Translations under genes and position numbers: made by a program
Shown here: piece after piece, positions 1 to 46,061 of the stretch
How positions within the stretch are numbered: position 1 is the stretch's first letter
Layout of the letters: each line of letters starts with the position of its first letter
NCBI GenBank assembly: GCA_021203365.1
Contig: JAJQBI010000074.1
Coordinates: 1-46,061 of the forward strand
Reading direction: 5' to 3'
Length of the DNA stretch: 46,061 bases
Source of the DNA: Clostridiales bacterium
GTDB taxonomy: Bacteria > Bacillota > Clostridia > Lachnospirales > Lachnospiraceae
The notes under the pieces: generated by a model
Told to the model about the DNA's origin: nothing
Seen by the model: the letters and a program-made list of their open reading frames with translations, nothing else
Databases searched by the model: none

Positions 1-85
1 GTTATGAATCAATAGCTATTCGGCTGGCAAATTCAAAATGGCCGTGAATAGTAACATTTTGTGCCAGCTGTATTAAGAAAAAGCC

Positions 86-114
86 TTGACAGCGGACTGA
101 AATCGTGTTATTTT
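86..114 (+). promoter_or_regulatory. Sigma-A promoter of the rplJ-rplL operon
   Basis: A consensus -35 TTGACA at 86-91 is followed after 17 bp by TATTTT at 109-114. It lies immediately upstream of the structured L10 leader. The 85 bases before it hold only a weak possible hairpin, perhaps the end of the preceding operon. Confidence 0.8.
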
Positions 115-120
115 ATTCCA

Positions 121-240
121 GAACGCTGCCGAAGACAGCAGGTGCCGTAAGGCATAAGGATTAAAACGCCTGCCGAGGACTAAGTTTTCTGTAAGGGAAC
201 ACAGGAGTCTTACTGTCATGCAGTAAGGCTTTTTTTACTT
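121..240 (+). ncRNA. Ribosomal protein L10 leader (autoregulatory mRNA leader)
   Basis: The 5' untranslated region of rplJ is about 170 nt and strongly structured. It ends in an intrinsic-terminator-like hairpin with a T-run, about 50 nt before the rplJ ribosome binding site. In Firmicutes the L10(L12)4 complex binds a leader at this place and promotes premature termination; position, length and terminator agree with that family. The class is assigned by context and layout, not by a covariance search. Confidence 0.75.
207..236 (+). terminator. Attenuator terminator in the L10 leader
   Basis: The stem at 207-215 pairs with 221-229 (9 bp with one G-T pair) around a TCATG loop and is followed by a T-run at 230-236. 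It sits inside the rplJ leader, so it would act as a conditional terminator rather than the end of an operon. Confidence 0.8.
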
Positions 241-290
241 ATTCATTGCGACGGCGGTATATCAAAATCTATAAGGAGGTGTACCATTTC

Positions 291-809
291 ATGGCAAAAG
301 TAGAACTGAAACAGCCGATCGTAGACGAAATCGCGGGCTATGTGAAGGATGCGGAAGCCGTGGTTCTTGTGAACTACAGCGGTCTTACGGTTGAACAGGA
401 TACTATTCTGCGTAAGGAAATGAGAGAATCCGGTATTCATTATAAGGTTTATAAGAATACCATGATGCATCGCGCGTTTAAGGGGACACAGTGTGAGGAG
501 CTGATTCAGCACCTGCACGGAACCAACGCTATTGCGGTTTCCGCAGACGATGCCACGGCTCCGGCGAGAATTCTCGCGAAATACGCAAAACAGTATCCCA
601 AGATGGAAATGATCGCAGGTGTTGTGGAAGGCACTTACAACGATCAGGCCGGTATTCAGGCACTTTCCCAGATCCCCTCAAGAGAGGAACTGCTTGGCAA
701 GCTGCTTGGAAGTATTCAGTCTCCTATCGCGAACCTGGCCCGTGTGCTCAGCCAGATTGCAGAGCAGCAGGGCGGAGACGCGGCTGCAGAGGCGCCTGCC
801 GCGGAGTAA
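291..809 (+). CDS. rplJ: 50S ribosomal protein L10
   Basis: This is the stalk-base protein that anchors the L7/L12 dimers on the large ribosomal subunit. The protein is 172 aa, beginning MAKVELKQPIVDE and ending in an Ala/Glu-rich tail (residues about 160-172); the C-terminal helix region is where L7/L12 dimers bind. A longer in-frame start at 246 exists, but ATG 291 is chosen because AAGGAGGT at 273-280 is spaced correctly for it and the encoded N-terminus matches the family. It is followed by rplL in the usual order and is controlled by the leader upstream. Confidence 0.97.
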   Translation: MAKVELKQPIVDEIAGYVKDAEAVVLVNYSGLTVEQDTILRKEMRESGIHYKVYKNTMMHRAFKGTQCEELIQHLHGTNAIAVSADDATAPARILAKYAKQYPKMEMIAGVVEGTYNDQAGIQALSQIPSREELLGKLLGSIQSPIANLARVLSQIAEQQGGDAAAEAPAAE

Positions 810-833
810 TTTTTTATTTCCGTGGGCAGTCAG

Positions 834-870
834 CCAGGCGGATATGCCCGCAGCAGGGCTTTTGGCCTGG
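834..870 (+). other. Nested hairpin in the rplJ-rplL spacer
   Basis: CCAGGC (834-839) can pair with GCCTGG (865-870), enclosing a second small GCCC/GGGC hairpin (846-849 with 856-859) followed by TTTT. It may be a weak attenuator or processing site that sets the higher yield of L7/L12 over L10. This rests on base pairing seen by eye only. Confidence 0.3.
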
Positions 871-942
871 TGCGGCATTTGAACCTGTGACGGCCGGAAG
901 AGCTGTCGGATAAATATATTATTTATATGGAGGGAAATTATA

Positions 943-1314
943 ATGGCAAAATTAACAACCGAAGAATTTATCGCGGCGATTAAAGAGTTATCTGTACTTG
1001 AGTTAAATGATCTTGTAAAGGCCTGCGAGGCCGAGTTTGGTGTTTCTGCTGCTGCAGGTGTTGTAGTTGCGGCAGCCGGCCCGGCAGAGGAAGTAGAAGA
1101 GAAGACCGAGTTCGATGTAGAGCTGACTGAGGTTGGCCCCAACAAGGTTAAGGTTATCAAGGTTGTACGTGAGGTTACCGGCCTTGGACTGAAGGAAGCG
1201 AAGGCGGTTGTAGACGGCGCTCCCAAGAATGTGAAGGAAGCGGCTTCCAAGGCAGAGGCTGAGGATATCAAGGCGAAGCTCGAGGAGCAGGGCGCGAAGG
1301 TTACCCTTAAATAA
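943..1314 (+). CDS. rplL: 50S ribosomal protein L7/L12
   Basis: This is the multicopy acidic stalk protein that recruits translational GTPases such as EF-G and EF-Tu, both encoded further down this window. It is 123 aa, the normal size. The N-terminal dimerisation helices (about 1-35) are followed by an Ala/Gly-rich hinge (about 36-50) and the conserved C-terminal domain with EKTEFDVEL and [18 protein letters not shown]. The start ATG follows GGAGGG with good spacing. It is co-transcribed with rplJ; a hairpin follows the gene and rpoB has its own strong promoter. Confidence 0.97.
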
Positions 1315-1340
1315 TCTGAATACGCGAAATAACCACAGAA

Positions 1341-1380
1341 AAAACGGTGGGGGTGTGCAGAACATCCTCACCGTTTTCGT
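1341..1380 (+). terminator. Probable partial terminator after rplL
   Basis: A 9-bp perfect stem (1341-1349 with 1369-1377) is followed by only TTTTCGT, so the T-run is poor. It may reduce but not abolish read-through into rpoBC, as in other bacteria where the two units are partly coupled. Confidence 0.5.
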
Positions 1381-1443
1381 CATAAAAAGGGGAAAATATA
1401 TCTGTGAACAGGAGCAGGCTGAGCAAAAAAATATAAAAATTTC

Positions 1444-1472
1444 TTGACAGGATTGAAACTACATGCTATAGT
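1444..1472 (+). promoter_or_regulatory. Strong sigma-A promoter of rpoBC
   Basis: TTGACA at 1444-1449, a 17-bp spacer ending in an extended -10 TG (1464-1465), and TATAGT at 1467-1472. It gives rpoBC a transcript independent of rplJL, with a leader of about 85 nt. Confidence 0.88.
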
Positions 1473-1565
1473 GAAGAATGCTATATTATGGCGAGATATG
1501 CCTGCTTTTCAATTTCACAGGCAGGATCATGTTATAAAAAATAAAAAAACAGGGGTGAAACGTCA

Positions 1566-4500
1566 ATGGAAAAAAACAGAATTCGTTCTGTAAAAAGCGG
1601 AAAAAGCATGCGTATGAGCTACCAGAGACAGAAGGAAGTCCTGGAAATGCCGAATCTGATTGAAGTCCAGAAGGATTCCTATCAATGGTTCCTGGACGAG
1701 GGTCTGAAGGAAGTTTTTGATGACATCTCTCCGATCGCGGACTACGGCGGAAAGCTCAGCCTTGAATTTATTGACTTTACTTATGATGAGAAGGACGCAA
1801 AGTATTCCATCGAGCAGTGTAAAGAACGTGACGTGACCTACGCGGCGCCTTTGAAGGTCAGGGTAAGGCTGATCAATAAAGAAACGGAAGAGATCAATGA
1901 ACATGAGATTTTCATGGGAGATCTGCCGCTGATGACAGCTACCGGCACCTTTGTAATCAACGGCGCGGAGCGTGTTATAGTAAGCCAGCTGGTTCGTTCC
2001 CCCGGAATTTATTATGCGATCACCCACGACAAGCTTGGCAAGAGACTGTTTTCCTGTACCGTAATTCCCAACCGGGGTGCCTGGCTGGAATACGAGACAG
2101 ATTCCAATGACGTATTTTATGTGCGTGTAGACCGTACAAGAAAGGTTCCCATTACTGTCCTGATCCGTGCCCTGGGCATCGGCACGGATACGGAGATCCT
2201 TGAGCTTTTTGGCGATGAGCCCAAGATCCGCGCCAGTTTTGGCAAGGACCCCTCCCACAATTACCAGGAAGGACTTCTGGAGCTGTATAAGAAGATCCGT
2301 CCGGGTGAGCCGCTGGCCGTGGAGAGCGCGGAGAGCCTGATCATGGCCATGTTTTTTGATCCCAGACGATATGATCTGGCGAAGGTGGGCCGTTATAAAT
2401 TTAATAAGAAGCTTCACTTTAATAAACGAATTGTTGGCCACAGGCTTGGGGAGGATGTGGTGGACGCTTCCACCGGAGAGATCCTGGCGGAGGAGGGAAC
2501 CACAGTCACCCGGGAGCTGGCCGATGAGATCCAGAATGCCGCGATTCCTTATGTCTGGATCCAGGGCGAGGAGCGGAAGATTAAGGTTCTTTCCAGTCTG
2601 ATGGTGGATATCCGCCATTATCTGCCGGAGCTTGAGAACCCGAAATCACTTGGGGTTACGGAATTAGTATACTACCCTGTCCTGGAAAAAATTCTGGAAG
2701 AAAATGACAGCACGGAAGACATTTATGCCGCGGTGAAGCGGGATATTCATGATCTGATTCCAAAGCATATCACGAAAGAGGATATTCTGGCTTCCATCAA
2801 CTATAATATTCATCTGGAATATGGAATCGGCAATGACGATGACATTGACCACCTGGGAAACCGCCGGATCCGCGCGGTGGGCGAGCTGCTTCAGAACCAG
2901 TACAGGATCGGCCTGTCCAGACTGGAGCGTGTGGTGCGGGAGAGAATGACCACACAGGACGCAGAGAGTATTTCGCCTCAGTCTCTGATTAATATTAAGC
3001 CGGTGACCGCAGCGGTGAAGGAATTTTTCGGATCCTCCCAGCTGTCGCAGTTCATGGATCAGAACAACCCTCTGGGCGAGCTGACCCATAAGAGAAGGTT
3101 ATCCGCTCTGGGTCCCGGAGGTCTTTCCAGAGACCGCGCCGGGTTTGAGGTCCGTGACGTACACTATTCTCACTATGGAAGAATGTGTCCCATTGAGACC
3201 CCTGAGGGACCCAACATTGGTCTGATCAATTCTCTGGCATCTTATGCCAGAATTAATCAGTATGGTTTTGTGGAAGCTCCCTATCGAAAGATTGACAAGA
3301 GTGATCCGTCCAATCCCCGTGTTACCGATGAGGTTGTGTATATGACCGCGGACGAGGAGGACAACTATCATGTAGCCCAGGCGAATGAGGCGCTGGATGA
3401 GAACGGATACTTTGTGCGGAAGAATGTGTCCGGTCGTTACCGGGAGGAGACGCAGGAATACGAACGGGGTATGTTTGATTATATGGACGTTTCTCCGAAG
3501 ATGGTATTTTCCGTTGCGACAGCTCTTATTCCCTTCCTGCAGAATGACGACGCCAACCGTGCGCTGATGGGCTCCAACATGCAGCGTCAGGCGGTTCCTC
3601 TTCTTACCACAGAGGCTCCCGTGGTGGGAACCGGTATGGAGACCAAGACCGCAGTGGACTCCGGTGTATGCGTTATTGCCAGGAAATCCGGAACGGTTCT
3701 TCGCTCCACATCTACGGACATTACGGTGAAGAATGACGATGGAAGCAGAGATGAATATCATCTGACCAAGTTCATGCGGAGCAATCAGAGCAGCTGCTAT
3801 AATCAGAGACCCATTGTTTTCCAGGGAGACCACGTGGAAGCGGGGGATGTGATCGCGGATGGCCCGTCCACCTCCAACGGTGAGCTGGCTCTGGGGAAAA
3901 ATCCTCTGATCGGGTTTATGACCTGGGAGGGATACAATTACGAGGACGCGGTTCTGCTCAGCGAAAAGCTGGTGCAGGACGATGTATATACCTCTGTTCA
4001 CATTGAGGAGTATGAGGCGGAGGCCCGTGACACCAAGCTTGGGCCCGAGGAGATTACCCGGGACGTACCCGGTGTGGGCGACGACGCGCTGAAGGATCTT
4101 GATGAGCGGGGAATTATCCGTATTGGCGCGGAGGTTCGCGCCGGAGATATACTGGTGGGCAAGGTTACCCCCAAGGGTGAGACAGAACTGACCGCGGAGG
4201 AACGCCTGCTGCGGGCAATTTTCGGTGAGAAGGCCAGAGAGGTTCGGGATACGTCCCTGAAGGTACCTCACGGGGAATACGGAATCGTGGTGGATGCCAA
4301 GGTGTTTACCAGGGAGAACGGCGATGAGCTGTCCCCGGGGGTAAACCAGGCGGTCCGCATTTACATTGCGCAGAAGAGAAAGATTTCCGTGGGTGACAAG
4401 ATGGCCGGCCGGCACGGAAACAAGGGTGTTGTTTCCCGTGTGCTTCCTGTGGAGGATATGCCCTTCCTCCCCAATGGACGTCCGCTGGATATTGTGCTAA

Positions 4501-5429
4501 ATCCCCTTGGCGTGCCGTCCCGTATGAATATCGGGCAGGTACTGGAGATTCATCTGAGCCTTGCGGCGGAGGCACTGGGCTTTAATATTGCAACACCTGT
4601 TTTTGACGGAGCCAATGAGCAGGATATCCAGGATACTCTGGAGCTTGCCAATGATTATGTAAATACAGAGGATTTTGAGGACTTCCGGGAGAAGTATAAA
4701 GATATTCTGGCACCGGATGTCATGCAGTACCTGGATGAGAACAAGGCGCACAGAGAGGTGTGGAAGGGCGTTCCCATTTCCAGAGACGGAAAGGTCTGGC
4801 TACGGGACGGCCGCACGGGAGAGTATTTTGACAGTCCGGTAACCATTGGTCACATGCATTACCTGAAGCTGCATCATCTGGTGGATGATAAGATCCATGC
4901 CCGTTCCACCGGCCCATACTCTCTGGTGACCCAGCAGCCACTGGGCGGCAAGGCACAGTTCGGAGGCCAGCGGTTTGGAGAGATGGAGGTCTGGGCCCTG
5001 GAGGCTTATGGCGCTTCCTACACCCTTCAGGAGATTCTGACGGTAAAATCAGACGATGTGGTTGGCCGTGTGAAGACCTATGAGGCGATTATCAAGGGAG
5101 ATAATATTCCTGAGCCGGGGATCCCGGAGTCCTTTAAGGTTCTGCTTAAGGAGCTGCAGTCTCTGGGTCTGGATGTGCGTGTTCTCAGAGACGACAATAC
5201 AGAGGTGGAAATCATGGAGACTTCTGATTACGGGGATACGGACCTTCGTCATGTGATTGAGGGAGACTCCCGGGGCAGAAGAGACGACGGATCTGAGTCT
5301 TACGGCAGACACGGCCTTACCCTCCAGGAATTTGAGGGCGAGGAGCTTGTGGATGTGGAAGAAGACGAGGATGAGGACGAGGAAGAGCTGATGGAGTTTG
5401 AAGAAGCTCTGGATGTGGATGAAGAATAA
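1566..5429 (+). CDS. rpoB: DNA-directed RNA polymerase subunit beta
   Basis: This is the catalytic beta subunit of RNA polymerase. At 1287 aa it is a normal-length Firmicutes RpoB, starting at ATG 1566 behind AGGGGTGAA. The rifampicin-resistance region begins with [11 protein letters not shown] at residues 489-499 and carries the wild-type Gln, Asp and His residues, so target-based rifampicin resistance is not expected from this region. The conserved [15 protein letters not shown] motif is present in the C-terminal third. The extreme C-terminus is a long Asp/Glu run (about residues 1255-1287), common in Clostridia. The gene is followed after 16 bp by rpoC in one operon. Confidence 0.98.
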
Positions 5430-5445
5430 GAAAGGGGAAAAATAA

Positions 5446-8400
5446 ATGGCAGAATCAACGAACGCCAACGAAACATATCAGCCGATGACTTTCGATGCGA
5501 TCAAGATTGGACTGGCGTCCCCTGATAAAATCAGAGAGTGGTCGAGAGGCGAGGTTTTAAAGCCGGAGACCATTAATTACCGTACCCTGAAGCCAGAGAA
5601 GGACGGCCTCTTCTGTGAGAAGATTTTCGGGCCGAGTAAGGACTGGGAGTGCCATTGCGGTAAATATAAGAAAATTCGTTACAAGGGCGTGGTTTGTGAC
5701 CGGTGCGGTGTGGAGGTGACCAAGTCAGCCGTCCGCAGAGAGCGTATGGGTCATATTGAGCTGGCCACTCCGGTGTCTCATATCTGGTATTTTAAGGGGA
5801 TTCCGTCCCGTATGGGGCTGATTCTGGATATTTCGCCGAGAACGCTGGAGAAGGTGCTCTATTTTGCCAATTATATTGTGCTGGATGCCGGAGATTCCGG
5901 CCTTCAGTACAAGCAGGTTCTGACAGAACGGGAATACCAGGAGGCCAGAGAAAATTATGGAAATACTTTCCGGGTAGGCATGGGCGCGGAGTCGATCAAA
6001 GAGCTTCTGGAAGCCATTGACCTGGAAAAGGACGCGGCTGACCTGAAGGCGGAACTGAAAAACGCCAACGGCCAGAAGCGCGCCCGTATTATTAAGAGGC
6101 TTGAGGTGGTGGAATCCTTCCGTGAATCCGGAAACCGCCCGGAGTGGATGATTATGACGGTGATTCCCGTAATCCCGCCGGATCTGCGTCCTATGGTGCA
6201 GCTGGACGGCGGACGCTTTGCCACTTCTGACCTGAATGATCTGTATCGCCGCATCATTAACCGGAACAGCCGTCTGAAGCGCCTGCTGGAGCTCGGTGCG
6301 CCGGATATTATCGTCCGCAACGAGAAGCGTATGCTTCAGGAGGCTGTAGACGCTCTGATTGACAATGGACGCCGCGGCCGTCCGGTTACCGGACCGGGGA
6401 ATCGTGCTCTGAAATCTCTCTCAGACATGCTGAAAGGAAAATCCGGACGTTTTCGTCAGAACCTTCTTGGCAAGCGCGTGGATTATTCCGGCCGTTCAGT
6501 TATCGTGGTAGGACCTGAGCTGAAGATTTACCAGTGCGGTCTTCCAAAGGAAATGGCCATTGAGCTTTTCAAGCCCTTTGTTATGAAGGAGCTGGTAGCC
6601 AACGGAACCTCTCACAATATTAAGAATGCTAAGAAAATGGTTGAGAAGCTGCAGCCGGAGGTGTGGGACGTCCTTGAGGATGTGATCCGGGAGCATCCGG
6701 TAATGCTGAATCGCGCCCCCACTCTGCACCGTCTGGGAATTCAGGCCTTTGAGCCCATTCTGGTGGAAGGCAAGGCGATCAAGCTGCATCCCCTTGTCTG
6801 CACGGCCTTTAACGCGGACTTTGACGGAGATCAGATGGCTGTGCATCTTCCTCTTTCCGTGGAGGCGCAGGCGGAATGCCGTTTCCTTCTGCTGTCGCCA
6901 AACAATCTTCTGAAGCCTTCGGACGGAGGCCCTGTGGCCGTACCTTCACAGGATATGGTTCTGGGTATTTATTATCTGACCCAGGAAAGACCGGGCAATA
7001 AGGGAGAAGGCAAATTCTTCCGCAGTGTCAACGAAGCGATTCTTGCCTATGAGAATAAGGTCATCACCCTGCAGAGCAGGATTCTGGTTCGCTGCCGGAA
7101 GACCATGGCGGATGGAACGGTGATCACACAGAATGTAAGCTCTACCCTGGGACGCTTTTTATTTAATGAGATTCTGCCGCAGGATCTGGGGTATGTGGAC
7201 CGGAGTGTGCCGGGCAACGAGCTCCTTCCGGAGGTGGATTTCCTGGTAGGAAAGAAGCAGCTGAAGCAGATTCTGGAAAAGGTTATCAATATACACGGAG
7301 CCACCAAGACCGCGGAGGTTCTGGATTCTGTGAAGTCCATGGGATATAAATTCTCTACCCGGGCAGCCATGACCGTATCCATTTCCGATATGACTGTTCC
7401 GCCGCAGAAGCCCGCGATGATTAAACAGGCGCAGGATACAGTGGACCGGATTACCCGGAACTATAAGAGAGGCTTTATAACAGAGGAAGAGCGTTATAAG
7501 GAGGTTGTTGAGACCTGGAAGAAGACGGACGACGAGCTGACCACCGCTCTGTTGGGAGGTCTTGATAAATATAACAACATCTATATGATGGCGGATTCCG
7601 GAGCCCGCGGCTCTGATAAACAGATTAAACAGCTGGCCGGCATGCGAGGCCTGATGGCAGATACGACGGGACATACCATTGAGCTGCCCATTAAGTCCAA
7701 CTTCCGTGAGGGCCTTGACGTACTGGAATATTTCATGTCCGCCCACGGAGCCCGGAAGGGACTTTCAGATACCGCTCTTCGTACAGCCGATTCCGGTTAC
7801 CTGACCAGACGTCTGGTAGATGTTTCTCAGGAGCTGATCGTTCGTGAGATGGACTGCTGCGAAAACAGGGATGAGATTTCCGGCATGTATGTACACGGCT
7901 TTATGGACGGCAAGGAGGAGATTGAAAGCCTGCAGGAGCGCATTACGGGAAGGTTTTCCTGTGAGACCATCCGGAATCGGGATGGAGAGGTCCTTGTAAA
8001 GGCCAATCATATGATCACCCCGAGACGTGCGGCCCGTATTATCAATGAGGGGGTCAGAGGCGAGGATGGAGGGGAGATTACTCAGGTAAAGATCCGTACC
8101 ATTCTTACCTGCAAATGCAAAATGGGAATCTGCGCCAAATGCTACGGTGCCAATATGGCTACCGGCGAACCGGTGCAGGTTGGAGAGTCTGTAGGTATTA
8201 TCGCGGCGCAGTCCATCGGTGAGCCGGGTACCCAGCTTACCATGCGTACATTCCATACCGGCGGTGTGGCAGGCGGAGACATCACACAGGGTCTTCCCCG
8301 TGTAGAAGAGCTTTTTGAGGCGAGAAAGCCCAAAGGACTGGCGATCATCACGGAAATTCCCGGTGTCGCCGTGATCAACGATACAAAGAAGAAGAGAGAA

Positions 8401-9153
8401 ATCATTGTCACGAATCCGGAGAACGGAGAGTCCAAGCCTTACCTGATTCCTTACGGTTCACGTATTAAGATTACCGACGGTCAGGTAATGGAGGCCGGTG
8501 ATGAGCTCACAGAGGGAAGTGTGAATCCTCATGATATCCTGCGGATCAAAGGCGTGCGCGCCGTGCAGGACTACATGCTTCGTGAAGTGCAGCGTGTTTA
8601 CCGTCTTCAGGGTGTGGAGATCAACGATAAGCATATCGAAGTGATTGTGCATCAGATGCTGAAGAAGATTCGTATTGAGAACAGCGGAGATACAGATTAT
8701 CTTCCGGGAACTCTTGTGGATGTCCTTGATTTTGAGGAGCTCAACGAGAAGCTGGAGAAGGAAGGGGCACAGCCCGCGGAAGGCAAGCAGGTTATGCTTG
8801 GAATTACCAAGGCTTCCCTGGCTACCAATTCCTTCCTGTCCGCGGCGTCCTTCCAGGAGACGACCAAGGTTCTGACGGAAGCCGCGATCAAGGGAAAAGT
8901 TGACCCGCTGATCGGTCTGAAGGAAAATGTAATCATCGGTAAACTGATTCCTGCCGGAACCGGCCTTAAGAGGTACAGTCAGGTTCATCTGGATACCGGA
9001 ATGCCGGAAAAGGCAGTGGAAAAATATCCGGATGAGGAGGAAGAGGAGAACCTGCCCGCAAAGGAAGAGGCTTCGGCTTCCGAGGAATCCGGAGAGACGG
9101 ATTCTCCAGAGGAATTTGCCCCCGTTCCGGAGGAGGATGAAACAGAAGAATAA
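5446..9153 (+). CDS. rpoC: DNA-directed RNA polymerase subunit beta'
   Basis: This subunit holds the Mg2+ at the active site of RNA polymerase. It has 1235 aa. The zinc-binding CHCGKYKK...CDRCG region lies near residues 65-85. The catalytic motif NADFDGDQM has its three metal-binding aspartates at D458, D460 and D462. The second zinc site, [13 protein letters not shown], lies near residue 890, and the trigger-loop/bridge-helix region ([19 protein letters not shown]) follows. The C-terminus is an acidic tail of about 45 residues, paralleling that of RpoB. The start follows AAAGGGGAAAA. It is the last gene of the rpoBC unit; a hairpin follows. Confidence 0.98.
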
Positions 9154-9168
9154 TGCCCTGAATGAAAA

Positions 9169-9199
9169 GGAAAGCCCTGTCCCCGTGACAGGGCTTTCC
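9169..9199 (+). terminator. Hairpin terminator after rpoC
   Basis: A perfect 13-bp stem (9169-9181 with 9187-9199) with a CCCGT loop. No T-run follows on the plus strand, so termination efficiency is uncertain. The placement, directly after rpoC and before a new promoter, supports a terminator role. Confidence 0.6.
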
Positions 9200-9242
9200 G
9201 CACAAAAATCACACCTTTCCACTATTCTTTTGAAGTAAATTC

Positions 9243-9251
9243 TGCTATAAT
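9243..9251 (+). promoter_or_regulatory. Extended -10 promoter of the kinase-phosphatase operon
   Basis: TGC at 9243-9245 precedes a perfect TATAAT at 9246-9251. No good -35 is present at 17 bp, which is typical for an extended -10 promoter. The start codon of the kinase lies 32 bp downstream. Confidence 0.55.
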
Positions 9252-9283
9252 GCAGTCAACCCCTTACTTCCGGAAAGGAGGCG

Positions 9284-10897
9284 ATGTCCGTGGATCATGA
9301 ATTGCCGGTTTCAGTCTGGCCGGAATGGAAAATAATCGAAAAAATTGGAGAGGGCTCATTCGGTAGGGTTTACCGGGCGCAGAGAACGGAAAAAGGAAGA
9401 TCCTTTTATTCCGCGATAAAGATTATTTCAATCCCCGCAGGTAAAAGCGAGTGGAACAGCGTATGCGCGGAGACAAAGGATGAGCAGGCGGCCAGAGACT
9501 ATTTTGAAAACCTGGTGGACGACTGCATTCAGGAAATCAGCACGATGGAATATTTCCGCGGCAATTCCCATATCGTTTCCGTGGAAGATTACAAGGTTGT
9601 GGAATATCTGGACGAGGTCGGCTGGGATATTTATATCCGTATGGAATATGTGACCAGCATTCTGGATTACTGCGAAGAGAAAAGCCTTACGGAAAAGGAT
9701 GTAATCCGTCTGGGAATTGACCTGTGTAAGGCGCTGGAATACTGTGGACAGTTGAATATAATCCATCGGGACATAAAACCGGAAAATATTTTTGTATCCC
9801 GCTTCGGAGATTTCAAACTGGGGGATTTCGGCATCGCAAGGGAAATTGAATATTCCATGAGCGGCTTTTCCAAAAAGGGAACCTATTCTTATATGGCGCC
9901 TGAAATGTATAAAGGCGAGGTCTGTGACAGGAGAGCTGACATTTATTCAACCGGCCTGGTTCTCTATAAAATGATGAATCATAACCGCCTTCCCTTTCTC
10001 AATCTGGAAAAGCAGCTGATTACCTACAGAGACAAGGAGAATGCCCTTGCCAGGAGAATGTCGGGAGAACCAATGCCCAGACCCGCGGATGCGGGAGAGG
10101 AGTTTGGCCGTATTATTCTGAAGGCCTGTGCTTATAGCCCGGAAGACCGCTATGAGGACCCGTCCGATATGCGAAGGGAGCTGGAAGACCTGGCGGCAGG
10201 CCGAAGCAGGTCAGTTGCCGTTCCGGAAGAAGAGCTTTGTGAGGGGGATATGGCGGAGGAAGGAGATTTTTCCAATAAGAAGGGAACAACTTTTTTTCAG
10301 TTTCTTCTCCGGAGATTCCGCAGAAAAAAAAGAACCCGGAATGACGGCGCTTCTTTATCCCCGTGGAGCATCGCGATCCTTGTGGCCGCCGCGGCTGTAT
10401 GTGTCATCGCCACATTTTACATGCATAACATGGTTGAGGAAGTGAAAAACAGCCAGAATGCGGTGGATACCCTGACCAGCGAGGAGTATTCCGCGTCGGA
10501 GGAGGAAACCGGGAAATCTTTTGCCGAGGCGGTGGAAACGATTCAGGAGCAGGCGACCACCATTGTGAATGAGATGGAATCCTACACCACCTCCGGAGAA
10601 TCCGGACAATATCTGAAATTTTACAATGAAAGCGGACAGATTGCCATGGTTCGTGTTTATCCGGCTCTTTCTGATTACGGAGTATATGAGGAATACTATT
10701 ACTGGAATGAGGAGTTGTTTTACGCGTACATATGGGATGCCGACGCGCAGCAGGAGCAGCTGTACTATTACCAGGACGGTATTCTGATCCGCTGGATTGA
10801 TGCGGAAGGGGTGGCTCATGACAACGAGACGGAGGACGAGGAGTATACGCAGCGTGGGGATTATTACTGGAGCCGGTCCGTATCCTGGCTGTCCTGA
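9284..10897 (+). CDS. Membrane-anchored Hanks-type Ser/Thr protein kinase without PASTA domains
   Basis: This is a eukaryotic-like kinase phosphorylating Ser/Thr on proteins. The cytoplasmic kinase domain (about residues 12-310) has the glycine loop GEGSFG (22-27), ATP-anchoring lysine K46 (AIKII), catalytic HRDIKPEN with D163, the metal-binding DFG at 181-183 and an APE motif. A basic stretch (RRFRRKKR) precedes one transmembrane helix at about 361-383. The outside part (about 384-537) is Tyr/Trp-rich and acidic and contains no PASTA repeat, so it is not a PrkC orthologue by architecture; its ligand is unknown. The start follows AAAGGAGG. The PP2C phosphatase gene follows after 50 bp, a classic kinase/phosphatase pair. 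Confidence 0.93.
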   Translation: MSVDHELPVSVWPEWKIIEKIGEGSFGRVYRAQRTEKGRSFYSAIKIISIPAGKSEWNSVCAETKDEQAARDYFENLVDDCIQEISTMEYFRGNSHIVSVEDYKVVEYLDEVGWDIYIRMEYVTSILDYCEEKSLTEKDVIRLGIDLCKALEYCGQLNIIHRDIKPENIFVSRFGDFKLGDFGIAREIEYSMSGFSKKGTYSYMAPEMYKGEVCDRRADIYSTGLVLYKMMNHNRLPFLNLEKQLITYRDKENALARRMSGEPMPRPADAGEEFGRIILKACAYSPEDRYEDPSDMRRELEDLAAGRSRSVAVPEEELCEGDMAEEGDFSNKKGTTFFQFLLRRFRRKKRTRNDGASLSPWSIAILVAAAAVCVIATFYMHNMVEEVKNSQNAVDTLTSEEYSASEEETGKSFAEAVETIQEQATTIVNEMESYTTSGESGQYLKFYNESGQIAMVRVYPALSDYGVYEEYYYWNEELFYAYIWDADAQQEQLYYYQDGILIRWIDAEGVAHDNETEDEEYTQRGDYYWSRSVSWLS

Positions 10898-10947
10898 CAG
10901 CGGGCAGAAGGAGAGAAAACGCCGGTATTACAGAAAGGAAATCGAGG

Positions 10948-11763
10948 ATGGCTTATCAGATTGATTACGCGTACACCTGTCATATCGGAAAGGTGCGTGC
11001 GAATAATGAGGATAATTTCTGGTGCAGCGGGGTGCGCCTGCCGGTTCATAATCAGGGACTGGATGGGGTGCTCACCGGTCACGCAAAAAACTGGGATCTT
11101 CCGGTGCTGGCGGTTTTCGACGGCATGGGAGGGGAAAGCTGCGGGGAAGTGGCGGCCTTTCTGGCTGTGGAAGAACTGGGCCGTTATTATGAACAGAACA
11201 GAAAAAACCTCCGAAGGGAACCTCATGATTTTCTCAGAGAGCTGTGTGAAAATATGAATCGTGCCGTCTGTCGCTACAGCCGGGAGAAGCGTGTTGGGAG
11301 CATGGGAACCACAGCAGCGTTTATGGCCTTTGGTGAAAAGAACCTGTACGCCTGTAATGTGGGGGACAGCCGTATTTATGAGTTCTGTGACGGAAAGCTG
11401 GAACAGATTTCCACGGATCATGTGGCCTTTGCCCGGGGGATCGGAAAGGCGCCGCTGACGCAGTATCTTGGTCTGGATGAGGAAAATATGGCTCTGGAGC
11501 CGTCATTGCGGCTTCTGCCCTATCAGGCCGGAAGCCGGTATCTGATCTGTTCGGACGGTGTGACAGATATGCTCACTCTGGAGGAGCTTCGGGATTTCCT
11601 GGGAAGGGAGGGAACTGCGGAGGCGAAGGTATCCGCGATTCTGAAAAAAGCCCTGGAAAAGGGAGGAAGAGACAATGTGACAATGATCCTGATCCAGATT
11701 GAGGGGAGCGAGGAGAAAAATCCCTTTAAGATCTGGATGGGGCGCCACGGAGCGGACTGCTGA
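10948..11763 (+). CDS. PP2C-family protein phosphatase
   Basis: This is a metal-dependent Ser/Thr phosphatase, expected to oppose the kinase encoded just upstream. The 271-aa protein is a single catalytic domain with no membrane segment. PPM motifs in order: VRANNEDNF (16-24), AVFDGMGGES with metal ligand D58, GTTAAFMAF, CNVGDSRIY, SDGVTDM and GGRDNVTMI near the C-terminus. The length is a little above the minimal 240-aa bacterial type. Its stop is followed within 11 bp by the next start, so kinase, phosphatase and the 409-aa protein are translated from one message. Confidence 0.93.
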   Translation: MAYQIDYAYTCHIGKVRANNEDNFWCSGVRLPVHNQGLDGVLTGHAKNWDLPVLAVFDGMGGESCGEVAAFLAVEELGRYYEQNRKNLRREPHDFLRELCENMNRAVCRYSREKRVGSMGTTAAFMAFGEKNLYACNVGDSRIYEFCDGKLEQISTDHVAFARGIGKAPLTQYLGLDEENMALEPSLRLLPYQAGSRYLICSDGVTDMLTLEELRDFLGREGTAEAKVSAILKKALEKGGRDNVTMILIQIEGSEEKNPFKIWMGRHGADC

Positions 11764-11774
11764 GGAGGGTGGAG

Positions 11775-13004
11775 ATGAAAAATCGGATGAGAGATCTGGA
11801 TTTCGAGCAGACCGTCGCTTTTGATTCTGTAAAGGATTTTGAGTTTACCCGAAGAGCCGCGCAGAAATTCCGTCAGGTTGTAAGTCTGGACAGTTTTGAG
11901 GATGAGGACGCGGATGTTATCTTTCACTATCTTTACAGGGAAATGGAGCTGGTCTCCTTTGGAGATTATCTGAAACGCTATGTCTATGAAAGGGCAGAGA
12001 TCGAGGAGCCCTTTGCGCAGGTATCCCAGGAGGTATACAGGGATATTATCATGGAGTCTTTCCGGGAAACCTATACTCCCAAATCCATGACGCCCACAAC
12101 CGCGAAGCTGTCCTCTCTGGTAAATAACTGGCTGTCCCAGGCATCTGTAAAGAGGGATACTGTTTTTCTTCTGGGGTTTGGCCTTCGGATGAACAGTGAG
12201 GACGTATCGGAATTTCTCACAAGGGTATTAAGAGAACAGGATTTTGATTTTCGAAACCCGGAGGAAGTGATTTACTGGTACTGCTACTGTAAACACCTGA
12301 AATATGGGGAAGCGGAAAGGTATCTGGAAAAGTACCGGGCTCTTACGCCTTCGGTGAGGAATCCCGGGGAGGTGATTTACGGAACCGACCTCTGTCTGGA
12401 CAATGAAGAACAGCTGATGGATTATCTGGCATACATAAAAGCGAGCGTGGAGGATCCCAGATCGGAAAAGAGTGTGGCCTTTCAGGAGTTTATGCGGCTT
12501 CTGAACCGCGCGAAGGAGATCATCGCCGAAATGTATCAGAGGGGCGAAGAGGAAAAGAGAAGCGGAAAAATCTGGAAGCCGGAGAATATTTCCGCCTCTG
12601 ATGTGGAAAAGGTAATCTGCAGCGGGATTCCCATTAACAGTATGGGAAATCTGAAGAGAATGTCCGCGTCTATCCTGGCCAGACATTTCAGCCAGAAAAG
12701 GTTCAGCCGTCAGAGAATCAATAACATTCTGAACCATAAGTTTCCGGTGGAACGTTTTGATCTGATTACCCTGGAGTTTTTTATTGTCTCTCAGGAAATG
12801 CAGGATGAGGATCCATATATCCGATACCGTCATTTCCTGGACGAAATACAGGAGATTCTGACCCGCTGCGGGATGAGTGAAATTAACATCGTTAATCCTT
12901 ATGAGTGCTTTCTCCTGATGTGTCTGCTTACGGACTGTCCGCTGGCTGTTTTCGCGGATATCTGGGAAATGTCTTACGAGGAAGGGAAGAGGGAAGGAAA
13001 ATAA
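11775..13004 (+). CDS. Unrecognised 409-aa protein of the kinase-phosphatase operon
   Basis: I do not recognise a family. The protein is soluble, without signal peptide or membrane helix, rich in charged residues and probably mostly alpha-helical. The N-terminus carries DFEQTVAFDSV around residue 10, an isolated threonine in an acidic setting that could be a target of the neighbouring kinase; this is a guess from context. The C-terminal half (about 265-400) has the long conserved-looking stretch around INSMGNLKRMSASILARH and NHKFPVERFDLITLEFF. ATG 11775 is chosen over an in-frame GTG at 11769 because AGGAGG at 11763-11768 is spaced 6 nt from ATG and abuts GTG. It ends at a bidirectional terminator. 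Confidence 0.8.
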   Translation: MKNRMRDLDFEQTVAFDSVKDFEFTRRAAQKFRQVVSLDSFEDEDADVIFHYLYREMELVSFGDYLKRYVYERAEIEEPFAQVSQEVYRDIIMESFRETYTPKSMTPTTAKLSSLVNNWLSQASVKRDTVFLLGFGLRMNSEDVSEFLTRVLREQDFDFRNPEEVIYWYCYCKHLKYGEAERYLEKYRALTPSVRNPGEVIYGTDLCLDNEEQLMDYLAYIKASVEDPRSEKSVAFQEFMRLLNRAKEIIAEMYQRGEEEKRSGKIWKPENISASDVEKVICSGIPINSMGNLKRMSASILARHFSQKRFSRQRINNILNHKFPVERFDLITLEFFIVSQEMQDEDPYIRYRHFLDEIQEILTRCGMSEINIVNPYECFLLMCLLTDCPLAVFADIWEMSYEEGKREGK

Positions 13005-13037
13005 AAAAGCCGCGCACATCTGTGCGTGGCCTTTTTA
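13004..13037. terminator. Bidirectional terminator between convergent genes
   Basis: The stem at 13004-13018 pairs with 13021-13035, with an A-run on the left and T-run on the right, so it can end transcription from both sides: the kinase operon (+) and the cell-wall hydrolase pair (-). Confidence 0.85.
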
Positions 13038-13045
13038 TCGTGGAA

Positions 13046-14128
13046 TCATTCGTTATAATAGCCATAGATCATCCGGCTGTCTTCGGCGATTTCTGTCTGA
13101 GCATCGCCGGCGCTGGTCAGGTTTTCTGACATGAAAACAATGACCAGGTCAATGCCGCGGGCCGTATTGTAGACGATTCCCGCGTCGTTTTCCACATCGG
13201 AGAGCTCTCCGGTTTTGTTGGCGACGCCCACGCCCTCCGGCATATTGGCGGGGATTTTGTTTGTCCGGGTCTGCTGCTTTAACAGAGTATACATGGCGTC
13301 CGCGTGGGAAAGGGAAGCGTTCTGGGCGGTTCCCGCGTTGATCTGGTAGACCTCCCGCAGGAAGCTGCCGCAGTCCTCTACAGTGGTATAATTGTCTCCG
13401 TTTTCCGTGCTTTCCAGAAGCAGCCGCCCCATGGAAGTGCCTGTGTATCCGTGATTCTGGCAGAACTGATTGACCACCGCCATTCCTGCGGAGGAATCCC
13501 CGCCGCCCAGACAGCTGACCAGAGTGTTGGCCGCGTCGTTGTCACTGACCGTAATCATGGAATAAAGATAGGAATCCAGGCTTGTGGTGTCATAGGTGAG
13601 GGAAAGAGAATCATAATTTTCGTATACCGCGCCCATGATATAAAGCTTGATCAGGCTTGCCGCCTGCATGGAGGCGTTGTTGATGGATGCGGAGGAATCA
13701 CTGGCGAGATTGCATACATAAACAGACCAGCTTCCGTTGTCCGTGGGAAGGAGGGCATTGATCTGGCTCATAAGACTGTCCAGTTCTCCATCGCTGACAT
13801 CTGAAAAGGCAGAGGTTTCCGTGGATGGAGACAGAGTTCCCTCTTCCTGCTCCTCTGTGGCAGTCTCAGCCTGCTCTTCGGAGACCGAGGTTTCGGCAGC
13901 AGCAGTGTCTGCAGAATTCAGGCGTTCAGACTGTGCCACAAGCTCCGCGGAGGCCGTGGCGATGTCGTCCACCGTGTCTTCCAGTTCCGTTATTTTATTC
14001 TGTATGGAACCAAGCTTCGCCATGGAAAAAAAGGTGAGTGTTCCCAGAAAAAACAGGGCAAGACAAAGGATCAGAATGATAATATAGAGAACTGTGTTTC
14101 TGTTCCCCCCGGAATCTGACTTTTTCAT
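13046..14128 (-). CDS. Membrane-anchored serine hydrolase of the class A beta-lactamase fold
   Basis: The 360-aa protein has a short basic N-terminus, one transmembrane anchor (about 13-35), a coiled-coil-like segment (about 38-70), an acidic Ser/Thr/Glu linker (about 71-110), then an extracellular serine hydrolase domain. The penicillin-recognising motifs are present in order: SLIK with nucleophile S158 and K161, SDN at 195-197 and KTG at 305-307. The fold covers class A beta-lactamases and related enzymes. The anchor, linker and pairing with an amidase favour a cell-wall role over secreted antibiotic resistance; this is inference. Its ATG overlaps the stop of the amidase gene upstream (ATGA), so the two are translationally coupled. 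Confidence 0.85.
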   Translation of the reverse strand: MKKSDSGGNRNTVLYIIILILCLALFFLGTLTFFSMAKLGSIQNKITELEDTVDDIATASAELVAQSERLNSADTAAAETSVSEEQAETATEEQEEGTLSPSTETSAFSDVSDGELDSLMSQINALLPTDNGSWSVYVCNLASDSSASINNASMQAASLIKLYIMGAVYENYDSLSLTYDTTSLDSYLYSMITVSDNDAANTLVSCLGGGDSSAGMAVVNQFCQNHGYTGTSMGRLLLESTENGDNYTTVEDCGSFLREVYQINAGTAQNASLSHADAMYTLLKQQTRTNKIPANMPEGVGVANKTGELSDVENDAGIVYNTARGIDLVIVFMSENLTSAGDAQTEIAEDSRMIYGYYNE

Positions 14129-15090
14129 TGGTTTTCCTCCTGTAGACTGAAATAATCATCAATGCCGTCGGCGATTCCCTGTGCCATAATGGACTGGAAG
14201 GACGAATCGCTCATGAGAAGATCATCGTTTTGATTGGTCATAAAACCCATTTCCAGAATTGTTACCGGAATGGTGCTCCAGTTGATTCCGGTCATTTCAT
14301 CGTTATACTGAATCCCAAGGTTTGCCAGTCCGGTTGCGCTGCAGTAGGCATTCAGCACGCACTGGGAAAGGACGGAAGAACTTTCGTACAGCTCCGCCAC
14401 ATAGGGATTGGAGGCGGAAGGCGCCAGTGCAAGCGCTCCGGAGGTCTCTGTGTCGTCGGATCCGTTGGCGTGGATCCGGATCCAGATCTCTGCGCCCTGG
14501 TCTGTCATAAGTTGTGCTCTTTCCTGGTTGCTGATGGCTGTGTCATTGTCTGTGCGTGTCATGATTACCGTGTATCCGCGTTCCAGGAGGATATCCCGGA
14601 GAAGAAGAGATACATCCAGATTCAGCTGATATTCTGCCAGTCCGCTGTAGGTCCCCTGGGTCCCGGTGGCGGATCTGGCTTTTGTCTGTGTGGCGCCGGG
14701 GCCGATGGCTTCCTGGGCGCTCATGTCAATGCTGCTGCTCTGATGCCCGGGGTCGACCCCCACAATATGTCCGCTGGAGGCGCTGCCTCCCTCTGTTTCC
14801 GCCGTGTTAAAAACGGATGAACCGCTTCCATCTGTGATCTGTGCTTCTTTGTCGGTACCCTGCGCTGTCTCCGTCGTACCTGTCCGGGCATCCGCGGCTG
14901 ACGTATAGAGGAGGAGAGCGTCCTCAATTTCTGTCTGTGTTTTTTCAAAGGATGTCTGCAGCTGATCCAGCTGATGTTCTGTCGTGTTCAGATGGGAATA
15001 GTTTTGATAGCTGAGAAAAACAAGGAGAGCCACGCCCAGAAGCCCTGCCAGAAAAACAAGCAGATTCAGAATCACCGGCTTTTTTTCCAT
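14125..15090 (-). CDS. Membrane-anchored N-acetylmuramoyl-L-alanine amidase (amidase_3)
   Basis: This is a zinc amidase that cuts the bond between N-acetylmuramate and L-alanine in peptidoglycan. The protein is 321 aa: transmembrane anchor (about 7-28), a coiled/low-complexity spacer (about 30-105), then the amidase domain from IVGVDPGHQ. Likely zinc ligands are H116, E153 (in AEYQLNL) and H207 (RIHANG), and the catalytic glutamate is in ILEMGFMTN. The frame is open up to 15198, but ATG 15090 is preferred because the region before it does not look like protein and GGAGG lies about 12 nt upstream; ATG 15117 is an alternative. It is the first gene of a two-gene operon with the serine hydrolase. 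Confidence 0.88.
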   Translation of the reverse strand: MEKKPVILNLLVFLAGLLGVALLVFLSYQNYSHLNTTEHQLDQLQTSFEKTQTEIEDALLLYTSAADARTGTTETAQGTDKEAQITDGSGSSVFNTAETEGGSASSGHIVGVDPGHQSSSIDMSAQEAIGPGATQTKARSATGTQGTYSGLAEYQLNLDVSLLLRDILLERGYTVIMTRTDNDTAISNQERAQLMTDQGAEIWIRIHANGSDDTETSGALALAPSASNPYVAELYESSSVLSQCVLNAYCSATGLANLGIQYNDEMTGINWSTIPVTILEMGFMTNQNDDLLMSDSSFQSIMAQGIADGIDDYFSLQEENQ

Positions 15091-15169
15091 ATGCCTGAAT
15101 AACCTCCAGTCTGTCATATCTGCGCGGACAGGATATTGAGATACGCTGTCCGTTTTTTTCGCTCCCCTA

Positions 15170-15198
15170 ATTATATAGAAGTAAATCGTAAAATGCAA
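15170..15198 (-). promoter_or_regulatory. Sigma-A promoter of the amidase-serine hydrolase operon
   Basis: Read on the minus strand: TTGCAT (plus 15193-15198), 17-bp spacer, perfect TATAAT (plus 15170-15175). The 15091-15413 gap between the divergent genes holds this promoter and the rpsL promoter; nothing else is seen in it. Confidence 0.75.
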
Positions 15199-15297
15199 TC
15201 CTTTTCCAAACGGTTTGTGGGGAGAACTCTGATGCTGAAAGAACCTGAAGCCCGGGAATTTTTATGGCAAATTTCGGTTAATTTCCGGTAAAATGGC

Positions 15298-15326
15298 TTG
15301 ACAGCCATAAATGAACAGGATATAAT
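15298..15326 (+). promoter_or_regulatory. Consensus sigma-A promoter of the rpsL-rpsG-fusA operon
   Basis: TTGACA (15298-15303), exactly 17 bp, TATAAT (15321-15326): both hexamers are perfect. A leader of about 80 nt follows before rpsL. This shows that the str genes do not depend on read-through from rpoC here. Confidence 0.9.
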
Positions 15327-15413
15327 GAGCAGGCGTGCGAAAAACGTGACTCTTTTTTGTGCGCCAAAATATAACAATAGCAGCCGTAAAAAATTATCGG
15401 GAGGTGAAATGGA

Positions 15414-15833
15414 ATGCCAACATTTAATCAGTTAGTAAGAAAGGGACGTCAGACCGCCGTTAAGAAGTCCACAGCGCCGGCTCTGCAGAGAACCTACAAT
15501 TCTCTGAGAAAGAAACCGGTGGAGCAGTCTGCGCCGCAGAAGCGCGGTGTTTGCACCGCTGTTAAGACAGCGACTCCTAAGAAGCCTAACTCCGCTCTCA
15601 GAAAGATCGCCAGAGTTCGTCTTTCCAACGGAATCGAGGTAACAAGCTACATTCCTGGAGAAGGTCACAACCTTCAGGAGCACAGCGTTGTTCTTATCCG
15701 TGGAGGAAGAGTAAAGGACCTGCCTGGTACCAGATACCATATCATCAGAGGTACGCTGGACACCGCAGGTGTAGCGAACCGTAAACAGGCCCGCTCCAAA
15801 TATGGCGCCAAGAGACCGAAGGTTAAGAAATAA
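15414..15833 (+). CDS. rpsL: 30S ribosomal protein S12
   Basis: S12 is a decoding-centre protein of the small subunit and the classic streptomycin-resistance locus. The protein is 139 aa, starting [12 protein letters not shown], normal for Firmicutes. The [11 protein letters not shown] and [14 protein letters not shown] segments, where resistance substitutions occur, look wild type. The start follows GGGAGGTGAAATGGA. It opens the str operon, 168 bp before rpsG. Confidence 0.98.
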
Positions 15834-15923
15834 TCCTGTTTTTTTTAAATCATCTACAGTCACAGTCAGCTATAAATTTTGTACGGTATTCCATATTCCC
15901 TGTCGGTTGCGGGTTAAATATAG

Positions 15924-16472
<549 letters not shown>

Positions 16473-16489
16473 TTGAGGAGGAGAATCCA

Positions 16490-18613
16490 TTGGCTGGAAA
16501 AGAAGGAAGAGAATACCCATTAGAGAGAACCAGAAATATTGGTATTATGGCTCATATCGACGCGGGTAAAACAACTCTGACAGAACGTATCCTATATTAT
16601 ACAGGTGTTAACTACAAGATCGGCGATACACATGAGGGTACCGCCACCATGGACTGGATGGAGCAGGAGCAGGAGCGAGGCATCACAATCACTTCCGCGG
16701 CGACCACCTGTCACTGGACACTGGAAGAAAACTGCAAGCCGAAGCCCGGTGCGCTGGAGCATCGTATCAATATCATCGATACTCCTGGACACGTGGATTT
16801 TACGGTAGAGGTGGAGCGGTCCCTGCGAGTATTGGACGGCGCTGTCGGTGTTTTCTGTGCCAAGGGTGGTGTAGAACCACAGTCCGAAAATGTATGGCGT
16901 CAGGCTGACACCTATAATGTACCCCGTATGGCCTTTATCAATAAGATGGACATACTGGGAGCAGATTTCTACGGCGCGGTAGATCAGATCCGTACAAGAC
17001 TTGGCAAGAACGCGATCTGTCTGCAGCTGCCCATAGGAAAAGAAGACGAATTTAAGGGCATCATCGATCTTTTTGAGATGAAGGCTTACATTTATAACGA
17101 TGAGAAGGGTGATGGTATCTCCATCGTCGACATCCCGGAGGAAATGCAGGATGAGGCGGAAACCTATCACACCGAGCTGATTGAGAAAATCTGTGAGCTG
17201 GATGACGATCTGATGATGGAATATCTGGAGGGCGAGGAGCCTTCCATAGATAAACTGAAGGCGATGCTCCGTAAGGCCACATGTGAGTGTACGGCGATTC
17301 CGGTATGCTGTGGTTCCGCATACAGAAATAAGGGAGTACAGAAGCTTCTGGACGCGATTCTGGAGTATATGCCCGCTCCTACGGACATCCCGCCGATCAA
17401 GGGTGTGGATCTGGACGGCAATGAGATTGAGAGACATTCTTCGGATGCCGAGCCGTTTTCCGCTCTCGCGTTTAAGATTATGACAGACCCCTTTGTGGGC
17501 AAGCTTGCCTATTTCCGTGTATATTCAGGTACCATGAATTCCGGTTCTTATGTGCTTAATGCCACGAAGAATAAGAAGGAACGTGTGGGCCGTATCCTGC
17601 AGATGCACGCGAACAAGCGTATGGAGCTGGATAAGGTATATTCCGGTGATATCGCGGCGGCAATCGGATTTAAGTTTACCACAACCGGAGATACGATCTG
17701 TGATGAGCAGCATCCGGTAATTCTGGAATCCATGGAATTTCCGGAGCCTGTTATTGAACTGGCAATTGAGCCCAAGACAAAGGCCGGCCAGGGCAAGCTG
17801 GGTGAGGCTCTCGCAAAGCTTGCAGAGGAGGATCCCACCTTCCGGGCGCACACGGACCAGGAAACCGGTCAGACAATTATTGCCGGAATGGGTGAGCTGC
17901 ATCTGGAGATTATTGTAGACCGTCTTCTTCGTGAGTTTAAGGTAGAGGCGAATGTGGGTGCCCCGCAGGTTGCCTATAAGGAGACTATTGCCAAGGCTGT
18001 GGATGTGGACAGCAAGTACGCGAAGCAGTCCGGCGGCCGTGGACAGTACGGACACTGCAAGGTTAAGTTTGAGCCCATGGATGCCAACGGGGAAGAGCTG
18101 TACAAGTTTGAATCCACAGTTGTGGGCGGCGCGATTCCCAAGGAATATATTCCTGCGGTTGGCGAAGGTATCGAAGAGGCCATGAAGGCCGGTATACTGG
18201 GCGGCTATCCGGTAGTCGGCGTACACGCTGATGTATACGACGGTTCCTATCACGAGGTTGACTCTTCAGAGATGGCCTTCCACATTGCGGGTTCACTGGC
18301 GTTTAAGGATGCCATGCGCAAGGCGGCTCCCATTCTTCTTGAGCCTATCATGAAGGTTGAGGTGACCACGCCTGAAGATTATATGGGTGATGTAATCGGT
18401 GATATCAATTCCCGCCGGGGACGTATTGAGGGAATGGACGATATTGGCGGAGGCAAGATGATCCGCGGATTTGTTCCGCTGTCTGAGATGTTCGGATATG
18501 CCACAGATCTTCGTTCCAGAACCCAGGGCCGTGGAAATTATTCCATGTTCTTTGAGAAATACGAGCCGGTTCCCAAATCTGTACAGGAGAAGGTCCTGAA
18601 TACGAAGGGCTGA
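16490..18613 (+). CDS. fusA: Elongation factor G
   Basis: EF-G is the GTPase that moves tRNAs and mRNA on the ribosome after peptide bond formation. It has 707 aa, with a TTG start at 16490 supported by AGGAGG at 16476-16481. The GTPase domain has the P-loop [14 protein letters not shown], the RGITITSAA switch region, DTPGHVDF and NKMD. Domains II-V follow, ending with the C-terminal [19 protein letters not shown] segment. It follows rpsG by 17 bp. The rare start codon may lower its translation relative to the ribosomal proteins. Confidence 0.98.
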
Positions 18614-18653
18614 TCCTGCGCAGGATAAGACAGTGATACAGAAAAGAAATTAC

Positions 18654-18682
18654 TTGCAAATGTCCCTGTTTTGCAATATAAT
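18654..18682 (+). promoter_or_regulatory. Sigma-A promoter of tuf
   Basis: TTGCAA (18654-18659), 17 bp, TATAAT (18677-18682), in the 140-bp fusA-tuf gap. It lets tuf be expressed above the level of fusA. Confidence 0.8.
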
Positions 18683-18753
18683 CAAGGATAGCAAGTCTAA
18701 AATCGAAAAATGCTCCAGGAATAAGAGCGAAGTTTTAAGGAGGATGTTTTAAA

Positions 18754-19947
18754 ATGGCAAAAGCTAAGTTTGAGAGAACAAAACCCCATTGCAACATTGG
18801 TACCATCGGACATGTTGACCATGGTAAAACTACTTTGACCGCAGCTATCACCAAGACCCTTCATGAGAGACTGGGACTTGGACAGGAGGTTGCATTCGAT
18901 AATATTGATAAAGCTCCGGAAGAGAAGGCACGTGGAATAACAATCTCCACCGCCCATGTTGAATATGAGACTGCAAACAGACATTACGCACATGTTGACT
19001 GCCCAGGACATGCTGACTACGTTAAGAACATGATTACCGGTGCCGCACAGATGGACGGCGCGATCCTGGTTGTAGCCGCCACCGATGGTGTTATGGCGCA
19101 GACCAAGGAGCACATCCTTCTTTCCCGTCAGGTAGGTGTTCCCTATATCGTTGTATTCATGAACAAGGTTGACATGGTTGACGATGAAGAGCTTCTTGAG
19201 CTGGTTGAGATGGAGATTCGTGAGCTTCTTTCCGAGTATGACTTCCCGGGAGATGACATTCCTGTAATTCAGGGTTCCGCTCTGAAGGCTCTGGAGGATT
19301 GCAGCGGCGAGTGGGGCGACAAGATTCTTGAGCTTATGGATGCTGTTGACAGCTATATTCCGGATCCCGAGCGCGACACTGACAAGCCCTTTGTTATGCC
19401 TGTTGAGGACGTATTCTCCATCACCGGACGTGGTACAGTTGCCACCGGTAGAGTAGAGGCTGGTACGCTTCATGTTTCTGAGGAAGTAGAGATCGTTGGT
19501 ATCAAGGAAGAGACCCGCAAGGTTGTAGTTACCGGTATCGAAATGTTCCGTAAGCTCCTTGACGAGGCTCGTGCCGGTGACAACATCGGTGCCCTGCTCC
19601 GTGGCGTTCAGAGAAATGAGATCGAGAGAGGACAGGTTCTGGCAAAACCCGGAACCCTTACCTGCCATACCAAATTTACGGCTCAGGTTTATGTACTGAC
19701 CAAGGATGAGGGCGGCCGTCATACACCTTTCTTTAACAACTATCGTCCGCAGTTCTATTTCAGAACCACTGACGTTACCGGTGTCTGCAACCTTCCGGAA
19801 GGAACCGAGATGTGCATGCCCGGAGATAACATTGAGATGACGATTGAGCTGATTCACCCCATCGCCATGAGCCAGGGTCTTACCTTCGCTATCCGTGAGG
19901 GCGGACGTACTGTTGGTTCCGGACGTGTGGCTACCGTTATCGAGTAA
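18754..19947 (+). CDS. tuf: Elongation factor Tu
   Basis: EF-Tu is the GTPase that delivers aminoacyl-tRNA to the ribosome. It has 397 aa, normal size. The P-loop is [14 protein letters not shown], followed by [27 protein letters not shown] and NKVDMVD. The beta-barrel domains 2 and 3 follow, ending in [15 protein letters not shown]. The ribosome binding site AAGGAGG is near-perfect. It has its own promoter and a strong terminator. Confidence 0.98.
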
Positions 19948-19969
19948 TTTCAGATATTTTAGTAAAATT

Positions 19970-20003
19970 AAGGCTTCCGGGGAATACCCCAGAAGCCTTT
20001 TTA
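19970..20003 (+). terminator. Intrinsic terminator after tuf
   Basis: A long GC-rich stem (AGGCTTC-C-GGGG paired with CCCC-A-GAAGCCT, 19971-19998) with an AATA loop and a T-run. Nothing else is seen in the 130 bp to the next gene on the minus strand. Confidence 0.92.
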
Positions 20004-20132
20004 CGTGGGTGGATTGTTTTATTTTACTCTGTGACTCCATTTTAAAAAAATAAGACAAAAAAATACGGAAACAATGCAGGCACCATCTCCGCGGAAAAAA
20101 CAAAAGCCAATGTTTTTGTCCTTTATATCAAC

Positions 20133-20843
20133 TCATTTCTTCTCCTGTATTTCACTCATGATACCGGCCGTAATAATACCGGAAGGCAGGGCAATAATAG
20201 CTACGCCTATAAATGCAGATAATATGGTTATCAGCCGGCCGATGGAGGTTATGGGCGTTATATCTCCGTATCCGATGGATGTCAGGCTGATTGTAGCCCA
20301 GTAGACGGCATCGAAGAATGTATCAAAGATTTCCGGCTCTACGTTAAACATGATAAGTGCAGAAATCAGTACATATCCGAATGCCATTCCAAACACCAAT
20401 ATTAATGCATGCCCCTGCTTTTTTATTACGTTTATGATTATATCAATGCTTTTTGAATATCTGAGCGCCTTGAAAGTTCTCAGGACCCGGAGGGATCTCA
20501 GGAGACGGACGACCTTAAGTATACGGAATCCGGATGTAAGTGTGGAAAATGATGGCAATATGCACAGCAGATCCAGGATTGCCATTGGAGTGACAGGGTA
20601 TAGTATATAAGAAGCCGCTCCTCTGTTTAATTTCTGCTCTGCGGTAAAGAGTCTGAGAGCATAATCAATTATGAATATCCCGACGGTGATGTGGTCGATC
20701 CAGTTTAACAGGACAGTCGAGGATTTGAATGTTAATGGTATCAAACTTATAAGAATGACAGCCATCATAAAAAAATCATAAACTTTGCTTACTTTATCGC
20801 TGTCCGATCCCTGTTCAATTATTTCAAATAGTCTCTTTTTCAT
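20133..20843 (-). CDS. Voltage-gated-type potassium channel subunit
   Basis: This is a six-helix ion transport family protein, 236 aa from the ATG chosen here, forming a K+ channel as a tetramer. The S4-like segment (about 106-129) carries regularly spaced arginines and lysines (RILKVVRLLRSLRVLR), as in voltage sensors. The selectivity filter TSIGYGD is at 188-194, which specifies potassium. There is no cytoplasmic RCK or cyclic-nucleotide domain. The frame is open to 20936, but that extension lacks a ribosome binding site and protein-like character; the ATG at 20843 fits the family N-terminus, although its own ribosome binding site is weak, so the start is uncertain. It is monocistronic. Confidence 0.88.
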   Translation of the reverse strand: MKKRLFEIIEQGSDSDKVSKVYDFFMMAVILISLIPLTFKSSTVLLNWIDHITVGIFIIDYALRLFTAEQKLNRGAASYILYPVTPMAILDLLCILPSFSTLTSGFRILKVVRLLRSLRVLRTFKALRYSKSIDIIINVIKKQGHALILVFGMAFGYVLISALIMFNVEPEIFDTFFDAVYWATISLTSIGYGDITPITSIGRLITILSAFIGVAIIALPSGIITAGIMSEIQEKK

Positions 20844-20989
20844 TATTCGTATAATTCCGTGTGTAATATTCAGAAAGTCATTCACGTGATACTGGAACAG
20901 TATGATGAGAATTCCGGGAGCGCGAAGCACGGACACCCGCAGAGCGCTCTGTGAGGGAATTCTCAGGTATCATAGTGACAAAATATCTT

Positions 20990-21018
20990 TTGGCGCTTCG
21001 ATCATATCATAGTATAAT
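20990..21018 (+). promoter_or_regulatory. Candidate promoter with no gene directly downstream
   Basis: TTGGCG (20990-20995), 17 bp, TATAAT (21013-21018). A transcript from it would run through the perfect inverted repeat at 21093-21128 before reaching the DUF308 gene. It could be a distal promoter of that gene or make a short RNA. Confidence 0.45.
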
Positions 21019-21092
21019 GATAATGAAAACGGTTATAGATTGTCAATATGAAAAGTGCAGAAAGTGTGAAGGCGAAATCTTTAACAGATATG

Positions 21093-21128
21093 CACTGATT
21101 CAGAAAATGCGACATTTCTGAATCAGTG
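21093..21128. repeat. Perfect 14-bp inverted repeat in the 20844-21234 intergenic region
   Basis: CACTGATTCAGAAA (21093-21106) and its exact complement (21115-21128) surround an 8-nt spacer. There is no T-run on either side, so an intrinsic terminator is unlikely; an operator, an RNA hairpin or a Rho-independent element of reduced strength are options. The rest of this 391-bp gap holds only promoter candidates. Confidence 0.7.
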
Positions 21129-21159
21129 TCTGAATTTTGAACATTGCCTGAAATCTGTC

Positions 21160-21188
21160 TGTTGTATTTTCCCTTTTTTCTTTATAAT
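21160..21188 (+). promoter_or_regulatory. Weak candidate promoter of the DUF308 gene
   Basis: A perfect TATAAT at 21183-21188 lies 46 bp before the start codon. The -35 is poor (TGTTGT at 17 bp, or TTGTAT at 15 bp), so the gene may need an activator. Confidence 0.4.
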
Positions 21189-21234
21189 TGAAGACAGAAG
21201 ACAGCAGGAAAATCTTTCAGGAGGGAAAGAAAAT

Positions 21235-21786
21235 ATGAAAAAAGTAAATCAGTATGTTGGAAATCTTGTCACCTGTATTGTGGAGATTGTGATCGGGATT
21301 CTGCTTTTAATCAATCCCATCGGTTTTACGACCGCGATTCTGACCATTCTTGGCATTGCTCTTGCAATTCTGGGAATTGTCAGTGTTGTAAAATATTTCC
21401 GTACGGATCCATTGGAAGCGGCGGCGGAGAGCGGTCTTGCAACCGGCCTTCTCCTTATTCTGATCGGCTGCTTTCTTGCCTTTAAGTCCCAGTGGTTCAT
21501 TGTAACCTTCCCGGTACTCACAGCTTTGTATGGTGTTATGACTCTGCTTGTGGGGGTATGTAAAATTCAGTGGGCGGTGGACATGCTCCGTACGAAACAG
21601 AAATACTGGTATGTGGCCATTCTGGCAGCGCTGCTGACTGTATTATTCGCAGCTGTTATTCTGCTGGATCCCTTTGCCACTACGGCTGTTCTCTGGACCT
21701 TTATCGCTGTGACTCTGATTGTGGAGGCCATAGCGGACATTGTGACTTTCATTCTTGGAAAAATATCCGCCGGAAAGGAGAAGTAA
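21235..21786 (+). CDS. DUF308 (HdeD-like) membrane protein
   Basis: The 183-aa protein is nearly all hydrophobic, with about six predicted membrane helices arranged as three similar hairpins, which matches the DUF308/HdeD family. Helix starts are seen near residues 12, 35, 70, 92, 124 and 149. HdeD itself is linked to acid resistance in enterobacteria, but the function in Firmicutes is not known and none is claimed. The start follows AGGAGGGAAAGAAA. It is a single-gene unit ended by a strong terminator. Confidence 0.8.
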   Translation: MKKVNQYVGNLVTCIVEIVIGILLLINPIGFTTAILTILGIALAILGIVSVVKYFRTDPLEAAAESGLATGLLLILIGCFLAFKSQWFIVTFPVLTALYGVMTLLVGVCKIQWAVDMLRTKQKYWYVAILAALLTVLFAAVILLDPFATTAVLWTFIAVTLIVEAIADIVTFILGKISAGKEK

Positions 21787-21872
21787 GGCGGCGCTCCATC
21801 GGACATTTGGATAAAAGCGGAAGGCCTTTCCGGAATCCGGATGAATAAAACTGGAAAAATCCGGGCATAGTA

Positions 21873-21904
21873 AGAGAGATGTGACAGACATCTCTCTTTT
21901 TTTG
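21873..21904 (+). terminator. Intrinsic terminator after the DUF308 gene
   Basis: AGAGAGATGT (21873-21882) pairs perfectly with ACATCTCTCT (21888-21897) around GACAG and is followed by a T-run to 21903. It separates the DUF308 gene from the germination operon, whose promoter must lie within the next 60 bp; no clear sigma-G or sigma-A match was found there. Confidence 0.92.
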
Positions 21905-21964
21905 ACCTGTAAGCGGACTTTATCACCGCGGCCGGGAAAGAGGGATAAGAAAGGACAGATCCAT

Positions 21965-23464
21965 ATGAAGGAGAAAGAGGTTTCCGGAAATATCCGGGAA
22001 AATGAGGCATACATCCGTCAGCGCTGTGAGAACTGCGCGGATATTCTGATTCGGCCCATGACACTGGGAGAGCTGCGAAAAACAGAGTGTCTGCTGGTCT
22101 TTATCGAGGGGACTCTTTCCAATGTAATGCTGGAAGATTCTGCCCTTGGAAAGCTGCTCGGTTATTTCCAGGAGCTTTCCCCGGACCAGATGCGGAAAAC
22201 CCTGCGTGGCAATGGACTGGGAATCGCGGATGTGGAAGAGCTGTCCGGCATGGAGGAGGCCCTCCTGGCCATGCTGGCGGGAAACGCGGTTTTTTTCATG
22301 GACGGATACAGCCGCGCTCTGAAAATATCCGGCAAAGGTTATCCGGACATGGGAGTCTCGGAGGTGGAATCCGAAAAGGTCCTTCGCGGCTCCAAGGAAG
22401 GATTTTCCGACAGTGTAAAAACCAGCTCGGCTCTCATACGCAAACGGATCCGGGATACCAGGCTGAAGGTGGAGGAGCGGGAGATTGGAGTGCGTTCTCA
22501 CACTACCCTGCAGCTGCTCTATGTGGAGGATCTGGTGCATCCCCGGCTGCTTCTGGAAATCAGGGAGCGACTGGAAACCTTTGAAATCGACGGAATCCTG
22601 GACAGCGGAATGCTGGAGCAGCTGACCGAGGAGGCCTGGTATTCTCCTTTCCCTCAGTATCAGACCACAGAGCGTCCGGATCGTGCGGCCCAGGAGCTGC
22701 TGAATGGAAAAGCAGTTCTGCTGTGTGATAATTCCCCTGTGGCTCTGATTCTGCCCGGCGCTTTTTCCGGTTTTATGGAGAGCAGTGAGGACTGGTACAA
22801 CCGCTTTGAGGTGGTATCTTTTCTGCGGGCGCTGCGCTACCTGGCCATGGGAGTGGCCATGCTGCTGCCGGGTCTTTATCTGGCGGTGATCCGGTTTCAC
22901 ACGCAGATCCTGCCGGTGAACCTGATTCTTTCTTTCGCGCAGGCCAGGGAAGGGGTGCCTTTTTCCAGTGTGGCAGAGCTGGTATTCCTGGAGCTGGCTT
23001 TTGAGCTGATCCGGGAGGCGGGAGTGCGCGTTCCCGGTGCCCTGGGAAACGCCATTGGAATTGTGGGCGGACTGATTATCGGTTCGGCGGCGGTGGATGC
23101 CAACCTGGTCAGTCCCATTGTGGTAATGATCGTGGCACTGACGGCTCTTGGATCGCTGGCGATTCCCAACGAGGAATTTTCCTCCGCCTTTCGCCTTCTG
23201 AAATACGCTTTTCTTTTTCTGGGAGGCTATCTGGGCGTTTTTGGCCTTGTGCTGGGGTCTTACCTTCTGATCTCCCATCTGGCAGGACTGTTAAGCTTTG
23301 GAATTCCCTATCTGGTGCCCTTTGTGGAGAAGGAAGGGGACAACTGGCGGGAGAGCGGAGGAAGAATCTGGCGCATGCCCTTTCGAAAAAGAAGGTTCCG
23401 GCCGCTGTATGCAAGAAAGGAAGAAAATCTCAGACTGCGAAGGAGGAAGGACGGGAAGGGATGA
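21965..23464 (+). CDS. Spore germination protein, GerA family (germinant receptor subunit A)
   Basis: GerA subunits form the germinant-sensing ion channel of spore inner membranes together with GerB and GerC subunits. The protein is 499 aa. The soluble N-terminal half contains the family signature EKVLRGSKEGFSDSVKTSSA near residue 140. The membrane half begins near 285 and contains FSSVAELVFLELAFELIREA and GNAIGIVGGLIIGSAAVDA, both typical of GerAA/GerKA. It ends with a basic cytoplasmic tail. ATG 21965 is chosen with AAGGA 9 nt upstream; the in-frame extension to 21881 runs through the preceding terminator and is not plausible. The stop overlaps a 14-codon mini-ORF that leads to the GerBC gene. 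Confidence 0.92.
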   Translation: MKEKEVSGNIRENEAYIRQRCENCADILIRPMTLGELRKTECLLVFIEGTLSNVMLEDSALGKLLGYFQELSPDQMRKTLRGNGLGIADVEELSGMEEALLAMLAGNAVFFMDGYSRALKISGKGYPDMGVSEVESEKVLRGSKEGFSDSVKTSSALIRKRIRDTRLKVEEREIGVRSHTTLQLLYVEDLVHPRLLLEIRERLETFEIDGILDSGMLEQLTEEAWYSPFPQYQTTERPDRAAQELLNGKAVLLCDNSPVALILPGAFSGFMESSEDWYNRFEVVSFLRALRYLAMGVAMLLPGLYLAVIRFHTQILPVNLILSFAQAREGVPFSSVAELVFLELAFELIREAGVRVPGALGNAIGIVGGLIIGSAAVDANLVSPIVVMIVALTALGSLAIPNEEFSSAFRLLKYAFLFLGGYLGVFGLVLGSYLLISHLAGLLSFGIPYLVPFVEKEGDNWRESGGRIWRMPFRKRRFRPLYARKEENLRLRRRKDGKG

Positions 23465-23505
23465 TGAAAATGAAAGGAAAAAAAGGAGGGACCAGGGGAT
23501 TATGA
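23461..23505 (+). CDS. 14-codon mini-ORF linking gerA and gerBC
   Basis: ATG at 23461 overlaps the gerA stop as ATGA, and the TGA stop of this short frame (23503-23505) overlaps the gerBC start as ATGA. The product would be a basic 14-residue peptide. It carries the AAGGAGGG that serves the next gene. It may be a translational coupling device or coincidence; no known peptide is recognised. Confidence 0.35.
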   Translation: MMKMKGKKGGTRGL

Positions 23506-25394
23506 GATTTGCGGAAAACAACCGGATTTCCCACCGACAGCTTTACCGACAGCTTCTGCTGGCGTTTTTGCCCCCATTTCTGCTGTGTGTGACGGGGAAA
23601 TCCTGGTTTGGAGGATGGGGTGGGATTCTGGGCCTGGCGGCTGCCCTTGGCCTGCTTCTTTTTTACCGGATTTTCCTGATCCGTCTGGCGCCGGCCTGCG
23701 GGGCGCTGCTGAAAACGGCGGGAGGGCCTGCGGGATGGGGAATCGGCCTGTTCTTCCTTGTTTACGTGATCCTGACAGGGGCATACCTTCTGGCGGTTTT
23801 GGGGGAGATCGTGCCTCAAAGCCTTCTCACCGGCGTGTCCGGGCGGTGGATTTCCTTCTGGGCAGCCGCCGTGTGCTGTGTGGGAACCCATCGGGGAATG
23901 CAGCGGCGGGGACGCATGGCGGAAGTGTCCGGAATGATTTTTCTGGGCGGGATTTTCCTGATGATGGTTCTCTGTCTGGGACAGGTCCGGATTTCCTCTC
24001 TTGCGGAAGGTCTGGGCGAGCCGGAATTATCTGTGGAAAGCTTTCTCGCCGGCAGCTACGGTTTTCTGTGTGCCTTTTCCGGGGTCAGTCTGCTGCCCTT
24101 TGCCATGAAAGAGGTGGAAAAACAGGGCAGCACAGGGAAAACCATGACGAAAGCGCTTCTCACTGCAGGTGGAATCCTTCTTGGGATGCAGCTTCTTCTT
24201 CCGGCTGTATTTGGAGGAAAGCGGCTGGCTGCGGAGGAATACCCCATTCTGCCTCTTCTTTCCGGGGCGGATCTTCCGGGGAATGTGCTGGCCAGGTTTG
24301 ATGTGATCTGGATGGGGCTGGTGCTGTATGGCATTCTGTTTTCCCTGGGAAGCCTGCTGCACTACGGAAGCCAGCTTCTGCGGCAGCTGTTTCCGGGAAA
24401 TCCACAGGTACAGCCGCTTCCCTTCCGGCTTGCCCCGGCCGGTCTGGCGCTTCTGATGTTCGCCTTTTCGCTGGCGGAGATCCGCGGAAATGGAATCCGG
24501 GATTATTATGAAAGTTATCTTGCTTTTGTGTTTGTGCCAGTTCTCCTTCTGGCACAGGTCTTTTTGTCTGTGCGAAACCGGGGAAAAAGAAAGCGCCGGC
24601 GTCTGGGGGCGGGAATTGCCATGCTTCTTGGAGTTTCCATGTTTCTGGGAGGCTGTGCCGCCGTGGAGCCGGAAAACCGGAATTATCCGCTGGCGCTGGG
24701 TGTGGACTGGGATGGAGAAAATCTGACCCTGTCCTATGGGATGCCGGATCTTCCGGAGGCCACCGGGCAGGAAAAAACAGAGGAGAATGGGATTTCCCTG
24801 CTCTCTTTGTCCGGTGTGGATTTTGAGGAGATTGAGGCGGCTTATTCCCGTTCTCAGGAAAAGATTCTGGACATGGGACACCTGGAGGTGCTGATTCTGG
24901 GAGAACCGGTACTTGGGGATAAGGTGTGGGAAAGGGTTCTGGAGTACCTGAAGGAAGAGCCCTCTGTGGGGGAAGATGTGTATGTGTTCCGGTCCGCAGG
25001 CGCCAGGGAGGTGCTTTCCTGGGACGGGGCCAGGGATACGTCTGTGGGAGAGTATATCACCGGAATGCTGGAAAACCCCGCGGGCCGGGAAGAGAAGGCG
25101 TCCGTTACGCTGCGGGAGGTGTATTACGCCTGGTATGAAAGCGGGACGCTTCCGGAGCTCCCGGAAATTTCGGTTCAGGGAGACCTGCTGGTGCTGGAGG
25201 AGGCTCTGACCGCTGTTTCGGACCGGGATGGGGAAGAGAAGGAAACCGCCTCCCTTCTTGCCTGGTGGGGGACTCTGTACCCGGAATTCTGTTTCGCAGA
25301 GTCTTCCGGATCCTCTTCGGCCGGGAAAACAGGGAATTCAGAGCGGCCTGAGAATGTGAAGTTCTCCTTCTGGCTTGCGCAGATATTTAAATAG
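23502..25394 (+). CDS. Fused spore germination permease (GerB) and shortened Ger(x)C lipoprotein
   Basis: The 630-aa frame joins two germinant-receptor subunits normally made separately. Residues about 10-350 are a hydrophobic GerB/spore permease domain of the amino-acid permease superfamily with about ten helices, including AFSGVSLLPFAMKEVEK. Residues 357-385 are a typical lipoprotein signal: basic RNRGKRKRRR, a hydrophobic core, then lipobox LGGC with C385. The rest (to 630) matches the first part of Ger(x)C (NYPLALGVDWDGENLTLSYG; DMGHLEVLILGE), but at about 245 residues it lacks the usual C-terminal part. A GTG at 24570 (residue 357) could start a separate lipoprotein, but no good ribosome binding site precedes it. 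Start ATG 23502 follows AAGGAGGG. Confidence 0.85.
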   Translation: MRFAENNRISHRQLYRQLLLAFLPPFLLCVTGKSWFGGWGGILGLAAALGLLLFYRIFLIRLAPACGALLKTAGGPAGWGIGLFFLVYVILTGAYLLAVLGEIVPQSLLTGVSGRWISFWAAAVCCVGTHRGMQRRGRMAEVSGMIFLGGIFLMMVLCLGQVRISSLAEGLGEPELSVESFLAGSYGFLCAFSGVSLLPFAMKEVEKQGSTGKTMTKALLTAGGILLGMQLLLPAVFGGKRLAAEEYPILPLLSGADLPGNVLARFDVIWMGLVLYGILFSLGSLLHYGSQLLRQLFPGNPQVQPLPFRLAPAGLALLMFAFSLAEIRGNGIRDYYESYLAFVFVPVLLLAQVFLSVRNRGKRKRRRLGAGIAMLLGVSMFLGGCAAVEPENRNYPLALGVDWDGENLTLSYGMPDLPEATGQEKTEENGISLLSLSGVDFEEIEAAYSRSQEKILDMGHLEVLILGEPVLGDKVWERVLEYLKEEPSVGEDVYVFRSAGAREVLSWDGARDTSVGEYITGMLENPAGREEKASVTLREVYYAWYESGTLPELPEISVQGDLLVLEEALTAVSDRDGEEKETASLLAWWGTLYPEFCFAESSGSSSAGKTGNSERPENVKFSFWLAQIFK

Positions 25395-25452
25395 TGATAC
25401 AATCAGAAGCAGCGCTGTGTCTGTGCACAATATAAGCTGGAGTGAATCATAG

Positions 25453-26325
25453 ATGAGGAAAACAGACAGAAACGCCCCTGTAGGGGTATTTGACTCAGGG
25501 GTGGGAGGACTGACGGTGGCCCGGGAGATCATGCGGAATCTTCCCTCGGAAAAGATCGTATATTTCGGGGACACGGCCCGGCTTCCCTATGGAAGCAAAT
25601 CGAAGGAAACCATTACCCGCTACTCCCGGCAGATCATCCGGTTTCTCATGGCTCAGCAGGTAAAGGCCATTGTGATTGCCTGCAACACGGCCAGTGCTTT
25701 TGCCCTGGATGAGGTGCGCCACGAATTTGACATCCCTATTCTCGGCGTGATTCAGGCCGGGGTGGAGGTGGCCGCGGCGGAGACCCGGAATAAGCGGATC
25801 GGTGTGATCGGAACAGAGGGAACCGTTGGAAGCGGGATCCATGCCTCCTACATAAAGAAAATCGATCCGTCCATCACGGTGATCGGCAAGGCCTGTCCGC
25901 TTTTTGTGCCCCTGGCAGAGGAAGGCTGGGTCCATGATCCGGTGACCACGGAGGTGGCCCGCAGGTATCTGGAACCTCTGAAGGAACAGGAGATTGACAC
26001 GCTGATTCTCGGATGCACCCACTATCCGCTTCTTCGGTCCACCATCCGGGAGGTGATGGGGGATGAGGTGCGCCTGGTGAACCCGGCCTATGAGACTGCG
26101 GTGCAGCTGGGAAGGCTTCTGGAGGAGAATGACTATACCTGTGAGGGTACCGGGCCGGAGGAATTTCCCTACCGCTTTTATGTCAGCGATCTGGCGGACA
26201 AATTTAACAGCTTTGCCAATTCTATTTTGCCTTATGATGTGGAAATGACCCGGAAAATTGACATTGAAAAATATCGGAATGACCGTCCCGGAACTCTGCC
26301 CGAGGGTCCGGGTCAGGCAGAATAA
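25453..26325 (+). CDS. murI: Glutamate racemase
   Basis: MurI makes D-glutamate from L-glutamate for peptidoglycan, without cofactor, using two cysteines. The protein is 290 aa. The motifs are GVFDSGVGGLT (D14, S15), DTARLPYG, ACNTASA with C77, and LGCTHYPLL with C188; both catalytic cysteines are present. The start follows TGGAGTGAA. It is followed after 10 bp by the DUF1934 gene and preceded by the germination operon. Confidence 0.96.
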   Translation: MRKTDRNAPVGVFDSGVGGLTVAREIMRNLPSEKIVYFGDTARLPYGSKSKETITRYSRQIIRFLMAQQVKAIVIACNTASAFALDEVRHEFDIPILGVIQAGVEVAAAETRNKRIGVIGTEGTVGSGIHASYIKKIDPSITVIGKACPLFVPLAEEGWVHDPVTTEVARRYLEPLKEQEIDTLILGCTHYPLLRSTIREVMGDEVRLVNPAYETAVQLGRLLEENDYTCEGTGPEEFPYRFYVSDLADKFNSFANSILPYDVEMTRKIDIEKYRNDRPGTLPEGPGQAE

Positions 26326-26335
26326 AGGAGAACAT

Positions 26336-26782
26336 ATGGAAAAGGATATTTTGATTCATGTAAAAGGAATTCAGTTTCTGGAGACCGGAGAGGAACAGGA
26401 GCCCATTGAGCTTGTGGTGCCCGGGCAGTATTATTTTCGCAACGGTGCCCATTATATCCGCTACGAGGAGATGGTGGACGACAGCGGGAAGCCCACGGTG
26501 AATTACATAAAAATGTCAGACCGGGGCGTGGAAGTAAGCAAAAAGGGACAGGTGAATGTCCATATGGTTTTTGAACAGGGGAAGCGGAACAGGACCTTTT
26601 ATACCACGCCCTTCGGCACGCTGCAGCTGGGTATTTCCGCCACTCATATGCAGATCTCCCAGGACGAAAACGAACTGAAGGCAAAGGTGGATTATTCCCT
26701 GGATATGAATGAGGAGTATGTGGCGGACTGCTATCTGGATATTCAGGCTCAGACGGCCCGCTGCGAGAATTTTTCGCTGTAA
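26336..26782 (+). CDS. DUF1934 (YwiB-like) beta-barrel protein
   Basis: The 148-aa protein has alternating beta strands and matches DUF1934, a calycin-like barrel family of Firmicutes: N-terminal DILIHVKGIQ, the YYFRNGAHYIRYEE strand, and the C-terminal LDMNEEYVADCYLDIQ. The ligand and role of the family are not established. ATG 26336 is chosen over an in-frame ATG at 26258, which lies inside murI, because AAAGGAG precedes it. It is probably co-transcribed with murI. The last 34 bp overlap the end of the convergent TmcAL-like gene. Confidence 0.82.
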   Translation: MEKDILIHVKGIQFLETGEEQEPIELVVPGQYYFRNGAHYIRYEEMVDDSGKPTVNYIKMSDRGVEVSKKGQVNVHMVFEQGKRNRTFYTTPFGTLQLGISATHMQISQDENELKAKVDYSLDMNEEYVADCYLDIQAQTARCENFSL

Positions 26783-27858
26783 AAAGTGTGGATGGCGGCA
26801 GCTCTTTTATCAATATCGGCCATTATCTGCAGGGACGGCTCCGCTTCCAGGTAAAACTGCTTTTCCTCAGAACTGTCCGCCGGCGTGTCCAGAAACACCG
26901 GAATCCAGGCTTTGGAGCGCAGATATTCTGCGGCGCTGTGGGCCGGTCCGGGTTCCCGGCAGCCAATGATCCGCGCGTACAGAGCGAAGCTGTAAAGCTG
27001 ACAGATTCCCATATCCGATTTGCGGATGCCGAGGAGCAGATCCAGGAGATAACGCCGGATATTGGCCGGGGAGCGAGTGGCTGTGGACAGAAGCCGGGCG
27101 TAGGATTCGAAGGTTTCATAGGAGGAGCGGGTCTCAAGAATGCGGTCCGTGAGCATGGAGGTTCCGCCGCGGGTCTCATTGAGGACGGCTGCACAGGCAG
27201 ATTCGACCCGCTCTTTTACCAGAGCCGAGAGAGCGTCAGAGATTTCCGGACCCTGCGCCTGGGTCTGTCCGCTGCGGCTCAGGGGAGAAAGCCCCGGCGC
27301 CTGGATAAGGCAGGGCTTTATCCGGCAGTACATTCGTTTAAGCGCCCGGAGATATTCCGCTGCAAAAATATTCACAGGATCCTGCAGGATGGGCCCGGCT
27401 CCCTGGATGGCGTTTCCCACTGCCTTTGCCTGTGCGCTGTAAAAGCTCAGGCCGGAGGCTCGAAGCCTGCGGATTTCTTTCTGATATTGCGGACTCTCAA
27501 TGAAAAGAAACTGTGCGGCTTTCCGGAGAAGTTCTGTTTCCGTTGTGTCACAGGGAATGTAAAGCTCATCCACGCAGTTCAGACGGTTGAGGGTGGAAAC
27601 TGCGGCAAAGGCGTAGGTATCCGAACTTGTCAGGGAACAGTATACCGGAAGCTTGATGATCAGATCCACACCGGCCGCCGCGGCCTTTTGGGCGCGGATG
27701 TATTTGTTTTCCCGGGCAGGAAGGCCCTGCTGCAGAAAGTCTCCGCTCATAACCGCGATGAGCAGGTCCGCACCGCTTCTCTGGCGCACCTGGCGGATCC
27801 ATTCCTCATGGGCGGCGGATACAGAATCAAATTCTTCTATTATGGCTGCGATTTTCAT
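26749..27858 (-). CDS. TmcAL-like nucleotidyltransferase with a degenerate active-site motif
   Basis: TmcAL ligates acetate to cytidine 34 of elongator tRNA-Met using ATP. The 369-aa protein aligns with the family in its first 75 residues: hydrophobic beta strand, LLIAVMSGDFLQQGLPARENKY, and the GVDLIIKLPV segment. However, the nucleotide-binding HxGH motif (normally in NPFHNGH) reads SAAH at 14-17, so the first His and the Gly are lost. The middle and C-terminal parts (GADLL..., EYLRALKRM, SPANIRRYLLDLLLGI) are family-like. It is a diverged or inactive paralogue. RBS AAAAGGAG precedes the ATG. It follows the AraC gene by 23 bp and overlaps the convergent DUF1934 gene by 34 bp. Confidence 0.75.
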   Translation of the reverse strand: MKIAAIIEEFDSVSAAHEEWIRQVRQRSGADLLIAVMSGDFLQQGLPARENKYIRAQKAAAAGVDLIIKLPVYCSLTSSDTYAFAAVSTLNRLNCVDELYIPCDTTETELLRKAAQFLFIESPQYQKEIRRLRASGLSFYSAQAKAVGNAIQGAGPILQDPVNIFAAEYLRALKRMYCRIKPCLIQAPGLSPLSRSGQTQAQGPEISDALSALVKERVESACAAVLNETRGGTSMLTDRILETRSSYETFESYARLLSTATRSPANIRRYLLDLLLGIRKSDMGICQLYSFALYARIIGCREPGPAHSAAEYLRSKAWIPVFLDTPADSSEEKQFYLEAEPSLQIMADIDKRAAAIHTFYSEKFSQRAV

Positions 27859-27881
27859 ATCAACAAACTCCTTTTAACGGT

Positions 27882-28979
27882 TTATAATTGTTCTGCTTTT
27901 TCGGTATTGTTCATATCCTGCCGGTACTGTGACGGCGTCTTCCGGTATTTTTCAAAAAAAGCTCTGTAAAAATTCGTCTTTCCCCGGTATCCAACCTCGC
28001 GCATGATTTCCTCGACAGACAGATCACTTTCCCTGAGTAAAACGGTGGCCCTGTCAAAACGCATACCGTGAAGGATATCACTGTAGGTGTGGCCGCAGCG
28101 GCGCTTGATCAGGCGGCTGAAATAGGTGGTGCTGTATCCGAATTCCGAGGCCATTTTCTCGAAGGAGATATCCTGCATATGGGAGTAGATATAGTTAAAT
28201 ATGGGCATCAGACACTCTTCTGTTTCGTCCGGAGCTTTTGTGGAAAAATGCTCTGCGTGGGCGTGCAGAAGATAGAGAAACAGCTGCTGAAAACAGCTGA
28301 TGATAAACGCCTCGTAATAATCATTTCCGGTGCTTTTTTCCGGACCGCGTTCATTTTCCCGGATAATACTGTTATAGGGTATTCTTAACAGAGCGGGAAG
28401 GGTCGGATCTTCTCCGCACCGGCAGAGAAGGACGGAAGAATGCTTTTCCTGGAAGGCCTGTTCGCAGAACTGGCTGATGGGGCTGCCGATGCTCAGGCCG
28501 CCGCACAGAGAAGAAAAGTATTTCTTTTCAATGCGGATGATCAGAAGACGGATGTCATCCTTTAAAAGCAGAACACTGTGCTCAGTCTCAGGAGGGATGA
28601 AACAGAAATCCCCTGTCTGCAGAGGCAGATCGGCGCCGTCGAAAAGAAGGGTAGCGGAGCCGGAAAGAACATATTTGCATTCAAAAAAGTCATGCTTATG
28701 GGCGGAGACATAGTTGTACCGGGGCTGAAAAAACATGGGGATCGGGGTGCGGATAAATTTGTAGGCTGCGTGAAGGCTGTTGTCGACAGCCTCCGGCTGA
28801 AACAGAATGTTTATGCATTTCTGATATTCCGGTTCATCGAGGCCATATTTCTGTCCGATCTCCGGACGGGAAAGCGCCTCTTTTTTTTCGGTAATGTCCA
28901 GGCGAAAAAGCTCCCGCTGTATGTTTTCCAATATATTGAATTCTTTATCGCCGAAATCGGGCAGAATTACATGAAGCAT
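27882..28979 (-). CDS. AraC-family transcriptional regulator with cupin sensor domain
   Basis: The 365-aa protein has an N-terminal extension, a cupin-type ligand domain (about 75-175; HKHDFFECKYVLSG and GDFCFIPPETEHSV) and a C-terminal double helix-turn-helix (about 265-355) with FSRLIKRRCGHTYSDILHG and the second helix pair REVGYRGKTNFYRAFFEKYRKTPSQYR. It most likely binds DNA and responds to a sugar or other small molecule. It is divergent from the gene for the secreted repeat protein, with a 205-bp shared control region, so that operon is the likely target. It may be co-transcribed with the TmcAL-like gene. Confidence 0.9.
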   Translation of the reverse strand: MLHVILPDFGDKEFNILENIQRELFRLDITEKKEALSRPEIGQKYGLDEPEYQKCINILFQPEAVDNSLHAAYKFIRTPIPMFFQPRYNYVSAHKHDFFECKYVLSGSATLLFDGADLPLQTGDFCFIPPETEHSVLLLKDDIRLLIIRIEKKYFSSLCGGLSIGSPISQFCEQAFQEKHSSVLLCRCGEDPTLPALLRIPYNSIIRENERGPEKSTGNDYYEAFIISCFQQLFLYLLHAHAEHFSTKAPDETEECLMPIFNYIYSHMQDISFEKMASEFGYSTTYFSRLIKRRCGHTYSDILHGMRFDRATVLLRESDLSVEEIMREVGYRGKTNFYRAFFEKYRKTPSQYRQDMNNTEKAEQL

Positions 28980-29122
28980 AATACATACCTTCTCTTTTCA
29001 GAAAATTTGCCGCCATATCCAGATGCTTCCGAAAGGTACAGGTGATACAAAAGGACAAAGAATGGTACTGGCAGAGCGCATGGGGCGACATTGAAAAATA
29101 TTTGTTGATTTCTTATACTAGA

Positions 29123-29151
29123 TTCAACCAAATGGGTATGTTTATTATACA
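29123..29151 (+). promoter_or_regulatory. Promoter of the secreted repeat protein operon
   Basis: TTCAAC (29123-29128), 17 bp, TATACA (29146-29151), ending 33 bp before the start codon. The weak -35 fits an activator-dependent promoter under the divergent AraC protein. Confidence 0.55.
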
Positions 29152-29184
29152 TATTGCTGAGTAAAATGTAAAGGAGAATGTATC

Positions 29185-30258
29185 ATGAAAAGAAGAGTTC
29201 TTGCACTGATGATGGCAACCGCGATGGTGTTCAGCAGCGGCGTAATCTACGCATACGCAGAAGAGAGCACGGAAAGTGAGACAGAGGCTGAAGAGAGCAC
29301 GGAAGAAGAAAGCGACACGGAAGAGGAAAGCGACACGGAAGAAGAGACGGCAGAACTGCCGGTAGAGCCGGAATTTGAGCCCAATGCGGACTATGATATT
29401 TACACGGTTGTTGAGTACACGATTGAGGATCTTGGAGAGGATATGGTTGTTACTGTATGCACCTATGAAGATTATTCAGAGTTTGATGTACTCTGCAATT
29501 TCTTTGGGGATGACCAGGATTGTGTTATGACCTATGATGGTGAGGAATTTGAGCTTGTATCCGATAAAACCGGTTTCCTGAACAGTGAGGTTCCGGCGAT
29601 CGTGGAGCTTGCGTTTGAGCAGGATATCTGGCTTCCCATCGGAGAAGACGGAGGGACGGAGCTGCCGGTAGAGCCGGAATTTGAGCCCAATGCGGACTAT
29701 GATATTTACACGGTTGTTGAGTACACGATTGAGGATCTTGGAGAGGATATGGTTGTTACTGTATGCACCTATGAAGATTATTCAGAGTTTGATGTACTCT
29801 GCAATTTCTTTGGGGATGACCAGGATTGTGTTATGACCTATGATGGTGAGGAATTTGAGCTTGTATCCGATAAAACCGGTTTCCTGAACAGTGAGGTTCC
29901 GGCGATCGTGGAGCTTGCGTTTGAGCAGGATATCTGGCTTCCCATCGGAGAAGACGGAGGGACGGAGCTGCCGGTAGAGCCGGAATTTGAGCCCAATGCG
30001 GACTATGATATTTACACGGTTGTTGAGTACACGATTGAGGATCTTGGAGAGGATATGGTTGTTACTGTATGCACCTATGAAGATTATTCAGAGTTTGATG
30101 TACTCTGCAATTTCTTTGGGGATGACCAGGATTGTGTTATGACCTATGATGGTGAGGAATTTGAGCTTGTATCCGATAAAACCGGTTTCCTGAACAGTGA
30201 GGTTCCGGCGATCGTGGAGCTTGCGCTTGAGCAGGATATCTGGGTAACCATTGAGTAA
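29185..30258 (+). CDS. Secreted acidic protein of three near-identical 102-aa repeats
   Basis: The 357-aa protein has a signal peptide (MKRRVLALMM..., probable cleavage after AYA near residue 26), then an acidic Glu/Ser/Thr linker (about 27-56), then three tandem copies of a domain starting LPVEPEFEPNADYDIYTVVE. Each copy has three cysteines, a repeated FFGDDQDC segment and a Glu/Asp-rich surface, and ends in an IVELAFEQDIW strand; the last copy ends LALEQDIWVTIE. No anchor or cell-wall sorting motif is seen. I do not recognise the domain and give no function. RBS AAAGGAG precedes the ATG. A secreted hydrolase gene follows 56 bp later. Confidence 0.88.
   Translation: MKRRVLALMMATAMVFSSGVIYAYAEESTESETEAEESTEEESDTEEESDTEEETAELPVEPEFEPNADYDIYTVVEYTIEDLGEDMVVTVCTYEDYSEFDVLCNFFGDDQDCVMTYDGEEFELVSDKTGFLNSEVPAIVELAFEQDIWLPIGEDGGTELPVEPEFEPNADYDIYTVVEYTIEDLGEDMVVTVCTYEDYSEFDVLCNFFGDDQDCVMTYDGEEFELVSDKTGFLNSEVPAIVELAFEQDIWLPIGEDGGTELPVEPEFEPNADYDIYTVVEYTIEDLGEDMVVTVCTYEDYSEFDVLCNFFGDDQDCVMTYDGEEFELVSDKTGFLNSEVPAIVELALEQDIWVTIE
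29356..30258 (+). repeat. Tandem 306-bp coding repeat, 3 copies
   Basis: Copies begin at 29356, 29662 and 29968, an exact 306-bp period. The first two appear identical at the DNA level; the third matches until its last 30 bases, where one T-to-C change and a different C-terminal end occur. Silent positions are also conserved, so the expansion is recent. Confidence 0.92.
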
Positions 30259-30314
30259 GCAGGAAAATTCACAGAAAGAACAGGCGGAATTGAATTCCGG
30301 CAGGGAGGAAAAAA

Positions 30315-31229
30315 ATGAATAAAATGAGATATTTACCGGTCCTTTTATCGGCGGCGCTTATGCTGACAGCGATGCCGGTGCCCCTGATGGCAGAGGAAGA
30401 AGAAACAGAGGAATATGCAGATATTATAAAAGATGTTTCGTATTCAGATGACGGCGAGGAAAAACATGTGCTTGACCTTTTCGGGACACAGTCCTATGAT
30501 GAGGCGACTCCGGTTGTGGTGGAGGTTCACGGCGGCGGTTTCATTGGGGGAACCAAGGAGATTAATACAGATCACGCGATTTTTTACGCTGAGCAGGGCT
30601 ATACTGTTGTAGCGCCGGAATATGGAAAGGTTCCAAAGGACGGTAATTTCACCGATACGATGCGCGACCTGTTTGAGTGCTACAACTGGATTGCTGATAA
30701 CGCGGAGGAGTATCATTTTGATCTGGAGAATATTTTCATAAGCGGAGACAGCGCAGGCGGATATTATACTCTTCTTACCTATGCGATCTGGAACTCCGAG
30801 GAGCTGCAGGAGTATTTCGGCGTGGAAGTTCCGGATTACGAATTCAGCGCAGTTGTGACAAGCTGCCCGGCAACGGATCTGCTGGCGAAGGCGGATGCTC
30901 TGGAGGATGATTATGTGGCGCAGACGATTGGTGAGGATATTCTGCTGGACGAGGATCTGATGAGCCATATGGATCTGTACTCTATTGTTGACGCAAGCGT
31001 TTTTGAGGGTGTGTATATGCTGACGACGCCGGGGGATACAACGACCGGAAGCGAAGTGCTGAAATTTGATGATTACCTGACTGAAAATGGTGTGGAGCAT
31101 ACGACCATTTCCTATGAGGGAACGGAAAATGAGCTGATACATGTATTTAACATCACACAGATGGATTATGTGGAAAGCCAGCAGGCAAATCAGGATATAG
31201 TAGACTTCATGAACAGCTTTCTGAAATAA
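30315..31229 (+). CDS. Secreted alpha/beta hydrolase (esterase/lipase family)
   Basis: The 304-aa protein has a signal peptide (about 1-26, ending PLMAEE). The hydrolase domain carries the oxyanion motif HGGGF (72-76), nucleophile elbow GDSAGG with S146, and probable Asp and His of the triad in GDTTTGSE and ELIHVFN near the C-terminus. The HGGG plus GDSAG pairing places it in the HSL/feruloyl-esterase-like group of carboxylesterases. The substrate is unknown; with two tannase genes in the neighbourhood, a plant phenolic ester is one possibility. It is probably co-transcribed with the repeat protein and so controlled by the AraC regulator. Confidence 0.85.
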   Translation: MNKMRYLPVLLSAALMLTAMPVPLMAEEEETEEYADIIKDVSYSDDGEEKHVLDLFGTQSYDEATPVVVEVHGGGFIGGTKEINTDHAIFYAEQGYTVVAPEYGKVPKDGNFTDTMRDLFECYNWIADNAEEYHFDLENIFISGDSAGGYYTLLTYAIWNSEELQEYFGVEVPDYEFSAVVTSCPATDLLAKADALEDDYVAQTIGEDILLDEDLMSHMDLYSIVDASVFEGVYMLTTPGDTTTGSEVLKFDDYLTENGVEHTTISYEGTENELIHVFNITQMDYVESQQANQDIVDFMNSFLK

Positions 31230-31382
31230 GGAGATCAGGCGGAAAAGGCAGGCGTGTATGAAAAGGGCAAAGCAAAAATTCAGTTAAGAGATAATGACGA
31301 AAAATGAAGGAATGAGTGAGAAGACCTTTTCCGTTCTGAATCCTTATGAGTGATGTTACTGTTATTGAATAAGGGAAAAACG

Positions 31383-31428
31383 AAAAGCCGTCCCCGTGAC
31401 TTAAAAATCATGGGGACGGCTTTTTTTT
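31383..31428 (+). terminator. Strong terminator after the secreted hydrolase
   Basis: A 17-bp stem (31383-31399 with 31408-31424, one G-T pair) followed by eight Ts. A group II intron remnant begins directly after it. Between the hydrolase stop (31229) and this hairpin I see no gene. Confidence 0.92.
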
Positions 31429-31430
31429 AA

Positions 31431-31875
31431 GTGTGCCGGGCATGGCACAGTTCTAGCTGGTGAAAGTCCAGTCATGGATAACTTACCGTCCATGTAGTTA
31501 AACGCAAGCCGAAGCCAGTAATGGTGGGGTGAAGGAAGCGCGTAGCAAAGCCACGAGCCTACGGACAGAATACCTGATATGAGGCTAAATGGTGGATGAG
31601 GCTGCCTAACAAGCCGAAATCCGTGGTAAGCGTAAAACCAGGAGAGTAAATCAGGAGGTTGCGGGACGAAAGAACTGTGACCACAGGGAGGACCGTTGTC
31701 TTGTGTGCTTTCAAATATTTATCTGGACAAATTAGATAAAGAGTTGGAAAGCCGGGGATTGAGTCACGTTAGATATGCGGACGACGTAGCAGTTTATGTG
31801 AGAAGCGAGAAATCCGCAGACAGGGTGATGCACTCGGTTAGCAATTGGCTGGAAAGGAAACTGTTTCTGAAATAA
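31431..31875 (+). mobile_element. Group IIC-type intron remnant, 5' part and reverse transcriptase fragment
   Basis: The left end GTGTGCCGGGCATGGCAC is a group II intron 5' end, followed by domain I sequence (CTAGCTGGTGAAAGTCCAG). From 31708 to 31875 a 55-codon frame encodes the reverse transcriptase palm with RYADDVAVYV, the catalytic YADD box, ending in ERKLFLK and a stop. The rest of the intron-encoded protein, the maturase/thumb and domains V-VI are missing, so it cannot splice or move. Its position directly behind a terminator T-run is the hallmark of class IIC introns. Confidence 0.82.
31708..31875 (+). pseudogene. Fragment of group II intron reverse transcriptase (YADD box)
   Basis: The open frame begins LSNIYLDKLDKELESRG and includes YADD at 31774-31785. 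It has no start codon of its own in the right place and is a small part of an enzyme usually over 400 aa. It lies within the intron remnant. Confidence 0.82.
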
Positions 31876-31905
31876 GAGCCAATCCTGAACAGACTGGCTC
31901 TTTCA
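31874..31905. terminator. Possible terminator at the end of the MATE operon
   Basis: AAGAGCCA (31874-31881) pairs with TGGCTCTT (31895-31902). T-runs on both sides are short. It lies 18 bp beyond the MATE stop on the minus strand and at the end of the intron fragment. Confidence 0.4.
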
Positions 31906-31919
31906 ATATCCTGACCATA

Positions 31920-33236
31920 TTAATAATTGTACACTGTTTTATGTTTTTCAGAGATTGAAATGAAAGCAGCTACACATGCTGTAATCAATTCCGCTGCCGG
32001 AGTCGCATACCACAGGGATGTTGATCCAATCAACGATGGAAATACAAACGCAAATACAACCGGCAGAATAATTCCTCTGAGGATCATAATCACAAAGGAC
32101 TGTACGCCTTTTCCAATCGCCTGAAAATAGGAACCGATGCAAATGCTGACTCCCATAAACAGAAAGGCGGGAAGGTACATCCTCATGCAGCGGATGATGG
32201 TCTGAATCAGTTCCGGATTGTCATTTGCGAACACGGTGACAAGCTGGGGAGTAAAACCATATCCTATGATCTCAAACGCCACACCCAACAGAAGCGAAAA
32301 AACAACGGAATAACACAGGTACGCTTTTAATCCTTTCTGGTCATTCATGCCATAGCTTAGACTGATCAGCGGCTGTGCAGCTTCCGACACACCAATTACG
32401 AGATTTACCGCAATGAGAGACCAGTTCAGGATGACCGTGTAAATCACAGAACCGCTGCTTCCGTAGTATTTGATTGCCTGGGCAATGAACACAAAGGTCA
32501 CAATGGCGGAGGAAGATTCCAGAATTAAAGAACTGAAACCACTTCCCATAATGCGTCCGAGCTGAGAAAGCCTTATCAGTTTAAGTGACGGTTTCAGGCT
32601 TGTGCTTCTGGTGAACATATAAATCAGCTTCATGACGGTTCCCATAAAGGAACAGAAAACGGTTGCGAAAGCTGCTCCGAACATGCCCCACCCAAAAGCG
32701 TAAACAAACACGAAATCCAGTATGACATTGGAGATAACAGCCACCACGGTTGCCGCCATGGATATGTTTGGATGACCATCGTTATTGACATAGCAGGTAG
32801 TCGAAATTTCCAGCATCAGTGCCGGAATTGCAATCAGTACCACTCTCAGATAAGGAATTACATATTCTATATTCGATGTATCCGCACCAAGAAAGCCCGC
32901 AAACGGGACAATGAAAATATTCAGGATAACGGCAACAGCAATGCCAAAAATCAACATGCAGAATTCCGATGTATTGTGAAGTATTTTCGCCGCCTGCATA
33001 TCGTTTTTGCCAATGGCAATCGAATAAAGAGCCGCACCGCCTTTCCCAAATAAATATCCGAAAGCATAAGTCAATGTAATGACAGGCGTGCAGATTCCCA
33101 TTGCCCCAAGAGCAACAGAACCAAGCTTCTGGCCGATTACGAAGGAATCCGTAAACGTGTACACAGCCAGAAGCGCCATAGAAATCATACTCGGCACAAG
33201 ATACTTTCTAAATTTCTTACTATACTCGTTTCTCAT
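31920..33236 (-). CDS. MATE-family efflux transporter
   Basis: This is a multidrug and toxin extrusion transporter, 438 aa with about twelve helices, expected to exchange drugs or metabolites for Na+ or H+. Typical features are the N-terminal PSMISMALLAVYTFTDSFVIG segment, the GALGAMGICTPVI helix, and the repeat of the half-molecule after about residue 230. It is the last gene of a tyrS-kinase-MATE operon (15-bp gap), an uncommon partner for tyrS. Base use looks more AT-rich than in the flanking genes, suggesting transfer. Confidence 0.9.
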   Translation of the reverse strand: MRNEYSKKFRKYLVPSMISMALLAVYTFTDSFVIGQKLGSVALGAMGICTPVITLTYAFGYLFGKGGAALYSIAIGKNDMQAAKILHNTSEFCMLIFGIAVAVILNIFIVPFAGFLGADTSNIEYVIPYLRVVLIAIPALMLEISTTCYVNNDGHPNISMAATVVAVISNVILDFVFVYAFGWGMFGAAFATVFCSFMGTVMKLIYMFTRSTSLKPSLKLIRLSQLGRIMGSGFSSLILESSSAIVTFVFIAQAIKYYGSSGSVIYTVILNWSLIAVNLVIGVSEAAQPLISLSYGMNDQKGLKAYLCYSVVFSLLLGVAFEIIGYGFTPQLVTVFANDNPELIQTIIRCMRMYLPAFLFMGVSICIGSYFQAIGKGVQSFVIMILRGIILPVVFAFVFPSLIGSTSLWYATPAAELITACVAAFISISEKHKTVYNY

Positions 33237-33251
33237 GACAAGAATATAAAG

Positions 33252-33869
33252 TTATACACGGTCCGACAGTACCGCTTCCGCCAGATCCGCCAACTTTACA
33301 GACACCTCCTTTATGTTGCAGTTAGAAGTATTCAGGCAAATGTCATAATGGAGCCTGTCGCCCCATGTGGCATTTGTGAAGAACTCATAATATTTAGCCC
33401 GGTTATTGTCAACCTTTTCAATCGCCTTTTTCCAGTCCCTGTCACTGGAATATTGGTCAGGATTGCGCTCCTTGCATCGTGATATTCTCTTTTCCATATC
33501 CGCGCAGACAAATATTTTGAAAGGGTTATTTTCTTTCAGAATATAGTCTGCACAGCGGCCTACGATTACACAGTCTGACTTTTCTGCCATATCCTGAATT
33601 ACTTTGCATTGTGCCTTGTATATGTCAATATTCATTTTCAGGGATGGGTTAGGAAAAGGCCCCATCGTCCGTGCAATCGTGATCGGATACATCTGATGAG
33701 CTTCGTGGTCTATAACCTTACGGACATATTCCTCGGCAAGTTCCGTGTGCTTCGCTATGTCGCTTATGATTTCGCTGTCATAGTAGTCGTAGTGCAAAGC
33801 CTCGGCGATCCTGCGGCCGATTTCACGCCCGCCGCTCCCAAATTCTCTGCCAATCGTTACAATCTTCAT
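33252..33869 (-). CDS. Cytidylate kinase-like family protein
   Basis: The 205-aa protein belongs to the cytidylate kinase-like group (Cytidylate_kin2 type) of P-loop kinases. The N-terminal nucleotide site is IGREFGSGGREIGRRIA (6-22); CVIVGRCADYILKE and the LID-like region with RISRCKERNPDQY are further family features. It differs from classic Cmk, and the true substrate of these proteins is not known. It sits 18 bp after tyrS and 15 bp before the MATE gene. Confidence 0.85.
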   Translation of the reverse strand: MKIVTIGREFGSGGREIGRRIAEALHYDYYDSEIISDIAKHTELAEEYVRKVIDHEAHQMYPITIARTMGPFPNPSLKMNIDIYKAQCKVIQDMAEKSDCVIVGRCADYILKENNPFKIFVCADMEKRISRCKERNPDQYSSDRDWKKAIEKVDNNRAKYYEFFTNATWGDRLHYDICLNTSNCNIKEVSVKLADLAEAVLSDRV

Positions 33870-33887
33870 CTGCCGGTTCCTCCTAAG

Positions 33888-35120
33888 TTATTTGCTCTCT
33901 TCCAGGACAAACTTGTGGTGGATTTTCTTCCCCCTGCGAACCTTCAGGCAGTCAGCAACTTCTGCGCGTTCAATGACTTTTTCTACAGAATCAACCTTAT
34001 CGCCGTTCACGGTAACGCCGCCCTGGGAAATCAGTCTTCTTGCCTCCGCTTTGCTTTTGGCGAGATTGCCCATCACAAGCAGATCGATAAGAGAGACTTT
34101 GCCATCTGTGAAGGCCGCTTCTGCAACCATTGTCGTCGGCATATTGCTGTCATCACCTTCACCGGAGAAAAGAGCCAGGGAAGTTTCTTTCGCTTTCTCG
34201 GCTTCTTCTTTTCCGTGGATCATGGCCGTCAGTTCGTAGGCGAGCAGCTCTTTCTTTTCATTGATACGACTGGCATCCCAATGGTCGATTTCCTCAATCT
34301 GCTCCACCGGAATAAAGGTAAGCAGACGGATGCACTTCATCACATCCGCGTCGTCGATATTTCTCCAGTACTGGTAAAACTCAAAAGGTGTGGTCTTATT
34401 CGGGTCAAGCCAGACTGCACCCTTTGCCGTTTTGCCCATCTTGTTTCCTTCGCTGTTCAGCAGCAGGGTAATGGTCATGGCGTAGGCGTCCTTGCCGGTC
34501 TTTTTCCGGATCAGCTCCGTACCCGCCAGCATGTTGCTCCACTGATCGTCCCCGCCGAACTGCATATTGCAGCCGTATTTTTCATTGAGGTACAGGAAAT
34601 CATAGGACTGCATGATCATGTAGTTGAACTCAAAGAAACTTAAGCCTCGTTCCATCCGCTGCTTGTAACAACGGGCGCGGAGCATATCATTGACTGAGAA
34701 GTATGCCCCCACATCCCGGAGAAGGTCAACATATTTTAAGTCCAGCAGCCAGTCGGCGTTGTTGACCACGATGGCTTTGTCCTCTCCAAATTCAATAAAC
34801 TTGCTGATCTGCTTTAAGAAGCAGTCGCAGTTATGCTGAATGGTTTCCGCACTCATCATGGAGCGCATATCCGTCCGGCCGGAAGGGTCGCCGATAAATC
34901 CGGTTCCGCCGCCCAGCAATACCACCGGTTTATTTCCGGCAAGCTGCAGACGCTTCATCAGGCACAGTGCCATAAAATGGCCTACATGAAGGGAGTCCGC
35001 AGTCGGGTCAAATCCGATATAGAATTTTGCCCCGCCGTTGTTGATCAGTTCCCTGATTTCTGTCTCATCTGTTACCTGGGCAATCAGTCCTCTTGCCTGC
35101 AATTCTTCGTAAATCTTCAT
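33888..35120 (-). CDS. tyrS: Tyrosyl-tRNA synthetase
   Basis: This class I synthetase charges tRNA-Tyr. It has 410 aa. The HIGH-type motif is HVGH (45-48), the tyrosine-pocket region includes FGGDDQWSNM (188-197), the KMSKS-type loop is KMGKT (227-231), and the C-terminal S4 RNA-binding domain (about 340-405) has SKAEARRLISQGGVTVNG. All key motifs look functional. The ribosome binding site is AGGAGG. It heads an operon with the kinase-like protein and the MATE transporter; the block is flanked by intron remnants. Whether this is the cell's only tyrS or a second, transferred copy cannot be told from the window. Confidence 0.95.
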   Translation of the reverse strand: MKIYEELQARGLIAQVTDETEIRELINNGGAKFYIGFDPTADSLHVGHFMALCLMKRLQLAGNKPVVLLGGGTGFIGDPSGRTDMRSMMSAETIQHNCDCFLKQISKFIEFGEDKAIVVNNADWLLDLKYVDLLRDVGAYFSVNDMLRARCYKQRMERGLSFFEFNYMIMQSYDFLYLNEKYGCNMQFGGDDQWSNMLAGTELIRKKTGKDAYAMTITLLLNSEGNKMGKTAKGAVWLDPNKTTPFEFYQYWRNIDDADVMKCIRLLTFIPVEQIEEIDHWDASRINEKKELLAYELTAMIHGKEEAEKAKETSLALFSGEGDDSNMPTTMVAEAAFTDGKVSLIDLLVMGNLAKSKAEARRLISQGGVTVNGDKVDSVEKVIERAEVADCLKVRRGKKIHHKFVLEESK

Positions 35121-35243
35121 CTAATCATTCCTCCTGAAAATAATAAAAGCCAGATAAGACCGAAATCTTATCTGGCTCATTCGTCCATCCGGCAACGATT
35201 CCTCGTACCTTGCAGGGTATGGGTTACATACCGTCCGATTCGT
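35121..35243 (-). ncRNA. Attenuator-type leader of tyrS, not a recognisable T-box
   Basis: The transcript begins near plus position 35242 and has a leader of about 120 nt with two or more hairpins, the last being a terminator before the ribosome binding site. The 14-nt T-box consensus (AGGGTGGNACCGCG) is not found, and the leader is much shorter than a T-box. No known riboswitch class was recognised. Confidence 0.55.
35142..35177 (-). terminator. Terminator hairpin in the tyrS leader
   Basis: A perfect 12-bp stem (35148-35159 with 35166-35177) with a 6-nt loop. Reading on the minus strand it is followed by TTTTATTA, 20-25 bp before the tyrS start. Its position implies regulated read-through. 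Confidence 0.85.
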
Positions 35244-35248
35244 ATGGC

Positions 35249-35277
35249 ATCATAGCAAATTATTTGTGAATTGTCAA
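35249..35277 (-). promoter_or_regulatory. Sigma-A promoter of the tyrS operon
   Basis: On the minus strand, TTGACA (plus 35272-35277), 17 bp, TATGAT (plus 35249-35254). No open frame is seen in the 220 bp between here and the next terminator. Confidence 0.85.
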
Positions 35278-35471
35278 GCTGTACCCGGCACAATCAGCGC
35301 TTCAGAATAAGAAGTATCTTTATGAATCCAATTTGAAAACATATTATAGAATATACTGAACTTACAGGGCATCGCTTCGGCGGTACCTTTTCTGTTTTAG
35401 CGGGGCAAGTAATCTTCCGATCCTTTCTTCTATGTGAAAAGGAAAGTTGATTTTTGCTTTGTAGAAAGTAG

Positions 35472-35500
35472 ACAGTCATCAATATTGGTGGCTGTTTTTT
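35472..35500 (+). terminator. Terminator hairpin next to the second intron remnant
   Basis: ACAGTCATC (35472-35480) pairs with GGTGGCTGT (35487-35495) using three G-T pairs, followed by six Ts. No complete gene precedes it on the plus strand, so it is probably the preserved insertion target of the intron. Confidence 0.65.
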
Positions 35501-35503
35501 AAG

Positions 35504-35962
35504 GTGTGCCGGGCATGGCACAGCTCTAGCTGGTGAAAAATTACCCCGGGATACATGAAGGGTTTCATGCAGGAAATTGGTGCATGGGTCAGGCATCGGA
35601 TTCGGGTGATTATCGTCAAACAGTGGAAGAAACCGAAAGCAATAGCAAAGGGACTGAAATGGTATTGCAGGGTATTTGGATTCATGTTCAGTGATGAGGA
35701 AATATTTAAAGCAGCCAATTCAAGGAAAGGTCTTTACGCACAATGCAATGGGGATGTGATTAACTACATTCTCAGCCCGAAGGTGCTTGGCACAAAGTTA
35801 AAGCGCAAGAGGAAGGAGACCGTATATCCCGGCCTCATCGACCCGCTTGCGTACTATCTCAATAGAATCTGATACCGTTTTGTAATTAATGTAGCGCCGG
35901 ATACGCGAACCGTACGTCCGGTGCAACGGGAGGGGCGAGGCATTAGTCTCCCTCTACCCTAT
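35504..35962 (+). mobile_element. Group IIC-type intron remnant with both ends and an internal deletion
   Basis: The left end GTGTGCCGGGCATGGCAC is almost the same as that of the remnant at 31431 (one difference in about 35 nt). The sequence then jumps to the C-terminal part of the intron-encoded protein and continues to domain V-like sequence (AGCGCCGGATACGCGAACCG...TCCGGTGC, about 35894-35925) and a CCCTAT 3' end at 35962. Domains I-IV and the reverse transcriptase core are deleted. The 3' end directly abuts the stop codon of the convergent tannase gene. Confidence 0.82.
35555..35872 (+). pseudogene. C-terminal fragment of a group II intron maturase
   Basis: The 105-codon frame, beginning MKGFMQEIGAWVRHRIRV and including IVKQWKKPK, NSRKGLYAQCNGDV and GLIDPLAYYLNRI, is the thumb and DNA-binding end of an IIC intron-encoded protein. 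The catalytic palm is missing. Its own ATG is a chance internal Met. Confidence 0.82.
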
Positions 35963-37630
35963 TTATCGCAGAATACCCTCCAGCCATGCATAGGCTTCCT
36001 GTACATCATAATCTCCCTTATGTCTCTGAAGCCACGCGTATTCAAAACTTAATGTGTCTGAATCTACGGAATCATTGTTCAGCAGGCTGTAGTACAGAGA
36101 CGCTTCTACGGCAAAGCTGGTGTCCCGGTCGGCCATGCCGAAGCGTACGTACCAGTTGGCTGCGATATCCGTATCCGCGGAATCATCATTGAGGTATTCA
36201 ATGGCGTTTGTCATGCGGATCTGCTGAAGCAGGTACTGTCCATCCTCTGTCTCTATATATTCATCCCAGGTAAGTCCGGTGTCGTCCAGTCCCACATTAT
36301 TTTCAAGGGTATCGTTGTCCCAGGAATAATAGATAAACGGGCTGTACTCATCCGTTGTTGTTCCAAACAGTGAATCCTCATTGCTTAAAGTCTGTAAGCT
36401 TTCGCTGAGGCCCCGGTTGCTGAAAGCCGGTACACCTTTAAGAGCTGTATGGCTTGCCAGCCAGTACAGATGCTCATCATAGTCATAGGTATAGGTGCCG
36501 TCCTCATTGAGAGTAAGCCAGGTTACATTGTTTGCGTTGTCAAATTCCTCGATATCCGCCTGCATCTGTTCAATTCCGTATTCTTCGATGGATTCCTCGA
36601 TTTCGGTTTCCATCAGAGAGATGATGCAGTCCTTCAGATTATCGGTGGTCAGATCCTCCCCGTCTTCGGTTTTCAGGCCCAGACCAGCCAGATAATCTGT
36701 GTACAGTGCCGCCAGCTCCTCTGAAAGAGCCAGCTCATCCTCTGTAGTATCTTCCAGCCGTTCCCGGGTATCATGGTAGGTCCATTCATAAGCGTAATTT
36801 GCATTGGCCAGATCTGTGATGGGGCAGTAGGCGATTACCGCAAAAACTCCGTCATCAATGGTGGATACATAGTTTCCGTCCGCATCCAGTTCGATGCCTG
36901 CGGCGCCGATCTCATAAAGAGACTCATAATAATCTGAGCTGTTGGCGCTGGCTGCGATTACAGAGGAGAGAGCGCCGCCGCCGGAGGTTCCGGTGATCAC
37001 GATCTTGTCTGTATTTCCCGCGGGAAGCAGATCCGCGTTATACCGGAGATAGCGGATGGCGGCTTTGGTATCGGTAATTGTCGCGGGGGAGTGCCCCTGA
37101 TATTCGCCGTCTTCTGTGGCCTCGTTGGCGCGGCTGCGGCAGCCGTAGGAAACGATGACATAGCCCTCGCTGAGAGCTTTTCCCACCTTGTCCGTGTCAG
37201 AGGTGCTGGAGTAATCTCCCACATCCTCTGTCTCTTCCTCGGTTCCAAGAACCTTTGTGCGGCTGGTATAGGAGTCTGCCTGCCAGCCGGCGTTGTTTAC
37301 ACAGAAGATGATGGGGGAATCCGCCGTGGCGTTTTCCGGAACATAAATGCTGATGAGCTGATCCTCCTCCCGGTTGGGATAGGCCATGTAGACATCCTCA
37401 TACCAGGTTACAGACATGGACTCTCCATCCACCAGCGGATGGATTTCTGTCACTGTGGCGTCTGACAGGGACAGTGCGTCTGTTGCGGCAGACGAAGCGT
37501 CCTCCGCCGTGGAAACGGCGTCCGACAGGGTTGCATCCTCTGTTTCCTCAGCCAGCACGGCCGATGCTCCGCCGGTCATAGTGACTGCTGTGGCCAGGGA
37601 CAGTAAAATACATAATGCCTTTTTCTTCAT
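35963..37630 (-). CDS. Exported tannase (tannin acyl hydrolase, subtype B-like)
   Basis: Tannases hydrolyse galloyl ester bonds of gallotannins and gallate esters, releasing gallate. The 555-aa protein has a signal peptide (about 1-27, AVLAEE) and an acidic linker to about residue 60. The catalytic domain matches bacterial tannase of the Lactobacillus plantarum TanB type: DTKAAIRYLRYN, nucleophile elbow GTSGGG with S216, CPITDLANANYAYEW, then triad aspartate D503 in RDTSF and histidine H537 in QRHKGDYD. The 469-aa TanB lacks a signal peptide; this one would act outside the cell, like TanA-type enzymes. RBS GGAGG precedes the ATG. It has its own promoter and lies 103 bp after the cytosolic tannase. 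Confidence 0.85.
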   Translation of the reverse strand: MKKKALCILLSLATAVTMTGGASAVLAEETEDATLSDAVSTAEDASSAATDALSLSDATVTEIHPLVDGESMSVTWYEDVYMAYPNREEDQLISIYVPENATADSPIIFCVNNAGWQADSYTSRTKVLGTEEETEDVGDYSSTSDTDKVGKALSEGYVIVSYGCRSRANEATEDGEYQGHSPATITDTKAAIRYLRYNADLLPAGNTDKIVITGTSGGGALSSVIAASANSSDYYESLYEIGAAGIELDADGNYVSTIDDGVFAVIAYCPITDLANANYAYEWTYHDTRERLEDTTEDELALSEELAALYTDYLAGLGLKTEDGEDLTTDNLKDCIISLMETEIEESIEEYGIEQMQADIEEFDNANNVTWLTLNEDGTYTYDYDEHLYWLASHTALKGVPAFSNRGLSESLQTLSNEDSLFGTTTDEYSPFIYYSWDNDTLENNVGLDDTGLTWDEYIETEDGQYLLQQIRMTNAIEYLNDDSADTDIAANWYVRFGMADRDTSFAVEASLYYSLLNNDSVDSDTLSFEYAWLQRHKGDYDVQEAYAWLEGILR

Positions 37631-37680
37631 AGTGAATTGGTTCCTCCTTTTTTGCGCCAGTTATGGCTTCTTTTGTGATT

Positions 37681-37709
37681 ATTATATAATTATCAGGGAC
37701 CAATGTAAA
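37681..37709 (-). promoter_or_regulatory. Promoter of the exported tannase gene
   Basis: On the minus strand, TTTACA (plus 37704-37709), 17 bp, TATAAT (plus 37681-37686). It gives the exported tannase a transcript separate from the cytosolic tannase gene upstream, although no terminator is seen between the two. Confidence 0.75.
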
Positions 37710-37733
37710 GCTTTTTGAATATAATATTGTTTA

Positions 37734-39479
37734 TTACAGTGTAATCTTTCGGATCCAGTCCACAATCTCGCCTTCATAATCCGCCTCGCAGTGGGGTTGA
37801 TCCCACACCAGTGCATAATCCACCTGATAGCCATTCTGTGCCAGGAGGCAGGCGAGGGTCATGGAAACGGAAAAGGAAGTGTCCGCGTCAAAGGCGCCTA
37901 CCCGGATGCGGATCTGCTCAGCTGTGTCCGCGTTTTCCCGCTGGGGGATATAGTTGAACGGATTGTAGAGATATTTCGCTTTTTCCTGCCGCTCATTGTT
38001 TAAAGCTTCCGAAAAGGCCGGGTAGTAAAGGGCGGATTCCTCAGGGAAACGGTCCTGAAGCTTTTCGATGGCCTTTACCACGTATGTGTCAAAGTGCATA
38101 TAATGTTTTTGATCGTTCATTTCCCCGAAGAGCCGGTTCTCACCACTTTCCATATTGAAAGTGTCGAAGGAGGTGCAGGGCTTCATTCTCCGCCGATGGC
38201 ACAGAACATAGCTGTCCAGATCCTTTACCACAGCGTTTTCTCCATCCCAGGAAAGCCAGTGATCCTTGGGCGCTCCGTGAACCTCAGTCATGGGCGGTTC
38301 AAAGATGGGAGCCGCCGGGGCGCCCTTGGGCGGACGGGCGACCATATCGCCCAGAGAAGGCGGTTCCGGGGGGAATTCAGGCGGAATCTCTCCACTGTTT
38401 TCTGCCCCCGGAGTGATATTCACGCCCGGTCCCGCGAAGTGAGCCATTGTGTCCTTCGGCTCTTCCTCGTCCGTCGACATGGGGGACATGGCCATATAGG
38501 TGTAATCTCCGGCCAGATACTGTTCCGGCGTAAATTTCTCCGCAAGTTCTCCGCGGCTTAATTTCTGCAGATATTTTGTGGCGGATTCATTGATGATTTC
38601 CATCAGATAGTCGTAGGCGCTGCCGCTTCTCCCGTCCGGGTTCAGGGACAGGATCTGGCCGGTCTTTGGATTTTTAACCTCCAGTCCGTTGAAATACTGA
38701 ATATATTCCTTGCTCAGCAGGGAGGAAAGGGCCTCCTTAAAGGGGGTCATCACCTCGCTGGGACCCGCGGGGGAATCCTCGGATACCTTATCCTCGCGGA
38801 ACATCCACTCATAGGCCATATCTGCATGCTCCAGATCCACAATGGGGCAGTAGATCTGGGATGCGAATACCTGGTCACTTTCGTCCATAAACGCGCCGTT
38901 TTCCCGAAGGTATTCCTCATAGTCCCTGTGATTTCCCGTGACTGCCAGGAGGGTGGACATGGCGCCGCCGGCGCTCCAGCCCACGGAGATGATCCGGTTT
39001 AAGTCTCCAGGAATGCAGGCCTTATTGTGGCGGAGGAAGCGAATGCCGGTTTTCAGATCTACCAGGTTCCAGGGGGTTTTGCCGCACAGCACTCCGTCCT
39101 GATCCCGGGATTCGCTGCCACGGTTTCCGCAGGTGACAAACACCATGCCGGCCTTCAGGTATTTTCCGGATTCGTCCCGGGGACCGCCCAGGTAGGTGTG
39201 GGGCATCTGCATATAACCGGCGGAATTGTTCTCAAAAATCACCGGAGCGGTTTTCGCGGTGTAGCCGTTTATTTCGGAGGTTTCGCAGATAACGCCGGGG
39301 GCGCTCATATACGCCTTCGGCACGTAAATGCTCAGTCTCTGAAATTTGGGGGTGGTGGCTTTCATAGTGTATAAAAGATCCTCCAGGCACCAGACGTCAT
39401 ATTTTTCGTCCAGAAACCACTGATCTTTTACATCGTTAAGTTCCAGGGTTTTGTTTAAGATATCAATGGATGGCAGCAT
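37734..39479 (-). CDS. Cytosolic tannase with proline-rich insert
   Basis: The 581-aa protein has no signal peptide. It resembles L. plantarum-type tannase along its length: LSIYVPKAY, TGIRFLRHN, elbow GWSAGG with S169, CPIVDLEHADMAYEWMF, then DADTSFSVS with D533 and DQPHCEADY with H563, giving a complete Ser-Asp-His triad. It should release gallate from imported galloyl esters. It is over 100 residues longer than TanB; residues about 330-400 form a Pro/Glu-rich, probably disordered insert (EIPPEFPPEPPSL) in the lid region. The start follows AAAGGAGAAAAT. It is divergent from the LysR gene with overlapping promoters. Confidence 0.85.
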   Translation of the reverse strand: MLPSIDILNKTLELNDVKDQWFLDEKYDVWCLEDLLYTMKATTPKFQRLSIYVPKAYMSAPGVICETSEINGYTAKTAPVIFENNSAGYMQMPHTYLGGPRDESGKYLKAGMVFVTCGNRGSESRDQDGVLCGKTPWNLVDLKTGIRFLRHNKACIPGDLNRIISVGWSAGGAMSTLLAVTGNHRDYEEYLRENGAFMDESDQVFASQIYCPIVDLEHADMAYEWMFREDKVSEDSPAGPSEVMTPFKEALSSLLSKEYIQYFNGLEVKNPKTGQILSLNPDGRSGSAYDYLMEIINESATKYLQKLSRGELAEKFTPEQYLAGDYTYMAMSPMSTDEEEPKDTMAHFAGPGVNITPGAENSGEIPPEFPPEPPSLGDMVARPPKGAPAAPIFEPPMTEVHGAPKDHWLSWDGENAVVKDLDSYVLCHRRRMKPCTSFDTFNMESGENRLFGEMNDQKHYMHFDTYVVKAIEKLQDRFPEESALYYPAFSEALNNERQEKAKYLYNPFNYIPQRENADTAEQIRIRVGAFDADTSFSVSMTLACLLAQNGYQVDYALVWDQPHCEADYEGEIVDWIRKITL

Positions 39480-39526
39480 ATTTTCTCCTTTCCTGTCATT
39501 TTGACGGATGCTTTTTCTTTGTTTTA

Positions 39527-39555
39527 ATTATATTTTAATCATTGTTGACAAGCAA
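39527..39555 (-). promoter_or_regulatory. Promoter of the cytosolic tannase gene
   Basis: On the minus strand, TTGCTT (plus 39550-39555), 17 bp, TATAAT (plus 39527-39532). Its -35 shares bases with the -35 of the divergent LysR promoter, so the two polymerases would compete. Confidence 0.7.
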
Positions 39556-39574
39556 TTCAATTTCTTTATATAAT
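39545..39574 (+). promoter_or_regulatory. Promoter of the LysR regulator gene
   Basis: TTGACA (39545-39550), 18 bp, TATAAT (39569-39574). It is divergent from and overlaps the tannase promoter, a classic LysR arrangement. Confidence 0.75.
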
Positions 39575-39616
39575 TAATTCGGGGTTGGAATTGATCTTTT
39601 TTTCAGAAGATGTTGG

Positions 39617-39634
39617 GGTCAAAAGTATTTGACC
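39617..39634. promoter_or_regulatory. Perfect dyad, candidate operator in the lysR leader
   Basis: GGTCAAA (39617-39623) and TTTGACC (39628-39634) are exact inverted repeats with a 4-bp spacer, about 45 bp downstream of the lysR -10. It fits autorepression by the LysR protein, or a site for another regulator. Confidence 0.55.
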
Positions 39635-39664
39635 ACTATGATACCTGAGAATCAGGAGGGGCGT

Positions 39665-40606
39665 ATGGATATTTCTTATTTTCATGAATTTGTGATTCTG
39701 GCGGAGACGAAGAATTTCTGGGAAGCCTCTGAACGGCTGTACATCAGTCAGTCTGCTCTTTCCAAGCACATTAAGAATATGGAAATCCGGCTGGGAACGC
39801 CTTTGTTTAGCCGGACTTCCCGAAAAGTGGAACTCACGGAATTTGGACGAAGAATGCTTCCCTATGCACAGTCCATTGCCAGACTGGAGTATGGATATGA
39901 GACGGAGGCATTTAATTTTACCCATCAGAAATATGCTTCTTTGAATTTTGGCACCATTCCGGATATGGCACATTTTCACATTACGGATGCGCTGCTTCGT
40001 TTTAAGCTGGCGTATCCCAACATTCCCATTGACATTCAGGAGGCGGATACACTGATTTTGCGAAAAATGCTGCTGGAGCGAAAGTGTGAGCTGGCTTTTC
40101 TGCGGGACAGCAGAAGTTATTTCGAAAAGGATCCGGACGAAGAGCTCCTGATGGAAAAGGTTCCCTATATTCAGGATGACATTGTGGCGGTGCTGCCTGC
40201 CGATCATCCTCTGTGTGAAAGTGAATGCGTGGAGTTAAAGCAGCTTTCCGGAGAGCGGTTTGCCATGCTTCATCAGAATACGCTGCCATACGATTTGTGC
40301 ATGTGTGCCTGCAGAGAGGTGGGCTTTATACCGGATATTGTGTTTACATCCCACAATCTGGAGTCTATTCTGGATATGGTACGGATAGGCGGCTGTGTGG
40401 CGCTGCTGTTTCGCAATCATGTGAGCTTTCCATATAGTGTTGATTTAGTGGATCATCCGCCTTTTGTGCCTGTTTCCCTGACGCCGCTGATTGAGACGAC
40501 GGTATGTCTGGCTTATCGTAAAAATGACAGGCTTTCCCCGGCGGCGGAATATTTTATTGAGTATTACAGGCAGGTATGTGAGGAATGTGGAACAGCTTCA
40601 GAGTAG
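39665..40606 (+). CDS. LysR-family regulator of the tannase/gallate locus
   Basis: The 313-aa protein has an N-terminal winged helix (about 1-65) with AETKNFWEASERLYISQSAL and the LGTPLFSRTSRKVELTEFG wing, then a periplasmic-binding-fold effector domain (about 90-300) typical for sensing aromatic acids or other small anions. ATG 39665 is chosen because AGGAGG (39654-39659) precedes it and the family N-terminus starts there, not at the in-frame ATG 39629. It lies between, and is divergent or convergent with, the tannase and gallate decarboxylase genes, so gallate-dependent control is the likely role (inference). Confidence 0.9.
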   Translation: MDISYFHEFVILAETKNFWEASERLYISQSALSKHIKNMEIRLGTPLFSRTSRKVELTEFGRRMLPYAQSIARLEYGYETEAFNFTHQKYASLNFGTIPDMAHFHITDALLRFKLAYPNIPIDIQEADTLILRKMLLERKCELAFLRDSRSYFEKDPDEELLMEKVPYIQDDIVAVLPADHPLCESECVELKQLSGERFAMLHQNTLPYDLCMCACREVGFIPDIVFTSHNLESILDMVRIGGCVALLFRNHVSFPYSVDLVDHPPFVPVSLTPLIETTVCLAYRKNDRLSPAAEYFIEYYRQVCEECGTASE

Positions 40607-40620
40607 TCTGAAGCTGTTTT
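40591..40620. terminator. Bidirectional terminator of lysR and the lpd operon
   Basis: AACAGCTTCAG (40591-40601) pairs with CTGAAGCTGTT (40608-40618) and is followed by Ts on the plus strand; it includes the lysR stop codon. It may also serve the lpd genes arriving on the minus strand. Confidence 0.8.
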
Positions 40621-40662
40621 GCACATGTCCTGTGTTTTGGTTTCAGGGTTCCGTGAGGAAGC

Positions 40663-41037
40663 TTACATATCCTCCAGGCATTTTTCCAGCAGGCGCCGGC
40701 AGCCGTCCTGGATCTGCCGCAGCTGCTCTGCCGTGATCTCATCCATGTGGATTCCGCAGGCGCACACGGCAGTACAGTTTTCCCGGATGGCCACCGCTTC
40801 GGCAAACATCCGGGCCACAGCCTCGTCCTTGTGGCCGATTCCATTCAGGACACTGGAGGTTGCGCTTCGACCATCTCCGGTCAGACTGGGCCTGGCCTGA
40901 GCCATGACCACGCTGCCCACATGGGGGAGGGTGCCTCCGTAAACGGCCAGGGTGTAATCCTGTCCCATGGGAAGGATCCGGCAGGTGAGGGGGCAGCCCC
41001 TGAAAGCTTCTTCTGTATATTTTCTGGATTCACACAT
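40663..41037 (-). CDS. lpdD: LpdD-like subunit of gallate decarboxylase (prFMN chaperone-like)
   Basis: The 124-aa protein resembles LpdD, the small accessory protein needed with LpdB and LpdC; LpdD proteins are reported to bind prenylated FMN. Family-like segments are YTLAVYGGTLPHVGSVVMAQA and the C-terminal DEITAEQLRQIQDG. The start is taken as ATG 41037 because GGGAGAG is then spaced correctly; ATG 41043 is a close alternative. Its first 8 nt overlap the end of lpdB, so translation is coupled. The frame is open farther upstream but inside lpdB. Confidence 0.75.
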   Translation of the reverse strand: MCESRKYTEEAFRGCPLTCRILPMGQDYTLAVYGGTLPHVGSVVMAQARPSLTGDGRSATSSVLNGIGHKDEAVARMFAEAVAIRENCTAVCACGIHMDEITAEQLRQIQDGCRRLLEKCLEDM

Positions 41038-41602
41038 GTCCATCTCTCCCATTCCAGGGTCTAAACCGGTTACAGGAAATTCCAAACTGCAGCAGGACCT
41101 TTCCGACAACATGGTAAATCTGGTTTTCCATGGTCTGAGGCTGATTATAAAAGGTAAGCATGGGGGGAACAATGGCACATCCCAGATCCGCAGCCTCCTT
41201 CAGGTTGCGCAGGTGAAGGCGGGAGAGGGGCGTTTCCCGCGGTACAAGCACCAGGCGGCGCCCCTCCTTCATGCATACATCCGCTGCCCGGCTGATCAGA
41301 TTGTCCGCGTAGCCGGAGACAATCCCGGCCAGGGTCTTCATGCTGCAGGGCATGACAATCATGCCGTCTGTGACGAAGGAACCGCTGGAGATCACCGAGG
41401 CCAGGTTCCGGTTTTCCTCCACATGATCCGCCAGGGCATACAGATCCTCAAGCGGAATGGAACTCTCCAGTTCCCAGGTCAGCCGGGCGCCCTCGCTTAC
41501 AATCAGGAACAGCTCTGTGTTTCCCGCCTCCCGCAGGGCTTTCATCAGGTAATAGCTCATTTCCACGCCGCTGGCGCCGGTCACTCCAACTATGATACGC
41601 AT
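41030..41602 (-). CDS. lpdB: UbiX-family flavin prenyltransferase (LpdB)
   Basis: This enzyme attaches a dimethylallyl group to FMN to make prenylated FMN, the cofactor of UbiD-type decarboxylases. It has 190 aa. UbiX motifs: N-terminal IVGVTGASG (4-12), IVMPCSMKTLAGI, GYADNLISRAADV, and LVLVPRETPLS, which bind FMN and prenyl phosphate. It lies 25 bp after lpdC and overlaps lpdD, so the cofactor is made beside its user. The RBS is GAGGGAA. Confidence 0.92.
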   Translation of the reverse strand: MRIIVGVTGASGVEMSYYLMKALREAGNTELFLIVSEGARLTWELESSIPLEDLYALADHVEENRNLASVISSGSFVTDGMIVMPCSMKTLAGIVSGYADNLISRAADVCMKEGRRLVLVPRETPLSRLHLRNLKEAADLGCAIVPPMLTFYNQPQTMENQIYHVVGKVLLQFGISCNRFRPWNGRDGHV

Positions 41603-41627
41603 ATTTATTCCCTCACTTAATTACTTT

Positions 41628-43115
41628 TTAAAACAGCTCCGGAACCCATTTTGCCGGATCCACTTCCAGGAATTTGCAGCGCTCAAACTGATCCTTCATG
41701 TTGTAGGGCACTGTGCAGTCGAAGATGGCCTTGCAGGAAATTCCGTGCACCCGGATGGACGGGTCGTAGGCCGGATCGTTGGAAGGGTCAAGCACATGGG
41801 TGTGCACACCGGGAATGGGAATGAAATCCACGTCCCCCTGGAATCGGGTGGTCATGGCCCACATTACATCGCTCATGTCAAAGATGTCTACGTCCTCATC
41901 CACCAGGAATACGTGCTTCATCTCGCTGAAGGCGGAGAAGGCAAGCAGGGCGGCCTGACGCTGACGTCCCTCATCGTTGATGCTGTTTTTGCGGAACTGG
42001 ATGATGGTCACGAATTTTCCGCCGCCGCAGGGAGCTGCGTGAACATTTACAAGGCGTCCCGGCATGGCCCGCTCCACCAGGTCAATCACGCTGGCCTCTG
42101 TGGGAATGCCGGCCATGGAAACATGTTCGCCGCTGGGGCCGATGCAGCTTTCCATGATGGGATTCTTTCTTGTGGTCACGGCTTTTACCTTAATCACCGG
42201 GAGGAAGGCAGGCAGGTTGTCACCCTTGGCGTCGCCTGTGTAGCCCGGGAATTCCGGCATGGCCTTTCCTGTATTGGTATTGATATCCTCCCGCATGGTC
42301 AGGCCTGGAATCAGCTCGCCCTCGATGACATATTCCGCGTGGGCGATGCAGGTTTCCGGAATGGTCACGCATTTTGCCAGCCCCACAGGTTTTCCCCGCA
42401 GAGCGCCGGCGATCTGCAGCTCATTAAAACCGATGGGGGTTGTGGGGGGCTCAAAGCCGGCGGACATATATACCGCTGGATCCAGCCCGATGCTCACGGA
42501 GATGGGCATGGGCTTATTCAGTTTCAGGTATTTTTCCCAGAAGGCGCCCAGATGGCGGGAGCCCGGGGTGATCCACATGGTCATCTCGTCTCTGGACTGA
42601 ATACAGAGACGGTGGATGGTTACGTCTGTATCCCCGTTTTCCGGGTCGGTGCCGGAGCAGAGTCCCATGGTTATATAAGGGCCGGCGTCCTCCGGTGTAT
42701 TTGTGGGGGCCGGAACGAGCCGGCGCAGGTCAAAGTCCGGATCCTCCGCCCGGTATACGCATTCCTGACAGGGCGCTTCCCCCTGAATCAGCTGCGGGGC
42801 GATGGGGTTTTTCACCGCGTCCCGCATGAACCAGCCCAGGCGTTTGTAATCCGTTCCAAGAAGCAGGCCCACTCTTTTGCGGCTGGCCAGGATTCCGGTG
42901 ACAACCCTTCCTCCAGGAAATCCCTTTACATTGTTAAACAGCATGGCCGGACCGTCCTCCCGGGTGGGGCGCTCCACGGTTCCGCCCGCGCCTACATAGC
43001 GGTAAATACCGGAAATTTCCGCGTTTGGGTCCGCTTCCACATCCGTCTCTACCAGTTGTCCGCTCTGGGTTTTCAGAAATTCCAGAGCGCTTCTCAGGTC
43101 ATAAATCTCTCCCAT
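41628..43115 (-). CDS. lpdC: Gallate decarboxylase catalytic subunit (UbiD family, LpdC-like)
   Basis: LpdC is a prenylated-FMN-dependent enzyme that removes CO2 from gallate to give pyrogallol. The 495-aa protein matches the LpdC subgroup of UbiD over its whole length: ETDVEADPNAEISGIYRYVG, APTNTPEDAGPYITMGL, DVTIHRL (conserved Arg), EPPTTPIGFNELQIAGA, AEYVIEGEL (conserved Glu), TGKAMPEFPGY, HVSMAGIPTEASV and VFLVDEDVDIFDMSDV. These segments fit LpdC much better than BsdC/vanillate decarboxylase. Protocatechuate is a possible second substrate. A good AGGAGG RBS precedes ATG. It starts an lpdC-lpdB-lpdD operon; in L. plantarum lpdC lies apart from lpdBD. Confidence 0.9.
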   Translation of the reverse strand: MGEIYDLRSALEFLKTQSGQLVETDVEADPNAEISGIYRYVGAGGTVERPTREDGPAMLFNNVKGFPGGRVVTGILASRKRVGLLLGTDYKRLGWFMRDAVKNPIAPQLIQGEAPCQECVYRAEDPDFDLRRLVPAPTNTPEDAGPYITMGLCSGTDPENGDTDVTIHRLCIQSRDEMTMWITPGSRHLGAFWEKYLKLNKPMPISVSIGLDPAVYMSAGFEPPTTPIGFNELQIAGALRGKPVGLAKCVTIPETCIAHAEYVIEGELIPGLTMREDINTNTGKAMPEFPGYTGDAKGDNLPAFLPVIKVKAVTTRKNPIMESCIGPSGEHVSMAGIPTEASVIDLVERAMPGRLVNVHAAPCGGGKFVTIIQFRKNSINDEGRQRQAALLAFSAFSEMKHVFLVDEDVDIFDMSDVMWAMTTRFQGDVDFIPIPGVHTHVLDPSNDPAYDPSIRVHGISCKAIFDCTVPYNMKDQFERCKFLEVDPAKWVPELF

Positions 43116-43148
43116 TTTGGTTACCTCCTCGTCCCTTCTTTGACCTAT

Positions 43149-43177
43149 ATTTTAGTATTGTTTTGTGAAAATTACAA
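43149..43177 (-). promoter_or_regulatory. Candidate promoter of the lpdCBD operon
   Basis: On the minus strand, TTGTAA (plus 43172-43177), 17 bp, TAAAAT (plus 43149-43154), in the 111-bp gap between the CoA-transferase gene and lpdC. No terminator was found in this gap, so read-through from upstream is also possible. Confidence 0.5.
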
Positions 43178-43226
43178 TTCCATTCAAAGACAGATTAATT
43201 CCAAAACAGAAAGTGTGGCAGCTTTT

Positions 43227-44789
43227 TTAATCCGTGGCGATACCCATCCGTTCCTCGCGGAAAATCCGGGAATCCATTTCCTTCAGGTCGTCTGCGATCA
43301 GCGGGCGAAAGGCCATCTGTCCCAGAATGTCTTTTTCCAGATCTACACCTGGTGCAATTTCGGTCAGCATCAGTCCATCTTTTGTCAGACGGAATACCGC
43401 GCGTTCAGTCACATAGAGTACAGTCTGGCCGCTCTCAATCGCGTACTGGGCGGAGAAGGTTACCTGTTCCACTTTGTTTACGAATTTTACCGGCTTTCCG
43501 TCTTTCCGGATGTTTAATCTGCCATCCTTTGCCTCAATTTCACATTTTCCTGCGGTGAAGGCGAACAGGAACACTACCTCCGGGGTGGACTGGGAAATGT
43601 TAATAAAACCGCCGGGACCGGTGCACCGTCCGTTGAAGGAGGATACATTGACATTGCCCATTCGGTCGATCTCCGCTGCGCCAAGGCAGGTCATGTCCAG
43701 GCCGCCGCCGTCGTAAAAATCGAAGGTATCCGCCAGGGCCATAATGCTTTCTGCATTTACGGAGGCCGCAAAGCCTACTCCCGCCACCGGAACGCCGCCG
43801 ACGGGCCCGGACTCCAGAGAAAGGATGGTATCTGTAATGCCTTCCTCGTTAGCCACCGCGCCGACTCCGGAGGGCATACCGATGCCAAGATTGATGATCA
43901 TGCCCGGCTTCAGTTCCATCACCGCCCGCCGCGTGGCAATTTTGCGCGTGTCAAAGGGCAGCGGCGCCAGCGTGTTGGTGGGAATCTGTATTTCGCCGGT
44001 CAGCTCCGCCCGGTATTCGTCGGTCGCGTAGCCCTGATGATGAAATTCTGGCTTTGCAACTACCACATAATCCACGAATTTACGGTGTATACGTACACTC
44101 TTTGGAGCCAGTGTATCGCGCCTTACAATTTTTTCAACCTGTGCGATGACGATGCCGCCGCTGTTGTGGGCAGCCAGAGCCATCTCAAGTTCCATGCCGG
44201 TGAGCGCTTCGTGGTCAAAAGACAGGTTGCCGTCTTCGTCCGCATAGGTGGCGCGGATGAATGCCGCGTGAATGGGGAAGGCTGGATAAAACAGGCACTC
44301 CCGGCCGGCTACGTCAATGAGCTTTACGATTTCCCGCCCCATATCTTTGGCGGCCTGGTTGGAGCAGCAGCCGTCGTTTCTCGGGTCGGCGAGTGTGTGA
44401 ATTCCCACATGAGATGCCACGCCCGGTTCTCCGGCTGCGATGGCCCGCATCAGATGAGCTACCACTCCCAGCGGGATTACATAGGCGGGAATTTCATTTC
44501 TGCCAACGGTCTTCCCAAGCTTTACGCAGTTTGCCAGATGGGCCGCGATGACACAGGCGGTCATGCCGGGAATGCTGACCCGGTTCATGCCGATCTCATT
44601 TTCCGTGTTATCTCCTGTGCCGATGCCGGTGACCCAGGTAAGCTGTTCCGGACCTGTACCGGCTTTATAGCTCTGGACCACGGCATCCAGGAGTTCGTCC
44701 GGACAGCAGTAGGAGCCGAAGCCGCCTACTGCGATGGTATCGCCGGAGTGAATGAGGGAAGCAATTTCGTTTGACTGTATGGTTTTCAT
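43227..44789 (-). CDS. Family I CoA-transferase (propionate/acetate CoA-transferase-like)
   Basis: The enzyme moves CoA between carboxylic acids through a glutamyl-CoA intermediate. At 520 aa it is a fused alpha-beta chain like Pct/YdiF. The N-terminal half has DTIAVGGFGSYCCPDEL, the usual GGFG oxyanion loop; the second half has LGIGMPSGVGAVANEEG and the active-site SLESGPVGGVP with E326. The acid substrate cannot be read from the sequence. Its place beside the gallate decarboxylase could mean activation of an acid made from ring cleavage, or acetate/butyrate exchange; both are inference. It follows the acyltransferase gene by 17 bp and precedes lpdC by 111 bp on the same strand. Confidence 0.9.
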   Translation of the reverse strand: MKTIQSNEIASLIHSGDTIAVGGFGSYCCPDELLDAVVQSYKAGTGPEQLTWVTGIGTGDNTENEIGMNRVSIPGMTACVIAAHLANCVKLGKTVGRNEIPAYVIPLGVVAHLMRAIAAGEPGVASHVGIHTLADPRNDGCCSNQAAKDMGREIVKLIDVAGRECLFYPAFPIHAAFIRATYADEDGNLSFDHEALTGMELEMALAAHNSGGIVIAQVEKIVRRDTLAPKSVRIHRKFVDYVVVAKPEFHHQGYATDEYRAELTGEIQIPTNTLAPLPFDTRKIATRRAVMELKPGMIINLGIGMPSGVGAVANEEGITDTILSLESGPVGGVPVAGVGFAASVNAESIMALADTFDFYDGGGLDMTCLGAAEIDRMGNVNVSSFNGRCTGPGGFINISQSTPEVVFLFAFTAGKCEIEAKDGRLNIRKDGKPVKFVNKVEQVTFSAQYAIESGQTVLYVTERAVFRLTKDGLMLTEIAPGVDLEKDILGQMAFRPLIADDLKEMDSRIFREERMGIATD

Positions 44790-44806
44790 CTGATTTCCTC
44801 CTCTTT

Positions 44807-45997
44807 TTATGCCTGCTGTTTTTTAACAAACGCACCGTTCAGGAACGGGGAAAGCAGCTTCTTGCTGATGGTCCGGAAGATCAGGCCAAGTACGGCATTG
44901 ATTCCAATACTGGCCAGAAGCAGCGTATAGTAGTTTTCATTGGTCATTTCCACATAGGTCTGGAAAATGTAGAGAGTGGGGAAGTGCGCTACGAAGAAGT
45001 AAAGCGAGAATTCTCCCAGTGTTCCGAAAATCTTCCGGTTCAGCAGCGCAGTAAATCTGTCCTTGCCCAGCATGGTCAGAGTCATGGCAACAGTGATAAA
45101 TGCCAGGATCACAAGCTCGTCATAGTCATTGCCGTGGATCATCCACCAGAAAATCAGAACTGTGACACCTGCGTTGATCACAGTCAGCACATTTTGAGTA
45201 AAGTCACTGTAGTTGAATTTCTTCAGCCATTCGACAATGTAATACACCTCTATACCAAGGCACATACCGGAGATGCCATACAGCAGTGAGTTTTCAATCA
45301 GGCCAAAGGCCAGAAGGTTTTTGGTGGTGCAGGAGATCTGTTCTGTGAAGAACAGGGTGGTTCCCTCTCCTGCCAGCCCCCAGTAGCCCAGAGACAGTAC
45401 AATGATGACAGGCGCGATAATTCCGGTGAACAGGTCCTTATTTTTGCAGAGCAGGTAATACAGCAGGAAGCCTCCTACGAAAATGGCTGATATGTACCAG
45501 AGCGGGGAATTCCACGCGTACATTACATAGGGATAATAATCGATTCCAGTGGCGGCAGTAGCGTTTACGCCGATGGATGAAAGCCCGAGGAATTCGAAGA
45601 CGGAGTTGACCAGATTGGTGATTACCTGTCCGGCCGGGACCTTTTCATAGATGAAGTTCATTACGAAAAATCCCCACACAAGGCCAAGGAAATATGCGGG
45701 ATACAGTCCTTTATATCTGCCCAGCATATAGTACCATGCCTGCTTTGTGCAGGACACTCCGTCTGTAAGGCCTCTGCGTTTCTTGCTCTCGTAGCCGGCT
45801 GCCAGGAAATAACCGGTGGTAATCAGGAACACCGGCAGAATGTTTCCTGAGGTAAACCACGTTACGGTCAGCTCTCCTGTGCCTTCGATGAATCCCAGTG
45901 GATGCACCAGCCAGAAATGGAAAAAGGTGACAAACAGAGTTGCGAATGTGCGCCAGAAATCAACGGAATAATTTCGGGCTTTTTTTGGTTGTGACAT
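44807..45997 (-). CDS. Acyltransferase_3 family membrane protein
   Basis: The 396-aa protein has about ten membrane helices and starts with the family's RNYSVDFWRTFATLFVTFFHFW segment, including the conserved Arg and His. Members transfer acetyl or other acyl groups to cell-surface sugars or to exported molecules. The acceptor is unknown. ATG 45997 is chosen because AAGGAGG lies 7 nt upstream; an in-frame ATG at 46039 has none. It starts the minus-strand run acyltransferase, CoA-transferase, lpdC, lpdB, lpdD, so an acyl-CoA link with the CoA-transferase is conceivable but unproven. Confidence 0.85.
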   Translation of the reverse strand: MSQPKKARNYSVDFWRTFATLFVTFFHFWLVHPLGFIEGTGELTVTWFTSGNILPVFLITTGYFLAAGYESKKRRGLTDGVSCTKQAWYYMLGRYKGLYPAYFLGLVWGFFVMNFIYEKVPAGQVITNLVNSVFEFLGLSSIGVNATAATGIDYYPYVMYAWNSPLWYISAIFVGGFLLYYLLCKNKDLFTGIIAPVIIVLSLGYWGLAGEGTTLFFTEQISCTTKNLLAFGLIENSLLYGISGMCLGIEVYYIVEWLKKFNYSDFTQNVLTVINAGVTVLIFWWMIHGNDYDELVILAFITVAMTLTMLGKDRFTALLNRKIFGTLGEFSLYFFVAHFPTLYIFQTYVEMTNENYYTLLLASIGINAVLGLIFRTISKKLLSPFLNGAFVKKQQA

Positions 45998-46014
45998 ATC
46001 ATATCCTCCTTCTC

Positions 46015-46037
46015 GGTATTTCGTTATATGAAATACC
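46015..46037. promoter_or_regulatory. Perfect dyad, candidate operator before the acyltransferase gene
   Basis: GGTATTTC (46015-46022) and GAAATACC (46030-46037) are exact inverted repeats with a 7-bp spacer that, on the minus strand, contains a -10-like ATATAAC. A regulator bound here would cover the promoter. Confidence 0.6.
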
Positions 46038-46061
46038 ATTTCTTATAAAACAATTATAAAA

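Follow-up and report, generated by a model that had tools for sequence, protein, structure and literature searches.

Does the DNA described here encode a whole route from galloyl esters to pyrogallol in one gene neighbourhood, and which of its genes take part? The window, i.e. the whole stretch of DNA analysed, is an entire contig of 46,061 bp, and the region upstream of the outermost gene, a membrane acyltransferase, therefore lies beyond view. The initial annotation had placed an exported and a cytosolic tannase, a LysR regulator and the three gallate decarboxylase subunits within 8 kb; all six genes are present at 35963-43115, spanning 7.15 kb (Table 1). Its inventory of positions 35963 to 46037 omitted two further genes inside the same interval, encoding a CoA-transferase (CoAT) and the acyltransferase. 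A spore-forming member of the Clostridia fits as the host, with GerA-type germination genes at 21881-25394; its family is Lachnospiraceae, since G109, a genome of that same family, shares its lpdC coordinates with Hungatella hathewayi. In addition, an Rfam search of 35300-36000 gave no match. Based on the predicted proteins, this is probably a gallotannin-use locus, acquired at least in its decarboxylase part, in which TanS, TanC and LpdBCD would form the route to pyrogallol.

Table 1. Genes and candidate promoters of the locus, in window coordinates
Feature	Position	Strand	Description
tanS	35963..37630	-	tannase-like esterase, putative N-terminal signal peptide, 555 aa
candidate tanS promoter	37681..37709	-	TTTACA-17-TATAAT, 11/12 matches; consensus only
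tanC	37734..39479	-	predicted tannase without signal peptide, long-insert Lachnospiraceae clade, 581 aa
candidate tanC promoter	39532..39560	-	TTGAAT-17-TAAAAT, 9/12; overlaps lysR promoter
candidate lysR promoter	39545..39574	+	TTGACA-18-TATAAT, 12/12
LysR-type regulator gene	39629..40606	+	Pfam LysR_substrate and HTH_1; divergent from tanC
LpdD	40663..41043	-	prFMNH2-binding chaperone; PF21758
LpdB	41030..41602	-	UbiX-type flavin prenyltransferase; PRK06029
LpdC	41628..43115	-	UbiD-family gallate-type decarboxylase; UbiD domains
weak candidate lpdC promoter	43149..43177	-	TTGTAA-17-TAAAAT, 9/12
CoA-transferase (CoAT)	43227..44789	-	fused alpha-beta, YdiF/FadX type; PF01144
membrane acyltransferase	44807..46039	-	Acyl_transf_3, PF01757; 17 bp before CoAT gene

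The two additional genes look co-transcribed with lpdCBD. CoAT matched the YdiF structure 2AHU with 394 bits and keeps Glu333 of YdiF, and the acyltransferase scored 64 bits on PF01757 (cut-off 31). The locus was compared with 66 other LpdC loci, a biased sample in which 30 were picked up by a single pattern scan that used the window protein and 36 came from same-genus/family genomes, with two pairs (L020/L028 and L084/L111) each sharing one genome; the profiles for neighbour counts were built partly from these same loci. CoAT was ruled out as a common LpdC neighbour (1/66 loci). That the pair is missing at 65 of the 66, and that we know of no chemistry for gallate that matches either enzyme, would suit two passengers with no part in gallate metabolism, and we give this reading an even chance. 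Its opposing evidence comes from the distribution of CoAT in 397 family genomes, with at most three candidates scored per genome and, in the co-occurrence test, genomes counted regardless of relatedness. Only our own genome and one other (G193) had a CoAT of >60% identity, and in both it lies directly before lpdC with the acyltransferase ahead of it. In contrast, ten CoATs at 43-56% identity, one of them our genome's own second copy, had neither LpdC nor an acyltransferase in the fetched stretches (some of them just 7-8 kb long). The placement of a CoAT and a membrane acyltransferase upstream of lpdC is new here, and the order acyltransferase-CoAT-lpdC-lpdB was found in one other Lachnospiraceae genus; at L083, a CoAT copy of 84% identity lies beside LpdC, with an acyltransferase copy of 35% in the same place. 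A further CoAT, P0243 (85% identity), is encoded on a 148-kb contig. Tentatively, the pair may instead extend the function of the gallate-decarboxylase operon: CoAT would activate a short acid as its CoA thioester, and the membrane acyltransferase would transfer the acyl group, e.g. to a phenol or the cell envelope, providing tolerance of tannin or pyrogallol.

LpdC scored 162.5 bits on the UbiD profile (cut-off 23.3), with UbiD_N and UbiD_C also over their cut-offs. The initial annotation had named vanillate and 4-hydroxybenzoate decarboxylases as the relatives that would contradict its assignment. This VdcC type was ruled out: the tree sets LpdC apart, and on the curated VdcC profile NF041204 (cut-off 650) the window protein reached 440 bits and the L. 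plantarum-type LpdC of L190 385, with 678 and 771 bits for the VdcC-named L203 and L204. The closest solved relative is AroY (PDB 5NY5 and 5O3M, presumably the Enterobacter cloacae protein), a protocatechuate decarboxylase by its PDB name. Because AroY belongs to the same UbiD subfamily and is 57% identical to LpdC (626 bits), sequence does not settle the preference between gallate and protocatechuate. In addition, LpdC of L. plantarum also accepts protocatechuate. The window enzyme might thus be mainly an AroY-type protocatechuate (catechol-acid) decarboxylase, in a locus serving protocatechuate esters as much as gallate. We consider this unlikely, since the window protein fell in the 71-row LpdC side of the tree (support only 81; several long outgroup branches) and outside the separate 4-row AroY clade (support 99), and seven positions are fixed differently between these 71 and four rows. 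Two tannase-type genes also adjoin lpdC, and the relatives P0082 and P0114 (70-72% identity) carry the JGI name 'gallate decarboxylase subunit C'. The AroY clade also holds Proteobacteria and one Bacteroidota bin. The tree excluded L030, both pieces of which have <330 residues, and included L032 and L033 (27-32% identical), which stand outside the 66 loci; L080 is a duplicate of L007. LpdC is 59% identical to its counterpart in L190, a genome with L. plantarum TanB. Also new here is its position in a rumen/gut clade with Selenomonadaceae and Atopobiaceae, inside which none of the 12 compared same-genus LpdCs fell; at least the decarboxylase part of the locus was probably acquired from elsewhere.

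LpdB matched the UbiX families PRK06029 (223 bits, cut-off 188) and TIGR00421 (199, cut-off 109), and scored 251.8 bits on the VdcB profile NF041206, under the cut-off of 290. LpdD scored 108 bits on PF21758 (cut-off 27) and shares the PAC-like fold of the solved L. plantarum prFMNH2 chaperone LpdD. Its H41, H71 and D73 match the Mn site H35/H61/D63 of that protein (PMC10865409), with both histidines invariant in 35 rows.

Both hydrolases retain their catalytic residues. The Ser-Asp-His triads are intact, as the initial annotation had stated, with S163, D419 and H451 (3WA6 numbering) kept in TanS and TanC. The galloyl-binding K343, E357 and D421 of the L. plantarum tannase are kept in both as well, and these residues contact the galloyl hydroxyls (PMC4218992, excerpt). 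TanC scored 333.1 bits on NCBIfam tannase_B (NF041556), over the curated cut-off of 300. TanS reached 293.1 bits and, being 7 bits under this cut-off, is called tannase-like and not a curated member; it matches the PDB tannases 6YQ4 and 3WA6, and an 87% identical paralogue lies elsewhere in our genome (G000:C26). From its first residues, MKKKALCILLSLATAVTMTGGASAVLA, read by eye, TanS appears to be exported. Whether the hydrolases group with non-tannase esterases, a question that the initial annotation had raised, was half answered by a 24-row tree: TanC formed a clade (support 97/99) beside, not inside, the group holding L. plantarum TanB, but TanS sat on a long stem with its placement not fixed, and the split of tannases from two BD-FAE esterases had weak support (75/79).

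The cap hairpin over the active site, a feature of TanLp and CbTan2, has 36 residues in TanBLp, 23 in TanC and 16 in TanS, so that neither window esterase has a full cap. A full cap is not a strict tannase criterion, because CbTan1, an active Clostridium butyricum tannase, is modelled without one (PMC8958541, excerpt). The same model shows an insert of 77 residues close to the active site, and TanC is similar in that its cap is shortened and its insert long (residues 301-424, 124 aa where TanBLp has 31). Judged by sequence, TanC belongs to a long-insert clade of predicted tannases, new here; most members go unnamed in databases, and some are fusions with LpdD. TanC of the same-genus genome G039 is almost identical to P0236 of Ruminococcus sp. 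5_1_39BFAA, which we take to be a Blautia. Named TanC relatives are annotated as hypothetical or as prolyl oligopeptidase. These names would be expected if the substrates of TanC and TanS were other phenolic or acyl sugars and neither enzyme were a tannase, as would the sub-cut-off tannase_B score and unfixed placement of TanS, the GH3 and BD-FAE esterase that accompany TanC in L069, L208 and L209, and the beta-phosphoglucomutase-like HAD protein found with it in two of these three. We regard this reading as improbable, given that K343, E357 and D421 are kept in both window enzymes and in 114/114 aligned TanC relatives (of 119; five of >650 aa were left out), with LpdC next door.

LysRs near LpdC in L002, L003, L008 (Lachnospira pectinoschiza M83), L010 and L011 are 40-47% identical to the window LysR, for which we read the ATG at 39665 as the likelier start. 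A candidate operator 16-mer, TTGACAAGCAATTCAA (39545-39560), has an exact copy in the LysR-divergent spacer of L003; apart from these two loci, in which it is exact, the match is weak or missing. Upstream of lpdC, tanS or CoAT, the best matches to this candidate were only 9-10/16.

The fate of pyrogallol was assessed in our own genome (G000), where absent pathways are only probably absent because the assembly is 83.7% complete. Neither BKACE (triacetate lyase, TAL type) nor Cyclase (dihydrophloroglucinol cyclohydrolase, DPGC type) had a match in this assembly. The sole PF00384 protein (G000:C20, 1166 aa), which has NuoF- and NuoE-type proteins as neighbours, is closest among solved proteins to the formate-dehydrogenase-type 9BOV and 8OH5 (>1000 bits). 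Further breakdown was rejected on these grounds, the Pelobacter transhydroxylase not being among the queries. Since the search gave no ring-opening genes of the known kind, the route is predicted to end at pyrogallol. Although a phloroglucinol cluster of C. scatologenes includes a CoA-transferase (PMC10470551, excerpt), these results make it very improbable that the locus feeds trihydroxybenzene fermentation (pyrogallol to phloroglucinol to acetate/butyrate) with CoAT taking part. No gallate or galloyl-sugar transporter was found within the window. The route from galloyl esters to pyrogallol proposed by the initial annotation stands as the best reading, but 'complete' overlooks the transporter missing from view.

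The kind of arrangement is already published. The enzyme set is that of Lactiplantibacillus plantarum (TanB, LpdC, LpdB and LpdD), in which lpdC and lpdBD are >1 Mb apart (PMC4218992, excerpt), in contrast to their adjacency in the window; in L190, tanB lies ~6.6 kb from lpdC. In Streptococcus gallolyticus, as here, the tannase gene tanB is close to clustered sgdCBD, and methyl gallate induces the tannase and sgdCBD genes alike; there, 691-750 kb separate tanA, for the exported tannase, from this region, whereas both tannase genes adjoin the decarboxylase in the window (PMC4218992, excerpt). Similarly, CbTan1 lies near a gallate decarboxylase in C. butyricum, but this holds for just one of its three tannases (PMC8958541, excerpt). 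The initial annotation had judged the novelty of the one-neighbourhood route against L. plantarum alone, although a tannase close to the decarboxylase is found in S. gallolyticus and C. butyricum too. A tannase adjoins LpdC in 13 of the 66 other loci. The window's own arrangement was not described in PMC titles and abstract openings on gallate decarboxylase, tannase or DUF554, the last represented by one paper, on Streptococcus suis; many journals fall outside this set. The text of PMC12203004 nowhere mentions tannase or gallate, and the excerpt of PMC4218992, figure gene map aside, has no match to 'coa'.

In the proposed route, TanS would cut galloyl esters outside the membrane, gallate and small galloyl esters would enter by a route outside the visible window, and TanC would finish the esters inside the cell. 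Going by families, fold and tree, LpdB would make reduced prenylated FMN, LpdD would carry it, and LpdC would convert gallate to CO2 and pyrogallol, the likely end product. LysR may sense a gallate-type ligand and act at the tanC/lysR spacer. Gut and rumen Lachnospiraceae thus carry whole predicted tannin-to-pyrogallol loci, the tannases of which databases seldom name, and one decarboxylase clade spans two phyla. If the CoAT and acyltransferase do extend the operon, bacteria would have an additional, so far undescribed way of dealing with tannins, with a gene order kept in two Lachnospiraceae genera. The candidate partners pointed to, DUF554, DASS-type and GPH transporters and the CoAT/acyltransferase pair, might explain the uptake of galloyl compounds and the tolerance of what is made from them.

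The eight genes at the right end of the contig (the window is one entire contig of an assembly of 3.13 Mb in 84 contigs, 83.7% complete) are TanS, TanC, LysR (on the opposite strand), LpdD, LpdB, LpdC, CoAT and AT3. Both tannases, the LysR regulator and all three decarboxylase subunits, which the initial annotation had placed in one neighbourhood, are present there. Since the AT3/CoAT, CoAT/lpdC and lpdC/lpdB gaps are short (17, 111 and 25 bp, respectively) and lpdB and lpdD overlap, AT3-CoAT-lpdCBD may form a single transcript; a weak promoter match lies inside the 111-bp gap. The left part of the contig carries rpoB, rpoC, EF-G and GerA-type germination genes, and the tannin genes are therefore on chromosome-like DNA.

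Features of the tannin locus and of the rest of the contig
Feature	Coordinates	Strand	Description
L10 leader	111-244		ribosomal protein L10 leader (Rfam)
Spore germination genes	21881-25394		GerA, then one 698-aa frame (germination permease + GerAC N-terminal domain), an apparent GerB-GerC fusion; above Pfam, below NCBIfam cut-offs
Esterase	30315-31229		additional BD-FAE type, 304 aa, 80 bits, ~5 kb left of tanS
Group II intron remnant	31512-31680		D1-D4 RNA
Reverse-transcriptase piece	31681-31872		YADD (RVT_1, 50 bits)
Maturase-like piece	35555-35872		directly left of tanS; below Pfam cut-off
TanS	35963-37630	-	tannase-like, putative signal peptide
TanC	37734-39479	-	tannase, no signal peptide
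lysR promoter match	39545-39574		perfect sigma-70 match
LysR	39629-40606	+	regulator
LpdD	40663-41043	-	gallate-decarboxylase set
LpdB	41030-41602	-	UbiX type
LpdC	41628-43115	-	UbiD family
CoAT	43227-44789	-	fused CoA-transferase
AT3	44807-46039	-	membrane acyltransferase (Acyl_transf_3)

In S. gallolyticus, tanB is close to sgdCBD, and methyl gallate induces the three sgd genes as well as the two tannases (PMC4218992); CbTan1 of C. butyricum lies near a gallate decarboxylase (PMC8958541). Co-location of tannase and decarboxylase is therefore not new. The initial annotation had drawn its contrast with L. plantarum only, in which >1 Mb separates lpdC from lpdBD (PMC4218992).

Against the curated subtype-B tannase cut-off of 300, TanC passed (333) and TanS fell just below (293). 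Alignment to the L. plantarum tannase 3WA6 bore out the earlier claim of intact Ser-Asp-His triads, with Ser163, Asp419 and His451 present in both proteins, together with Lys343, Glu357 and Asp421, named as galloyl contacts in PMC4218992. Among 119 listed TanC relatives, 114 (<650 aa) were aligned; Ser163, K343, E357 and D421 were present in 114/114, and Asp419 and His451 each in 113/114. An 809-aa hydrolase encoded in the same genome carries Ala in position 343 and Glu in position 419, and was not counted as a tannase. Residues 301-424 of TanC span 124 residues, compared with 57 in TanS and 31 in TanBLp, and the TanC cap is shortened (23 residues; TanS, 16; TanBLp, 36). CbTan1 was modelled without a cap and with a 77-residue insert (PMC8958541). 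A tree of 24 rows joined TanC to seven relatives in a clade (97/99) beside a group with TanBLp (89/99); TanS and its paralogue sat on a long stem of uncertain placement, and the split of tannases from two BD-FAE esterases was weak (75/79). TanC is therefore placed with support in the tannase family, in a separate clade, and TanS is a probable member. The TanS paralogue (G000:C26:14224-15711, L096; 87% identical) is a third tannase-like gene, above the tannase cut-off at 310.6 bits. It lies by itself in a stretch of rplI-, dnaB- and ssb-like genes (names read from sequence) and is read as a recent duplicate.

All five proteins >650 aa among 120 in the TanC relative listing are fusions, with LpdD (P0205, P0206, P0189), a beta-phosphoglucomutase-like HAD protein (P0216) or a BD-FAE esterase (P0174, P0189). 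In L069, from the window's own genus, the order is GPH transporter, BD-FAE esterase, TanC-like tannase (59%), GH3 and HAD protein, then lpdC-lpdB-lpdD; thus, the fusion partners of TanC are its neighbour genes in this locus. G361, whose LpdC is the nearest to that of the window, groups GPH, BD-FAE, GH3, HAD and TanC genes at L208, on another contig than LpdC, and Pseudobutyrivibrio L209 groups the same genes without HAD. All three loci share a galloyl-glycoside-like cassette (GPH, BD-FAE, TanC and GH3), with HAD in L069 and L208.

An 83-row LpdC tree was built by a quick method with SH-aLRT support; several of its outgroup branches are long. In it, the window LpdC lay inside an 18-row clade (support 100) of rumen and gut Lachnospiraceae and Selenomonadaceae/Selenomonadales, with a side branch of Atopobiaceae and Coriobacteriaceae. 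As a stand-in for L. plantarum LpdC we used that of G745, a genome whose TanB is 99.2% identical to the 3WA6 fragment; its lpdC is ~6.6 kb from the TanB gene, and the 19-kb stretch around both held no LpdB or LpdD match. This protein fell on the same 71-row side (81) as the window LpdC. Grouping with vanillate decarboxylases, a possibility raised initially, was not borne out: VdcC-type proteins lay far out, and the NCBI VdcC score was 440 for the window LpdC and 385 for the L. plantarum type, while two proteins that bear the name VdcC reached 678 and 771. AroY formed part of a 4-row clade (99). The branch that parts the LpdC side from the AroY side has only moderate support, and AroY shares 57% identity with the window LpdC; we therefore infer a preference for gallate mainly from the tannase context.

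LpdC matches occur in 12/63 other genomes of the genus, at ≤65% identity to the window except for short pieces, and relatives elsewhere reach 84-95%. None of these 12 same-genus LpdCs falls in the 18-row clade; five are in its 29-row parent clade and seven further off. Similarly, same-genus CoATs are ≤47% identical to the window CoAT (own second copy, 48%), and group II intron remnants lie left of the locus. For these reasons we read the decarboxylase part, which this comparison covers, as probably gained horizontally.

Within 9.5 kb of LpdC in 66 other loci we found LpdB (60), LpdD (52), LysR (36), tannase (13), a DASS-type transporter (13), DUF554 (10), a GPH transporter (4), CoAT (1) and AT3 (1). 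DUF554 and DASS, neither of which is in the window, co-occurred in 0/66 loci, and there are several loci in which one or the other separates lpdC from lpdB; this pattern suggests a transport role for DUF554 as well. DUF554, a membrane protein, adjoins gallate-decarboxylase-type genes (L002, L004, L005, L006, L008, L019, L025, L026, L068, L079; L206) in Bacillota, in one Bacteroidota bin and on a Rahnella plasmid, where the order is UbiD-UbiX-DUF554-LysR; it is a candidate gallate or pyrogallol carrier. In three loci (L076, L108, L115) the genes around lpdB encode a flavoprotein and an iron-type alcohol dehydrogenase as well as one large protein of no clear type (names likewise sequence-derived). 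Among the 297 genomes of the family (Lachnospiraceae) covered by both searches, LpdC (31) and tannase matches (31), some weak, coincide in 12 against 3.2 expected (Fisher 7e-6), or 8 against 2.6 with the six weakest dropped (Fisher 0.002), both uncorrected for genome kinship.

In the tanC/lysR spacer, the lysR promoter match overlaps a weaker one for tanC. Across the whole region 14 promoter-like matches were counted, where shuffled sequence gives 9.8 ± 3.4; therefore, single matches prove little. A 16-mer noticed when spacers were compared, TTGACAAGCAATTCAA, lies at the -35 box of lysR and recurs unchanged in L003. It matches 12/16 in L002 and L010 (as good in 14/300 and 10/300 shuffles, respectively) and is not above chance in the L004, L005, L006, L008 and L011 spacers. 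It is a plausible candidate LysR operator.

At 394 bits, CoAT is similar to E. coli YdiF, whose catalytic Glu333 it retains. Among the CoATs scored in 397 family genomes (≤3 candidates in each), those >60% identical to the window's came only from this genome and G193. The best 120 database relatives include three others at 84-85% (P0242, whose 53,826-base contig has the same length as G193:C54, P0243 and P0244), the next being at 67%. The G193 locus (L083) has the order AT3 (35%), CoAT (84%), LpdC (66%) and LpdB (51%), with a tannase and LpdD on the opposite strand behind an IclR regulator. Because the same four-gene order is kept despite such unequal identities, its occurrence in the window and this one other genome seems hard to explain as chance. 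The PMC literature searched on tannase and gallate decarboxylase contained no description of such an extension, of a decarboxylase accompanied by two tannase genes of which one has a putative signal peptide, of the cross-phylum LpdC clade or of the TanC clade with its fusions. In conclusion, the locus exists and is for the most part of an ordinary type, a variant of a tannin-degradation locus already known, but its unexplained extension by two genes, AT3-CoAT, is worth testing.
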